This document shows, piece by piece, positions 1-51,466 of a stretch of 51,466 nucleotides of DNA. This DNA comes from Burkholderiales bacterium (GTDB lineage: Bacteria; Pseudomonadota; Gammaproteobacteria; Burkholderiales; Burkholderiaceae_E), in the NCBI GenBank assembly GCA_017307915.1, contig JAFKGG010000375.1, forward strand, positions 1-51,466. Reading direction: 5' to 3'. The first letter of the stretch is position 1; every line of letters begins with the position of its first letter. The position numbers and the translations under genes are program-made. The notes beneath the pieces are model-generated. The model saw only the letters and a list, made by a program, of their open reading frames with translations, was not told the origin of the DNA and did not search any database.

Positions 1-1
1 G

Positions 2-436
2 GCGCCGCGCGGCGCATTCGATCATCCGCGCAACAAGACCGACGAACAACTGCGCGAGATCGTGGACCGCGGCGGATTCGTCGGCGTGGCCACCTATCCG
101 CCGTTCATGAAGACCGGCGCCGACACGACCGTGGACGATTGCATGGAACTCTTCGAGTACATGATCAAGGTCTGCGGAGAAGAGAACATCGGCATCGGCA
201 CCGATGCGACGCAAGGGCATGACGACGCCTACTTCGACTGGCTGCGGCGCGACAAGGGCTATGCGCGCCGCGCCAACCCCGGCCGCGGCCGGGCGCCCGC
301 CGTCAAGGGCATGGAGACGCTGGCCGACTATGGCCGCCTGACGCAGGCGATGGAGCGCAGAGGCTGGCGCGAGAGCCGGATCCGGCGCGTACTGGGCGAG
401 AACTGGCTGCGCTTCCTCGCCGGCATCATCGATTGA
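2..436 (+). CDS. Membrane dipeptidase (peptidase M19 family), C-terminal part
   Basis: Open from the left edge of the window; about 144 C-terminal residues are present and the start lies outside. The stretch HPRNKTDEQLREIVDRGG followed by FVGV, and later GIGTDATQGHDD, match the second half of the renal-dipeptidase/M19 TIM-barrel, a zinc enzyme that hydrolyses dipeptides. The TGA stop overlaps the next reading frame, and the following lyase starts 15 bases downstream, so the two are probably co-transcribed. Some M19 members act on D-amino-acid or modified dipeptides; the substrate cannot be read from this fragment. Confidence 0.88.
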   Translation, partial: APRGAFDHPRNKTDEQLREIVDRGGFVGVATYPPFMKTGADTTVDDCMELFEYMIKVCGEENIGIGTDATQGHDDAYFDWLRRDKGYARRANPGRGRAPAVKGMETLADYGRLTQAMERRGWRESRIRRVLGENWLRFLAGIID

Positions 437-450
437 CGAAAGAGGAAGAC

Positions 451-1851
451 ATGTCGGACATGCGAACGGAAACGGATTCCCTGGGGGAAGTTCGATTGCC
501 GGCGTTGGCGCTGTATGGCGCCAACACCTTGCGCGGCGCGCAGAACCTGTGCTTTTCCGGCCAGCCCCTGCATCACGAACCGGCCTTCGTCAGGGCCTTC
601 GCGCAATGCAAGATGGCGGCCGCATTGGCCAATCGCGACCTGGGCGTCTTGTCGCCGCAGATCGCCCAGGCGATCACGACGGCCTGCGAAGAGCTGCTGA
701 ACGGGCAGCATGCGCAAGACCTGGTGGTCGACCTGATGGAGGGCTCGGGCGGCACCTCGACCAACATGAACTTCAACGAGGTGATCGCCAACCGGGCGCA
801 GCAGCTACTGGGCGCGCGCGCGGGCGCTTACGATCTCGTGCATCCCAACGACCACGTCAATCGATCGCAGTCCACCAACGACGTCTATCCGTCGGCCATG
901 AAGATCGCCGTGCATGCGCGGCTCGATCCCGTCGTCCGCGAACTGGATGCGCTGGCCGGCGCTTTGCTGGAAAAGGCCGCCGAGTTCGATGACGTGCTGC
1001 ACCTGGGGCGCACCTGCCTGCAAGACGCGCAGCCCATGTATCTGGGGCAGGCGTTCGGCGGCTATGCCTCGTTGGCCGGCCGCCTGAAGGCCTCGCTGCA
1101 GGGCGCGCAGGCGCAGCTGCTGGACCTGCCTCTGGGCGCCACGGCCATCGGCACGGGCCTGGGCTCGAATCCGGGCTACAAGCGCGCCGTGTTCGCGCAT
1201 CTGGCCAGGATCACCGGCGTGCCGTTTCGTGCGGCGCATGATCCCTTCGACGCCATGCAGAACATGGACGCTTTCTCGCGCGTTTCGGCCGAGCTGCGCA
1301 CGGTGGCCACGGCGCTTGGCAAGATCGCGTCCGACCTGATTCTGCTGGGCTCGGGGCCGGCCGGCGGCATCGCCGAATTGCATCTGCCGCCGGTGCAGGC
1401 CGGTTCGTCGATCATGCCGGGCAAGATCAATCCGGTGGTGCCGATGGGCGTCGTGCAGATGGGCTTCGCGGTGATCGGCAACGACGTCTGCGTGGCGCAA
1501 TGCGTGCAGGCGGGACAGCTGGAGATCAACCACTTCGAGCCCGCCGTGCTGACTCGCGTCTGCGATTCGGTGAACCTGCTCGAAAACGGCATCAGGCTGT
1601 TCCGGGAAAAATGCATCGTTGGCTTGAAGGCGGATGCGGAGCGCGGCGCGGCGCTGCTGCTCGGATCTTCCGCCATCGCCACCAGCTTCCTGCCGCAGTT
1701 CGGCTATGACACGGTGTCGGCGGTGGTCAAGGCGGCGATCCGCAATCAGCGAACCTTCCTGGCCGAGATGGAACATCAGGGGCTGATCAGCAAGGCTGAT
1801 GGACAGGCGCTGGTCCGCCATGCGGCCAAGGTCGTGCCCGACGGAAACTGA
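451..1851 (+). CDS. Aspartase-like fumarate lyase superfamily enzyme
   Basis: A 466-residue protein of the aspartase/class II fumarase family, which adds or removes ammonia or water across fumarate-type double bonds. Visible are the three family regions: GTSTNMNFNEVIANRA, HPNDHVNRSQSTNDVYPSA and the signature SSIMPGKINP at residues 319-328, whose mobile loop carries the catalytic serine. GRTCLQDAQPMYLGQAF is closer to aspartases (LQDAVPMTLGQEF) than to fumarases. The ATG at 451 follows a GAGGAAG ribosome site; a TTG at 433 is in frame but has none. It lies 19 bases before methylaspartate ammonia-lyase, suggesting a job in amino-dicarboxylate metabolism. Substrate (aspartate or a substituted aspartate) is inferred. 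Confidence 0.85.
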   Translation: MSDMRTETDSLGEVRLPALALYGANTLRGAQNLCFSGQPLHHEPAFVRAFAQCKMAAALANRDLGVLSPQIAQAITTACEELLNGQHAQDLVVDLMEGSGGTSTNMNFNEVIANRAQQLLGARAGAYDLVHPNDHVNRSQSTNDVYPSAMKIAVHARLDPVVRELDALAGALLEKAAEFDDVLHLGRTCLQDAQPMYLGQAFGGYASLAGRLKASLQGAQAQLLDLPLGATAIGTGLGSNPGYKRAVFAHLARITGVPFRAAHDPFDAMQNMDAFSRVSAELRTVATALGKIASDLILLGSGPAGGIAELHLPPVQAGSSIMPGKINPVVPMGVVQMGFAVIGNDVCVAQCVQAGQLEINHFEPAVLTRVCDSVNLLENGIRLFREKCIVGLKADAERGAALLLGSSAIATSFLPQFGYDTVSAVVKAAIRNQRTFLAEMEHQGLISKADGQALVRHAAKVVPDGN

Positions 1852-1870
1852 AGCGGCCGGGAGAGCAGCC

Positions 1871-3109
1871 ATGCGAATCAGGCAAGTCATCTGCGCCCGC
1901 GGCCGCGCCGGGTATCTGCATCTCGACCTGGCGGCCATCCGCGGCGGCGCGCGCGCCGATGGCGGCATCTTTCACGGCGATCCGGTCACGCCGGGCTTTC
2001 GGCGCATCGCGGAAGCGGCCGAGATCCTGTCCATCATGCTGGTGCTCGACGATGGACAGGTGGCGTTCGGCGATTGCGCGGACGTGATCTTCGCCGGCGC
2101 CGCCGGCCGCGACCGGATCTTCCGCCCGGCCGATCATGAAGCGGATGTCGCCGAACACGTGGCGCCGCTGCTGGTCGGTCGCGCGGTCGACGACTTTCGC
2201 CGCAACGCGCAGGCGCTGGATCGCTGCACCTTCGGCGGCGCCCGATTGCATACGGCGATCCGCTACGGCGTCACGCAGGCGCTGCTGCACGCGGCGGCGC
2301 TGGCCTTGCGCGTGCCGATGGCCAGGGTGCTTGGCGACCAGTACGCCTGCACGCCGGCGACCGCGCCGATTCCGCTGCTGGCGAACTGCCAGAACAACGA
2401 CCTGATGCAGCTCGACCGCATGATCCTGAAGCGCGTCGAGCTGCTGCCGCACGCCTATTTCACGTCGGTGGAAAACGAGCTGGGCCTGCGCGGCGAGAAG
2501 CTGGTCGCGTGGCTGGCGGCGATCGCGCGGCGCGTTCGCGGGGTCGGCGATGCGGACTATCGTCCGCGCCTTCACATCGACGTGTACGGCACCATCGGAC
2601 AGATGTGCTCGGGGCGGATCGGCGAGATCGCCGACTACATCGAACAGTTGCGGCAGGCGGCCCAGCCCTACCCGCTGTTGATCGAATCGCCGTTGATCGC
2701 CGCCACGCGCGCCGCTCAGATCGAAGCGTTCGCGACGCTGCGCGAGACACTGCGCGCCAAAGGGATCGCGGTGCCGCTGATCGCGGACGAGTGGTGCAAC
2801 ACGCTGGAGGACATTCGCGCGTTCAGCGCCGCCGGCGCCGCCGACTACGTGCAGGTCAAGACGCCCGATCTGGGCGGCATCAACAACAGCGTCGAAGCCG
2901 TTCTTTACTGCCGCAGCGTCGGCATGGGCGTCTGCCTGGGCGGCACGGGCAACGAGACCGACCATTCGGCGCGCATCTGCACGCACGTCGGGCTTGCGAC
3001 GCAGCCCGACTTCATGCTGACCAAGCCCGGGCTAGGCGGCGATGAGGCGATCATGATCCAGTCGAACGAGATGGCGCGGACGCTGGCGCTGCTGTCGCAG
3101 GCTGCCTGA
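1871..3109 (+). CDS. Methylaspartate ammonia-lyase (EC 4.3.1.2)
   Basis: A 412-residue enolase-superfamily enzyme, nearly the length of the Clostridium tetanomorphum enzyme (413). It catalyses reversible loss of ammonia from 3-methylaspartate to give mesaconate. The two general bases of the family are in register: His194 (LLPHAYFTSVEN) and Lys330 in VQVKTPDLGGINN. Metal ligands are visible in HIDVYG, LIESPL and IADEWCNT, and the substrate glutamine in LLANCQNND. The ATG at 1871 follows GGGAGAGCAGCC; longer in-frame starts would overlap the upstream lyase. No glutamate mutase genes (glmES) occur in the window, so this copy probably works outside the classical glutamate fermentation route. Confidence 0.93.
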   Translation: MRIRQVICARGRAGYLHLDLAAIRGGARADGGIFHGDPVTPGFRRIAEAAEILSIMLVLDDGQVAFGDCADVIFAGAAGRDRIFRPADHEADVAEHVAPLLVGRAVDDFRRNAQALDRCTFGGARLHTAIRYGVTQALLHAAALALRVPMARVLGDQYACTPATAPIPLLANCQNNDLMQLDRMILKRVELLPHAYFTSVENELGLRGEKLVAWLAAIARRVRGVGDADYRPRLHIDVYGTIGQMCSGRIGEIADYIEQLRQAAQPYPLLIESPLIAATRAAQIEAFATLRETLRAKGIAVPLIADEWCNTLEDIRAFSAAGAADYVQVKTPDLGGINNSVEAVLYCRSVGMGVCLGGTGNETDHSARICTHVGLATQPDFMLTKPGLGGDEAIMIQSNEMARTLALLSQAA

Positions 3110-3127
3110 GGCCGGCTCTCCCCGGCC
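3110..3127. terminator. GC-rich hairpin between convergent genes
   Basis: GGCCGG, loop CTCTCC, CCGGCC: a perfect 6-bp stem lying between the stop of the methylaspartate lyase and the stop of the convergent LysR gene. There is no T-run, so intrinsic termination is only a possibility. Confidence 0.3.
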
Positions 3128-3140
3128 CAGGCCGGTCAGC

Positions 3141-4118
3141 TTACTCGTCGCTTGCGGTCGCCAACTCGATGTGATCGGCAGCGTGGGGCGCGAGGCGCTT
3201 GAGCGCCGGCATCAGCGTGTCTTCGACCGAGCCGAGCGCGGCCGCATAGCAGGTCTCGAACAGCTTCTCGTGCTCGCCTTCACGGTGCAGCAGATAGAGC
3301 GAACGGCCGCCATGGATGTCCGACAGCAGGTGCACCTGCACCGACGCGGCATACTGCTGCCCCTGCACCAGGCAGGTCGGCGTGGTCAGCGCCCAACCCA
3401 GCCCGGCGGCGACGGTGGCAACCACCGTATCGGCCGTATCCACTTCCAGGCGCGACAGCGCGCGTATGCCGGTGCGGCGAAGCTGCGTTTCGACCTGCGA
3501 ACCCAGGTGCGATTTCGGATTGAAGCGGATCAGCGGCGTGGATGAGGCCAGCCGTTGCAGGCTCTCGCGGTTGATGTGGTGTACGCCGCTGCCGCGCGGC
3601 GTCAGGATGATGAAGCGTTCCGAGTAGATGCGCCGGTGGCCGACGCGTTCCAGGCCCTCGAAGGTGTCGGAGGTGACCGCGATGTCGAACTCGCGGGCGA
3701 ACAGCTTTTCTCCGTGGTAGGGCGTGAGCCCGCTGCGCACCGCGAGCCGCACGGTCTTCTCCAGCATCCGCTTGATGAATGCCGGGCCGCAGGTGGCGGC
3801 GAACGAATCGACCAGTCCGATGGTGACTTCGGGGGCGATGCCGCGGCTGGCCTCCTGGACCTCGGAGCGCATCTGCGCGCTGTCGGAAAGCAGGATGCGC
3901 GCGCGATTGAGCAGCGTGAGCCCGGCGGCGGTCAGGTGCAGCGGGCGGTGGCTTCTGTCCAGCAGAACCGCGCCGAGGTCTTCCTCCAACTGGCGAATGC
4001 TCTGCGATACCGCTGACTGGCTGTTGCCGACGCGTTCGGCGGCGGCCGAGACGCTTCTTTCCTCGGCCACGGCCACGAACATCTGCAAGGCGTTCAGGTC
4101 GATGAACTTCGAGCGCAT
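3141..4118 (-). CDS. LysR-family transcriptional regulator
   Basis: A 325-residue LysR-type regulator. The N-terminal winged helix-turn-helix is clear (SVSAAAERVGNSQSAVSQSI at about residues 23-42, followed by RQLEEDLGAVLLDRSHRPL), with a LysR substrate-binding domain from about residue 95 to the end. It lies 32 bases downstream of the MhpD-like hydratase in the same direction and converges on the methylaspartate lyase. Such regulators often control neighbouring catabolic genes, but the ligand and target cannot be read here. Confidence 0.92.
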   Translation of the reverse strand: MRSKFIDLNALQMFVAVAEERSVSAAAERVGNSQSAVSQSIRQLEEDLGAVLLDRSHRPLHLTAAGLTLLNRARILLSDSAQMRSEVQEASRGIAPEVTIGLVDSFAATCGPAFIKRMLEKTVRLAVRSGLTPYHGEKLFAREFDIAVTSDTFEGLERVGHRRIYSERFIILTPRGSGVHHINRESLQRLASSTPLIRFNPKSHLGSQVETQLRRTGIRALSRLEVDTADTVVATVAAGLGWALTTPTCLVQGQQYAASVQVHLLSDIHGGRSLYLLHREGEHEKLFETCYAAALGSVEDTLMPALKRLAPHAADHIELATASDE

Positions 4119-4150
4119 GGCGCGTTCCAGGTACCGGTGCCGGCGGCCGG

Positions 4151-4972
4151 CTAGGCCGTGCGCAGCGCCAGCCCTGGCAGGTCGAAGTTCTCGAAGCGCG
4201 TGGCCCAGTGCTGGCCCGGCTGCAGCACCTGGGCGTCGGTCAGCGTGCCGGTGGTGATCAGCGTGCCCGGCGCGATCGACTGGCCGCGCAGCGCCAGCTC
4301 GTGCATCAGGTGGGCGATCGCATGCATCGGGCCGTCGAGCGCGTTGGCGCCGCGGCCACGGCCGATCAGTTGACCGTTGCAGCGCAGTTCCAGCTCGGCG
4401 TCGGCCAGCCGGGCCAGTGCCTGGGCCGGATCGCCGCCCAGGCCGAGTGCGGCCAGCGGACGCGGCGTGCCCAGCAGCAGCGCGCCGTGCAGGCTTTGTG
4501 CGGCGAAGGCTTCGGCGGCGGCAAAGCGCCAGCCGGGGAAGGGGCTTTGCACGATCTCGATGCCGTGGGCGATCCAGGCGCTGGCGGCCAACACCGCTTC
4601 GGGGGTGGCGGCGGCCGGCGTTTCGCGCAGGCCGACGACGATTTCGGGTTCCAGCCGTGGTTCGACGAAACGGTCGATGGCGATTTCGGCCTCGCCGCCT
4701 TCAACCTTCGTCAGGGTGGTGTCCCACACCGGCCCCCAGATCGGGTGGAACACGCCATACAGGGGCCAGAGCGCGCGGTTGGTGAAGCCGATCTTGTAGC
4801 CGACCGGCCGTTCGCCGCGCGCCAGCCGTGCCACCACGATGCCGGCCTGCAGCGCTTCGCCGCTCGCCAGGTCGGTCAGCGGCTCATAGCGGTTGCGCTC
4901 GAGGCTGCGCGCGTGGTCGCAGGCGTCGAGCAGAACGTCGGCGTGCAGAGGGATCAGCGGCGTGTCAGGCAT
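4151..4972 (-). CDS. 2-keto-4-pentenoate hydratase / 2-oxohepta-3-enedioate hydratase family (MhpD-like)
   Basis: A 273-residue member of the MhpD/HpcG hydratase and 4-oxalocrotonate decarboxylase family (FAH-like fold), which hydrates 2-oxo-pent-4-enoates from meta-cleavage of aromatics. Recognisable are PVGYKIGFTNRALW, GPVWDTTL, the metal-ligand segment VEPRLEPEIVVGL and the C-terminal ALRGQSIAPGTLITTGTLT. The ATG at 4972 (MPDTPLIPLH) is preferred; the frame stays open upstream but the added residues are low-complexity. No other meta-cleavage gene is adjacent, so the pathway is not defined. Confidence 0.85.
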   Translation of the reverse strand: MPDTPLIPLHADVLLDACDHARSLERNRYEPLTDLASGEALQAGIVVARLARGERPVGYKIGFTNRALWPLYGVFHPIWGPVWDTTLTKVEGGEAEIAIDRFVEPRLEPEIVVGLRETPAAATPEAVLAASAWIAHGIEIVQSPFPGWRFAAAEAFAAQSLHGALLLGTPRPLAALGLGGDPAQALARLADAELELRCNGQLIGRGRGANALDGPMHAIAHLMHELALRGQSIAPGTLITTGTLTDAQVLQPGQHWATRFENFDLPGLALRTA

Positions 4973-5420
4973 CCGATGATTATCCGTCGATCGATCCCGG
5001 TTTTGTGACTTTCTCGGTCGCCGCCGTGCCCCGGGCCATGGCACCGTAGCGAATGATTTGCAGGCTCTCGATACGTGCAAGCAACGCAAGGGCGGCCCCC
5101 GGGTGTACACTCGACCCCTTTTCCGCCGCGGCAGCCATGCCGGCCGGAGGATTGCCCAGGGCAGTCCCAGTCGCCGAGCCCACTGCCAGGGAGCCGGAAA
5201 CGCCTGACCGCTGCGCCGCTGGCCTCGTCGCCTGCCTCGGTCGGCGGGGCCGGGCGCGGCGGTCGATCAGACCCATGGCGAGACCGTCGATCGAACAACG
5301 AACAGCAAACCTGCCGCCCACGGCGACGGGTTCGACACGCGGCCACCCGCGCCGGGATGCGCGCTGGGTACACCCCGCCCCGTGTCACCGAATCTGGTTC
5401 CACATCACGGAGGTTCATCC
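4973..5420. other. Intergenic region between divergent hydratase and pckG
   Basis: About 450 bases without a credible gene, separating the divergently transcribed MhpD-like gene and pckG, so it must contain both promoters. I see an 8-bp palindrome GTGTACAC at 5103-5110 and no convincing -35/-10 pair, riboswitch or repeat. Confidence 0.5.
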
Positions 5421-7343
<1,923 letters not shown>

Positions 7344-7359
7344 GCCGGTAGGGCGGCGC

Positions 7360-7374
7360 GCCGGCGGCGCCGGC
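7360..7374. terminator. Short GC hairpin after pckG
   Basis: GCCGGC, loop GGC, GCCGGC, located 17 bases after the pckG stop and before the convergent toxin gene. No U-tract follows, so the terminator call is weak. Confidence 0.3.
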
Positions 7375-7464
7375 TGTGTCGTCCACCAGCGGCCGGAGCT
7401 CGGCTACGTCGAGCACGGCCGCATATTTCTGCCGTGGGTCGAATGGGTTTGCCTTGTGCAGGCG

Positions 7465-7881
7465 CTACGACCCCCAGGGGTTGATGACGCTCAGGCCTGC
7501 CGCTTCATAGGGCGACGTGTCGCGCGATGCCACGATCAAGCCGCGCGAAGCGGCAATGGCCGCGATGTAGCCGTCCGGCGTCGGGAAGCCGCGCCCGTTG
7601 TTTCTGGCCGTCACGGCCAGGTCGGCGTAGTGGCGCGCGGCATCCGTGTCGAACGGCAAGACCCGATCCCTGAACAACTCCAGCAGCTCGGTCAGGGCGC
7701 GGTCGAGCATGTTCTTGCGCTTGCCCGCTGGCAAGGCCCGGATGCCAAACAGCAGCTCGGCCAGCGTGACGCTGGACAGATACAAGGTTTCCGCTGCCTG
7801 GTCGTTCAGCCACGCCCTGACGGCCGCTTCTGGCTGCGGTTTCATCGCCTCGGAAACGACGTTGGTATCGAGGACGATCAT
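7465..7881 (-). CDS. PIN-domain ribonuclease toxin (FitB/VapC family)
   Basis: A 138-residue PIN domain. Acidic residues typical of the family are present: Asp5 in MIVLDTNVVSE, the Glu in LAELLFGI, the Asp in TPDGYIAAIA and the Asp in ASRDTSPYEAAG. These bind Mg2+ for RNA cleavage. Its ATG overlaps by one base the TGA of the upstream antitoxin gene (TGATG), the usual translational coupling of such pairs. The sequence is closest in feel to FitB/StbB-type rather than mycobacterial VapC proteins; RNA target unknown. Confidence 0.92.
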   Translation of the reverse strand: MIVLDTNVVSEAMKPQPEAAVRAWLNDQAAETLYLSSVTLAELLFGIRALPAGKRKNMLDRALTELLELFRDRVLPFDTDAARHYADLAVTARNNGRGFPTPDGYIAAIAASRGLIVASRDTSPYEAAGLSVINPWGS

Positions 7882-8135
7882 CAGTCGAAGCGCAATGGTT
7901 TGGCGGGCGTCTTGTCGCGCACGTTTTCGAAGACGGTGAAATCTTCATTGGTCAACCCAATCTTGCGACCGATGGCGGCCAGGGCTTCGCCCATGCGCAC
8001 GCGCTTCTCCGGTTTGACCGCGGCTGCCAGAATCTCGCGCACCTCCGCCTCCGTGCTTCGGCCGTGCTGGGCCGCCCGCACGCGCAAAGCGCGGTGTACG
8101 TCATCCGGTAGGTTTCTTACGGTCAGGATGGCCAT
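7881..8135 (-). CDS. FitA/VapB-like ribbon-helix-helix antitoxin
   Basis: An 84-residue protein with an N-terminal ribbon-helix-helix DNA-binding segment (MAILTVRNLPDDVHRALRVR..HGRSTEAEVREIL), typical of FitA/StbC plasmid-stability antitoxins. The C-terminal tail (about residues 45-84) would wrap the PIN toxin and block its active site. It is first in the operon and, by family precedent, represses it together with the toxin; the palindrome just upstream is the probable operator. Confidence 0.9.
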   Translation of the reverse strand: MAILTVRNLPDDVHRALRVRAAQHGRSTEAEVREILAAAVKPEKRVRMGEALAAIGRKIGLTNEDFTVFENVRDKTPAKPLRFD

Positions 8136-8161
8136 GATTCAAAACCTCTTACCTGCTTTCT

Positions 8162-8191
8162 ATGACTGCAATAATAGGGCCGTGCAGTCAT
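8162..8191. promoter_or_regulatory. Inverted repeat, probable toxin-antitoxin operator
   Basis: ATGACTGCA, 12-base spacer, TGCAGTCAT: a perfect 9-bp inverted repeat. It lies 27-56 bases upstream of the antitoxin start. RHH antitoxins such as FitA bind inverted repeats in their own promoters, which supports an autoregulatory operator. Confidence 0.65.
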
Positions 8192-8263
8192 CGACGCAAA
8201 CTTCAAACGCCGCGTCCCTTGCAATGCGGGATGCGGGCACGCCCGCTTCAGCGGCTCGATTCA

Positions 8264-9220
8264 TCACGAGTCGCCGCCGGCGAGCGCCGCTGCCTGCCTG
8301 ATCGCGCCGATCAGGCTGCGCGGATCCGCCAGCCCCCGCCCATCGCGGCCGGCCTTGCCGGCGATGTCGAAGGCCGTGCCGTGATCGGGGCTGGTGCGCA
8401 CGAACGGCAGACCCAGCGTGACGTTGACACCGTCGTCGATACCCAGGTACTTCACCGGGATCAGGCCCTGGTCGTGGTACATGGCGATCACCACGTCGAA
8501 TTCGCGCAGCCCGCGCGCGCGCATGAACACGGTGTCGGGCGGGAACGGGCCGTGCGCATCGATGCCGCGCGTGCGTGCCAGGCCCACTGCCGGCGCGATG
8601 ACGTCGATTTCTTCGCGGCCGAACAGGCCGTTCTCGCCGGCATGCGGGTTCAGGCCCGCCACCGCGATGCGCGGCCGGGCCAGGCCGCTGCGGCGCAGCG
8701 ACTGGTCGGCGATCTCGATGGTGCGCAGTACGTTCTCGCGCGTGACGCGATCGAGCGCGTCGCGCAGCGACAGGTGGATCGACACCAGCACCGTGCGCAG
8801 CTCGGCATTGGCCAGCATCATCCGCACTTCGACGCCGCCGGCCAGCTCGGCCAGCAGTTCGGTGTGGCCGGGAAAGCGGTGGCCGGCGGCCTGCATCGAT
8901 TCCTTCGAGATCGGCGCGGTGACCACGGCGCGTACTTCGCCGCGCAGGGCGCGCTGCGCGGCGCTGACGATGCAGCGAAACGCCGCATCGCCGGCGAGTG
9001 CGTCGACCGTGCCCGGCACCAAGGTTTCCGGCACGCGGACATGATCGTCGACGTCGACCGGCATCGGCAGCGCCAGCCGGCGCGCTTCGCGAGCGAGCAG
9101 CGCGGCATCGCCGACCACCACCAGCGGCAGATGCGACAGCGACGGATCGGCACAGGCCTTCAGCACGATCTCGGGGCCGATGCCGCAAGGGTCGCCGAGG
9201 GTGAGGGCGATGGGCTGCAT
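8264..9220 (-). CDS. pdxA: 4-hydroxythreonine-4-phosphate dehydrogenase family protein (PdxA)
   Basis: A 318-residue PdxA-family NAD-dependent dehydrogenase. Family motifs are intact: TLGDPCGIGPEI at the N-terminus, TAPISKE, FPGHTELLA, the metal-binding NPHAGENGLFG and IAMYHDQGLIPVKYL, and LPFVRTSPDHGTA. PdxA oxidises 4-phosphohydroxythreonine in pyridoxal phosphate synthesis, while PdxA2 paralogues act on sugar-acid phosphates. The ATG follows GGAGAGCCGTCACC. Its position, 93 bases downstream of a CaiB and citryl-CoA lyase-like pair rather than near ksgA or surA, makes a catabolic PdxA2 role possible; the sequence alone does not decide. Confidence 0.9.
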   Translation of the reverse strand: MQPIALTLGDPCGIGPEIVLKACADPSLSHLPLVVVGDAALLAREARRLALPMPVDVDDHVRVPETLVPGTVDALAGDAAFRCIVSAAQRALRGEVRAVVTAPISKESMQAAGHRFPGHTELLAELAGGVEVRMMLANAELRTVLVSIHLSLRDALDRVTRENVLRTIEIADQSLRRSGLARPRIAVAGLNPHAGENGLFGREEIDVIAPAVGLARTRGIDAHGPFPPDTVFMRARGLREFDVVIAMYHDQGLIPVKYLGIDDGVNVTLGLPFVRTSPDHGTAFDIAGKAGRDGRGLADPRSLIGAIRQAAALAGGDS

Positions 9221-9313
9221 GGTGACGGCTCTCCTGGAGGGGCGGCCATCGGGATGGCCCGCTCGCCTATTGTGCCGTAGCGCCAGCAGAGTCCGTTTCT
9301 TGCCCCCGCCGGC

Positions 9314-10168
9314 TCAGCTGTTCGAATCAGGCACCGACCGCTGCGCCGGCCCGTCGTAGCGCCACAGGTATTCGCGCGGAATCGGCCCCTTGTTGCGTCC
9401 GCCCTGCTGGCTCTGCTCCCAGGCATGCGCCAGGATGCCCACCGATCGCGACAGGCAGAACAGCCCGCGCGCCAGCGGCGCCGGAAAACCCAGCTCGGCA
9501 TAGATGACGGCGGTGGCGCCATCGATGTTCAGCGGGATGCGCTTGCCGCCTTTGCGCTGCGCCAGCTCGTCTTCGACGGCGCGCGCGATCTGCGCGAAGC
9601 GCCCGTTGACGACACCCGCCTGCGCGGCCTCATCCACCAGTTCGAGCAGGCGCGGTGCGCGCGGGTCGATCGGATGGAAGCGGTGCCCGAAGCCGGAGAC
9701 GAACTTGCCGTAGGTGGCGATGGCCGCGTCCAGGCCGGCGCGCACGGCCGCCGCCGGTTCCTGGCCGCCGTCGATGCGGGCTGCGATGTCCAGATACATC
9801 TCGACGGCCTGCTCGCCCGCGCCGCCGTGCACGTCGCCCAGCACGTTCACGGCCGAGGCCATCGCATTGTTCAGGCCGACGCCGCAGGTGGCCGCCATGC
9901 GCGCGATGGCGATGCTCGGCGCTTGCGGGCCATGATCGACGGCCGACATCAGCGCCGCGTCGAGCAAGCGCCCCTGCGGTTCGGTGGGCAGCTCGCCGCG
10001 CGTCATCAGCCAGATCATCTGCGCGAAGCTGACGCGGCCGATCAATTCCTGGATCGGATAACCGCGATAGCGGATCTCGCCCGGCGCCATGTCGATGATC
10101 GACGTGCGCCACCAGTCCTGCACGCCCTGGCGCACCTGCTGCGCGTCCTGGCTCGGGTTCGTGCTCAT
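9314..10168 (-). CDS. Citryl-CoA lyase / short citrate synthase-family protein
   Basis: A 284-residue citrate-synthase-fold protein, much shorter than housekeeping citrate synthase (about 430) and similar in size to citryl-CoA lyase. The catalytic trio is preserved: His114 (GDVHGGAGE), His162 (GFGHRFHPIDPRA) and Asp216 (PLNIDGATA). It should catalyse Claisen-type condensation or cleavage of an acyl-CoA with a 2-oxo acid. Its ATG overlaps the stop of the CaiB gene by four bases (ATGA), implying coupled expression and consecutive steps: CoA activation of an acid, then C-C cleavage. The actual acid is unknown. Confidence 0.82.
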   Translation of the reverse strand: MSTNPSQDAQQVRQGVQDWWRTSIIDMAPGEIRYRGYPIQELIGRVSFAQMIWLMTRGELPTEPQGRLLDAALMSAVDHGPQAPSIAIARMAATCGVGLNNAMASAVNVLGDVHGGAGEQAVEMYLDIAARIDGGQEPAAAVRAGLDAAIATYGKFVSGFGHRFHPIDPRAPRLLELVDEAAQAGVVNGRFAQIARAVEDELAQRKGGKRIPLNIDGATAVIYAELGFPAPLARGLFCLSRSVGILAHAWEQSQQGGRNKGPIPREYLWRYDGPAQRSVPDSNS

Positions 10169-11367
10169 ACGGCCTCTTGCTGCTTGAGGGACACGATGTC
10201 TTGCGCGCTGAAGCCCAGCTCGGCCAGGATCTCGTCGGTGTGCTGGCCGAGCTGCGGCGGCGGCGCGGCCACCGACGGGGCCTGGCCGTCGAGCTTGACG
10301 CCGGTGCGCACGACGCGAACGTCGCGCCCGACGCCGGGCACGTCGGGGTAGGTGGCCACCATGCCGCGCGTGGCGATCTGCGGGTGCGCCAGCACCTGCG
10401 GCACCGAATAGACCGGTCCGGCGGGTACACCCACCGCGTTCAACTGCTGCCACCATTCGTCGGTCGAGCGGCTGGCCAGCGCCTGTTCCAGCAAAGTCTT
10501 CAGTTCGGCGCGATGGGCCAGCCGCGCATGGCGGTCGACGAACCTGGCATCGTTGATCCACTCGGGGTGGCCGACCACCTTGCACACGGCTTCGAATTGC
10601 TCCTGCTTGTTGGCGGCGATGTTCAGCAGACCGTCGCCGGTGCGGAACGTACCCGAAGGGCTGGCTGTGACGTTCTCGTTGCCCATCGGCTGCGGTGCGC
10701 GGCCGGCGACCAGGTAATTGGACACGGCCCAGCCCATCGTCGCCATCGTGGCTTCGAGCATCGAGACGTCGATGAACACGCCTTCGGTTCGATCGCGCTG
10801 CGCCAGCGAGGACGCGATGGCGAACGCGGCAGTCATGCCGCCGATGGTGTCGGAGATCGGGTAGCCGACGCGCAGCGGCGCCGACGTCTCGCTGCCGGTG
10901 ATGCTCATCGCGCCCGACATGCCCTGGATGATCTGGTCATAGGCAGGCAGGTCGCGCAGCGGGCCCGACTGGCCGAAGCCCGAGATCGCGCAGTAGATGA
11001 GCCTGGGGTTGTCTTTCAGCAGGGCGCTGTAGCCGACGCCGAGCCGATCCATCACGCCGGGCCGGAAGTTCTCGACCAGCACGTCGGCGCTGCGCACCAG
11101 CTTGCGAAAGACCTCCTTGGCGCGCTCGTTCTTCAGATTGAGCGCGATCGAGCGCTTGCCCGCGTTCTGGGCCAGGAACGACACGCCCATGTTGCGCCGG
11201 TTGAGTTCGGCATCGGCGCCCAGTTGCCGCGCCAGGTCGCCGCTGCCGCGGGACTCGACCTTGATGACGTCGGCCCCCATGTGCGCCAGTTGGTGGCAGC
11301 AGAAGGGGCCGGCCAGTACGTTCGTCAGGTCGAGAACGCGTATGTCGTGCAATGGATTGATTGACAT
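10165..11367 (-). CDS. CaiB/BaiF family CoA-transferase
   Basis: A 400-residue class III CoA-transferase. N-terminal VLDLTNVLAGPFCCHQLAHMGADVIKVE and the segment SVLVENFRPGVMDRLG-like (SADVLVENFRPG) are characteristic, with the catalytic Asp region in LPAYDQIIQGMSGAMSITG. These enzymes move CoA between carboxylates through a glutamyl/aspartyl-CoA intermediate. It is first in an operon with the citryl-CoA lyase-like gene (4-base overlap) and pdxA. The acid activated cannot be read from the sequence. Confidence 0.93.
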   Translation of the reverse strand: MSINPLHDIRVLDLTNVLAGPFCCHQLAHMGADVIKVESRGSGDLARQLGADAELNRRNMGVSFLAQNAGKRSIALNLKNERAKEVFRKLVRSADVLVENFRPGVMDRLGVGYSALLKDNPRLIYCAISGFGQSGPLRDLPAYDQIIQGMSGAMSITGSETSAPLRVGYPISDTIGGMTAAFAIASSLAQRDRTEGVFIDVSMLEATMATMGWAVSNYLVAGRAPQPMGNENVTASPSGTFRTGDGLLNIAANKQEQFEAVCKVVGHPEWINDARFVDRHARLAHRAELKTLLEQALASRSTDEWWQQLNAVGVPAGPVYSVPQVLAHPQIATRGMVATYPDVPGVGRDVRVVRTGVKLDGQAPSVAAPPPQLGQHTDEILAELGFSAQDIVSLKQQEAV

Positions 11368-11717
11368 GGTTCACGCTCAATTGATACTGATATCTTCGTA
11401 CTCAGGAACGCGGCGATCGAGTTCGCATTCAACAGGATCTGCAAGACGCACAAAAAAGTTCATGAGAAAACTCCAAGGTCACCAATGGGCAACAGGTAGT
11501 TCGGCTCGACACTTACCGCTAGCGGCATGACGGGCTTTCGAACATTCTGCGGAAGAGCGGCCCTTGCTTTTGCATAGTTGGAAAATCGGATTGTGATTCT
11601 TTTTATAAAAATATTTTATAATTCAATGAATTGCATCGAATGCGCAAAGCGGATCAAACCGATATATGGGCCACGCTCCCAGCACGCTTTCGAGCACATC
11701 TGTAAAGGAGCCATCCC
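11368..11717. promoter_or_regulatory. Divergent intergenic region with AT-rich palindromes
   Basis: About 350 bases between the CaiB operon (leftward) and the amidase (rightward). Near the amidase side is a strikingly AT-rich stretch holding two abutting palindromes: TTATAAAA-ATA-TTTTATAA at 11603-11621 and AATTCA-A-TGAATT at 11620-11632. They lie 86-115 bases upstream of the amidase start and are good candidates for an operator or promoter. The rest of the gap shows nothing I recognise. Confidence 0.55.
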
Positions 11718-13025
11718 TTGAGCAGAATCTCGGCAGCTGCCAAGCTTAGCCTCGATCGTCGCCGGCGATTGCTGGGTCTTCCTGCCGAGCAGTTGCTCGA
11801 TCACGTGACCGACCATCTGTACGGCGAAGCGGACACGCTGAAGGCATGGATTCCTCCTGGAGAAACTTACCTTCGTTCGCTCGATGCACTCGCTCACGGA
11901 TCTGCAGCCAACAAGATGGAACGCCGCCGGGCGATTCCGATTGGCGTCAAGGACGTCATCGATGTCGACGGGCTGCCCACCCGGGCGGGCAGCAAAGCTC
12001 GCGCTGATGCGCCCCCTTGCCAGGTGGATGCGGTGGCCGTTGCCCGCTTGAAGGTACGCGGATTCGTTCCGGTGGGGAAAACTGTCACCACTGAGTTCGC
12101 ATACGTCGACCCTGCCGACACGGTCAATCCATTCGATCACCGTCATACGCCAGGCGGTTCGAGCAGCGGATCCGCTGCTGCAGTCGGGGGCGGCATCGTT
12201 CCGCTGGCTCTTGGAACTCAAACGGCGGGATCGGTTTGCCGACCGGCGGCCTTCTGCGGGACATTTGCGTTCAAGCCCACTACAGGTAGAACGCCTTCGG
12301 AAGGGCTCACGCCTTTCGCACCCAGCTTCGATACCATCGGTGTTCTCGGATTGCGGCTGGATTGGGTCATTGAAGCCTCGCTGGCGATCATTGATGAGCC
12401 AATGCCTACCCCGCACGATTCGCGGACGCGAGTAGGCGTCGTCAGCGCCGCCTACTATCAGTCGATCTCGCCGGAGGCCCATGAGCAGCTCGCCATGTCG
12501 GCTCTGGCCTTGCAGGCGCGTGGACACACCGTCGCTGCGCTGACCCTCGACGTCGACTTCGAGCATCTGCGTACGGCTCATCGGCGCGTCATGCAATTCG
12601 AAGCTCATGTCGCGCACGGTGCCTTGCTTGCTACTCGTGCGGACATGCTGGCTCCTGCTTGGCGTGGCGCTCTCGAAGCGGGAGCACGCTTGACCGCCGA
12701 TGAATATCGGCGGGATCTGCAGCAGCTCGAGGCGGCGCGTAACGCCGTACTCCGTGCGACTGACGCCGTTGATGTCGTACTCCTTCCCCCTGCCTTTGGC
12801 GATGCTCCGGAAGGGCTCTCCACCACGGGAGCCGCTGGGCTCATCATTCCGTGGACCTATGCCACGACTCCGCTGGCAGTGCTTCCGACTTCGCTGTCCG
12901 GCCAGGGCCTTCCCTTGGCGGTCATGCTCGCCGGCAAGCCTTCGGAAGATCGCCAGGCGGGCTCGATGAGCCTCGCGATCGCCCGCATCCTGGCCGAACG
13001 CGGGCTCTCGATCGACCGCGTCTGA
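11718..13025 (+). CDS. Amidase signature-family hydrolase
   Basis: A 435-residue amidase of the Ser-cisSer-Lys class. The catalytic Lys is in PIGVKDVIDV (about residue 78), the glycine/serine-rich signature is GGSSSGSAAAVGGG, and the nucleophile region is GTQTAGSVCRPAAFCG. The start is a TTG preceded by AAAGGAGCCATCCC; no better ATG is near. It hydrolyses a carboxamide to acid and ammonia. It converges on the NicX/Rieske operon and shares its lower GC, so it may deamidate the open-chain amide made there (compare maleamate in nicotinate breakdown). That role is inference. Confidence 0.9.
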   Translation: MSRISAAAKLSLDRRRRLLGLPAEQLLDHVTDHLYGEADTLKAWIPPGETYLRSLDALAHGSAANKMERRRAIPIGVKDVIDVDGLPTRAGSKARADAPPCQVDAVAVARLKVRGFVPVGKTVTTEFAYVDPADTVNPFDHRHTPGGSSSGSAAAVGGGIVPLALGTQTAGSVCRPAAFCGTFAFKPTTGRTPSEGLTPFAPSFDTIGVLGLRLDWVIEASLAIIDEPMPTPHDSRTRVGVVSAAYYQSISPEAHEQLAMSALALQARGHTVAALTLDVDFEHLRTAHRRVMQFEAHVAHGALLATRADMLAPAWRGALEAGARLTADEYRRDLQQLEAARNAVLRATDAVDVVLLPPAFGDAPEGLSTTGAAGLIIPWTYATTPLAVLPTSLSGQGLPLAVMLAGKPSEDRQAGSMSLAIARILAERGLSIDRV

Positions 13026-13039
13026 AGGGAGTGCTGCAT

Positions 13040-13063
13040 GCCTGCCCACGATATCGGGTAGGC
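13040..13063. terminator. Imperfect hairpin between convergent amidase and relic
   Basis: GCCTGCCC, 8-base loop, GGGTAGGC, one mismatch in the 8-bp stem. It sits 14 bases after the amidase stop; no T-run follows. Confidence 0.3.
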
Positions 13064-13078
13064 GTGCGGTCTGGTCGG

Positions 13079-13330
13079 TCAGCATTCAGCTCTCGGGAAC
13101 ACATCCAGGCTGCTGAATGACGACCTTCCATCTTTGTATGTCGGCCGAACCTCCATGCCCATCGAATCGCAGGTTTTCTTCAGTTCCGCGTCGGATACCG
13201 CGGTTTGCAACGCCTTGCTCGCCTGATCAATGACGGCGGGCGGCGTGCCCACGGGGACGAACATGCCGAGCCATTCGTACAACTTGACGTCGATCCCCGC
13301 TTCATCAAAGGCAAGAACATCTGGCGTGAA
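13079..13330 (-). pseudogene. Relic of a Bug/TctC tripartite-tricarboxylate receptor (C-terminal fragment)
   Basis: Roughly 80 codons read like the end of a Bug-type periplasmic receptor: FTPDVLAFDEAGIDV, then EWLGMFVPVGTPPAVIDQ, KALQTAVSDAELKKTCDSMG, and a degraded tail. Complete members are about 320 residues; an intact one is at 43581-44552. Nothing upstream in this frame resembles the missing N-terminal 240 residues, which are replaced by the end of the NicX-like gene. The fragment is therefore best read as a remnant of a gene deleted when the neighbouring operon was assembled. Confidence 0.8.
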
Positions 13331-13359
13331 TCGAGATCTGCGTGCCCGTCGTCGAGCGC

Positions 13360-14367
13360 CTAGTGGCTTACCAATCGCCCGGCATCGACGACGACCTCTC
13401 CGTCGAGAGCAATCGTGCATCGCCTCATCGGCATGTCGATATGGCAATAGGTGTCGCGAGATCCGCCGGCATCGTCGTTGGGCCCCGTAGAGAACATGAA
13501 ACTGCCGAGAAAGGATCTCGCATCCATTCCATGGATCTGTGCCTTGTCGAAAAGACCTAGCGCCGTCCATCGGGCGAGTGGTGACAATCCCCACCCTACA
13601 TGGGAGACGGCGAACGCCTCGCGATCGTCGAACATTTCCATGTACTCCCGCAGGAAGTCAGCATCGAATTCGCCGTCGATCTGCGTGATGTAGCCGTCTC
13701 GTATTGTCAATCGGATGGCAGTTCGGACGTAGTCCTTGAACGGCAAAATGACATCGCCCTTATCAAGCACTATCGTTCCCGTGGCAGACCCTTCGTTGGG
13801 CCAACTGGCTACCAGCGCGCTGGGCCAATGATCCCAGCGACCCTTCTCATCGGCGAGGCCGTATTGAATGAGGAGCGGATACTCTCCAAGTTTTACGGTC
13901 AGGTCGGATCCGGCCGCGGAAGTGACATGCATTGTCTTGGCGATGCGCAATCGATCCGCGGCACTTAGAACCCGTTGCTTGTCTTCCGAAGTGGAAACGA
14001 ACCGTTGCAGCGTTCCCGGCGGCTCTCTCACCAGCAGCACTCTCGTGCCTGCAGCCTGGATCTCCTTTTGTTCTCCACCTCGGTCCATTCCGATCAGATC
14101 GATGACGATGTCGGCCGCTTTCAGCTTCTCGATGATGGCTCGGTCACCGCCGAGCGCCGAGACGTGATACGGTGCGAGGTTGCCCCACGGCGAGACCTGC
14201 TTCGGTCCGCTCGGCAAAGGTGCGATCACCTGATCGACGATGGCTCCTATTTCGCGGCCGGCATGAATGGCATTTTCAACACTATCTTGGTTCGAGCTCG
14301 AGCCAGAAAGCACCACCATCCTTTGGCCTGGTTCGACGCGGCAGCCCTTAAGCACTGTTCGCCACAT
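13360..14367 (-). CDS. 2,5-dihydroxypyridine 5,6-dioxygenase-like ring-cleavage enzyme (NicX family)
   Basis: A 335-residue protein of the NicX/aminopeptidase-T-like family. His256 (VSHVGWGLSP), His309 and Asp311 (YCHIDMPMR) have the same spacing (53 and 55) as the Fe(II) ligands His265, His318 and Asp320 reported for Pseudomonas putida NicX. NicX opens 2,5-dihydroxypyridine to N-formylmaleamate. The ATG at 14367 has AAGGAA eight bases before it; a GTG at 14439, three bases after the Rieske stop, is the alternative start (359 residues). It sits inside an operon with a Rieske oxygenase and ABC importer, so a dihydroxylated N-heteroaromatic is the likely, but unproven, substrate. Confidence 0.78.
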   Translation of the reverse strand: MWRTVLKGCRVEPGQRMVVLSGSSSNQDSVENAIHAGREIGAIVDQVIAPLPSGPKQVSPWGNLAPYHVSALGGDRAIIEKLKAADIVIDLIGMDRGGEQKEIQAAGTRVLLVREPPGTLQRFVSTSEDKQRVLSAADRLRIAKTMHVTSAAGSDLTVKLGEYPLLIQYGLADEKGRWDHWPSALVASWPNEGSATGTIVLDKGDVILPFKDYVRTAIRLTIRDGYITQIDGEFDADFLREYMEMFDDREAFAVSHVGWGLSPLARWTALGLFDKAQIHGMDARSFLGSFMFSTGPNDDAGGSRDTYCHIDMPMRRCTIALDGEVVVDAGRLVSH

Positions 14368-14442
14368 ATCAGAGTTTCCTTCACGCTTGTGAATTGCCGT
14401 GATTTCGGCAGATCGATCACCCGACGTTGTGTGTGCCACGCG

Positions 14443-15669
14443 CTATTCGAAATCGCCGTTTGAAGTCATCGCAGCGAGATAACCTTGCGTTCGATGGTGA
14501 ACGAGCCTCTCGAGTTCGTGCACCGGACCCCGTGGGTAGTATCGAGACGAAAGCCCGCTCTGGACTGCCAGGACGAAGCCGCGATCCTCGTCATTGAGCT
14601 TGCGACAGAAGTCCTTGATGATCTGAACTTTCTCTGCAAAGGCAGGTCGGCTCAGAAACTCCTTGGGAACGCATGTCCAGGTGACGAAGCGAGTTCTGTT
14701 CACATCCAGAGGAATCGCCACCCACGGCTGGATCATGTCGCAGCGAGCAAAGAAGGCGAAGTTCGGACGCAGGTAGAAACTCAGCGCCAAAGTCAATCCG
14801 TCAGGATGATCGGCAAGCCAGGGCATGGGCCCGAACAGGGCCTCACCGCCGGGCGCAAACGTCGGAGATGAATATCGCTTGGTCGCACCATACTTGGTCA
14901 AGCGAAGATTGCTTGAGGTCTGAGGCTTGTATCCCGCCGACGCCTGCCCAAACGTTTCCTTGTGAACGACCTCGACGTGATAGACATCGGAGCCGACCTC
15001 CATGACCAGCTTCCAGTTCGCCTCCATGTCGAATTCGTATCTGTCTATCGTCACTAGATCTTGGCAACGCAGGAATTCGATTTCGGAGCAAAAGCCGTCG
15101 ATCTCGAGATAGTCGCGAAGACTCCGCGCGTTCTGATCGAAGTTCACGAAAACAAAGCCGGCGAAGGTATCGACCTGGATGGGCGGCAGCCGGCAATTGG
15201 ACGTGTCGAAATTCCCGAGCTGCCGGCCTCGAAGCGGGTTGATCAGTTTTCCGGAAAGATCGTATGTCCATGCATGGAACGGGCAGATGAACGCCTTTAC
15301 ATTGCCTTCGCCTTGAGCCACCGGCGTGCCGCGGTGCCGGCAGCTGTTGATGAATGCCTTGAGTGTGCCATCGCGGTCCCGCGCGACGATGAATCGCTCG
15401 CCGGCCATTTCATATGTTCGGTAGTCGCCTGGCTCTTTGAACTCATCGTCTCTTGCAATGACGATCCAATCGCGAAAAAAGAGCAGATCCTTTTCTTTTT
15501 CGAACACCTCTGCGGAGGTATAGAGCTTCGCCGGCAGGTGAACGGCATCCGCTCGATCCAGCCGTGAGGATTCAAGCTCTGCAGACTGGAACATCCGATC
15601 CGCGGCTTTGATCTTCTCGGCGTCCAACTGGATTTCGTCAGCCGGTACGCCATCGTTGATTGCGCTCAT
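14443..15669 (-). CDS. Rieske-type aromatic ring-hydroxylating oxygenase, alpha subunit
   Basis: A 408-residue Rieske non-haem iron oxygenase. The [2Fe-2S] ligands appear as CRHRG, then 16 residues after the His, CPFHAWTYD. The mononuclear iron site is NWKLVMEVGSDVYHVEVVH (D-x2-H-x4-H), with a plausible third ligand in NDEDRGFVLAVQSGL. No ferredoxin or reductase is adjacent, so electrons must come from elsewhere. ATG 15669 follows GGGAGATATTGGAA; an ATG at 15708 would add 13 residues. It would hydroxylate or demethylate the substrate imported by the ABC system encoded just upstream. Confidence 0.9.
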   Translation of the reverse strand: MSAINDGVPADEIQLDAEKIKAADRMFQSAELESSRLDRADAVHLPAKLYTSAEVFEKEKDLLFFRDWIVIARDDEFKEPGDYRTYEMAGERFIVARDRDGTLKAFINSCRHRGTPVAQGEGNVKAFICPFHAWTYDLSGKLINPLRGRQLGNFDTSNCRLPPIQVDTFAGFVFVNFDQNARSLRDYLEIDGFCSEIEFLRCQDLVTIDRYEFDMEANWKLVMEVGSDVYHVEVVHKETFGQASAGYKPQTSSNLRLTKYGATKRYSSPTFAPGGEALFGPMPWLADHPDGLTLALSFYLRPNFAFFARCDMIQPWVAIPLDVNRTRFVTWTCVPKEFLSRPAFAEKVQIIKDFCRKLNDEDRGFVLAVQSGLSSRYYPRGPVHELERLVHHRTQGYLAAMTSNGDFE

Positions 15670-15742
15670 TTCCAATATCTCCCGGGATAGTCCAGATGGA
15701 CTCGTCATGGGCTCGCATGTCTATTGGCTCATGGAGCAGGCT

Positions 15743-16573
15743 CTAGCCGTTGCCGTTTCCGGCAGAGCGGTGCCATCCGACGGCATGCCGTCGAATTGCG
15801 ACGATTGCTGCGAATAATACGAAGCCGATGACTGACAGATGGATGATCACTGCAAAGAGTGCCGTGGTGTTGAAAGCATTCATCTCCTGAACGGCGAGCA
15901 CGCCCAGTCCGGAGTTACCACCCAGGTATTCGCCAACGACCGCGCCGATGATTGCCATGACGACGCCCATTTCCATCCCGCTGAGTATGTACGGGAGAGA
16001 ACTGGGGAATATCAATTGAGTCAGCTCCTGCCAGCGCGATGCGTTGAGGCTGGTCATGACTTCCTGATGCCCTCGATCAACCGACTTCACTCCCAGAATG
16101 GTATTGACCAGTATGGGAAAGAAAGCCAGAACCGCGGCGATGATCACCTTGGGAGTCAAACCGAAGCCGAACCAGACTACGAACAAGGGAACGAGCGCGA
16201 CCTTGGGCACCACTTGCGTTGCCACGATGAAAGGGGACAGCGTTTTCTCGAGTCGCGGCAGGCTGCCGAGAACCATCCCCAACGAAACCCCTGTCACTGT
16301 CGCAAAGAAGAAGCCAAGCGCCGTTTCTTCGACGGTGATCCAGCTATGAACCCATAGCCGCTGCGTCGCCATGGCTTCGAACCAGGCGAATATGGCGACG
16401 GAAGGTGACGGAAGAATGAATGGGCTGACGTCCCATATCCGTACATAGCCTTCCCACACCGCGAGAAAAACGATCAGCAGGATGAAGCTCAGAACCCAGG
16501 AAGGCAGCGACCATGTGCTGCTCATCGTCACTGCCGGAGGCCGTATCGCGTCCGTGTCGACCTGATTTGACAT
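15743..16573 (-). CDS. ABC transporter permease (SsuC/TauC family)
   Basis: A 276-residue inner-membrane permease with about six hydrophobic segments, the first at residues 25-45 (LPSWVLSFILLIVFLAVWEG). The EAA-type cytoplasmic loop is seen around SLNASRWQELTQLIFPSSLPYILSGMEMG. It belongs to the nitrate/sulfonate/taurine importer class. The ATG at 16573 lies three bases after the ATPase stop. With the ATPase and binding protein it forms a complete importer for the island's substrate. Confidence 0.92.
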   Translation of the reverse strand: MSNQVDTDAIRPPAVTMSSTWSLPSWVLSFILLIVFLAVWEGYVRIWDVSPFILPSPSVAIFAWFEAMATQRLWVHSWITVEETALGFFFATVTGVSLGMVLGSLPRLEKTLSPFIVATQVVPKVALVPLFVVWFGFGLTPKVIIAAVLAFFPILVNTILGVKSVDRGHQEVMTSLNASRWQELTQLIFPSSLPYILSGMEMGVVMAIIGAVVGEYLGGNSGLGVLAVQEMNAFNTTALFAVIIHLSVIGFVLFAAIVAIRRHAVGWHRSAGNGNG

Positions 16574-16575
16574 GC

Positions 16576-17373
16576 TCAATGATCCAGACGGGAACGAAGA
16601 TGCGAAACCAGATTCAGGAATCGTGGTTCATCCTGCACGCTGAGCGCGCGCGGCCGCTCGAACGGCACATCGATGACTTCGTCGATCCGTCCCGGGCGCC
16701 GAGTGAGCAGAACGACCCTGTCGGCCAGGAACACTGCTTCCTGAATCGAATGAGTGACCAGCACGACGGTTTTCTGCGTCGCAAGCCAGATTCGCTGGAG
16801 CTCGAGATTCATGGCGTCGCGGGTCATGGCATCGAGCGCCCCGAACGGTTCGTCCATCAGCAGGATGCTGGGCTCATAACTCAAGGCCCGGGCGATCGAC
16901 GCGCGCTGCCGCATACCGCCCGAGAGTTCTCTCGGCAGCCTTTGTTCGAACCCGGAGATTCCAACGAGTTGGCACAGTTGCTGTGCTCGCCTCAGGCGTT
17001 CCGACTTGGGAAACCCGCGAAGTTTCAAGGGCAGGGATACGTTCTCTTCGATGGTGAACCAGGGAAAAAGATTGGCATCCTGGAATACCATGCCGAGATC
17101 TGCTGCGGTCTCGTCGACTCTCTTGGCGCCGATCCAAAGACCGCGGCCATTGATGCCGACCTGCCCTTGCGACGGGCGCTCCAGGCCCGCCATCAGGCGC
17201 AGGAGTGTCGTTTTGCCGCAGCCTGATGGGCCTAGCAGCACGACGAATTCACCTTTGACCACGTTGAAATCCGTTCTGGCAAGCGCGTGCACCACGCCTT
17301 GGGGTGTCACGAATGCCTTCTCGACGGCCGAGAGCGAGATGGCCGTCGAGGTCTGAACCACGTCGGAACACAT
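16576..17373 (-). CDS. ABC transporter ATP-binding protein (SsuB/TauB family)
   Basis: A 265-residue ABC ATPase. Walker A is GPSGCGKTT, the Q-loop VFQDANLFPWFTI, the signature LSGGMRQRASIARAL, Walker B ILLMDEPFGALD and the H-loop VTHSI. It energises the SsuC/TauC-type permease encoded immediately downstream. Eight bases separate it from the upstream binding-protein gene. Confidence 0.94.
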   Translation of the reverse strand: MCSDVVQTSTAISLSAVEKAFVTPQGVVHALARTDFNVVKGEFVVLLGPSGCGKTTLLRLMAGLERPSQGQVGINGRGLWIGAKRVDETAADLGMVFQDANLFPWFTIEENVSLPLKLRGFPKSERLRRAQQLCQLVGISGFEQRLPRELSGGMRQRASIARALSYEPSILLMDEPFGALDAMTRDAMNLELQRIWLATQKTVVLVTHSIQEAVFLADRVVLLTRRPGRIDEVIDVPFERPRALSVQDEPRFLNLVSHLRSRLDH

Positions 17374-17381
17374 GCTGCTTC

Positions 17382-18404
17382 CTACCTCGACGCAGCGTCC
17401 AGGAACTCGTTGGTGTACAGGCTGTCGATTGCCGGAACGTCGGCGATATCAGCCTTGCGGATCAAGTCGGCACTGCGCCTCCAGACGTCGGGAACGTTTC
17501 GCAGGATGTTCTCTTTCCCTTGGCCGGTGATCAAGGCGTTGTACTCGGCAACTGCCCTGAGCCGGAACGCTCGATCCTTTTCTCCGGTAATTTCATATTT
17601 CGCCTGCACTCGGTCGAGGATTTCCGCAGCGCTCTGCGTGGTCAGCTGGTTTACCGAATCACGCATTCCGCGCATGAACTTGACCACATCATCGGCTTGC
17701 TTCTTCGCGTAGTCGCGCGTGACTACATAGGCCCCGCCGGGGATCGGCGCGAAACGCCCGATATTCCAGATCTCCACCGGCTCCTTTGCGCGCTCCAGCG
17801 CGATGGAACCTTCAATCGTCGCAAAGAACGCCGCAATTCGCCCCTGCTTCAGAAGGACGGCGTTGCCGGGACTGAGGCCGACGGCTTGCCGGGTTACCGT
17901 CCCCTTGGGTATGCCCGCCGCAGCCAGCATCAGGTCGAGGTTGTTTTCCGTTCCGCCGCCGAGGCTGGCCACGCCGATGGTTTTCCCTCGCATATCCTCA
18001 GGACCACGGACCGGAGCACTCTTCAAACTGACCACGGTGAAGATCGGACTCTGCTGTATCGTCGCGACCGAGAGCAGGGGCACCTTCTGCTGTGCCTGCA
18101 TCTTGATCAGATCGAGAACGCCGACTTTCGTGAACGAGGCTTTCTCGGCGATCAGCTGTTGCGCCGCCATCGAAGTTCCGCGAGCGTTGACGATCTCGAC
18201 GTCCAGGCCATGTTTCGCGAAGTGGCCACCAGCGACCGCATTGAGTTCGGGAAGGAACTCCAGGAGCAGATCGAATGGCTCGGCGAAGATCGCCTTTGCA
18301 CCATCACGCGACAGGGCGGCGGTGGGCGCGAACGCCAGGGCACCCGCGCCCATCACTGTCTTGAGCGCGTTTCGACGGTTCGTCCTGCTGATTATTGGAT
18401 GCAT
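17382..18404 (-). CDS. ABC transporter substrate-binding protein (NMT1/SsuA-like)
   Basis: A 340-residue periplasmic binding protein of the NMT1/TauA/SsuA class. Its N-terminus TNRRNALKTVMGAGALAFA looks like a twin-arginine signal. The mature part has VEIVNARGTSMAAQQLIAEKASF-type binding-lobe sequence and GKTIGVASLGGGTENNLDLM. A strong AAGGAGG is five bases before the ATG at 18404; an ATG at 18407 is too close to it. Members of this class import sulfonates, pyrimidine precursors and aromatic acids; here the operon points to an aromatic or heteroaromatic ligand. Confidence 0.9.
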   Translation of the reverse strand: MHPIISRTNRRNALKTVMGAGALAFAPTAALSRDGAKAIFAEPFDLLLEFLPELNAVAGGHFAKHGLDVEIVNARGTSMAAQQLIAEKASFTKVGVLDLIKMQAQQKVPLLSVATIQQSPIFTVVSLKSAPVRGPEDMRGKTIGVASLGGGTENNLDLMLAAAGIPKGTVTRQAVGLSPGNAVLLKQGRIAAFFATIEGSIALERAKEPVEIWNIGRFAPIPGGAYVVTRDYAKKQADDVVKFMRGMRDSVNQLTTQSAAEILDRVQAKYEITGEKDRAFRLRAVAEYNALITGQGKENILRNVPDVWRRSADLIRKADIADVPAIDSLYTNEFLDAASR

Positions 18405-18476
18405 CATCACCTCCTTCGTTTTAATGAAACTTCCGGCTGGTGCGGGCAAGAGACGAGCCGGCACGCAGTTGCAAAA

Positions 18477-19364
18477 TCAATTGCGCGACATCAGATCGAT
18501 CACCTCATTGCAAAGTGGACTGTCGGGATCCACGAAACCGGTCCGAATCGAAAAGTGATCGTCGCTCGCGTAGATCTTTCTTTTCAGCCTCGGCGTGTGC
18601 TTCGACCAGTTTTCAGCCAGATGCTCTGTCTGGCGGATGAACTCCTCGCCTTCCAGGGATCCGACGCCTACCAGCATCTCTGCCGAGGTGTTGCAGCCCA
18701 GAAGAGACGGACTCAGCAGCTCGATGTCTCGATCGCTCAAGCCGATCTGGTCGTTCAGGGCCGTGAGCGCCACGGGTGCCAGCTCATAAACACCGCTAAG
18801 CGCGACAATTCCGCGAACTGCGTCGGGGCCTAGTCGAGGCGCGGCCGTTCCGCGCGTTCCGGCCACCGTCATCGTCGCGAGGTGCGCACCGGCGGAATGG
18901 CCGATCACATATATCCGTTCCGGATCTCCGCCGTAGCGCTCGATATGGTGTTGCACCCATTGAACTGCGTGTACGCAGTTGGAAACCTGCTTTCCGACGG
19001 GGACGGCGGGGGCCAGTCCATACTTGATCACTACTGTGATCAGATCGTGTCCGCCCAAGCCTAGAGCGACGTAGGAGCAATCGCTCTTGTCGCCGAAGTG
19101 CCAATAGCCGCCGTGAATGTATATGCACACGGGGCGCGGCCCTTTGCGGCGGCTCTCGCGAGGCAGAAAAACGTCGAGCCGCTGTTCGGGTGAACTGCCG
19201 TACTCCACATCCAGGAAACACTCGAGCGTTTCACGGGCTCGCGTGCTGCCCGCTCGCCAGATCGATCGATAGCCTTCGAGGGTTGATGGGCTGACCTTCC
19301 CGCGATTGTCGTATTCGATCTCCAACGACGGGAGATCGAAGTGCCGATAGACGATTGCCGACAT
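18477..19364 (-). CDS. Alpha/beta hydrolase, kynurenine formamidase-like
   Basis: A 295-residue alpha/beta hydrolase. The oxyanion motif HGGYWHFGDKS is the hallmark of arylformamidase/KFA-type enzymes, the nucleophile elbow is GHSAGAHLA, and the catalytic His is probably in ASDDHFSI. Kynurenine formamidase removes formate from N-formylkynurenine. Next to a NicX-like enzyme, whose known product is an N-formyl amide, a deformylase role is attractive (NicD, also an alpha/beta hydrolase, does this in nicotinate breakdown). AAGG precedes the ATG by eight bases. It is the first gene of the leftward operon. Confidence 0.85.
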   Translation of the reverse strand: MSAIVYRHFDLPSLEIEYDNRGKVSPSTLEGYRSIWRAGSTRARETLECFLDVEYGSSPEQRLDVFLPRESRRKGPRPVCIYIHGGYWHFGDKSDCSYVALGLGGHDLITVVIKYGLAPAVPVGKQVSNCVHAVQWVQHHIERYGGDPERIYVIGHSAGAHLATMTVAGTRGTAAPRLGPDAVRGIVALSGVYELAPVALTALNDQIGLSDRDIELLSPSLLGCNTSAEMLVGVGSLEGEEFIRQTEHLAENWSKHTPRLKRKIYASDDHFSIRTGFVDPDSPLCNEVIDLMSRN

Positions 19365-19468
19365 CAATCAGACCTTTTGGGCTCGGGAAGACCGCGCGTG
19401 CATGGGCATGTCGCTCATCGACCGCAAGTCAGGGGTTCGAATTACTTGTCTCTGCGGTTGTAGTTTGT

Positions 19469-19501
19469 TCTATCCTATGGAATAATGTGCCATAAGATAG
19501 A
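19469..19501. promoter_or_regulatory. Inverted repeat, probable IclR operator
   Basis: TCTATCCTATGG, 9-base spacer, CCATAAGATAGA: 11 of 12 arm positions pair. It lies midway between the leftward hydrolase operon (start 19364) and the rightward IclR gene, where an IclR-family dimer would be expected to bind and control both. Confidence 0.65.
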
Positions 19502-19561
19502 CCAATGCTAGGTACGGGGCGGCCGCTTGTCAAGCCCGTTGCACTGCTATTCGCCGTTCCC

Positions 19562-20287
19562 ATGCCCAGAAAATCTACTCAGCTTTCCGTTGCTGATGAG
19601 CAGGCCGCGCCCGGCGGCGCGGCCGCGGTCGACAAGGCCGTCACCGTACTGGCCGCGTTTCGCGCTGGTGACGGTCCACTTTCCGTCACCGAACTGGCCG
19701 AGCGCACGCGGCTCTACAAGAGCACGGTGCTGCGGCTGCTGGCGTCGCTCGCGCATGGCCGCCTGGTGCAGCGCACGGCAGACGGCCGCTGGGGCTTGGG
19801 CCCGGAACTGGCCCGCCTGGCTTCGATCTATTCGGCGTCGTTCTCACTGGAAGACGTGGTGCGGCCCGAGATGCGGGCGCTGGTCGAGCGCACGAAGGAA
19901 AGCGTCGCTTTCCACGTCCGGCAAGGCGATCAGCGGCTGGTGCTGTTCCGTGTCGATTCACCGCAATTGCTGCGCGATCACGTGCGTGTCGGTGACCTGC
20001 TGCCGCTGGATCGTGGCGCCGGCGGGCGCGTGCTGATGGCGTATTCGGGGGCGCGGGGGCGTGTCTATGACCAGGTGCGGCGCGACGGCTACCTGATGCT
20101 GCTGGGCGATCGCGTCGCAGGGTTGGCGGGCATCTCGGCGCCGGTGTGGAACGCGGCGCAGGAACTGGTGGGCGCGCTCACGCTGACCGCGCCGGAGCAG
20201 CGTTTGAAGCCGTCGTTCGTCGATGAGCTGCGGCGGTCTGCGCAAAGGCTGACCCGACAGCTTGGCGGGAAGGTCGCTGGGCCGTAG
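19562..20287 (+). CDS. IclR-family transcriptional regulator
   Basis: A 241-residue IclR regulator. The N-terminal winged helix is AVDKAVTVLAAF..LSVTELAERTRLYKSTVLRLL, followed by the GAF-like effector domain (VRPEMRALVERTKESVAFHV to GALTLTAPEQRL). The ATG at 19562 is preferred because a longer start at 19505 would leave the operator palindrome touching the start codon. It is divergent from the hydrolase/ABC/Rieske/NicX-like operon, so it very likely senses that pathway's substrate or intermediate. Its base composition resembles the surrounding high-GC DNA more than the operon's. Confidence 0.93.
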   Translation: MPRKSTQLSVADEQAAPGGAAAVDKAVTVLAAFRAGDGPLSVTELAERTRLYKSTVLRLLASLAHGRLVQRTADGRWGLGPELARLASIYSASFSLEDVVRPEMRALVERTKESVAFHVRQGDQRLVLFRVDSPQLLRDHVRVGDLLPLDRGAGGRVLMAYSGARGRVYDQVRRDGYLMLLGDRVAGLAGISAPVWNAAQELVGALTLTAPEQRLKPSFVDELRRSAQRLTRQLGGKVAGP

Positions 20288-20358
20288 CGGGGGCGAGCGG
20301 CCGGCTTCGCGTTGCCACTCTGCGGTTTCCCGCGGGGCTCTATCTACTATCTAGCTAC

Positions 20359-21135
20359 TCAGCTACCCAGACGCCGCGACACAGCAGCCGCCAGCGAGCG
20401 CACCGCCGCCACCACTTCTTCGCGCCGCTCGCGGCTGGTCGAAGCCTTGATCAGGCTCACCGCCACGGCGGCCACCGCTTCGCGCTGGCCGGCGGCGAAC
20501 ACCGGCGCGCCGAAGCAATGCATGCCCTCGGCGGTTTCTTCGTCATCCACTGCATAGCCCTGCGCGCGGAATGCATCGAGCTGCCGCAGCAGGGTGTCGG
20601 CGTCGCCGACGCTGTGCGGCGTGAGCACCGGCAGCGTGCCGTCGGCCGACAGCTGGCGCACGCGCTCGGCCGGCACGGTGGCGAGTATGGCCTTGCCCGA
20701 CGACGTGCAGCAGGCCGGAAAGCGCCCGCCGACGCGAAAGGTGACGCCCAGCGCGCGCGTGCCGGGCCGGCAGGCGAGATACAGCACGTCGGCGCCGTCG
20801 AGCACGGCCAGCATGATGGTTTCTTCGCTGAGCGTGGCGAGCTGGTCGGCCGCGGCGTTGAACGCTTCGATCACGTTCGATTGCTGCACGAAGGCGCCGG
20901 CCCATTGCAGCGGCTTGGGGCCCATCGTGTATTCGCCGCGCTCGTTGCGCACGGCCAGCCCGAGCGCCGTCAGCGTGTGCAGCAGTCCATGCAGGCTGCT
21001 CTTGGGCAGCACCAATGCCTTGGCCAGCTCGGCCAAGGATTGCGGGCGGCGCTGGCCGCACAGGTGATCGATGATGCGCGCGGCGCGTTCGACCGCCGGC
21101 ACCAGCGACGGCTCGGCCACGATGGAACTTGACAT
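20359..21135 (-). CDS. IclR-family transcriptional regulator
   Basis: A 258-residue IclR regulator with the N-terminal winged helix ([32 protein letters not shown]) and the C-terminal effector domain with [21 protein letters not shown]. It converges on the previous IclR gene and diverges from mmsA. The perfect palindrome between the two starts is its likely operator, so mmsA and perhaps the downstream genes are its probable targets. Confidence 0.94.
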
Positions 21136-21172
21136 GGCAATCCCGAAGACTAAACTACGCCGTTCCTTTTGA

Positions 21173-21199
21173 TGAACGTACGTTCAGTATATTGAACGT
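21173..21199. promoter_or_regulatory. Overlapping palindromes, probable IclR operator of mmsA
   Basis: TGAACGTACGTTCA (21173-21186) is a perfect 14-bp palindrome. Its right half then pairs again with a third half-site: ACGTTCA-GTATAT-TGAACGT (21180-21199). Three TGAACGT half-sites in 27 bases, between divergent iclR and mmsA, suggest cooperative binding of two dimers. Confidence 0.65.
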
Positions 21200-21230
21200 T
21201 GATTATTCCCCAGTTTCAGCGGAGGCGCAA

Positions 21231-22754
<1,524 letters not shown>

Positions 22755-22813
22755 GCCGGACGCGGCGCCGCAGCCGTGCCGGCGCCGTTCCCGATGAAAG
22801 CGGAGGAGCTTCC

Positions 22814-23152
22814 ATGATCCTGTCGATCAGCCAAGCCTGGCTGGTACTGCTGCTGGCCGGCGTGCTCGAAATCGTTTGGGCGCTGGGCCTGAAATACAGC
22901 GACGGCTTTTCGCGCCTGACTCCGTCGCTCGTCGTCGTCGTGGCCGCCGCCGCCAGCTTCTGGCTGCTGGCGCTGGCCATGCGAGTGCTGCCGGCGGGCA
23001 CCGCGTATGCGGTATGGACCGGCATCGGCGCTGCCGGCACGGCCCTGCTGGGCATCGCGCTGCTCGGCGAGCCGGCGACGGCGCTGCGGCTCGTCTGTAT
23101 CGGCCTGATCGTGGCGGGTGTTCTCGGATTGAAATTCGTCGGCGGCCACTGA
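22814..23152 (+). CDS. sugE: Small multidrug resistance family transporter (SugE/Gdx-like)
   Basis: A 112-residue protein with four predicted membrane helices. The essential glutamate of the SMR family is in [20 protein letters not shown], and [18 protein letters not shown] is the helix 3 signature. The SugE/Gdx branch exports guanidinium ions or quaternary ammonium compounds by proton antiport. Start at ATG 22814 after CGGAGGAGCTTCC. It lies between mmsA and gabD with short gaps and could be co-transcribed. No guanidine riboswitch fold is obvious in the 60-base gap upstream. Confidence 0.88.
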
Positions 23153-23236
23153 GAAGCGCGAACGCGCCCGCGACGAGCGTCGGGCCGCTTCACCGCATCT
23201 GAACCCGCTTACCCAGCATTCGAAAGGAGCAAGACC

Positions 23237-24703
23237 ATGACACTGCAACTGAAAGAAATGGCGCTGCTCAAGCGCCAGGGTTACATCGACGGCCGCTGGG
23301 TCGATGGTGACGGCGGCAAGCGCTTTGCGGTCAGCGACCCGGCCAGCGGCCAGACGATCGTGGAAGTGGCCGATATGGGCGCGGCCGAAACGCGCCGCGC
23401 GATCGATGCCGCGGCGCGCGCGCTGCCGGCCTGGCGCGCCAAGCCGGCCAAGGATCGCGCCGTCATCCTGCGCAAGTGGTATGACCTGATCCTGGCGCAC
23501 GCCGACGACCTGGCACTGCTGATGACTACCGAGCAGGGCAAGCCGCTGGCCGAGGCGCGCGGCGAAGTCGTCTACGGCGCGTCGTTCGTCGAGTGGTTCG
23601 CCGAAGAAGGGCGTCGCGCCAACGGCGACATCATTCCGACGATTGCGGCCGATCGCCGCTTGCTCGCCGTGAAGCAGCCGATCGGCGTGTGCGCGGCGAT
23701 CACGCCGTGGAACTTCCCGATCGCGATGATCACGCGCAAGGTGGCACCGGCCTTCGCTGCCGGCTGCACGGTGGTGGCCAAGCCCGCCGAGGCCACGCCG
23801 CTGTCGGCGCTGGCTTTGGCCGAGCTGGCCGAGCGCGCCGGCTTTCCGCCCGGCGTGTTCAACGTCATCGTGGGCAGCGGCGAACGCGCGCCCGAGATCG
23901 GCATGGAGATGTGCACCAATCCGGTGGTGCGCAAGGTCTCGTTCACCGGTTCGACCGAGGTCGGCCGTATCCTGCTGCGGCAATCGGCCGACACGGTGAA
24001 GAAGCTGTCGCTGGAGCTGGGCGGCAACGCGCCGTTCATCGTGTTCGACGACGCCGATCTCGATGCCGCGGTCGAGGGCGCGCTGGCGTCGAAGTACCGC
24101 AACGCCGGCCAGACCTGCGTATGTGCCAACCGGCTGTACGTGCAGGAAGGCGTCTACGATGCATTCGCCAAGAAGCTGGCCGACAAGGTCGCGCAGTTCA
24201 AGGTCGGTGCCGGCACCGAGGCCGGCGTCACGATCGGCCCGCTGATCGAGGAAGCGGCCGTGCGCAAGGTCGAAGAACACGTCGCCGATGCGCTGGCCAA
24301 GGGCGCGACGGCGGTGCTGGGCGGCAAGCGCCATGCGCGCGGCGGACTGTTCTTCGAGCCCACCGTGCTGACCGGCGTCACGCCCGCCATGCGCGTGGCG
24401 CGTGAAGAAACCTTCGGCCCGGTGGCGCCGCTGTTCCGCTTCAAGACCGACGAAGAAGCGATCGCGATGGCCAACGACACCGAGTTCGGCCTGGCCGCCT
24501 ATTTCTACTCGCGTGACGTCGGCCGCATCTTCCGCGCCGCCGAGGCGATCGAATCGGGCATGATCGGCGTCAACACCGGCCTGATCTCGACCGCCGAGGC
24601 GCCGTTCGGCGGCGTCAAGCAATCGGGGCTGGGCCGCGAGGGATCGAAGTACGGCATCGACGAATACCTCGAAATCAAGTATCTGTGCCTGGCCGGGCTG
24701 TAA
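23237..24703 (+). CDS. gabD: NAD(P)-dependent succinate-semialdehyde dehydrogenase
   Basis: A 488-residue aldehyde dehydrogenase of the GabD subfamily: ITPWNFPIAMITRKVAPAFAAGC, the general base in LELGGNAPFIVFDDADLD, the nucleophile Cys in NAGQTCVCANRLYVQ and the C-terminal GLGREGSKYGIDEYLEIKY. It oxidises succinate semialdehyde, or a similar aldehyde, to the acid. AAAGGAGCAAGACC precedes the ATG. The next gene is a zinc alcohol dehydrogenase, so a hydroxy-acid to semialdehyde to diacid sequence (for example 4-hydroxybutyrate to succinate) is a sensible inference. Confidence 0.92.
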   Translation: MTLQLKEMALLKRQGYIDGRWVDGDGGKRFAVSDPASGQTIVEVADMGAAETRRAIDAAARALPAWRAKPAKDRAVILRKWYDLILAHADDLALLMTTEQGKPLAEARGEVVYGASFVEWFAEEGRRANGDIIPTIAADRRLLAVKQPIGVCAAITPWNFPIAMITRKVAPAFAAGCTVVAKPAEATPLSALALAELAERAGFPPGVFNVIVGSGERAPEIGMEMCTNPVVRKVSFTGSTEVGRILLRQSADTVKKLSLELGGNAPFIVFDDADLDAAVEGALASKYRNAGQTCVCANRLYVQEGVYDAFAKKLADKVAQFKVGAGTEAGVTIGPLIEEAAVRKVEEHVADALAKGATAVLGGKRHARGGLFFEPTVLTGVTPAMRVAREETFGPVAPLFRFKTDEEAIAMANDTEFGLAAYFYSRDVGRIFRAAEAIESGMIGVNTGLISTAEAPFGGVKQSGLGREGSKYGIDEYLEIKYLCLAGL

Positions 24704-24832
24704 GCCGCTGACGGGCACGGCGTGCCGCCGCGCCGATCGGCGCGCGCGCGCGATGACGCGGGGCGGTCCGGGCGCAGACGGCGCCCGCGACCTGCGCAAC
24801 GGGTGCAAAGACCTAACGAGGAGATGCGCGAT

Positions 24833-25993
24833 ATGACGATCAGGATGCGTGCCGCCGTGCTGCGCGAAATCGGTCTGCCGGCGCCCTATGCGCAAAGCCG
24901 GCCGCTGTCGATCGAGGAAGTCGAGCTGCAAGCCCCGGGCCACGGCGAGATCCTGGTGCGGATCCGCGCCGCCGGCCTGTGCCATTCGGATCTGTCGGCG
25001 ATCAACGGCGATCGGCCATGGCCGATGCCGATCGTGATCGGCCATGAGGCCGCGGCCGAAGTGGTCGAGCTGGGCGCGGGCGTCACCGACCTGGCGGTGG
25101 GCGATCACGTGTCGCTGATCTTCCGGCCCAACTGCGGCACCTGCCCGAGCTGCGCGGTCGGCCGGCCCGCCTTGTGCGTGCCGGGCGGCGAATCGAACGC
25201 GGCCGGTGCACTGCTGGGCGGCTACAAGCGGCTGAGCGCGGTGGGCGGCGCGGGCATCGGCGGCGTGGCCGGCGGGCCGCTGAATCATCATCTGGGCTGC
25301 TCGGCGTTCGCCGAATACGCCACCGTCTCGCGTCGCTCCGCCGTCAGGATCGACCCGACACTGTCCTGGGACGAAGCGGCGCTGTTCGGCTGCGCCGTCA
25401 TCACCGGCGCCGGCGCGGTCGTCAACACGGCCCGCGCCGAGGCCGGCAGCAAGGTGGCCGTGGTCGGCCTGGGCGGCGTCGGCTTCTCGTCGCTGCTGGC
25501 CGCGCACGCGGTGGGCGCACGCGAAATCATCGCCATCGACATGCTCGACCAGAAGCTGGCCAAGGCGCGCGAGCTGGGCGCCACGCAGTGCTTCAACGCT
25601 GGCGACCCCGACGTGATCCAGAAAGTGAAGGACGCCACCGGCGGCGGCGTCGATTACGCGTTCGAGATGGCCGGCAACGTCAACGCGCTCGAGCTGGCCT
25701 ATCGCGTCACCGGTCGCGGCGGCACCACCGTCACCGCCGGCCTGCCGAACCCGAACGCCAAATGGGCATTGCAGGCGGTGACGCTGATTGCCGAGGAACG
25801 TACGGTCAAGGGCAGCTACGTCGGCTCGTGCGTGCCCTCGCGCGACGTGCCGCGTTTCATCGCGATGTACCGTGCCGGTTCGCTGCCGGTCGACAAGCTG
25901 CTGTCGGAACGCATCACGCTGGATGAGATCAATCCGGCGCTGGATCGGCTGGCGCGCGGCGAATCGATCCGGCAGGTGATCATGATGGAATGA
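24833..25993 (+). CDS. Zinc-dependent medium-chain alcohol dehydrogenase
   Basis: A 386-residue MDR-family alcohol dehydrogenase. The catalytic zinc site is in GLCHSDLSAINGD and GHEAAAEVVELGAGV, the structural zinc lobe is CGTCPSCAVGRPALC, and the Rossmann motif is VVGLGGVGFSSLLAA. The length and the class III-like layout (compare S-hydroxymethylglutathione dehydrogenases) suggest a primary alcohol or hydroxy acid as substrate. The ATG at 24833 follows ACGAGGAGATGCGCG. It probably supplies aldehyde to GabD encoded 130 bases upstream. Confidence 0.9.
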   Translation: MTIRMRAAVLREIGLPAPYAQSRPLSIEEVELQAPGHGEILVRIRAAGLCHSDLSAINGDRPWPMPIVIGHEAAAEVVELGAGVTDLAVGDHVSLIFRPNCGTCPSCAVGRPALCVPGGESNAAGALLGGYKRLSAVGGAGIGGVAGGPLNHHLGCSAFAEYATVSRRSAVRIDPTLSWDEAALFGCAVITGAGAVVNTARAEAGSKVAVVGLGGVGFSSLLAAHAVGAREIIAIDMLDQKLAKARELGATQCFNAGDPDVIQKVKDATGGGVDYAFEMAGNVNALELAYRVTGRGGTTVTAGLPNPNAKWALQAVTLIAEERTVKGSYVGSCVPSRDVPRFIAMYRAGSLPVDKLLSERITLDEINPALDRLARGESIRQVIMME

Positions 25994-26111
25994 GCGCGGC
26001 GCCGGCGTCAGTGCTTGGCACCGGAGGCGCAAACGGGCCGCGCCCCACGGCCCGGCAGGAACCGTCGGGGGCAAGGCGGCCATCGCGCCTTCGGCGGAAG
26101 GTGACATAGCG

Positions 26112-26128
26112 TGGTGCGCAATGCACCA
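26112..26128. promoter_or_regulatory. Inverted repeat upstream of the sensor kinase
   Basis: TGGTGC-GCAAT-GCACCA, perfect 6-bp arms, about 150 bases upstream of the histidine kinase start. It could be a binding site for the NarL-type regulator or merely a hairpin after the dehydrogenase gene. The rest of the 282-base gap shows nothing else convincing. Confidence 0.35.
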
Positions 26129-26275
26129 GCGTGGGGGGTCGGCCGGCGCGTAAGGCTCGCCACGCGCTGACGCCGGGCCGCATATGTTCAGCGCCCGCAG
26201 ACGCGGGCCGAGGCGGCACGCTGCTTGCTTGATACGGGGCTGTTTCCCTGATCAGCAGCGACCTGCCCGCGCCCG

Positions 26276-27439
26276 ATGTTCGCCGACCTGCACCAGCTTT
26301 CGCACCACGCCGCCTGGCGCCGCCAGCTCGAGATGCTGCTGGAATCGGCCGGCGAAGGCATCTACGGCATCGATCTGCGCGGCCGCTGCATCTTCATCAA
26401 CGGTGCCGGCGCCGAGCTGCTGGGCTATACGCCCGACGAGGTGCTCGGCCGCAACATGCACTACCTGATCCATCATTCGCACGCCGATGCCGGGCTGATG
26501 CCGGTGCACGACTGCCGCATCTTCAAGGCCTTCAAGGAAGGCCGCGGCTGCCGCGTCGAAGACGAAGTGCTGTGGCGCCGCGACGGCAGCGCGTTCGCCG
26601 CCGAATACGCGTCGTACCCGATCCGCGACGGCGGCGTCGTGGTGGGCGCGGTGGTCACGTTCTCCGACATCAGCGAACGCAAGCGTACCGAGGCCGCGTT
26701 GCAGCAGGCGCATGCCGGGCTGGAACGCCGCGTGGCCGAACGCACCGCCGAGCTGTCGGCCGCCAATCGCCAACTGCGGCAGGCCAGCGACGGGCTGCGG
26801 CGTCTGTCCGCGCACATGAACACGGTGCGCGAGGAAGAGCGCGCGCACATCGCGCGTGACATCCACGATGACCTGGGCGCCTCGCTCACCGCGATGCAGC
26901 TCGAATTGAACTGGCTGCGCCAGCGGCTGGCCGGCCAGACTGAGGCGCTGGCGCACATCGACGCGGCGTTGGAGATCGGCGGCACCGCGATGGGCGCGGT
27001 GCGCCGCATCCTCAACGACCTGCGCCCCGGCGTGCTCGATCATCTGGGCTTGTGGGCCGCGCTCGAATGCCTGCTGCAGGACGCCCAGTCGCGCGGCAGC
27101 CTGCGCTGCAGTTTCGCCTGCCCGCCCGAGGTCGAGCGCTGCCGGCTCGGGCGCGACGCCGAAATCGCCGTGTTCCGCATCGTTCAGGAAGTGCTGACCA
27201 ATGTGCAGCGCCACGCCGGTGCCGCCCAGGTGCTGCTGCGCGCACGTGCCGTCGAAAGCGACCTGCTGATCGCCGTGGAAGACGACGGCTGCGGCATGCA
27301 CGTGCCGGCGCAGCCGACCAGCTTCGGCCTGCTCGGCATGCATGAACGTGCGCATGCGATCGGCGGCACCTTGATGCTCGACAGCGTGCCGGGCAAGGGC
27401 ACCATGGTCAGCCTGCGCCTGCCCGGCGCGCTGGCGTGA
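26276..27439 (+). CDS. PAS-domain sensor histidine kinase (NarX/DegS type, HisKA_3)
   Basis: A 387-residue soluble kinase without obvious membrane helices. It has a PAS sensor at about residues 15-130 ending in the PAC motif FSDISERKRTE, and a coiled coil at about 135-180. The HisKA_3 dimerisation domain has its phospho-acceptor His197 in REEERAHIARDIHDDLG, and the HATPase_c has N-box VQEVLTNVQRHA and G-box DDGCGM. It should phosphorylate the response regulator encoded 10 bases downstream. Signal unknown; a cytoplasmic PAS could sense redox state, oxygen or a small molecule. Confidence 0.92.
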   Translation: MFADLHQLSHHAAWRRQLEMLLESAGEGIYGIDLRGRCIFINGAGAELLGYTPDEVLGRNMHYLIHHSHADAGLMPVHDCRIFKAFKEGRGCRVEDEVLWRRDGSAFAAEYASYPIRDGGVVVGAVVTFSDISERKRTEAALQQAHAGLERRVAERTAELSAANRQLRQASDGLRRLSAHMNTVREEERAHIARDIHDDLGASLTAMQLELNWLRQRLAGQTEALAHIDAALEIGGTAMGAVRRILNDLRPGVLDHLGLWAALECLLQDAQSRGSLRCSFACPPEVERCRLGRDAEIAVFRIVQEVLTNVQRHAGAAQVLLRARAVESDLLIAVEDDGCGMHVPAQPTSFGLLGMHERAHAIGGTLMLDSVPGKGTMVSLRLPGALA

Positions 27440-27449
27440 GGAGCGCGCC

Positions 27450-28085
27450 ATGATCGACCTGCTGATCGTCGACGATCACATGATCATCCGCCGCGGGCTG
27501 ACACAGATTTTCGCCGGCGACCCACGCATCGGCCGCGTCGCTGAAGCGGCCGACGGCCCGGCCGCATTGCGTGAACTGCGTGCGGCGCCGGTGCGGGTGG
27601 TGCTGCTCGACATCGCGCTCGGCGATCGCGATGGGCTCGACGTGCTGCGCTCGATCCGCGCCGAGTTTCCCGGCGTGGCGGTGGTGATGCTGTCGGTGTA
27701 TCCGGAAACGCAGTTCGCGGTGCGCGCGATCCGCGCCGGCGCGGCGGCTTATCTGAACAAGGGGTGTTCGCCCGAGACATTGTTCGCGGCGATCACCAAG
27801 GTGGCGGCCGGCGGTGTCTATGTCACGCCGGTGCTGGCCGAGCTGCTGGCGCGCAACGTGCGCGCCGACGAAGCGCGGCCGCCGCACGAAACGCTGTCGA
27901 ACCGCGAGTTCCAGGTGCTGAAGCTGCTGGCCGAAGGGCGTTCTGTGTCGGAGATCGCCGAGCAGTTGTCGCTGTCGGTGAACACGATCTCGACCTATCG
28001 TGCTCGCGTGTTCGACAAGCTCGGCGTGCGCAGCATGGTCGAGCTGCTGACCTACGCGGCGCGGCAGGATCTGTTGCCGATCTAG
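27450..28085 (+). CDS. NarL/FixJ-family response regulator
   Basis: A 211-residue regulator. The receiver domain has acidic pair Asp8/Asp9, phospho-acceptor Asp54 (VLLDIALGDRDG) and conserved Lys104 (YLNKG). The C-terminal LuxR-type helix-turn-helix is LSNREFQVLKLLAEGRSVSE..LSLSVNTISTYRARVFDKLGV. It is paired with the upstream kinase. It lies between the alcohol/aldehyde dehydrogenase group and the cyanate-linked region, either of which could be its regulon. Confidence 0.95.
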   Translation: MIDLLIVDDHMIIRRGLTQIFAGDPRIGRVAEAADGPAALRELRAAPVRVVLLDIALGDRDGLDVLRSIRAEFPGVAVVMLSVYPETQFAVRAIRAGAAAYLNKGCSPETLFAAITKVAAGGVYVTPVLAELLARNVRADEARPPHETLSNREFQVLKLLAEGRSVSEIAEQLSLSVNTISTYRARVFDKLGVRSMVELLTYAARQDLLPI

Positions 28086-28099
28086 GCGGCGTTGCGCGC

Positions 28100-28118
28100 C
28101 GCGCGGTATCACCGCGCG
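28100..28118. terminator. Hairpin between convergent response regulator and binding-protein genes
   Basis: CGCGCGGT-ATC-ACCGCGCG, a perfect 8-bp stem 15 bases after the response-regulator stop and 8 bases before the end of the convergent gene. There is no T-run, but the position suits a bidirectional terminator. Confidence 0.4.
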
Positions 28119-28125
28119 CCCTCTC

Positions 28126-29460
28126 TCAAACCTGCGGCTGCATCGCGTCGAAAGTGCGGCCCATGATGACGTGCTTGCGATAGTTGCCGCCCGGCGCCTC
28201 GTAGCCCAGCTCGGCCATCCGCTTGCGTGCATCGGTAGCCAGGAACACCTGCTCGGCGATCTGCCGGTAGTCGACGTCGCGCTTGAGGTAGCCCCAGCGC
28301 TTCATCTGCGTCATCATCCACACCGCCATCGATTGCCACGGAAACGGATCGAAGTCGATGCGCCCGGGTTCGTTGCGAACCTTGCCCAGTCCATCGGCGA
28401 AGCGGCCGAGCAGCACCTGTTCGAGCACCGTGATCGGCTGGTTCAGATAGTTGGGGCCGGCGATCGCCTCGGCCACGGCCTTGCGATTCTTCATCTCGGA
28501 GCAATGCATGGTCGAGGCGACGATCGCACGAAACAGCGCCGAGAAGGCATTGGGCAGTTCGGCGGCGAACTTGCCGGTGGCGGCGAAGGCGCAGCAGGGG
28601 TGCTTGTCCCAGATCTCGCTGCTCAGCATGTGGATGAAACCGACGCCGTCGAACACCGCGCGCTGGTTGAACGGTTCGGCGACGATGAAGCCGTCGATGT
28701 TGCCCGAGCGCAGGTTGGCCACCATGTCGGGCGGGGCCATCACGCGCAGCTGCACGTCGCGATCGGGATCGACGCCGTGCGCGCTCAGGTAGTGGCGCAG
28801 CAGGAAGTTGTGCATCGAGTAGTCGAACGGTATCGCAAAGCGCATGCCCTTCCAGCTCTTCGGGTCGCGCTTGTCCTTGTGCTGGATGCCCAGCGTGATC
28901 GCGCTGCCGTTCACGTTCTCGATCGCCGGCATCACCATAGGGATCGCTTCCGATCCCAGCCCCAGACTGATCGCCAGCGGCATCGGCGACAGCATGTGCG
29001 CGGCGTCGAACTCGCCGGCCAGCGTCTTGTCGCGCACCACCGCCCAGCCGGCGGTGCGCATCAGCGAGACCTTCAGGCCTTCCCGGGCATACAGGCCGAG
29101 CGGCTCGGCGGCGACCAGCGGCGTGGCGCAGGTGATCGGCAGAAAGCCGATCTTCAGTTCGGCCTTCTCGGGCGGCTTGCGATCCATCGCCAGCGCGGTG
29201 GCTGCGCCGAGCGGGAATACGCTCGAGACGGCGGCCAGCGCCGTGCCGGTGCCGACGCTGCGCAGGAAATAACGGCGCTGCACATCGTCGGGAAACAGCG
29301 CGCGCATCAGGCCGGCCTGCACCAGACGCGTGGCTGCAAGCGATTCATCGGCGTGCGGCGTGTCGTCGTCGTGTTCGGCCTGGTTGCGATGGCGGCCGCA
29401 GCCGCAGCCGCAGCCGCGCAGCGGACGGTCGGCGTCGAAAGGATCGTCGAAGAGGGGCAT
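28126..29460 (-). CDS. CynA/NrtA/CmpA-family ABC substrate-binding protein (paralogue without its own permease)
   Basis: A 444-residue binding protein of the nitrate/cyanate/bicarbonate class: LKIGFLPITCATPLVAAEPLG, AAHMLSPMPLAISLG, WKGMRFAIPFDYSMHNFLLR and EIWDKHPCCAFAA. A twin-arginine signal (QRRYFLRSVGTGTALAA) starts near residue 60. Before it is an extension with GCGCGCGRHRNQAEHDD. It is the third gene of the sigma-54-controlled OsmC/ACAD operon, 51 bases downstream of the ACAD gene. A clear paralogue is cynA at 34045, so this one may share that permease and ATPase. Ligand inferred only from the family. Confidence 0.88.
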   Translation of the reverse strand: MPLFDDPFDADRPLRGCGCGCGRHRNQAEHDDDTPHADESLAATRLVQAGLMRALFPDDVQRRYFLRSVGTGTALAAVSSVFPLGAATALAMDRKPPEKAELKIGFLPITCATPLVAAEPLGLYAREGLKVSLMRTAGWAVVRDKTLAGEFDAAHMLSPMPLAISLGLGSEAIPMVMPAIENVNGSAITLGIQHKDKRDPKSWKGMRFAIPFDYSMHNFLLRHYLSAHGVDPDRDVQLRVMAPPDMVANLRSGNIDGFIVAEPFNQRAVFDGVGFIHMLSSEIWDKHPCCAFAATGKFAAELPNAFSALFRAIVASTMHCSEMKNRKAVAEAIAGPNYLNQPITVLEQVLLGRFADGLGKVRNEPGRIDFDPFPWQSMAVWMMTQMKRWGYLKRDVDYRQIAEQVFLATDARKRMAELGYEAPGGNYRKHVIMGRTFDAMQPQV

Positions 29461-29511
29461 CGAGGTTCTCCGGTCGGGCAGTGACGGGGCGGAAGAAGGC
29501 GCTTGTTGGTG

Positions 29512-30657
29512 TCAGGCAGCGAGGCCGGCGTCGGCGGCCTGCAGTTGAGCGATCTCGCGGCGTAGATGCTTGAGCGCCGGCGTGACGATCGCCACGAAAT
29601 AGGCTTCGCGCAGCCGGCGCTGCGCCGGGCTGCGCATCAGATAGCCGCGCGCGCCCTGATGCAGCATGGCCGCATTGGCCGCGCGCAACGCCAGTTCGCT
29701 GCCGGCCGCGCGCAGGCGCAGAATCTCGGGCACCACGTCGGCCAGCGGCTCGCAGGCCAGCGTCTCGGCCAGCGCATGCGTGCGTTCATGTGCATCGGCC
29801 AGCGCCGCTTCGATGTCGCCGACTTGATCGTCCAGATAACGATTGACGTGCGCCAGCTGCCGGTTGGCCTCGTGCATCAGCGCCACGCAGCCCGCTACCA
29901 GGCCCAGCCCCATGCCCATCTGCGCCAGGATCATGCCGGGCTTGATGCGCCGCAGATAGGCGCGCCCTTCATCGGGGTGCGCCAGCACCTCGGCGTCGGC
30001 GATGAAGGTCGATCTGAAACGGCAGGCCAGCGTACGCGTGCCGTCGAGTGCGGCGAAATGCGCGCAATCGGCCAGGTGCACGCTGGTGTTCGCGCAATCG
30101 ACCAGGAAGAACATCATGCCGCCGTCGTCGCTGGGGCAGCCGGTGACGAACACGTGATCGCGGCCGAGGTTCGATACCCACGGCAGCGTGCCGTCGATCT
30201 CGTAGCCGCCGGCGACGCGGCGCGCCGACAGGCGGAAATTCTCGATGCCGTCGTTCGATTTCATCGTGTTCGACAAACCGGTGCCGGCCATCGTTTCGCC
30301 GCGCGCGATGCGCGGCAGCCAGAACGCCTTGGCGGCTTCGTTGCACGACAATTGCAGATAGCGCGCGCAGGCGGTCTGGCACCACACCAGAAAGCCGCTG
30401 GACAGGCACTGCCGCGAGACCGCCTGCATCACGTCGAGCGTGTGGCGCAGGCCCAGGCCGTTGCCGCCATGAGCCGGTGCCACGACGCCGGCAAAGCCGC
30501 CGAGCGCACCGAGCGCGCGCAGAAAATCGGCCGGGTACAGCGCCTGCCGATCGATGTCGATGATTTGCGGAATCAACTGGCGTTCGATCAGTGCGTCGAT
30601 GGCGGCGAGATCGCCGCCGCGCGAAGCGGCACCGGCGATGAGGGGATCGGCGTGCAT
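29512..30657 (-). CDS. Acyl-CoA dehydrogenase-fold flavoprotein, possibly a monooxygenase
   Basis: A 381-residue ACAD-superfamily protein: LGGFAGVVAPAHGGNGLGLRH in the N-domain, GTGLSNTMKSND in the flavin-facing beta domain, and a helical C-domain ending REAYFVAIVTPALKHLRREI. The YEG(T/A) motif that brings the catalytic Glu in many acyl-CoA dehydrogenases is not seen at the expected place. A role like the ACAD-fold flavin monooxygenases (DszC/SfnC type) is therefore an alternative. It lies 89 bases after the OsmC gene in the sigma-54 operon. The ATG at 30657 is used. Substrate unknown. Confidence 0.8.
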   Translation of the reverse strand: MHADPLIAGAASRGGDLAAIDALIERQLIPQIIDIDRQALYPADFLRALGALGGFAGVVAPAHGGNGLGLRHTLDVMQAVSRQCLSSGFLVWCQTACARYLQLSCNEAAKAFWLPRIARGETMAGTGLSNTMKSNDGIENFRLSARRVAGGYEIDGTLPWVSNLGRDHVFVTGCPSDDGGMMFFLVDCANTSVHLADCAHFAALDGTRTLACRFRSTFIADAEVLAHPDEGRAYLRRIKPGMILAQMGMGLGLVAGCVALMHEANRQLAHVNRYLDDQVGDIEAALADAHERTHALAETLACEPLADVVPEILRLRAAGSELALRAANAAMLHQGARGYLMRSPAQRRLREAYFVAIVTPALKHLRREIAQLQAADAGLAA

Positions 30658-30746
30658 ACGTGCATCCTTCGGCGAGAGAGCAGGGGCCCGGCGCGGCCGG
30701 GCGGCATCGATCGACAGCGGCGTGACGGCGCCGCCGCCCTTGCGTG

Positions 30747-31301
30747 TCAGGCGAGCTGCACGGTCATCGGAATCGGATTGCGGAAGCTGTTGGCCACCGG
30801 CGAAAAGAAATTGGCGTGGCGCACGATCTCGTCCAGCGCCTCGCGGCTGGCGTCGCCTTCGACCACCACTTTCACGCGCACCGCCTGAAAGCCCATCGTC
30901 TCGGGGGTCTTGTCCGCGCCGCCGGCGCCCCAGGCAGCCGGGTTGCCGATGTCGCCTTCGAGAAACAGCTCGAGCTTGTGCAGCTCGACCTGCTTCCACG
31001 TCGCGACCGCCTGGATGCCGACCGACAGGCATGCGCCGAGCGCGGCCAGCAGCACTTCCGACGGTGCCGGCGCCGTATCTTGACCGAACAGATGCAGCGG
31101 TTCGTCGACCACCACCGGCACGTGCGTACCTACGTAGCTGAGGTTGCGGAACTGGCCGTCGGCGATCGTGTGCACCTTCATCACGCCCTGCGAGCAGGGG
31201 TTGTTGCGGCCTTTCTCGGCGAAGGCCAGCAGGCCGTCGCGATCGATCGGTTTCAGGCGGGTGCGGACGGTTTCCGCGGCGGGCATGGCCATGTCGTTCA
31301 T
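30747..31301 (-). CDS. OsmC-family protein
   Basis: A 184-residue OsmC/Ohr-fold protein. The helix cysteine is in LLAALGACLSVGIQAVATW; a second Cys is in NNPCSQGVMKVH. PSEVLLAAL and the C-terminal NPIPMTVQLA strand are family-like. OsmC proteins reduce organic hydroperoxides, but many operon-embedded members have unknown jobs. It is the first gene after a consensus sigma-54 promoter, so here it is a specialised catabolic or detoxifying component rather than a general stress protein. Confidence 0.85.
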   Translation of the reverse strand: MNDMAMPAAETVRTRLKPIDRDGLLAFAEKGRNNPCSQGVMKVHTIADGQFRNLSYVGTHVPVVVDEPLHLFGQDTAPAPSEVLLAALGACLSVGIQAVATWKQVELHKLELFLEGDIGNPAAWGAGGADKTPETMGFQAVRVKVVVEGDASREALDEIVRHANFFSPVANSFRNPIPMTVQLA

Positions 31302-31374
31302 CTCGATCTCCTTGGATTCACGGGGCAGCGCAGTCCGGAACTCAGACCGGACGCAGCGCTTGCGTCATGGCGAT

Positions 31375-31390
31375 TGCAAGCTCCGTGCCA
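31375..31390 (-). promoter_or_regulatory. Sigma-54 (-24/-12) promoter for the OsmC operon
   Basis: On the minus strand the sequence is TGGCACGGAGCTTGCA, a full match to the RpoN consensus TGGCACG-N4-TTGCW. Transcription would begin near 31363, about 62 bases before the OsmC start. Confidence 0.85.
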
Positions 31391-31481
31391 TTCGGCACAG
31401 GGCTACGTTACTGCTTGTGAATCAAGGGCTTATCAGAGAGAACGCGACCAGCGTCGCGGCGCAAATGTAGACGATGAATTG

Positions 31482-31501
31482 TGAACAATTCGAATTGTTC
31501 A
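31482..31501. promoter_or_regulatory. 20-bp perfect palindrome, probable enhancer (UAS) for the sigma-54 regulator
   Basis: TGAACAATTCGAATTGTTCA reads the same on both strands. Additional GAATTGT/ACAATTC half-sites flank it (from about 31475 to 31510). It lies about 120-140 bases upstream of the predicted sigma-54 start site, the usual distance for a bacterial enhancer, and directly after the stop of the enhancer-binding-protein gene. Confidence 0.75.
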
Positions 31502-31502
31502 T

Positions 31503-33086
31503 TCAATTCGAGGCCAATACCTGCAAGCGGTATTGCAATTGCCGCAGGCTCAGGCCCAGCCGCTGCGCGGCCGCCGATTTGTTGCCGCCGGTTTCTTGCA
31601 GCGCGGCCTCGATGCGCGCGCGATCATCGCTGTCGACGTAGCGATAGGCGCGGGTGCGGCGTGGTGATGGTGTCGAAGCGGGCGGCATCGGCGATGCATG
31701 CGCGGGCCCAGACTCACGCAAACCCGTCGCCGCGGGCTCGCTCGCCAGCGCCTCGTTCACCGCGACCCCGTCCAGCGTCACCGCACCCCGCTGCATCAGC
31801 ACGATGCGCTCGATCACGTTCTGCAACTGCCGCACGTTGCCGGGCCAGCCATAGTCGATCAAGCGCCCGATGGCCGCCGGCGACAGGTTCACCGCGCGCT
31901 GGTGCTGCTGGTTGAAACGGTGCAGGAAATGCCGCACCAGCGTAGGAATGTCGTCGCGGCGCCGGCGCAGCGGCGGCAGCGTCACCGGCACCACGTTGAG
32001 CCGATAGAAAAGATCGAGCCGGAACAGCCCCGCATCGACGCGGGCCTGAAGATCCTGATTGGTGGCCGCCACGATGCGCACGTCGACCGGCCGTTCACGA
32101 TGCCCGCCCAGGCGTTCGACGACGCGCTCGGCCAGCGCGCGCAGCAGCTTGGCTTGCAGCGCCAATGGCATCTCGCCGATCTCATCGAGAAACAGCGTGC
32201 CGCCATCGGCCAGTTCGAACTTGCCGGCGCGCGCGCCGGCGGCGCCGGTATAGGCGCCTTTCTCGTGGCCGAACAGTTCGGCCTCGAACAGCGGCTCGGG
32301 CAGCGCGGCGCAATTGAGCTTGACGAACGGGCCGTCACGACGCCGCGACATCATGTGCAGGGCGCGCGCCACCAGTTCCTTGCCGGTGCCCGATTCGCCC
32401 AGCAGCAGCATCGTTGCGTCGGTGTCGGCCACGCGTTCGATCTGGCGCAGCGCGGTCAGCAGCGCCGGCGCTTCGCCGATGATGCCGCAAGCGTGCGCAT
32501 AGCTGCCGGCTCGCTCCAGCTCTTCCTTCAGCGCGCGGTTCTCGCGTTCCAGCGCCGCCGTGCGCGCGGCGACGTGATGCTCCAGTTCGAGCAACTGGCC
32601 AACCAGCGCCACCAGGATGCCGAGCAGGCGCAGATCCTCGGCCAGGCCGCGGTCGCGGCGCCGCAGGCGATGCACGCCGAGCACGCCCACCACTTTCGAT
32701 TCGCGCAGCACCGGCAGCGCGATGTAGGCCACGGTTTCCTGCGGCAGTTGCTCGCGCGGCACCGATCGGAACAGAAAACGCGGCTCGGCATCGACGTCTT
32801 GCACCACGACGGCTTCGCCGCTCTGGAACACGTGGCCGGTGATGCCTTCGCCGGGCGCGAATACGCCGGCCCGCGCCTGTGCTCGCGTCAGGCCATAGCT
32901 GTAGCGGATGGCGAGCGCGCCGCGCGCCGCGTCCCACAGTGCGACGCGGCCGCGATTCAGGCCCAGGAACTCCGAGGCCAGATGCAGGATCTCGCGAATC
33001 GCGGGCCCCGGGTCCAGGCTGCGTCCGAGCATGCGCACCGCGCCCTGGATGACCAGCATTTCGCGCTCGGCCCACGGCGTGGCCAT
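31503..33086 (-). CDS. Sigma-54-dependent transcriptional activator (GAF-AAA+-Fis)
   Basis: A 527-residue enhancer-binding protein. It has a GAF sensor at about residues 25-160, a coiled coil at 165-195, and the AAA+ core with Walker A GESGTGKE (230-237), the sigma-54 contact loop [13 protein letters not shown] (GAFTGA with the common Phe to Tyr change) and Walker [16 protein letters not shown]-terminal Fis helix-turn-helix ends the protein ([20 protein letters not shown]). The start at 33086 is approximate: no clear ribosome site, and a GTG 11 codons upstream is possible. It presumably binds the adjacent palindrome and drives the OsmC operon; GAF domains sense small molecules or redox state. 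Confidence 0.93.
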
Positions 33087-33323
33087 GCGCGCGGCGGATG
33101 AATGCGAAGCGGCGTTCACGGCGGCGGTTCCGATGAAGACGTACGAGCAGGCGAGGCTCGCCCGCTGCAAACCAGTGTAGCCCTCGCCGCGCCGTAGCGC
33201 GCCCGCGCCGCCGACCACATCGTGTAGGGCCAGCACTACATGCGGATCACGACACGCGCGATACCGGCCGTGCAGCGCGGCGCGCAAGATCCAATCCATC
33301 GAGCCAGCACGACGAGGATCGAA

Positions 33324-34025
33324 ATGCAGCGCAAGCCGGGATTCAGATTGGGTGTCTTCGTGTTCAAGGATGCGGAGATCGCCGACTATGCCGGCCCGTG
33401 CAGCGTGTTCGCGGTGGCGCAGCGCTTCGATCCCGAGCTCGACGTGTTCCTGGTCGCCGAAGGCGCGCGGCCGGTGGCTACCTGCGCCGGCATCACGGTG
33501 CAGCCCGCCTATGCGCTGGCCGAGCAGCCGGCGCTCGATGCCTTCGTGATCCCCGGCGGGCCCGGCGTGCGCCAGCAGATGCACAACCGCAGGCTGCACG
33601 ACTACCTGCGCGCGCTGCCGGCCGATTGCCTGCTGGCCAGCGTCGGCACCGGCTCATGGGTCTATGCCCGCATGGGCGTGCTCGATGGCCTGCCGGCCAC
33701 CAATCGCAAGGAACCCGATCGCTACGAGGCCTCGCATCTGGGCAAGACGCCGATCGACCGCCTCGCCGAGCTGGCGCCGCACTGCCGCGTCAGCTGGGCG
33801 CGCATCGTCGATGCCGGCCGCGTCGTGACTGCCGGCGGCATCAGCGCCGGCGTCGAGCTGGGCCTGCATCTGCTGCGCCGGGCGGGCCGTGACGAAACCT
33901 TCGTGCGCGAAGTGGCGCGCGTCATGGAATACCAGCGTGGCTACGAGTGCTACGCGCACGACATCGAATACGCCGCTGCCGCATCGCCCGCCGGCGCGCG
34001 GCTGCTGGACACCACCTCCGCCTGA
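33324..34025 (+). CDS. DJ-1/PfpI-family protein (isonitrile hydratase-like) lacking the nucleophile Cys
   Basis: A 233-residue DJ-1/PfpI-fold protein resembling isocyanide hydratase and the amidase-like half of GlxA regulators: LGVFVFKDAEIADYAGPCSVFA, DAFVIPGGPGVRQQM, and the elbow LLASVGTGSWVYARMGVLDGLPATN. At the elbow the family usually has SVCTGA; here Cys is Gly108, while the next Thr is kept. Classical isonitrile hydration or protease chemistry is thus unlikely. CGAGGATCGAA precedes the ATG. It starts the rightward unit ahead of cynABD-cynS (20 bases to cynA), so a role in binding or converting a cyanate-related compound is possible. Confidence 0.82.
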   Translation: MQRKPGFRLGVFVFKDAEIADYAGPCSVFAVAQRFDPELDVFLVAEGARPVATCAGITVQPAYALAEQPALDAFVIPGGPGVRQQMHNRRLHDYLRALPADCLLASVGTGSWVYARMGVLDGLPATNRKEPDRYEASHLGKTPIDRLAELAPHCRVSWARIVDAGRVVTAGGISAGVELGLHLLRRAGRDETFVREVARVMEYQRGYECYAHDIEYAAAASPAGARLLDTTSA

Positions 34026-34044
34026 ACCCGACAAGGAGCCCTTC

Positions 34045-35406
34045 ATGTCTGCTTTCCGCAATCCCTTCGACTGGCGCACGCGTTTGTCTCACAGCGGCTG
34101 CGCCTGCGGCCGGCACCGCAGTGCGGCCGAGCACGAACAGGCCGAAGCGCTGGCTGCGCAGCAGATGCAGGAACGCGTCGTGGAAGGCGCAGTGATGCGC
34201 GCGCTGTTTCCCGACGATGCGCTGCGGCGCCGCTTCCTGCATGCGGTGGGCGGCGGCACGGCGCTGGCGGCGGTGTCGGCGCTGTTTCCGCTGGGAGCCG
34301 CCAAGGAAGCCTTCGCGCAGGGCAGCGGCAAGCTGGAGAAGAGCAAGCTCAGCGTCGGCTTCATTCCGATCACCTGCGCCACGCCGATCATCATGGCGCA
34401 TCCGCTGGGCTTTTATGCGAAGCACGGGCTGGACGTGGCGGTGGTGAAGACCGCCGGCTGGGCGGTGATCCGCGACAAAGCGATCGCCAAGGAATACGAC
34501 GCCGCGCACATGCTGTCGCCGATGCCGCTGGCGATTTCCACCGGCACCGGTTCGAACCCGATCGCGTGGACGGCGCCGGCCATCGAAAACATCAACGGCC
34601 AGGCGATCACCTTGTCGATCAAGCACAAGGACAAGCGCGACCCGAAGAGCTGGAAGGGCTTCAAGTTCGCCGTGCCGTTCGACTATTCGATGCACAACTA
34701 TCTGTTGCGCTACTACCTGGCCGAGCATGGGCTCGATCCCGATCGCGACGTGCAGATCCGCTCGGTGCCGCCGCCCGAGATGGTGGCCAACCTGCGTGCC
34801 GACAACATCGACGGGTTTCTGGCGCCCGATCCGGTCAACCAGCGTGCGGTATACGACGGCGTGGGCTTCATCCACACCTTGTCGAAGGAGATCTGGAACG
34901 GTCACCCGTGCTGCGCGTTCGCGGCCAGCAAGGAATTCGTCACCGCTCATCCGAACACCTATCACGCGCTGCTCAAAGCGATCCTCGACGCCACTGCGTA
35001 TGCGCGCAAGCCCGAGAACCGCAAGGAGATCGCAGCGGCGATCGCGCCGGCCAACTATCTGAACCAGCCGGTGACGGTGGTCGAGCAGGTGCTGACCGGC
35101 ACCTATGCCGACGGCCTGGGCAACGTGAAGAAGGATCCGAACCGCATCGACTTCGATCCCTTCCCCTACGACTCGTTCGCCATCTGGATTCTGACGCAGA
35201 TGAAGCGCTGGGGCCAGATCAAGGGCGACGTCGACTACGCCAAGGTGGCGCGCGAGGTGTTCCTGGCCACCGATGCCGCGCGCCTGATGAAAGAACTGGG
35301 CATGCCGCCGGCCGATCCGGCCAAGCCGATCGTGGTGATGGGCAAGGCCTTCGATCCGAAGCAGCCGGCGGCTTACGTGAACAGCTTTGCGATCAAGAGG
35401 AGCTGA
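34045..35406 (+). CDS. cynA: Cyanate-type ABC transporter substrate-binding protein (CynA/NrtA family)
   Basis: A 453-residue periplasmic binding protein of the NrtA/CmpA/CynA family: LSVGFIPITCATPIIMAHPLG, AAHMLSPMPLAIST, WKGFKFAVPFDYSMHNYLLR, EIWNGHPCCAFAA. A twin-arginine signal (LRRRFLHAVGGGTALAA) follows an N-terminal extension with SGCACGRHRSAAEH, which its paralogue at 28126 shares. AAGGAGCCCTTC precedes the ATG. The order binding protein, permease, ATPase, cyanase matches the cyanobacterial cynABDS operon, so cyanate is the favoured ligand; nitrate or bicarbonate cannot be excluded by sequence. Confidence 0.88.
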   Translation: MSAFRNPFDWRTRLSHSGCACGRHRSAAEHEQAEALAAQQMQERVVEGAVMRALFPDDALRRRFLHAVGGGTALAAVSALFPLGAAKEAFAQGSGKLEKSKLSVGFIPITCATPIIMAHPLGFYAKHGLDVAVVKTAGWAVIRDKAIAKEYDAAHMLSPMPLAISTGTGSNPIAWTAPAIENINGQAITLSIKHKDKRDPKSWKGFKFAVPFDYSMHNYLLRYYLAEHGLDPDRDVQIRSVPPPEMVANLRADNIDGFLAPDPVNQRAVYDGVGFIHTLSKEIWNGHPCCAFAASKEFVTAHPNTYHALLKAILDATAYARKPENRKEIAAAIAPANYLNQPVTVVEQVLTGTYADGLGNVKKDPNRIDFDPFPYDSFAIWILTQMKRWGQIKGDVDYAKVAREVFLATDAARLMKELGMPPADPAKPIVVMGKAFDPKQPAAYVNSFAIKRS

Positions 35407-35409
35407 GCG

Positions 35410-36252
35410 ATGAAGGCTGCTCGACCCTGGCTGGCGCCGCTGCTGTCGGTGCTGTTTCTCGCGCTGTTCGTCGGCGTCTGGTCTCTGGCCACGCAGCAGC
35501 GCTCGGCCGACGTGAAGGTGGATTCGGAGTATGCCGCGCTGGTCGGGCAGGCCGCGGCCACCGGCGCCAAGTCGGCGCTGCCCTCGCCGGGCGAGGTCGG
35601 CGCCAAGCTGTGGCAGCACCTGTCCGATCCGTTCTACGACCGCGGCACCAACGACAAGGGCATCGGTACGCAGCTGATGTATTCGATCGGCCGCGTGCTG
35701 CTCGGCTTCGGGCTGGCCGCGCTGGTGGCGATTCCGCTCGGCTTTCTGATCGGCATGTCGCCGCTGATCTATCGCGCGCTGGATCCGTTCATCCAGGTGC
35801 TCAAGCCGGTGTCGCCGCTGGCGTGGATGCCGCTGGCGCTGTACACGATCAAGGATTCGGGCATTTCGGCGATCTTCGTGATCTTCATCTGCTCGCTGTG
35901 GCCGATGCTGGTCAATACTGCCTTCGGCGTGGCCGGTGTGCGCCGCGACTGGCTGAACGTGGCGCGCACGCTCGAGGTCTCGCGCTTGCGCACGGCATTC
36001 AACGTGATCCTGCCGGCGGCGGCGCCCACGATCATGACCGGCATGCGCATCTCGATCGGCATCGCGTGGCTGGTCATCGTCGCCGCCGAGATGCTGGTCG
36101 GCGGCACCGGCATCGGCTACTTCGTCTGGAATGAGTGGAACAACCTGTCGATCGCCAACATCATCAGCGCGATTCTGTTCATCGGCCTGATCGGCATGCT
36201 GCTCGATACGCTGCTGGCCCGGCTGGCGCGCGCCGTCACATACCGGGAATGA
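35410..36252 (+). CDS. cynB: Cyanate-type ABC transporter permease (CynB/NrtB family)
   Basis: A 280-residue permease with about six membrane segments, starting WLAPLLSVLFLALFVGVWSL. The large periplasmic segment between helices 1 and 2 is typical of NrtB. The cytoplasmic loop ARTLEVSRLRTAFNVILPAAAPTIMTGMR is the EAA-like contact with the ATPase. It starts three bases after the cynA stop and is followed three bases later by cynD. Confidence 0.93.
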   Translation: MKAARPWLAPLLSVLFLALFVGVWSLATQQRSADVKVDSEYAALVGQAAATGAKSALPSPGEVGAKLWQHLSDPFYDRGTNDKGIGTQLMYSIGRVLLGFGLAALVAIPLGFLIGMSPLIYRALDPFIQVLKPVSPLAWMPLALYTIKDSGISAIFVIFICSLWPMLVNTAFGVAGVRRDWLNVARTLEVSRLRTAFNVILPAAAPTIMTGMRISIGIAWLVIVAAEMLVGGTGIGYFVWNEWNNLSIANIISAILFIGLIGMLLDTLLARLARAVTYRE

Positions 36253-36255
36253 GCC

Positions 36256-37203
36256 ATGACGCAGCCTTTCCTCAAGGTCGAAGCATTGGCCAAGCGCTAT
36301 CCGGGGCCGTCGGGCAAACCGGGCACTACGGTCTTCGAGAACATCCACTTCGGCATCGACAAGGGCGAGTTCGTCTGCATCGTCGGCCATTCGGGCTGCG
36401 GCAAGACGACGATCCTGAACGTGCTGGCCGGCCTGGACGAAGCCAGCGAAGGCGTGGTCATCATGGATGGCCGCGAAGTGCGCGGGCCATCACTGGATCG
36501 CGGCGTGGTGTTCCAGGGGCATGCCTTGCTGCCGTGGTTGTCGACGCTGAAGAACGTGGAATTCGGCGTGCGCTCGCGCTGGCCGCAATGGAGCGCGCGG
36601 CAGATCGAGGAGCACAGCACGCGCTATCTGCAAATGGTGGGGCTGGGCCAGGCGCTGCACAAGAAGCCGGCCGAGCTGTCGGGCGGCATGAAGCAGCGCG
36701 TGGGCATTGCGCGCGCCTTTGCCATCCAGCCGAAGATGCTGCTGCTCGATGAGCCCTTCGGTGCGCTCGATGCGCTGACGCGCGGCACCATCCAGGACGA
36801 GCTGCTGAGCATCGTGCAGGCCACGCACCAGACGGTGTTCATGATCACGCACGACGTCGACGAAGCGATCCTGCTCGCCGACAAGGTGCTGCTGATGAGC
36901 AACGGCCCGTATGCGCGCATCGCCGAGATCGTCGACATCACGATGCCGCGCGATCGCAGCCGTCACAGCATTCATCACGATCCGCAGTACTACCGGATCC
37001 GCAACCACCTGGTCGATTTTCTGGTGAACCGCTCCAAGGATTACGCGGCCGATACCCCTGCCGCGGCCGCCCACGATCCGCGGCACCCGCCGCTGGTGCG
37101 CCCGGGGCTGGAAGGTGGTGCCGACGTGCTGCCGCTGGCCGCGGGCTCGCCCGCCGTGATGCCCGTGCTCAAACCCGTCTCGTCCGCTTCTGCTTCTGCT
37201 TGA
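36256..37203 (+). CDS. cynD: Cyanate-type ABC transporter ATP-binding protein (CynD/NrtD family)
   Basis: A 315-residue ABC ATPase: Walker A GHSGCGKTT, signature LSGGMKQRVGIARAF, Walker B MLLLDEPFGALD, H-loop ITHDVDEA. After the core (to about residue 262) a 50-residue Ala/Pro-rich tail follows; it lacks the NrtC regulatory domain. With cynA and cynB it completes the importer. Confidence 0.93.
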   Translation: MTQPFLKVEALAKRYPGPSGKPGTTVFENIHFGIDKGEFVCIVGHSGCGKTTILNVLAGLDEASEGVVIMDGREVRGPSLDRGVVFQGHALLPWLSTLKNVEFGVRSRWPQWSARQIEEHSTRYLQMVGLGQALHKKPAELSGGMKQRVGIARAFAIQPKMLLLDEPFGALDALTRGTIQDELLSIVQATHQTVFMITHDVDEAILLADKVLLMSNGPYARIAEIVDITMPRDRSRHSIHHDPQYYRIRNHLVDFLVNRSKDYAADTPAAAAHDPRHPPLVRPGLEGGADVLPLAAGSPAVMPVLKPVSSASASA

Positions 37204-37228
37204 CCTTGATAGTGAAAGGAAGAACCCC

Positions 37229-37672
37229 ATGACCCGCAATGAAGTCACCGCGCTGATTCTCGCCGCCAAGCTGAAGAGGAAGCTGAGCTGGGCGCAACTG
37301 GCCGAGGTGCTCGGCCAGAGCAAGGAATGGTCGACGGCCGCGCTGCTTGGCCAGATGACGCTGACCGAGCAGCAGGCGCAAGCCGTAGGGCGTGCGCTCG
37401 ATCTGCCCGAAGCGGCCGTCGCGCAACTGCAAGTAGTGCCGTACAAGGGTTCGCTGCCGACCTCAGTGCCGACCGATCCGCTGATCTATCGGTTCTATGA
37501 GCTGATCAGCGTCTACGGCACCACGTTCAAGGAACTGATCCATGAAGAATTCGGCGACGGCATCATGAGCGCCATCGATTTCAAGATGGATCTGCAGCGC
37601 GAGCCGAATCCGGCCGGCGATCGGGTCAGCATCACGATGAGCGGGAAGTTTCTGCCGTACAAGACCTACTGA
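37229..37672 (+). CDS. cynS: Cyanate hydratase (cyanase)
   Basis: A 147-residue cyanase that converts cyanate and bicarbonate to ammonia and two CO2. The active-site residues known from Escherichia coli (Arg96, Glu99, Ser122) are present in IYRFYELISVYGTTFKELIH and GIMSAIDFKMD, and the helical N-domain (NEVTALILAAKLKRKLSWAQ) is intact. GAAAGGAAGAACCCC precedes the ATG. Located 25 bases after cynD, it fixes the function of the importer as cyanate uptake or of the whole unit as cyanate detoxification and nitrogen supply. Confidence 0.97.
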   Translation: MTRNEVTALILAAKLKRKLSWAQLAEVLGQSKEWSTAALLGQMTLTEQQAQAVGRALDLPEAAVAQLQVVPYKGSLPTSVPTDPLIYRFYELISVYGTTFKELIHEEFGDGIMSAIDFKMDLQREPNPAGDRVSITMSGKFLPYKTY

Positions 37673-37706
37673 AGCCCGGCACGCTGCCGTCGGCAAGGAT
37701 CCCTCG

Positions 37707-37729
37707 AAATGCGGCGCCTGCGCCGCTTT
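37707..37729. terminator. Bidirectional intrinsic terminator between cynS and livG
   Basis: AAAT GCGGCG-CCTG-CGCCGC TTT: a perfect 6-bp GC stem with a tetraloop, flanked by A on the left and T on the right. It lies between the convergent cynS and livG stops. The T-run is short. Confidence 0.5.
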
Positions 37730-37740
37730 GGTGGCCGGCC

Positions 37741-38541
37741 TTACGTCAGCGTGCCTTTCATGTAGGCGTCGATCGCGGCCGAACGTACCGCCGGATCGTG
37801 CAGGCCGTCGGCGTCGAAGATGGCCTCGCCGTGATGCATGACGATGACGCGCTGCGCGGTGGAGACGATCAGGTCGAGGTCATGCTCGATCCAGACGGTG
37901 CCGACATTGCATTCGCGCTGGGCGATGGCGATGAGTTCCGGGATCAGCGCGCGTTCCTGGTGGCTCATGCCCGAGGCGGGTTCGTCCAGCAGCAGCGCCA
38001 GCGGTTCACTGACCAGCGCGCGCGCCAGATCGACGCGGCGCCGCAGGCCCAGAGGCAGGTCGTCGACCGCCTGATCGGCATGCGCCTCGAGCCCGCAGCG
38101 CGCGATCATGTGCCGTGCGCGCTCACGCGCGGCCGATTCCGCCGCGCGTGAACCCCAGGGCCGGAATATCTGCCGGAGCAGGCGCGGCGGCTGGCACGAG
38201 GCCAGCCCGATCATGACGTTATCGGTCACGCTCAAGCCGGGTATGAGATTGGCGTGCTGGAACGTGCGCGACAGGCGGCAGGCGCCGCGCTCGTGCGCCG
38301 GCAGGTGGTCGATGCGCACGCCGTTGACGCTGATGCGGGCTGACGGATCAGGCTGGTACAGACCGGTGATGCAGTTCATCAGCGCCGATTTGCCGGCGCC
38401 GTTCGGGCCGATCAGCCCGACGACTTCGCCCGCTTTGACGCGAAAGCCGACGTCGCGCAGAACGCGCAGGCCGCCGAAGTGCAGGCAGACCTGTTCCACT
38501 TCGAGAATGCAGGGTGCGCTGGAGGAAGAAGCTTCGGTCAT
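37741..38541 (-). CDS. livG: Branched-chain amino acid-type ABC transporter ATPase LivG
   Basis: A 266-residue LivG-type ATPase: Walker A GPNGAGKSALMN, the LivG-style signature DLPLGLRRRVDLARAL in place of LSGGQ, Walker B LALLLDEPASGM and H-loop WIEHDLDLI. It is the last gene of the operon; its start overlaps the livF stop by four bases. The Liv (HAAT) family carries branched-chain amino acids but also aromatic acids, amides and urea; here a degradable acid is as likely as an amino acid. Confidence 0.93.
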   Translation of the reverse strand: MTEASSSSAPCILEVEQVCLHFGGLRVLRDVGFRVKAGEVVGLIGPNGAGKSALMNCITGLYQPDPSARISVNGVRIDHLPAHERGACRLSRTFQHANLIPGLSVTDNVMIGLASCQPPRLLRQIFRPWGSRAAESAARERARHMIARCGLEAHADQAVDDLPLGLRRRVDLARALVSEPLALLLDEPASGMSHQERALIPELIAIAQRECNVGTVWIEHDLDLIVSTAQRVIVMHHGEAIFDADGLHDPAVRSAAIDAYMKGTLT

Positions 38542-39278
38542 GATTGTGTCGCGCGCGCAATGCCGCCCTCTGCCAGGCGCTGCTCGAGTGCCGCGCGATC
38601 GACGATGCTCAGATCGATCGCGTCGCCGGACACGCAGCCGCGGTCCATCAGATAGGCGCGCTCGGCCAGATGATGAATCCAGGCGCTACCGGCCTCGGCG
38701 AGCAGCAGCGTCAGGCCGAGTTCGCGGCGCAGGCGGTGCAGGTCTTCGCACAGCCCTTCGATGACCGGCACCGACAAGCCCAGCGTGGGCTCGTCCAGCA
38801 GCAGCAGGCGCGGTGACGCGAGCAGCGCCATCGAGATGGCCAGCATCTGTTGTTCGCCGCCCGACAGATTGCCGGCCAGAGACTGGCGGCGCTCGGCCAG
38901 GCGTGGAAACAATTCGTAGACGTCGGCACGGGTCAGAGCGCCGTCGCGTGTGCCGCGCATGCCGACGGTCAGGTTCTCGTCGACGGTCAGCAGGCGGAAC
39001 ACCTTGCCGGTTTCGGGCACCAGGCCTGCCGGGCCGGCCCATTGCCGTCGGCTGCCGGCGGCGTCGGCGGCCGACCATCGCAGTTGACCGTCTCGACGCG
39101 CGTTCGGCGGCAGGGCGTCGGCAATGGCGGTCAGGGTAGTGCTCTTACCGGCCCCGTTGTGCCCGACCAATGCGACGGCCGAGCGGCGATCGATGTGCAG
39201 GTCGACCCGTCGCACGGCCTGCATGACGCCGAAGCGTACGCTCAGGCCGTCGACTTTCAGCAGGTGATCGGTGCTCAT
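38538..39278 (-). CDS. livF: Branched-chain amino acid-type ABC transporter ATPase LivF
   Basis: A 246-residue LivF-type ATPase: Walker A GHNGAGKSTT, signature LSGGEQQMLAIS, Walker B LLLLDEPTLGLS. After it the usual LLVEQN reads LLLAEAG, a small departure from the family. Its ATG overlaps the livM stop and its stop overlaps the livG start, each by four bases (ATGA), so the three are translationally coupled. Confidence 0.92.
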   Translation of the reverse strand: MSTDHLLKVDGLSVRFGVMQAVRRVDLHIDRRSAVALVGHNGAGKSTTLTAIADALPPNARRDGQLRWSAADAAGSRRQWAGPAGLVPETGKVFRLLTVDENLTVGMRGTRDGALTRADVYELFPRLAERRQSLAGNLSGGEQQMLAISMALLASPRLLLLDEPTLGLSVPVIEGLCEDLHRLRRELGLTLLLAEAGSAWIHHLAERAYLMDRGCVSGDAIDLSIVDRAALEQRLAEGGIARATQS

Positions 39279-40303
39279 CGGGCCTCCGCGCTGGGCCGCA
39301 GGGGTAGCAGACGGCGCCGGATCCGGCCCCCTACGCGCAGCAGCACCAGGATCAGGATCAGTCCGAGCGCGATGTTCTCGCTTCCTGCGCCGCGGCTGAC
39401 GACGTCGATGCCCGCTTCGGTCAGTGCATACGACAGCGCATGAGGCAGGATCGTGATCAGGTAGGCCGCGAGGATCGCGCCGGTGAGATTGCCCAGCCCG
39501 CCGAGCACGACGACCGCGAGACTGACGATGGACAAATGGAACGGAAAAGCGCCGACCTGCACGACGCCGCCGTAGTAGCCGCTGAGCGCGCCCGCCGCTG
39601 AAGTCACGAATGAGGTCAGCATGAAGGCGCCGACGCGCACCCTGAACTGGGAGATGCCCATCGCGGCCGCGACTGAATGCGCCTCGCGGGTGGCAACCCA
39701 GGCGCGGCCGACCGAGCTGCGCAGAATGCGCCTGAAGAACCACCACGTGAGCAGCATCAGCCCCGCTATCAGATACCACCAGTGCTGGTCGGTCGCGAAT
39801 TCGAACGAGCCGAAGGTCAGCGGCGGCATCACGAATCCGTTGGCGCCGGTCTGCTTGACTTCGATGTCGGTCAATACCAGCTCGACCAATTGATGCAGCG
39901 CGAAGGTGCCGACGGCCAGATAGATGCCGATCGCGCGGATGGTGATCGCCGCGATCGCCCCGCCGATCAGCATGCCGATCAGTCCGGCCCATAGCAGGAT
40001 CGGTATCACGCCGGCATCGGCCATGAAACCGTTGGCGGCCATGCCGGCCGAGAACGCGCCGATGGCCAGGAACGCGGCCTGGCCCAGCGAGAGCAGCCCG
40101 GCGGTGCCGGTGAGCACCGTCAAGGCCATGGCGGAGATCGCCAATAATCCGCCCGCGTTGAGCAGATGCATGTGGAAGGCGTTGGCGAACAGCGGCGCGA
40201 CTGCAATGAGGCCCACTATCACGGCTGCGCCGATCGCGGGCAGTGCGCGCCGGTCGGCGGGCGCGGTCATGGAGAACCCCGGAGCGCTTGAGTCGCCTGA
40301 CAT
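39275..40303 (-). CDS. livM: Branched-chain amino acid-type ABC transporter permease LivM
   Basis: A 342-residue permease with about ten hydrophobic segments. LivM-family regions are LTGTAGLLSLGQAAFLAIGAFSAG and FRRILRSSVGRAWVATREAHSVAAAMG (the EAA-like loop), followed by GALSGYYGGVV. It is encoded three bases after livH and overlaps livF. Confidence 0.93.
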   Translation of the reverse strand: MSGDSSAPGFSMTAPADRRALPAIGAAVIVGLIAVAPLFANAFHMHLLNAGGLLAISAMALTVLTGTAGLLSLGQAAFLAIGAFSAGMAANGFMADAGVIPILLWAGLIGMLIGGAIAAITIRAIGIYLAVGTFALHQLVELVLTDIEVKQTGANGFVMPPLTFGSFEFATDQHWWYLIAGLMLLTWWFFRRILRSSVGRAWVATREAHSVAAAMGISQFRVRVGAFMLTSFVTSAAGALSGYYGGVVQVGAFPFHLSIVSLAVVVLGGLGNLTGAILAAYLITILPHALSYALTEAGIDVVSRGAGSENIALGLILILVLLRVGGRIRRRLLPLRPSAEAR

Positions 40304-40306
40304 GCT

Positions 40307-41197
40307 TCAGACCCGCGTGATGGTTTCGGCGCGACCGATCAGACCGAACGGCCGGAACATCAGAACGACCAGCAAGGCGAGAACCGGCACGACCTGGCTG
40401 TAGCGAGGCTCGAAGAACAGCACCACCACGGCTTGGCCCAAGGCGATCAGGATCGCGCCGAGGATCGCGCCGACCAGGCTGGTCATGCCGCCGAGAATGG
40501 CGGCGACGATGCCGCTGATGCCGACCACCGCAGCCTCCATCGACACGGTCGACAGCGCGGCCGTGGTGATGCCGGCGACAGCCGACAGTGCGCTGGCGAT
40601 CAGCCAGGCGGCTGCCAGGACCCGCTTGACCTTGACGCCGCGCAGCATGGCCAGCGTTTCGTTGTCGGCGACGGCGCGCATGTCTATGCCCAGGCGCGAG
40701 CGGTGGATCAAGACCAGCACGAGCGCGATGGCCACGCCGTTGAGCGCAATGGCCGCGATGCTGTTGACGGTCAAGGTGGCGCCGCCCACTTGCCACGAGC
40801 CCGACATCAGCGGCAGGCGGATCACTTCGCCTGACCAGATCATGCTGGCGACACCGAGCAGAACGATGCCCACGGCGATCGTCAGCACCGTGCCGACGAA
40901 ATGGCCGAGGCGCCCGGCAGCGCGATCGATCAGCAGATGCGTGCCCATGCCCGCGACAGCGGCGAACGACAGCGCGGCCAGCAGACCCAGGGGCAGCGCC
41001 CATGCCGGCATGCCGTCCACGCCGAGGGCGACGGTGGCCGCCAGGTACGCGCAGACTATGCCCAGCTCGCCCGCGTGGAACATCAATACCCGGTTGGAGC
41101 GGTAGACCACGACTATGGCAACCGCAACGGCTGCATAGGTCGATGCCGTTGCCCCGACGGTGGCGAGGAAGGCCAGTGGGTGGACGAGCTGAGTCAC
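40307..41197 (-). CDS. livH: Branched-chain amino acid-type ABC transporter permease LivH
   Basis: A 296-residue permease with the LivH pattern: VVVYRSNRVLMFHAGELGIVCAYLAAT near the N-terminus, the loop RSRLGIDMRAVADNETLAMLRGV, and VGISGIVAAILGGMTSLVGAILGA. It pairs with LivM and lies 21 bases downstream of the binding-protein gene. Confidence 0.93.
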   Translation of the reverse strand: MTQLVHPLAFLATVGATASTYAAVAVAIVVVYRSNRVLMFHAGELGIVCAYLAATVALGVDGMPAWALPLGLLAALSFAAVAGMGTHLLIDRAAGRLGHFVGTVLTIAVGIVLLGVASMIWSGEVIRLPLMSGSWQVGGATLTVNSIAAIALNGVAIALVLVLIHRSRLGIDMRAVADNETLAMLRGVKVKRVLAAAWLIASALSAVAGITTAALSTVSMEAAVVGISGIVAAILGGMTSLVGAILGAILIALGQAVVVLFFEPRYSQVVPVLALLVVLMFRPFGLIGRAETITRV

Positions 41198-41218
41198 GAT
41201 GCGCGCTGCAGGCCGTGC

Positions 41219-42430
41219 TTATTTTCCGGCGACGTACTTGGGCTGGCCATCCATGCGAAGAATGTCGCCGGTCCACTTCAGCGTATCGGCCGACCGATCG
41301 TAGGCATACAGGCGGTAGGCGGTGCGGCCGTAGTGATCGTTCTTCGTGAACACGATCGGTTCGTCGGTCAGGCCGCCGGTGTCCACGCGGGTGTTCTGCA
41401 GCGCGTCGTTCAGGCGGGAAGCATCGCAGTTGGCGCCGCAGCGGCGCAGGGCGTCGACCACGACCATTCCGAGGCTCCAGCCGCCGGAGTGAAAGGCCAG
41501 CACTTCATCGACGCCGGCGCGTTTGGCCGCTTGCGTGAGCAGGCGCATCTGCGGGCCGTCGGCCTGGCCGGCGCTGGCGTAGCGCGAATAGCTATAGACC
41601 TGCAGGTTTGGCGCGGCTTTTGCCGACGCGCGTACTTCGTCGTCGCCGGTGCCGGCTTCCATCGACAGCACTTTGCCTTTGTAGCCCGCTTCGGAAAGCG
41701 GCGGCAGCAGCCCCAGCGTACGGCCGCGTCCCAGCGCGGTCACGACGACGTCGGGATTGGCGGCGGCGATGCGATCGGCGACCGGGCGATAGTCGCGCAG
41801 CGAAACCGGGAACAGCAGCTTGTCGACCTGTGTGAAGCCTTGTGCTTTGGCTGCTGCCATCGCGGCGTCGCAGCCGACGACCACGCCGGGGCTCTCGAAG
41901 CCGGTGCAGAGGAAGGAGCGGCCGGTCGGGGCGACTTTGCGCGCCAGTTCGCCGCCGGCCCAGCCGGTGATGTCGAATACCAGCCCCACGCCATAGACGG
42001 CACGCCGGGCGTTGGGCGGCAGAATGACGCTCAGGTTGGCCGGAAATCCGGTGACGACGGGCACGCGGGTACGCGACAGCGCGTTGTAGACCGGCATGTG
42101 GGTGCTGGTCAGCGATAGGCCAAGCACGGCCAGCACGTCATTGGAAACGAGCTCCTGTGCGCTGCTGACGGCGCGGGTCGAATCCATCTGCACGTCGCGG
42201 ACGAGCAGTTCGATCGGGCGGCCGTGAACGCCCCCTGCGCGGTTGACTTCGTCGATGTACAGCTTGAAGCCATCGAGCGTCGGGCGGAAGATGCCCTGCG
42301 TCGGCCCCGAGGCATCGACCAGGTAGCCCAGCTTGAAGGGCTGCGGCGCGGTCTGGGCAGACGCGGCGGCGGCGCAGGCCAGCACGGCGCTCGTGGCAAG
42401 AAGCGAGCTGATCTGGCGAACCAAGTTCAT
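41219..42430 (-). CDS. ABC transporter substrate-binding protein (Leu/Ile/Val-binding family)
   Basis: A 403-residue type I periplasmic binding protein with a cleavable Sec signal (ISSLLATSAVLACAAAASAQTA). FKLGYLVDASGPTQG, DEVNRAGGVHGRPIELLVRD, and VLGLSLTSTHMPVYNALSRTRVPVV are the ligand-domain hallmarks. It is the first Liv gene, 92 bases downstream of the crotonase gene in the same direction. The ligand is not defined by sequence. Confidence 0.93.
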   Translation of the reverse strand: MNLVRQISSLLATSAVLACAAAASAQTAPQPFKLGYLVDASGPTQGIFRPTLDGFKLYIDEVNRAGGVHGRPIELLVRDVQMDSTRAVSSAQELVSNDVLAVLGLSLTSTHMPVYNALSRTRVPVVTGFPANLSVILPPNARRAVYGVGLVFDITGWAGGELARKVAPTGRSFLCTGFESPGVVVGCDAAMAAAKAQGFTQVDKLLFPVSLRDYRPVADRIAAANPDVVVTALGRGRTLGLLPPLSEAGYKGKVLSMEAGTGDDEVRASAKAAPNLQVYSYSRYASAGQADGPQMRLLTQAAKRAGVDEVLAFHSGGWSLGMVVVDALRRCGANCDASRLNDALQNTRVDTGGLTDEPIVFTKNDHYGRTAYRLYAYDRSADTLKWTGDILRMDGQPKYVAGK

Positions 42431-42522
42431 GTTGCTGTCTCCATGTATTGACGCCCTGCGATGGGCGGGCGCCTTTAGTTATCGATGGCTCGGTGGGCGG
42501 CAGCAGACCGCCCGGTGATGCG

Positions 42523-43350
42523 TCAGTGGCCCGGGCGCGCCGATACGGCCCAAGGCGGCGCCTGTCGTTGCGATGCGGCGGCGACGCCGCTGCGCCCGGC
42601 CTGTGACAAGCGCGACTCCACGACCGCCTGTAACGACGCGGAGAAGAATTCTTCGCGCCCCGGCAGCTCGGCGTGGTTCATGGTCGCCTTGAAAAGGCGA
42701 ATCGCTTGCGGCGAGGCGGCGAGCATCGCAGCGGTCATTTCCTTGCAGGCGGCAGCCAGCTCTTCATCGTCGCCGGCGATTCGCGTGACCAGGCCCATGG
42801 TCTGCATCTGCGGCGCGTCGTAGGTCAGGCCGAGCGCGCCGATCTGTCGCGCATGGCCTGCGCCGAGCCGCAGCGTGAGCAGCGGCATGAGCATGCCGGG
42901 AACCAGGCCGATCCGGACTTCAGGCGCGGAGAAGATGGCGTCCTTGTGGGCGACGACTGCGTCGCACGCACAGGCCAGCCCCAAGCCGCCGGCAATCGCG
43001 GCGCCCTGGATGACCGCGACCGTAGGTAGCGGGAACTCGTAGATCGCACGATAGACGGATTGAATCAGCCGGCTGTCGTGCTCCATCGCTTCGATGGGTT
43101 GCGACAGTCCGCCGAGCATCCATTCGAGGTCGATACCGGCGCAGAAGTGTCGGCCCTGGCCGCGCAGCACCAAGCCGCGCGTCTGCTCGTTGGCGGCCAG
43201 ATCAGCCAGGGCGGACAGCAGGTGTTCGACCATGGTCTTGTCCAAGGCATTGCGTGCCGCGGCGCGGTCGAGCGTCAGGGTGGCAATGCCTTGCTCGTCC
43301 TGCGCTATGCGAATCCCCGATGCTCCAGTCACCCCATCAGCTACGTTCAT
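42523..43350 (-). CDS. Enoyl-CoA hydratase/isomerase (crotonase) family protein
   Basis: A 275-residue crotonase. The oxyanion-hole segments are GRHFCAGIDLEWM and IQGAAIAGGLGLACACD. Of the two Glu residues of enoyl-CoA hydratase, the second is kept (SAPEVRIGLVPG) but the first is Gly in GGLGLA, as in methylglutaconyl-CoA and isohexenylglutaconyl-CoA hydratases (LiuC/AtuE type). It is the promoter-proximal gene of the Liv operon and faces the TetR-type operators, so it may act on the CoA ester of the imported acid. Confidence 0.9.
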   Translation of the reverse strand: MNVADGVTGASGIRIAQDEQGIATLTLDRAAARNALDKTMVEHLLSALADLAANEQTRGLVLRGQGRHFCAGIDLEWMLGGLSQPIEAMEHDSRLIQSVYRAIYEFPLPTVAVIQGAAIAGGLGLACACDAVVAHKDAIFSAPEVRIGLVPGMLMPLLTLRLGAGHARQIGALGLTYDAPQMQTMGLVTRIAGDDEELAAACKEMTAAMLAASPQAIRLFKATMNHAELPGREEFFSASLQAVVESRLSQAGRSGVAAASQRQAPPWAVSARPGH

Positions 43351-43370
43351 GCGCGCTCGCTATTGTTCTG

Positions 43371-43394
43371 TTACATACTATTCGGTCAGTATAC
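43371..43394. promoter_or_regulatory. TetR-type operator, copy 1
   Basis: ACATACTATTCGGTCAGTATA-type imperfect inverted repeat, 21-44 bases upstream of the crotonase start. It matches copy 2 at 43491-43514 in 19 of 24 positions. Confidence 0.6.
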
Positions 43395-43401
43395 ACACCG
43401 G

Positions 43402-43428
43402 AATCACATACAACAATATCTTGTGATT
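43402..43428. repeat. Inverted repeat AATCACA-N13-TGTGATT
   Basis: Perfect 7-bp arms between the two TetR-type operators in the divergent promoter region. The arm order is opposite to a CRP site, so I only record it as a possible regulatory element. Confidence 0.3.
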
Positions 43429-43490
43429 ACAGCGATTTTCCTTATTGTTTTATGTATCTACCCGAGCGCAATTGACATTGGATACACTGC

Positions 43491-43514
43491 TTACATACCA
43501 TATGGTCGGTATAT
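43491..43514. promoter_or_regulatory. TetR-type operator, copy 2
   Basis: ACATACCATATGGTCGGTATA: nested dyads ATACC...GGTAT and ACCATATGGT, typical of TetR-family sites. It lies 67-90 bases upstream of the Bug receptor start and exactly 120 bases from copy 1. No TetR gene is in the window. Confidence 0.65.
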
Positions 43515-43580
43515 CAATCTGGGGCTTGACCCGCCCGCGCGGCGTCGCCTCACGAATCAAAACTACAGAAGGAGACTCGC

Positions 43581-44552
43581 ATGCGTCGCTTCCTATCGCC
43601 CTTTCGCCGTCTGCTGTTGCTTGCGCTTCTGGCCGCGAGCAGTACAGTGGTCGCGCAGACTGCCCCCTTGCGCATCATCGTCGGCTTTCCGGCCGGGGCT
43701 ACCTTCGATATGGTTGCCCGTCTGATCGGCGAGCAATTGCGTGAAGAACTCGGTCGCCCGGTGATCGTCGAGAATCGGCCCGGTGCGGGCGGTGCCTTGG
43801 CCAACCAGCACGTGAAGGCCGCTCCGGCGGACGACAGTACCTTGCTGCTTGCCCCGCTGACCACGCTGATGATGTACCCCCACTCGCATCCGCAGCTGCA
43901 ATACGATCCGTTCAAGGATTTCGTGCCGGTCGTGCACGTGGCGAAGTTTCCGTACGCGCTGGGCGTCGGTACCCAGGTGCCGGCAAACTCGTTCAAGCAG
44001 TATCAGGAGCTGATCAAGAAGAATCCGAAGTTCGGCCTCTTCGGTTCAGCAGGTGTCGGCAGCGCGACGCACTACTATGGCCTGATGGCAGCCAAGGCGT
44101 CGAACCTCGAGTTCACGCATGTTCCTTATAAAGGAACGGCGGGCGTGCTCGTTGCCGTTCGCGGCGGCGAACTGCCGGCCGGCTTCGTGCCGCTGGCCGA
44201 CATGGCCGGGCTGGCGAGCACCGGTCATGCCAAGCTGCTGGCCATCGTCGCCGAGCAGCGCAACCAGCGCTTCCCCGACGTGCCTACCTTCAAGGAACTC
44301 GGTTTCAACGACATCGTCACCGGCGGCGATTACACGATCTTCGCGCCGGCCGGCACCTCGCAGGAGTTCGTCACGAAGATCAGCGCCGCGGTGCGCAAGA
44401 TCCTGAAGCGCCCGGCGCTCGTGGAGCGTTTTCAGCAGGCGTATCTGGAACCGACCGGGTACGATGCCAGCGTCGTTGCGCGCGAACTGCGCTCGGGCTA
44501 CGACGCCTGGGGCGTCATCATCAAGTCCAGCGGCTTTCGCGTGGACCAGTAA
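43581..44552 (+). CDS. Bug-family (TctC-like) periplasmic receptor
   Basis: A 323-residue tripartite tricarboxylate transporter-type receptor with a Sec signal (RRLLLLALLAASSTVVAQTA). Family segments are LRIIVGFPAGATFDMVARL, VIVENRPGAGG, VPYKGTAGVLVAV and FPDVPTFKELGFNDIV. AGAAGGAGACTCGC precedes the ATG. No TctAB membrane genes are nearby, as is usual for the expanded Bug families of Bordetella and relatives. It opens the unit containing ubiD and ubiX, so an aromatic or unsaturated acid ligand is likely. Confidence 0.94.
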   Translation: MRRFLSPFRRLLLLALLAASSTVVAQTAPLRIIVGFPAGATFDMVARLIGEQLREELGRPVIVENRPGAGGALANQHVKAAPADDSTLLLAPLTTLMMYPHSHPQLQYDPFKDFVPVVHVAKFPYALGVGTQVPANSFKQYQELIKKNPKFGLFGSAGVGSATHYYGLMAAKASNLEFTHVPYKGTAGVLVAVRGGELPAGFVPLADMAGLASTGHAKLLAIVAEQRNQRFPDVPTFKELGFNDIVTGGDYTIFAPAGTSQEFVTKISAAVRKILKRPALVERFQQAYLEPTGYDASVVARELRSGYDAWGVIIKSSGFRVDQ

Positions 44553-44584
44553 AAGCGTTCTCAACTTTAGCGGAAGCTGCTCTT

Positions 44585-46053
44585 ATGGCATTCATGGACA
44601 TGCGCGAGTGGATCGCGAAGCTTGAACAGCACGCGCAGATGCGGCGTATCAAAGCCGAAGTCGATTGGGATCGCGAGTTGGGCGCGATCAGCCGCCGCGT
44701 GCTGTCGCGCAACGGCCCGGCCCTGCTGTTCGAGAACATCAAGGGCTACAAAGACGCCCCTTGCCGGCGCTTGTTCACGGGTGGCCTGGGTTCGCGCGAT
44801 CGTCTCAAGCTGGCCTTGGGCGTGCCGCTGGACATGCCCAACAACGAACTCGTGCAGTACGTGCTGAAGAAGAATCAGGAGCGAGTGCCGTTCGAACGGG
44901 TCAAGACCGGCCCCGTCAAGGAGAACATTCTGCTTGGCGACCAGATCGATCAGACCGCGTTTCCGGTGCCGCGCTGGCATTTTCGCGAGGGCGGCCGCTA
45001 CGTGCACACGTTCTCGGCCATCGTCACCAAGGATCCCGATACCGGCGTGATGAACGTCGGCGTCTATCGGGGGATGATCGGCCAGCGCGATACGGCGCCG
45101 ATGATGCTGATCAAGGGCGGGCAGCACTGGGGCCAGCATTTCATGAAGTACAGCGCGCGCGGGCAGCCGATGCCGGTGGCCTGCGTGATCGGCTGGGATC
45201 CGATCATGCCGTTTCTGGCCGGTTCGCCGCTGCCGGCCGGCGTGTGCGAATGGGAAGTGATGGGCGCCTATCGGGGCGAGCCGGTGCAGCTCGTGAAATG
45301 CGAGACGGTCGACCTGGAGGTGCCGGCCGGTGCCGAGATCGTGATGGAAGGCTTCATCTCCGAGAAGGTCCGTTCGGCGAGTTCACCGGCTACGTTTCCG
45401 ACCTGCCGGCGCGCCGTCCGACGATGAAGGTGTCGTGCATCACCCATCGCAACGACCCGATCTTCGTCGGCACGCTGGAGGGAACGCTGCCGGGGTCGGC
45501 CAGCGAAAACAGCGTGATGTCTTCGGTCCAGCGTTCTGCGATCGCGTGGACCATCCTGAAGAACGCGGGCATTCCCGGCATTCAGGACGTCTTCATCCAT
45601 CCGATCACGAACGGCACCAACATCTGCGTGCAGATCAAGAAGCACTACCAGGGGCAGCCGAAGCAGATCGCCTGCGCGCTGTGGGGCGCCAGCGCCGCGC
45701 AGTACCGCTACAAGAACGTCTTCGTCGCCGAAGAAGACATCGACATCTCGTCTTACGAGCAGATCGATTGGGCGTTTGCCTATCGGATGAATGCCGGGTA
45801 TGGTGGAATTACCGTGTTCCCCGGTAGCTTCGGTTCGCCGATCGATCCGAGTTCGCCGCTGGAGGATCGCGACGTCGAGCAACTGGGCTCGGGCATCTGG
45901 AACCGGACACTGTTCGATCTGACCCGCAACTGGCACTTCAAGCGGCAACCGCAATGGGACAACGAGCGTTTTCCACCGACCGTCCGGCCCGCGCCTGAGG
46001 ATGAAGCCCGTGTCGAGCAACGCTGGGGGGAGTACGGCCTGGAGGATCTCTGA
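44585..46053 (+). pseudogene. UbiD-family decarboxylase, interrupted by a one-base frameshift
   Basis: Two frames together encode a full UbiD-type prenyl-FMN-dependent (de)carboxylase of about 489 residues. The first frame runs from ATG 44585 (FMDMREWIAKLEQHAQMRRI) to GFISE at about 45365. The second continues with EGPFGEFTGYVSDLPARR, CITHRNDPIFVGTLEGTLPG and IPGIQDVFIHP to the TGA at 46053. The break is in CTCCGAGAAGGTCCG near 45361-45370; one extra G (GAGGAAGG) would restore ISEEGPFGEF. As it stands the first frame ends at 45427 after about 30 unrelated residues. It may be a true mutation or a sequencing error. UbiX follows two bases after the stop. Confidence 0.88.
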
Positions 46054-46054
46054 A

Positions 46055-46648
46055 GTGCCGCGCCGGGTCATCGTCGGCATCTCGGGCGCGTCGGGTGCCA
46101 TCTATGGCATCCGGCTGCTGGAATTGCTGCGCACTTTTCCCGACGTCGAGTCGCACCTGATCATCTCGTCGGCGGGAGAGCGCACCATCGTCGAAGAAAC
46201 GGCGTGGCGCCTTGACGACGTCCGTGCCCTGGCGCACGTCTGGCATCCGGCGCGCAACATCGGCGCGTCGATCGCCAGCGGTTCGTTCCGTGCCGTGGGC
46301 ATGGTCGTGGCGCCCTGCTCGGTCAAGACGCTGTCCAGCGTGGCTTACTGCGCGTCCGACAACCTGATCGCCCGCGCCGCTGACGTCACGCTGAAAGAAG
46401 GGCGGCCGCTGATCCTGCTGTTGCGCGAGACGCCGCTGCACGCCGGGCACATCCGGGCCATGGCGGCGGCCTGCGAATCGGGTGCAGTGATCATGCCGCC
46501 GGTGCCCGCGTTCTACCATCGGCCGACCACGCTTGAGCAGGTGATCGATCACTCGCTGGCGCGGGTGCTGGATCGGCTGGGGTTCGCGCACGAGATCGCC
46601 CCGCGCTGGGGTGAAGGCGTCAAGCCGGCGTCTGACGCGGATTGCTGA
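46055..46648 (+). CDS. ubiX: UbiX-family flavin prenyltransferase
   Basis: A 197-residue UbiX/Pad1-type enzyme that attaches dimethylallyl to FMN to make the prenyl-FMN cofactor of UbiD enzymes. VIVGISGASGAIYGIRLLELL is the FMN-binding start, then VVAPCSVKTLSSVAYCASDNLIARAADV, and LRETPLHAGHIRAM with MPPVPAFYHRP. The GTG at 46055 has GGAGG nine bases upstream and lies one base after the ubiD stop; an ATG at 46001 inside ubiD is the alternative. Its tight link with ubiD shows a dedicated decarboxylase and cofactor pair. Confidence 0.93.
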   Translation: MPRRVIVGISGASGAIYGIRLLELLRTFPDVESHLIISSAGERTIVEETAWRLDDVRALAHVWHPARNIGASIASGSFRAVGMVVAPCSVKTLSSVAYCASDNLIARAADVTLKEGRPLILLLRETPLHAGHIRAMAAACESGAVIMPPVPAFYHRPTTLEQVIDHSLARVLDRLGFAHEIAPRWGEGVKPASDADC

Positions 46649-46651
46649 GCT

Positions 46652-46666
46652 GCGCGCCGGGCGCGC
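46652..46666. terminator. Hairpin after ubiX
   Basis: GCGCGC-CGG-GCGCGC immediately after the ubiX stop, between convergent genes, without a T-run. Confidence 0.3.
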
Positions 46667-46677
46667 CTTGCGCCCTG

Positions 46678-46715
46678 GCCGGTCGCCCTAGCCGGTCGCC
46701 CTAGCCGGTCGCCCT
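46678..46715. repeat. 13-bp tandem repeat, nearly three copies
   Basis: The unit GCCGGTCGCCCTA is repeated at 46678, 46691 and 46704 (last copy 12 bases). The array ends exactly at the last base of the stop codon of the convergent ThDP enzyme gene. Confidence 0.85.
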
Positions 46716-48436
46716 CAAAGCGCAGCGATGCGTGCGTGCAATAGAGCGGAGCGGCCGGCGCGGATCTGTTCGAAGCAGCTCGATACGGCGGCTTCGACCT
46801 GAGCAGGATCGTCGATCGTGACGCCGTAGGCACCCGCCGCCTGCGCGACCTGCGAGAAATCGACGCCCGCGGGCAGAACCGCCTGAAACTGATTGGCCCG
46901 GTGCGCGTAGCCATCGGGATAGACGCGTTCGGTGGCGCTCTTCACCGCGGCCCAGCCGCCGTTGTCGAGCACGACGGTCAAGGTCGGCAGCTCGTATTGC
47001 CTGGCGGCGGCGAAGAACGAAGTCGGGTTGCCGAGATAGAACGTGCCGTCGCCGACGATCCTGACCACGTCCCGCCGCGGGCATGCCAGCTTGGCGCCCA
47101 GCGCCACGCCGGCAGACCAGCCCAGACCGCCGCCGCCGTTGTGAAAGTAGGTGCCCGCGCGCGTGCGTGGAATCTGCGTAGCGACGATGCCCGACGAGCG
47201 CACGGCCTCGTTGATCAGTATCGCGTCATCGTCCATCTGGCGGGCCACGGCGGCGCAGAGATGGTGCGCCGAGACGGTGCCCGGCGCGCTGCCGACGCGT
47301 TTTGCCAATGCCGCCGCGGCCTCGCGCCGCGCACGCGCCTGCTCGGCCAGGCTTGCGACGCGCTGGGCGGCGCGTGCGGTGAAGGCGGCGTCGCGGCGGC
47401 TTTCGAGTGCCGCGCACAATTGCTCGAGCACGTGGCTGCTGTCGGCGGCGATGCGCTGGTGCACGGCATACGGCCACAGCGGCAGGTCGCGTTTGATCGG
47501 ATCGACGTCGATCTGGATCCAGTGCGAGCCCGCGGCCGGACCCACGTCGGCGGGGATCCAGGGCACGTCGACGTCCATCAGGATGCCCAGATCCGTATCG
47601 GGCAGCGCGTCGCCGGCATTGAAGCCCGCGAAACACGGATGATTGCGCGCGATGTTCAGACGCTGCGCATTGGCTTCGACCACGCGGACGCCGGCCAGGG
47701 TCGCGAATCGTGCCAGGGCATCTGCCGCGGCCGGGTTGCGTCCGGCATAGCTGGTGATGAGCAGCGGCGAGCGCGCCGCCAGCAAGCGCTCCACCACGCG
47801 CTCGATCTGATCGGGATCGGCGCCGCCGAGACGGCAGGCGCCGTAGTCGCTGTCCGGAAAATCGGCGATGTCGGCGCTGTCCCAGGATTGGGTCAGGGTC
47901 TCCCGGCGCAAGCTCATGTAGGCGGGCCCGGGCGGGTCGCTGCTCATGAGCGAATAGGCGCGGCGCAGCATCTCCTTGGCGACCACCCCCGAGGGCAGAT
48001 CCGCTTCCCATTTGATGAACGGGCGTACCAGGCTGGCCTGGTCATACGGCTCCTGGATGAAGTGCACGTAGTTGTCGCGGCCGCCGAGCAACTCGCCATG
48101 GCTGGTGAAAGGCGCCCGGCCGGCGATCAGCAGCACCGGCATGCGCGAACGAAATGCGTTGTGAAGACCGAGCGCCGCGTTCGCACTACCCGCGTCGACG
48201 TGTACCAGCACCACCTGGCCGCGCCCGGTGAGCGCGCCGTAGCCGAGCGCCATGTGCACCGCGAGGCTCTCGTGCGGGCACAGGATCGGCCGCAGCCGGA
48301 CGTCGCCCTCGGCCTCGTGGCGGGCAAGCTCTTCTATCAGCGGAGCGTGGTCGGTGCCGAGATTGGAGAAGATGAACTCGACGCCGAGATCCCGAAGCCC
48401 TTCGATGAAGTAGTGTGCGGCGGTATGTTGCGCCAT
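46715..48436 (-). CDS. Thiamine diphosphate-dependent decarboxylase/lyase (benzoylformate decarboxylase or acetolactate synthase family)
   Basis: A 573-residue ThDP enzyme. The cofactor-activating Glu is in CPHESLAVHMALGYGAL. The Mg/ThDP motif begins VGDGTFYLGNP and ends LDNGGW, the usual GDG-to-N spacing. The middle domain holds LARFATLAGVRVVEANAQRLN. Candidates are benzoylformate-, phenylpyruvate- or oxalyl-CoA-type decarboxylases and carboligases. Two aldehyde dehydrogenase genes precede it in the same direction, which favours a 2-oxo acid decarboxylase whose aldehyde product is oxidised next, as in the mandelate pathway. The substrate is inferred. Confidence 0.88.
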   Translation of the reverse strand: MAQHTAAHYFIEGLRDLGVEFIFSNLGTDHAPLIEELARHEAEGDVRLRPILCPHESLAVHMALGYGALTGRGQVVLVHVDAGSANAALGLHNAFRSRMPVLLIAGRAPFTSHGELLGGRDNYVHFIQEPYDQASLVRPFIKWEADLPSGVVAKEMLRRAYSLMSSDPPGPAYMSLRRETLTQSWDSADIADFPDSDYGACRLGGADPDQIERVVERLLAARSPLLITSYAGRNPAAADALARFATLAGVRVVEANAQRLNIARNHPCFAGFNAGDALPDTDLGILMDVDVPWIPADVGPAAGSHWIQIDVDPIKRDLPLWPYAVHQRIAADSSHVLEQLCAALESRRDAAFTARAAQRVASLAEQARARREAAAALAKRVGSAPGTVSAHHLCAAVARQMDDDAILINEAVRSSGIVATQIPRTRAGTYFHNGGGGLGWSAGVALGAKLACPRRDVVRIVGDGTFYLGNPTSFFAAARQYELPTLTVVLDNGGWAAVKSATERVYPDGYAHRANQFQAVLPAGVDFSQVAQAAGAYGVTIDDPAQVEAAVSSCFEQIRAGRSALLHARIAAL

Positions 48437-48462
48437 GGCAATGCAGTGCGGGTGGAGTCTGT

Positions 48463-49965
48463 CTAGGCGCGGGGCGCAGTGCGGCGCTGATCGCGGTCGG
48501 CACGAATGTAGAGATTCTTGATCCGACGATACTTGTCGAAGGCGGCCAGGCCGAAGTCCTTGCCGAAGCCGGATTGCTTGAAGCCGCCGAACGGGCTCAC
48601 GACGTCGTTGCCGCGTCCATACGTATTGACCCAGACCGTTCCCGCTTCGATCTCGCGGGCGCTCGCCAGGGCCTTGTCGATGTCGCGTGTGTGCACGCCG
48701 GCGGCCAGGCCGTAAGTGGGATGGGCGGCCAGAGCCAGGCCTTCGTCGTAGTCGTCGAACACCTGCACCGTGAGCACCGGGCCGAAGATTTCGCTGCGCA
48801 CCGCGTCGTTGGTCGAGTCCATGCCGGTCAGCACCGTGGGTTCGAAGAACTGGCCGCCCTTGTGCTCGAAGCGCTTGCCGCCGACCAGCGTTTGCGCCCC
48901 CGCATCCTTGGCGCGCTTGACGATGGCGTCGATGCGGTTTGCCTGATCGGCTGAGATGATCGGCGGCAGCGTGGTCGCTTCGTGCCACGTGGGGCCGGCC
49001 TGCACGGCGCGCACTTCGTCGAGCACGCGCGCGATGAGTTCGTCGGCAATGCCGCGCTGGACGATGAGCCGGCTGCCGCAGAAGCATATCTGGCCGCTGT
49101 TGCGGGTCAGCGAAGCGGCGACCAGGCTCGCAAGCTCGGCGACGTCCGGGGCATCGTCGAAGACCAGTTGCGGGCTCTTGCCGCCGAGTTCGAGCGATAC
49201 CGGTTTGATGCCGTGCTGCGCGGCTTCGCACATCACGGTGACGCCGGTCTGGGTCGATCCGGTGAAAGTGACGTAGCCGACGCCGGGGTGACGCACGAGT
49301 GCGTTGCCGGTGATCGCGCCCGAGCCGATCAGTACGTTGAACAGCCCCGGCGGCACTCCCGCGCGAACGCCGAGCGCAGCGATGCGCAGAATGGCGAAGG
49401 GCGTGAGTTCGGACGGCTTGAGCACCACTGCGTTGCCGGCGGCCAGTGCCGGTGCGAACTTGGCGGTGGCCAGCAGCAGCGGCACGTTCCAGGGCGTGAT
49501 CGCGGCGACGACGCCATAGGGTTCGTGTTGCGTGAAGCTCAGAATGCCGCGCGCCGTGTCGAACACCTCGCCGGGTGACTTGTCGGCGCATTCGGCATAG
49601 AAGCGCAGCAGCTCGGCGACCACCGGCAGGTCGCGCCCCATCGTTTCAGCGATCGGCCGCGAGGAGCACAGCGATTCGAGCCGGGCCAGCTCGACGCGAT
49701 GTTCATCGACCAGGCTGGCCCAATGGCGCATGACGGCCGCACGCTGGCGCGGCGCGATGTCGGACCAGCCCGAGACGCGCAATGCGCTGCGGGCCGATTC
49801 GACCGCGCGATCGACGCAGTCGGCGGTGGCTTCGCGGAACTCGCATGCGAGGTGCCCGTCAGAGGGCCTGAATACGCCGATCGCCGTGCCGCCGGTGGCT
49901 GCGAATTCTCCGCCGATGAACGACGAGCGATCGATCGAGACCGAATCGGGGTTGAATGAATTCAT
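48463..49965 (-). CDS. NAD(P)-dependent aldehyde dehydrogenase
   Basis: A 500-residue aldehyde dehydrogenase: AAITPWNVPLLLATAKFAPALAAGN, general base in LELGGKSPQLVFDDA, nucleophile in RNSGQICFCGSRL, and C-terminal FGGFKQSGFGKDFG. The ATG at 49965 (MNSFNPDSVS) is chosen; the frame remains open upstream without homology. It lies 26 bases before the ThDP enzyme gene and 29 bases after a second aldehyde dehydrogenase gene. Aromatic or semialdehyde substrates are both possible. Confidence 0.92.
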   Translation of the reverse strand: MNSFNPDSVSIDRSSFIGGEFAATGGTAIGVFRPSDGHLACEFREATADCVDRAVESARSALRVSGWSDIAPRQRAAVMRHWASLVDEHRVELARLESLCSSRPIAETMGRDLPVVAELLRFYAECADKSPGEVFDTARGILSFTQHEPYGVVAAITPWNVPLLLATAKFAPALAAGNAVVLKPSELTPFAILRIAALGVRAGVPPGLFNVLIGSGAITGNALVRHPGVGYVTFTGSTQTGVTVMCEAAQHGIKPVSLELGGKSPQLVFDDAPDVAELASLVAASLTRNSGQICFCGSRLIVQRGIADELIARVLDEVRAVQAGPTWHEATTLPPIISADQANRIDAIVKRAKDAGAQTLVGGKRFEHKGGQFFEPTVLTGMDSTNDAVRSEIFGPVLTVQVFDDYDEGLALAAHPTYGLAAGVHTRDIDKALASAREIEAGTVWVNTYGRGNDVVSPFGGFKQSGFGKDFGLAAFDKYRRIKNLYIRADRDQRRTAPRA

Positions 49966-49994
49966 CGCTGCTGCTGCCCTCGTGCGCGGGCGGC

Positions 49995-51466
49995 TCAGCG
50001 TGCGCTCGGTACGACGACGTCGTACCAGACCTTGGCCGAGCGCTTCTTTACGTCGTCGACGTAGATGGTCTTGACTTCGGTGTAGGCGTTCAGGCCGTCT
50101 TCGCCGAGTTCGCGGCCGACGCCGGACTGCTTGTAGCCGCCGAAGGGCGCGGCCGGGCTCAGAACGTGCCATTCGTTGACCCACACCCAGCCGGCGCGCA
50201 GTCGACGCGCAACTTGCGAGGCGCGCTCCGCGTCGCTGCTCCAGACACCGGCGGCCAGGCCGTAGGGCGAGTCGTTGGCAAGACGCACGGCGTCCTGGTC
50301 GTCTTCGTAACGCAGCACCGACAGCACCGGGCCGAAGATCTCTTCGCGCGCGATGCGCATCTGGTTGTCCACGTCGGAGAAGATCGTCGGCGCGACGAAC
50401 TGGCCGCGCGCCAGTGCGCCGTCGGTAAGGCGCTTGCCGCCGATGCGCAGCCGTGCGCCTTCCTTGATGCCGATGTCGACGTATTGCAGGATGCGGTTGA
50501 GCTGCTTGTCTGAGACGACCGGGCCGACGTTGGTTTCGGGATCCATCGGATCGCCGACTTTCAGGCCGCGGGCGCGTTCGACCAGGCGCTCGACGAAGGC
50601 GTCATGCTTGGCCCGGCTGAGCAGCAGGCGGGTGCCGGATTCGCAGACTTGGCCGGAGTGAAAGAGCGATGCGTACAGGGCGCCGTCGGTGGCCAGTTCC
50701 GGGTCGGCATCATCCAGCACCACGTTGGCCGATTTGCCGCCGCACTCGAGCGTCACGCGCTTCAAGGTGTCGCCGGCCAGTGCCATGACACGCCGTCCGA
50801 CTTCGGTGGAGCCGGTGAACGCGATCTTGTCGACCAGCGGATGGGTCACCAGGGCTTCGCCGACTTCGGCGTCGCCGGTGATGATGTTGACGACGCCTTT
50901 CGGAATGCCTGCCGCATGGCAGAGTTCGGCGAGCAGCAGCCCGGTTGCCGGCGTTTCGGGGGCCAGCTTCAGAACCACCGTGTTGCCGGTGGCCAGGGCT
51001 GAGCCGAGCTTCCACAAGGCCATCGGCAGCGGAAAGTTCCACGGAATGATCTGGGCGCAGACGCCGATCGGCTCGCGCAGCGTCGACAGGAACGAACGCC
51101 CTTGCCGCTGCTGGCCTTCGATCGGCTTGGGCTGGCCATCGTAGCGCTCGGCCATTTGCGCGAAATACTTCATCTGGCTGACGCCCAATGCGACGTCGGT
51201 GCGTGCCTTGTTGATCAAGGCACCGGCGTCGCGCGCCTCCAGCAAGGAGAATTCTTCGGCGCGCGCCTTGAGCCCGTCGGCGATGGATTCCAGCGCGCGG
51301 CGGCGATCGGTGGCGCTCCACTCATGGCGCCAGGGTCCGCTGTCGAAGGCGCGCCGCGCCGCCTCGACCGCCCTGGCGGTGTCGGCGACGCTGGCCCAGG
51401 GCGCGGTCGCGACCGCCTCGCCGGTGGCGGGATTGGGCGATACGTAGGTCTGACCGCTTTCAGAAT
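49995..51466 (-). CDS. NAD-dependent aldehyde dehydrogenase, 5' end outside the window
   Basis: At least 490 residues of an aldehyde dehydrogenase; the frame is open to the right edge, with typical N-terminal sequence YVSPNPATGEAV already present, so only a short N-terminal part is missing. Motifs: IIPWNFPLPMALWKLGSALA, general base in LECGGKSANVVLDDADPEL, nucleophile in HSGQVCESGTRLL, and C-terminal FGGYKQSGVGRELGEDGL. It is the most upstream visible gene of the aldehyde dehydrogenase/ThDP enzyme unit. The subfamily resembles betaine- and gamma-guanidinobutyraldehyde dehydrogenases. Confidence 0.93.
   Translation of the reverse strand, partial: SESGQTYVSPNPATGEAVATAPWASVADTARAVEAARRAFDSGPWRHEWSATDRRRALESIADGLKARAEEFSLLEARDAGALINKARTDVALGVSQMKYFAQMAERYDGQPKPIEGQQRQGRSFLSTLREPIGVCAQIIPWNFPLPMALWKLGSALATGNTVVLKLAPETPATGLLLAELCHAAGIPKGVVNIITGDAEVGEALVTHPLVDKIAFTGSTEVGRRVMALAGDTLKRVTLECGGKSANVVLDDADPELATDGALYASLFHSGQVCESGTRLLLSRAKHDAFVERLVERARGLKVGDPMDPETNVGPVVSDKQLNRILQYVDIGIKEGARLRIGGKRLTDGALARGQFVAPTIFSDVDNQMRIAREEIFGPVLSVLRYEDDQDAVRLANDSPYGLAAGVWSSDAERASQVARRLRAGWVWVNEWHVLSPAAPFGGYKQSGVGRELGEDGLNAYTEVKTIYVDDVKKRSAKVWYDVVVPSAR

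Follow-up and report, generated by a model that had tools for sequence, protein, structure and literature searches.

Which compound is handled by an operon that encodes an OsmC-family protein and an ACAD-fold flavoprotein beside the genes for cyanate import and breakdown? The question is raised by positions 28126 to 37672 of the window, that is, the whole analysed stretch of 51,466 nucleotides from a Burkholderiales bacterium. An earlier note had suggested for this region the oxidation of an imported nitrogen, or sulfur and nitrogen, compound, with cyanate as product or companion, and the gene set indeed suggests oxidation to cyanate of a compound that holds both elements. As the best explanation we propose import of thiocyanate followed by its oxidative cleavage to cyanate and persulfide sulfur, with a probability of roughly 0.5.

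Gene content and promoters of the locus

All genes named in the earlier note are present and in frame. On the minus strand, a sigma-54-dependent activator of 527 aa (31503..33086; GAF, Sigma54_activat at 235 bits and Fis HTH) lies upstream of an operon composed of the OsmC-family gene (30747..31301; PF02566 at 70 bits, cut-off 27.5), the flavoprotein gene (29512..30657; Acyl-CoA_dh_N at 54 bits, Pfam) and, as third gene, that of CynA2, a CmpA/NrtA-type substrate-binding protein (28126..29460; NMT1_2 at 267 bits). The plus strand carries the cyn operon, headed by a DJ-1/PfpI-family gene (33324..34025; PF01965 at 38 bits) and continuing with the cyanate-type ABC substrate-binding protein CynA (34045..35406), the permease CynB (35410..36252; TIGR01183 at 234.9, cut-off 209.05), the ATPase CynD (36256..37203; TIGR01184 at 295.2, cut-off 291.8) and the cyanase CynS (37229..37672; TIGR00673 at 176 bits, cut-off 113.3, and PF02560 at 124 bits, cut-off 25), the latter being the only cyanase match of the genome. 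CynA and CynA2 share 60% identity, and a counterpart of CynA2 that is 82% identical occupies the equivalent position in Azoarcus indigens. The CynA2 gene is adjoined by a two-component pair (26276-28085, plus strand), consisting of a PAS-HisKA_3 sensor kinase (26276..27439) and a LuxR/NarL-type response regulator (27450..28085), both recognized by Pfam and regarded as an accessory, cyn-associated system.

The earlier note had placed the entire region under sigma-54, a claim that holds for the OsmC operon but not for cynABDS. A consensus scan recovered a -24/-12 promoter, TGGCACGGAGCTTGC, ahead of the OsmC-ACAD-CynA2 operon (31376..31390, minus strand); the operon has its own activator, its own promoter and a CynA paralogue, as had been suggested. 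This is the sole exact consensus match in the whole window, and when one mismatch is allowed the 6 sites found are at chance level (5.1 expected). We nevertheless take the promoter as real because the site is conserved across related loci: a match of at least 9/11 precedes OsmC in 37 of the best 79 OsmC loci and, where that fails, rhodanese in 27 more, leaving 64 loci with one or the other and 15 with neither, while random control windows reached this score in 120 of 2370 cases. The best sites before the DJ-1 gene (8/11) and cynA (7/11) are not convincing, and sigma-54 control of the cyn operon in the window was rejected. Approximately 110 bp upstream of the OsmC promoter, a perfect 20-bp palindrome, TGAACAATTCGAATTGTTCA (31482..31501), represents a candidate enhancer (UAS) for the activator; of 42 rows, 36 show a palindrome ahead of their promoter (35 of 41 distinct, the window locus being counted twice), as compared to 87 of 840 single-base shuffles.

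Conservation of the module and its linked sulfur genes

To define the module, we used the 79 OsmC loci that were the best matches, among the matches listed, of one OsmC scan, scoring a gene as present when tblastn aligned 60% of the query at 35% identity or more. The flavoprotein was found in 75 of these loci, rubredoxin or NAD(P)H:rubredoxin reductase (RubR) in 67, the activator in 49, cynA relatives in 48, cynS in 38, the response regulator in 18 and the sensor kinase in 10, counts that include two loci from each of at least two assemblies (L036/L044 and L070/L091), related species that are not independent, and contigs that often end within the neighborhood. Linkage of OsmC-ACAD to cyn genes, on whose conservation the earlier note had staked its reading, is kept in Alpha-, Beta- and Gammaproteobacteria, with the cyn and OsmC genes co-directional in many loci. 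A Marinobacter plasmid carries ABC-activator-OsmC-ACAD-RubR-CynS as a single run and an Acetobacter plasmid OsmC-ACAD-rubredoxin-cynABDS-porin-activator; both were typed as conjugative. Loci were also found in the laboratory strains Acidovorax delafieldii DSM 64, Herbaspirillum frisingense GSF30, Stutzerimonas stutzeri 24a75 and Methylorubrum rhodesianum DSM 5687. An SsuABC/TauABC-like importer replaces cynABD in some loci, and one scan of viral contigs returned no relative of the flavoprotein. GST, P450 and hydrolase genes neighbor some loci, and P450, or beta-lactamase-family/Ldh_2/Iso_dh-type genes, stand beside some, which the model proposed below leaves unexplained. No description of the OsmC-ACAD set was found in one open-access library, a body that mostly excludes subscription papers and preprints.

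The DJ-1 gene recurs in a single one of the best 79 loci, that of Azoarcus indigens (L026). Isonitrile hydratases of the DJ-1 type use an elbow cysteine, and the elbow of the window protein reads SVGTG. Given its rarity and the missing cysteine, we placed the gene outside the core and rejected it as an isonitrile hydratase; the earlier proposal that it belongs to the pathway is not supported.

Sulfur genes, encoding rhodanese, a Blh-like persulfide dioxygenase or a TauE sulfite exporter, are linked to 40 of the best 79 loci, with rhodanese in 29 and the dioxygenase in 11, and the dioxygenase and exporter even sit inside the operons of some relatives. None was detected in 40 control regions of 20 kb drawn from 7 genomes of the order of the window, where cynD matched twice, the kinase and the response regulator once each and all else never. 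The absence of TauE from the controls tells little, however, since tblastn undercounts this protein, finding 2 loci and missing the query's own, whereas clustering gives 7 of the best 79. A second comparison employed 10 cyanase loci without the module, picked for long contigs from 48 cyanase-positive, OsmC-negative genomes. Here cynA was present in 8, and a kinase and response regulator adjoined it in 3; the activator was found in none, one locus gave a weak rubredoxin-reductase match (29% identity), and rhodanese, persulfide dioxygenase and sulfur genes altogether were absent from all 10. Hence rhodanese and the persulfide dioxygenase accompany the OsmC module and not the cyn genes. In the window itself, the open reading frames reveal neither a linked rubredoxin nor a linked rhodanese, persulfide dioxygenase or exporter, and the best full-domain match of a rubredoxin reductase query in this genome is 31% identical.

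Cyanase follows the module also at the genome level: in a sample of 250 genomes of the order, cynS is present in 12 of 14 OsmC-positive genomes versus 48 of 236 others (Fisher p 9e-7). By the criterion used, 25 of the best 79 loci are without linked cyn genes; the respective genomes harbor cyanase elsewhere in 20 cases, once as a partial match only, and show no cyanase whatever in 5. Genome G018, which is 99% complete, contains OsmC-ACAD-cynABD but no cynS anywhere, and cynS was not found in genome G033 either. In the genus of Methylobacterium fujisawaense (genome G309, locus L063), a high-scoring OsmC is present in 20 of 111 genomes and cyanase in 108, and this near-universality makes co-occurrence uninformative there, so we dropped it as evidence. 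In five of the 20, a full cyanase lies no more than 10 kb from OsmC, and G309 is a sixth in which the cyanase within this distance is in two pieces. Cyanase is moreover described, in the portions consulted of two studies, as an unreliable marker of a cyanate pathway (PMC5328954; PMC6504805).

A proposed route from thiocyanate to cyanate and its rivals

Collectively, the rubredoxin and reductase, rhodanese, persulfide dioxygenase and sulfite exporter genes of the relatives point towards sulfur release and thiocyanate, and it is probable that the substrate yields both cyanate and reduced sulfur. That it is thiocyanate itself, as the neighboring genes may indicate, is roughly an even call. The binding proteins of the CmpA/NrtA and CynA type, which handle small inorganic anions, fit such a substrate. 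With similar odds, the OsmC-ACAD-(rubredoxin) operon would form the front end of the pathway and cynABDS the back end, converting cyanate to ammonium and CO2.

The proteins themselves offer further clues. OsmC/Ohr thiol peroxidases use two redox cysteines, while the OsmC protein has the domain and, across 97 aligned rows (the window sequence counted twice), an invariant Cys91 with no second conserved cysteine; the lone Cys91 is the proposed sulfur acceptor. The predicted structure of the flavoprotein (pLDDT 92.8) adopts the ACAD fold, and acyl-CoA dehydrogenases, not flavin monooxygenases, head the fold lists. No flavin-monooxygenase fold appeared among the 50 matches listed in either search, which neither excludes nor supports monooxygenation. 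SCAD/MCAD-type acyl-CoA dehydrogenases have their catalytic Glu in IYEGT; in one profile alignment (8i4p) the SCAD-type position corresponds to Thr359, and threonine is retained in at least 90% of 63 sequences. Thus the protein has the fold without the catalytic Glu of that type, and it also departs from acyl-CoA dehydrogenases in that a rubredoxin or reductase gene adjoins it in relatives. Identity to SCAD, IVD and the ACAD-type 3-sulfinopropionyl-CoA desulfinase is about 20% or less. We propose it as a candidate thiocyanate-oxidizing enzyme, and CynA2 as the putative thiocyanate-binding protein.

In the proposed scheme, SCN- would be imported by CynA2 together with the membrane parts CynBD, or in other genomes by the SsuABC-like importer. 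The flavin bound to the ACAD-fold protein would be reduced by NAD(P)H via rubredoxin reductase and then rubredoxin, for which unlinked rubredoxins and one unlinked reductase would substitute in the genome of the window. Reduced flavin and O2 would then oxygenate the sulfur of SCN- to OSCN-, which the lone cysteine of OsmC would attack, with hydrolysis yielding OCN- and a cysteine persulfide. The persulfide may pass via glutathione, persulfide dioxygenase and rhodanese to sulfite or thiosulfate, to be exported or assimilated, whereas OCN- would be converted by CynS. It is doubtful that the flavin oxygenation and OsmC persulfide steps proceed exactly as written.

Several other functions were weighed against this scheme. 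The module could degrade an organic sulfur-nitrogen compound, such as an isothiocyanate, thiocarbamate or thiohydantoin, or a sulfonate-like one, to cyanate or a precursor and reduced sulfur, in agreement with the linked sulfur genes, the SsuABC/TauABC-like importers that stand in for cynABD and the GST, P450 and hydrolase neighbors of some loci. The CynA-type binding protein of 48 of the best 79 loci speaks against it, as does the lack of an amidase, lyase or carbon-skeleton enzyme among the most widespread neighbor families, and we consider this function rather unlikely. A desulfurizing flavin enzyme of the SfnB/DszC-like kind, working with OsmC to scavenge sulfur, would be congruent with the ACAD-fold family membership, the sulfonate-type importers of some loci, the missing cyanase of G018 and G033 and a starvation control by sigma-54, the cyn genes then being adjacent through shared regulation under nitrogen and sulfur starvation. 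Such a role appears improbable, considering the cyanase co-occurrence (12/14 versus 48/236 genomes), the common orientation of the cyn and OsmC genes in many loci and the absence of the activator from all 10 module-free cyanase loci.

As OsmC/Ohr relatives are peroxide-resistance proteins, OsmC, flavoprotein and rubredoxin might instead detoxify peroxide or reactive thiocyanate or cyanate species during Cyn activity. Protection of this kind is very improbable, however: OsmC lacks a second conserved cysteine, and the paired importer gene, the dedicated sigma-54 activator and the persulfide dioxygenase argue for catabolism. There is likewise only a slim chance that flavoprotein and rubredoxin constitute a cyanide monooxygenase forming cyanate from HCN, with rhodanese as parallel detoxification. 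HCN is neutral and diffusible, making an importer pointless, and the persulfide dioxygenase and sulfite exporter of the operons would be without evident role. Cyanide monooxygenase acting with cyanase is a described route, for which the text available to us cites no gene, and rhodanese converts cyanide to thiocyanate (PMC5778177), but use of cyanide and of cyanate is reported as independent in Pseudomonas pseudoalcaligenes CECT5344, in the part of that study covered (PMC6627978).

Relation to known systems and implications

Three described systems come close to the locus, each of which we compared from partial texts. Like the window, cynFABDS of P. pseudoalcaligenes CECT5344 combines an ABC importer and cyanase with an adjoining sigma-54-dependent Fis-type activator, cyanate serving as nitrogen source (PMC6627978). 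Unlike in the window, the genes described as flanking it are those of glutamate synthase, hemE and IS4, and the sigma-54 site lies before cynA rather than before OsmC, so the window shares the adjacent Fis-family activator and not the promoter ahead of the cyn operon; the terms 'OsmC', 'acyl-CoA' and 'rubredoxin' have 0 occurrences each in the main text (PMC6627978). The thiocyanate dehydrogenase (TcDH) pathway of Thioalkalivibrio likewise takes SCN- to cyanate and sulfur, as proposed here, and its genes lie near those of an ABC transporter and a sigma-54-responsive regulator, yet TcDH is a copper enzyme that carries a Tat signal and has cytochrome c as its acceptor, and the portion of the account at hand makes no mention of OsmC, ACAD or rubredoxin (PMC5328954). 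The thiocyanate hydrolase cluster of Thiobacillus thioparus resembles the module in its NitT/TauT-family ABC importer, sulfur-transfer genes and cyanase, the enzyme however being of the cobalt nitrile-hydratase type and forming COS and NH3 (PMC5328954, in the passages seen). The gamma-subunit model of this hydrolase, TIGR03887, reached its cut-off in none of 23 module genomes. Matches below the cut-off in 8 of the 23 were taken as putative nitrile hydratases; the window's own genome gave no match to the model. Near the OsmC of Rhizobium AB2/73, nitrile-hydratase-type genes reach the nitrile hydratase cut-off but not that of thiocyanate hydrolase, and this locus was therefore not counted for thiocyanate.

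A third enzymatic route for SCN-, in which a cytoplasmic, rubredoxin-fed ACAD-fold flavoprotein and a one-cysteine OsmC carrier form cyanate and persulfide, is a tentative proposal, to which we give somewhat less than even odds. If true, it would be a third bacterial route of thiocyanate breakdown, add new enzymology to OsmC as well as to the ACAD fold, and give a marker gene with which to follow the turnover of thiocyanate in soil, in freshwater and in mine wastewater. Heterotrophs including Methylobacterium, Ralstonia and Sphingomonas are reported to use SCN- as nitrogen source for growth, and in the available part of the same source a first enzyme is named for the hydrolase and copper-dehydrogenase routes only (PMC5328954). 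Growth of Methylobacterium thiocyanatum with either SCN- or cyanate as sole nitrogen source is reported in the title of a study by Wood et al. (1998) cited there. A conserved, sigma-54-controlled set with cyanase and persulfide oxidation makes the question of the first enzyme in heterotrophs directly testable.

Gene layout and conservation of the OsmC module

All genes that the earlier note had named at 28126-37672 were recovered in the window (contig 154 of a 6.1 Mb assembly in 521 contigs), where two gene groups diverge with a sigma-54 activator (31503-33086, leftward) between them. OsmC (30747-31301), the ACAD-fold flavoprotein gene ACAD (29512-30657) and the cynA paralogue CynA2 (28126-29460) also run leftward, separated by short gaps of 89 bp (OsmC/ACAD) and 51 bp (ACAD/CynA2) as calculated from the coordinates, and a two-component pair (26276-28085) is convergent to CynA2. 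Rightward, a DJ-1-family gene precedes cynA, cynB, cynD and cynS (33324-37672); just 3' of cynS, a branched-chain-amino-acid-type ABC importer set was noted by eye on the opposite strand (37741-42430).

The best 79 named loci of a genome scan with an OsmC alignment derive mostly from Burkholderiales, and also from Methylobacterium, Beijerinckiaceae, Stutzerimonas, Pseudomonas and Marinobacter. ACAD is present in 75 of these loci, rubredoxin / NAD(P)H:rubredoxin reductase (RubR; rubredoxin plus Pyr_redox_2) in 67, the activator in 49, cynA in 48 and cynS in 38. Common orders are activator-OsmC-ACAD-RubR-cynABD-cynS and rhodanese-OsmC-ACAD-RubR facing cynABDS, while the divergent layout of the window recurs in Azoarcus indigens and three genomes of other families (G083, G168 and G192), and compact versions reside on plasmids of Acetobacter and Marinobacter. 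We found no description of an OsmC-ACAD-rubredoxin module with sulfur genes in the open-access library searched.

Several neighbourhoods deviate. A Neisseria gonorrhoeae record (NZ_CP119140.1, 5983-7368) carries an ACAD relative, 44% identical, directly followed by a short rubredoxin-matching ORF; neither OsmC nor cyn genes turned up in the 13 kb examined, an arrangement suggesting that ACAD and rubredoxin may form the core pair. A Rhizobium sp. AB2/73 plasmid (L106, 5899-10555) encodes OsmC of this type, 63% identical, close to nitrile-hydratase-type subunits, CbtAB and a DUF302 protein, and has no annotated ACAD there; the second OsmC locus of a Stutzerimonas kunmingensis assembly (L044, 10001-11900) reads OsmC-CynS-rhodanese, again without ACAD. 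In Alcaligenaceae, Sheuella and relatives (L082, L083, L084, L086, L089, L093 and L100-L102), OsmC-ACAD-RubR has varying flanks in place of cyn (beta-lactamase-family proteins, Ldh_2 dehydrogenase, cupin, Iso_dh-type dehydrogenase), and L031, L037 and L055 hold an SsuABC-type variant with a cytochrome P450 gene after RubR.

Promoter architecture and regulators

The sole exact sigma-54 promoter match in the window lies 5' of OsmC, weak proof alone because near-matches there occur at chance level. Among the 79 best loci, however, 64 have a site of at least 9/11 ahead of OsmC or ahead of the rhodanese gene that precedes it, versus 120 of 2370 random windows from the same DNA. A palindrome upstream of the site was detected in 36/42 rows (35/41 distinct) versus 87/840 shuffles, mostly at a distance of ~80-155 bp; that of the window is a perfect 20-mer, and many at other loci have TGTCGACA- or GACAATGT-like half-sites. 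Together, site and palindrome look like a promoter with a candidate enhancer on which the adjacent activator would act.

Sigma-54 control of cynABDS is already known (cynF, PMC6627978). For the cyn operon of the window the best site, at 8/11, is not convincing, and the control proposed earlier is not supported there. In ten cyanase loci from genomes of the same order without the module, the activator had no match and the two-component pair was present in three; within this order, the activator therefore appears tied to the OsmC module and the pair to cyn.

Association with cyanase and sulfur genes

In a sample of 250 genomes from the order, 14 encode an OsmC of this type (E <=1e-40), with cyanase in 12 of these versus 48 of the 236 others (Fisher p 9e-7, window genome included and genomes treated as unrelated); excluding the window genome leaves 11/13 (p 3e-6). 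Linked cyn genes are absent from 25 of the 79 best loci, yet 20 of these 25 genomes encode a cyanase at another place (in one of them the match is only partial), and five have none. Two 99%-complete genomes, G018 and G033, gave no cyanase match. G018 nevertheless holds an OsmC-ACAD-cynABD run (L114, 5513-10803), and perhaps uses the sulfur, not the nitrogen, of the substrate. Since cyanase is nearly universal in Methylobacterium, the genus of G309 gives no co-occurrence evidence; in G309, an apparent second cyanase, in two pieces, lies near OsmC.

A two-domain rhodanese recurs beside the module in 29 loci, and TauE/SafE exporters, by clustering, in seven. A metallo-beta-lactamase protein, present in 11 loci, scores 343 bits against the dioxygenase portion of Blh, a match spanning positions 141-422 of 423 and under the whole-protein cut-off of 625. 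By tblastn, which detects TauE poorly, at least one sulfur gene occurs in 40 of the 79 best loci, versus none of 40 control regions (20 kb each) from the order and none of the ten module-free cyanase loci; the sulfur genes are therefore partners of OsmC-ACAD and not of cyanate genes as such. Persulfide dioxygenase and TauE genes also lie near Methylobacterium-group module copies (L066, L078, L085 and genome G309).

Thiocyanate as candidate substrate

The earlier interpretation, in which an imported nitrogen (or sulfur and nitrogen) compound is oxidized with cyanate as product or companion, fits in outline and can be sharpened, although without sigma-54 control of the cyn operon and without DJ-1, whose part in the pathway is not supported. 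A substrate taken up by a CmpA/NrtA-type anion importer, processed by a flavoprotein and yielding both cyanate, passed to CynS, and sulfane sulfur, passed to rhodanese and persulfide dioxygenase, would most simply be thiocyanate, to which we assign a probability of roughly one half. Cyanide would make both the importer and persulfide oxidation needless and appears improbable, while a sulfonate, a less simple solution than thiocyanate, would leave the cyanase unexplained.

Two thiocyanate routes are described in the cited work, one via a hydrolase that forms COS and one via a copper dehydrogenase whose products are cyanate and sulfur (PMC5328954, PMC5778177); of 23 genomes carrying the module, none has a thiocyanate hydrolase match that reaches the model's cut-off, and eight have weaker ones. 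For the OsmC module, protein families and chemistry suggest a tentative scheme in which thiocyanate, imported by the CmpA/NrtA-type system, would be S-oxygenated to OSCN-, which Cys91 of OsmC may attack, with hydrolysis yielding cyanate and a persulfide. Cyanate would then pass to CynS, and the sulfane sulfur to rhodanese and persulfide dioxygenase.
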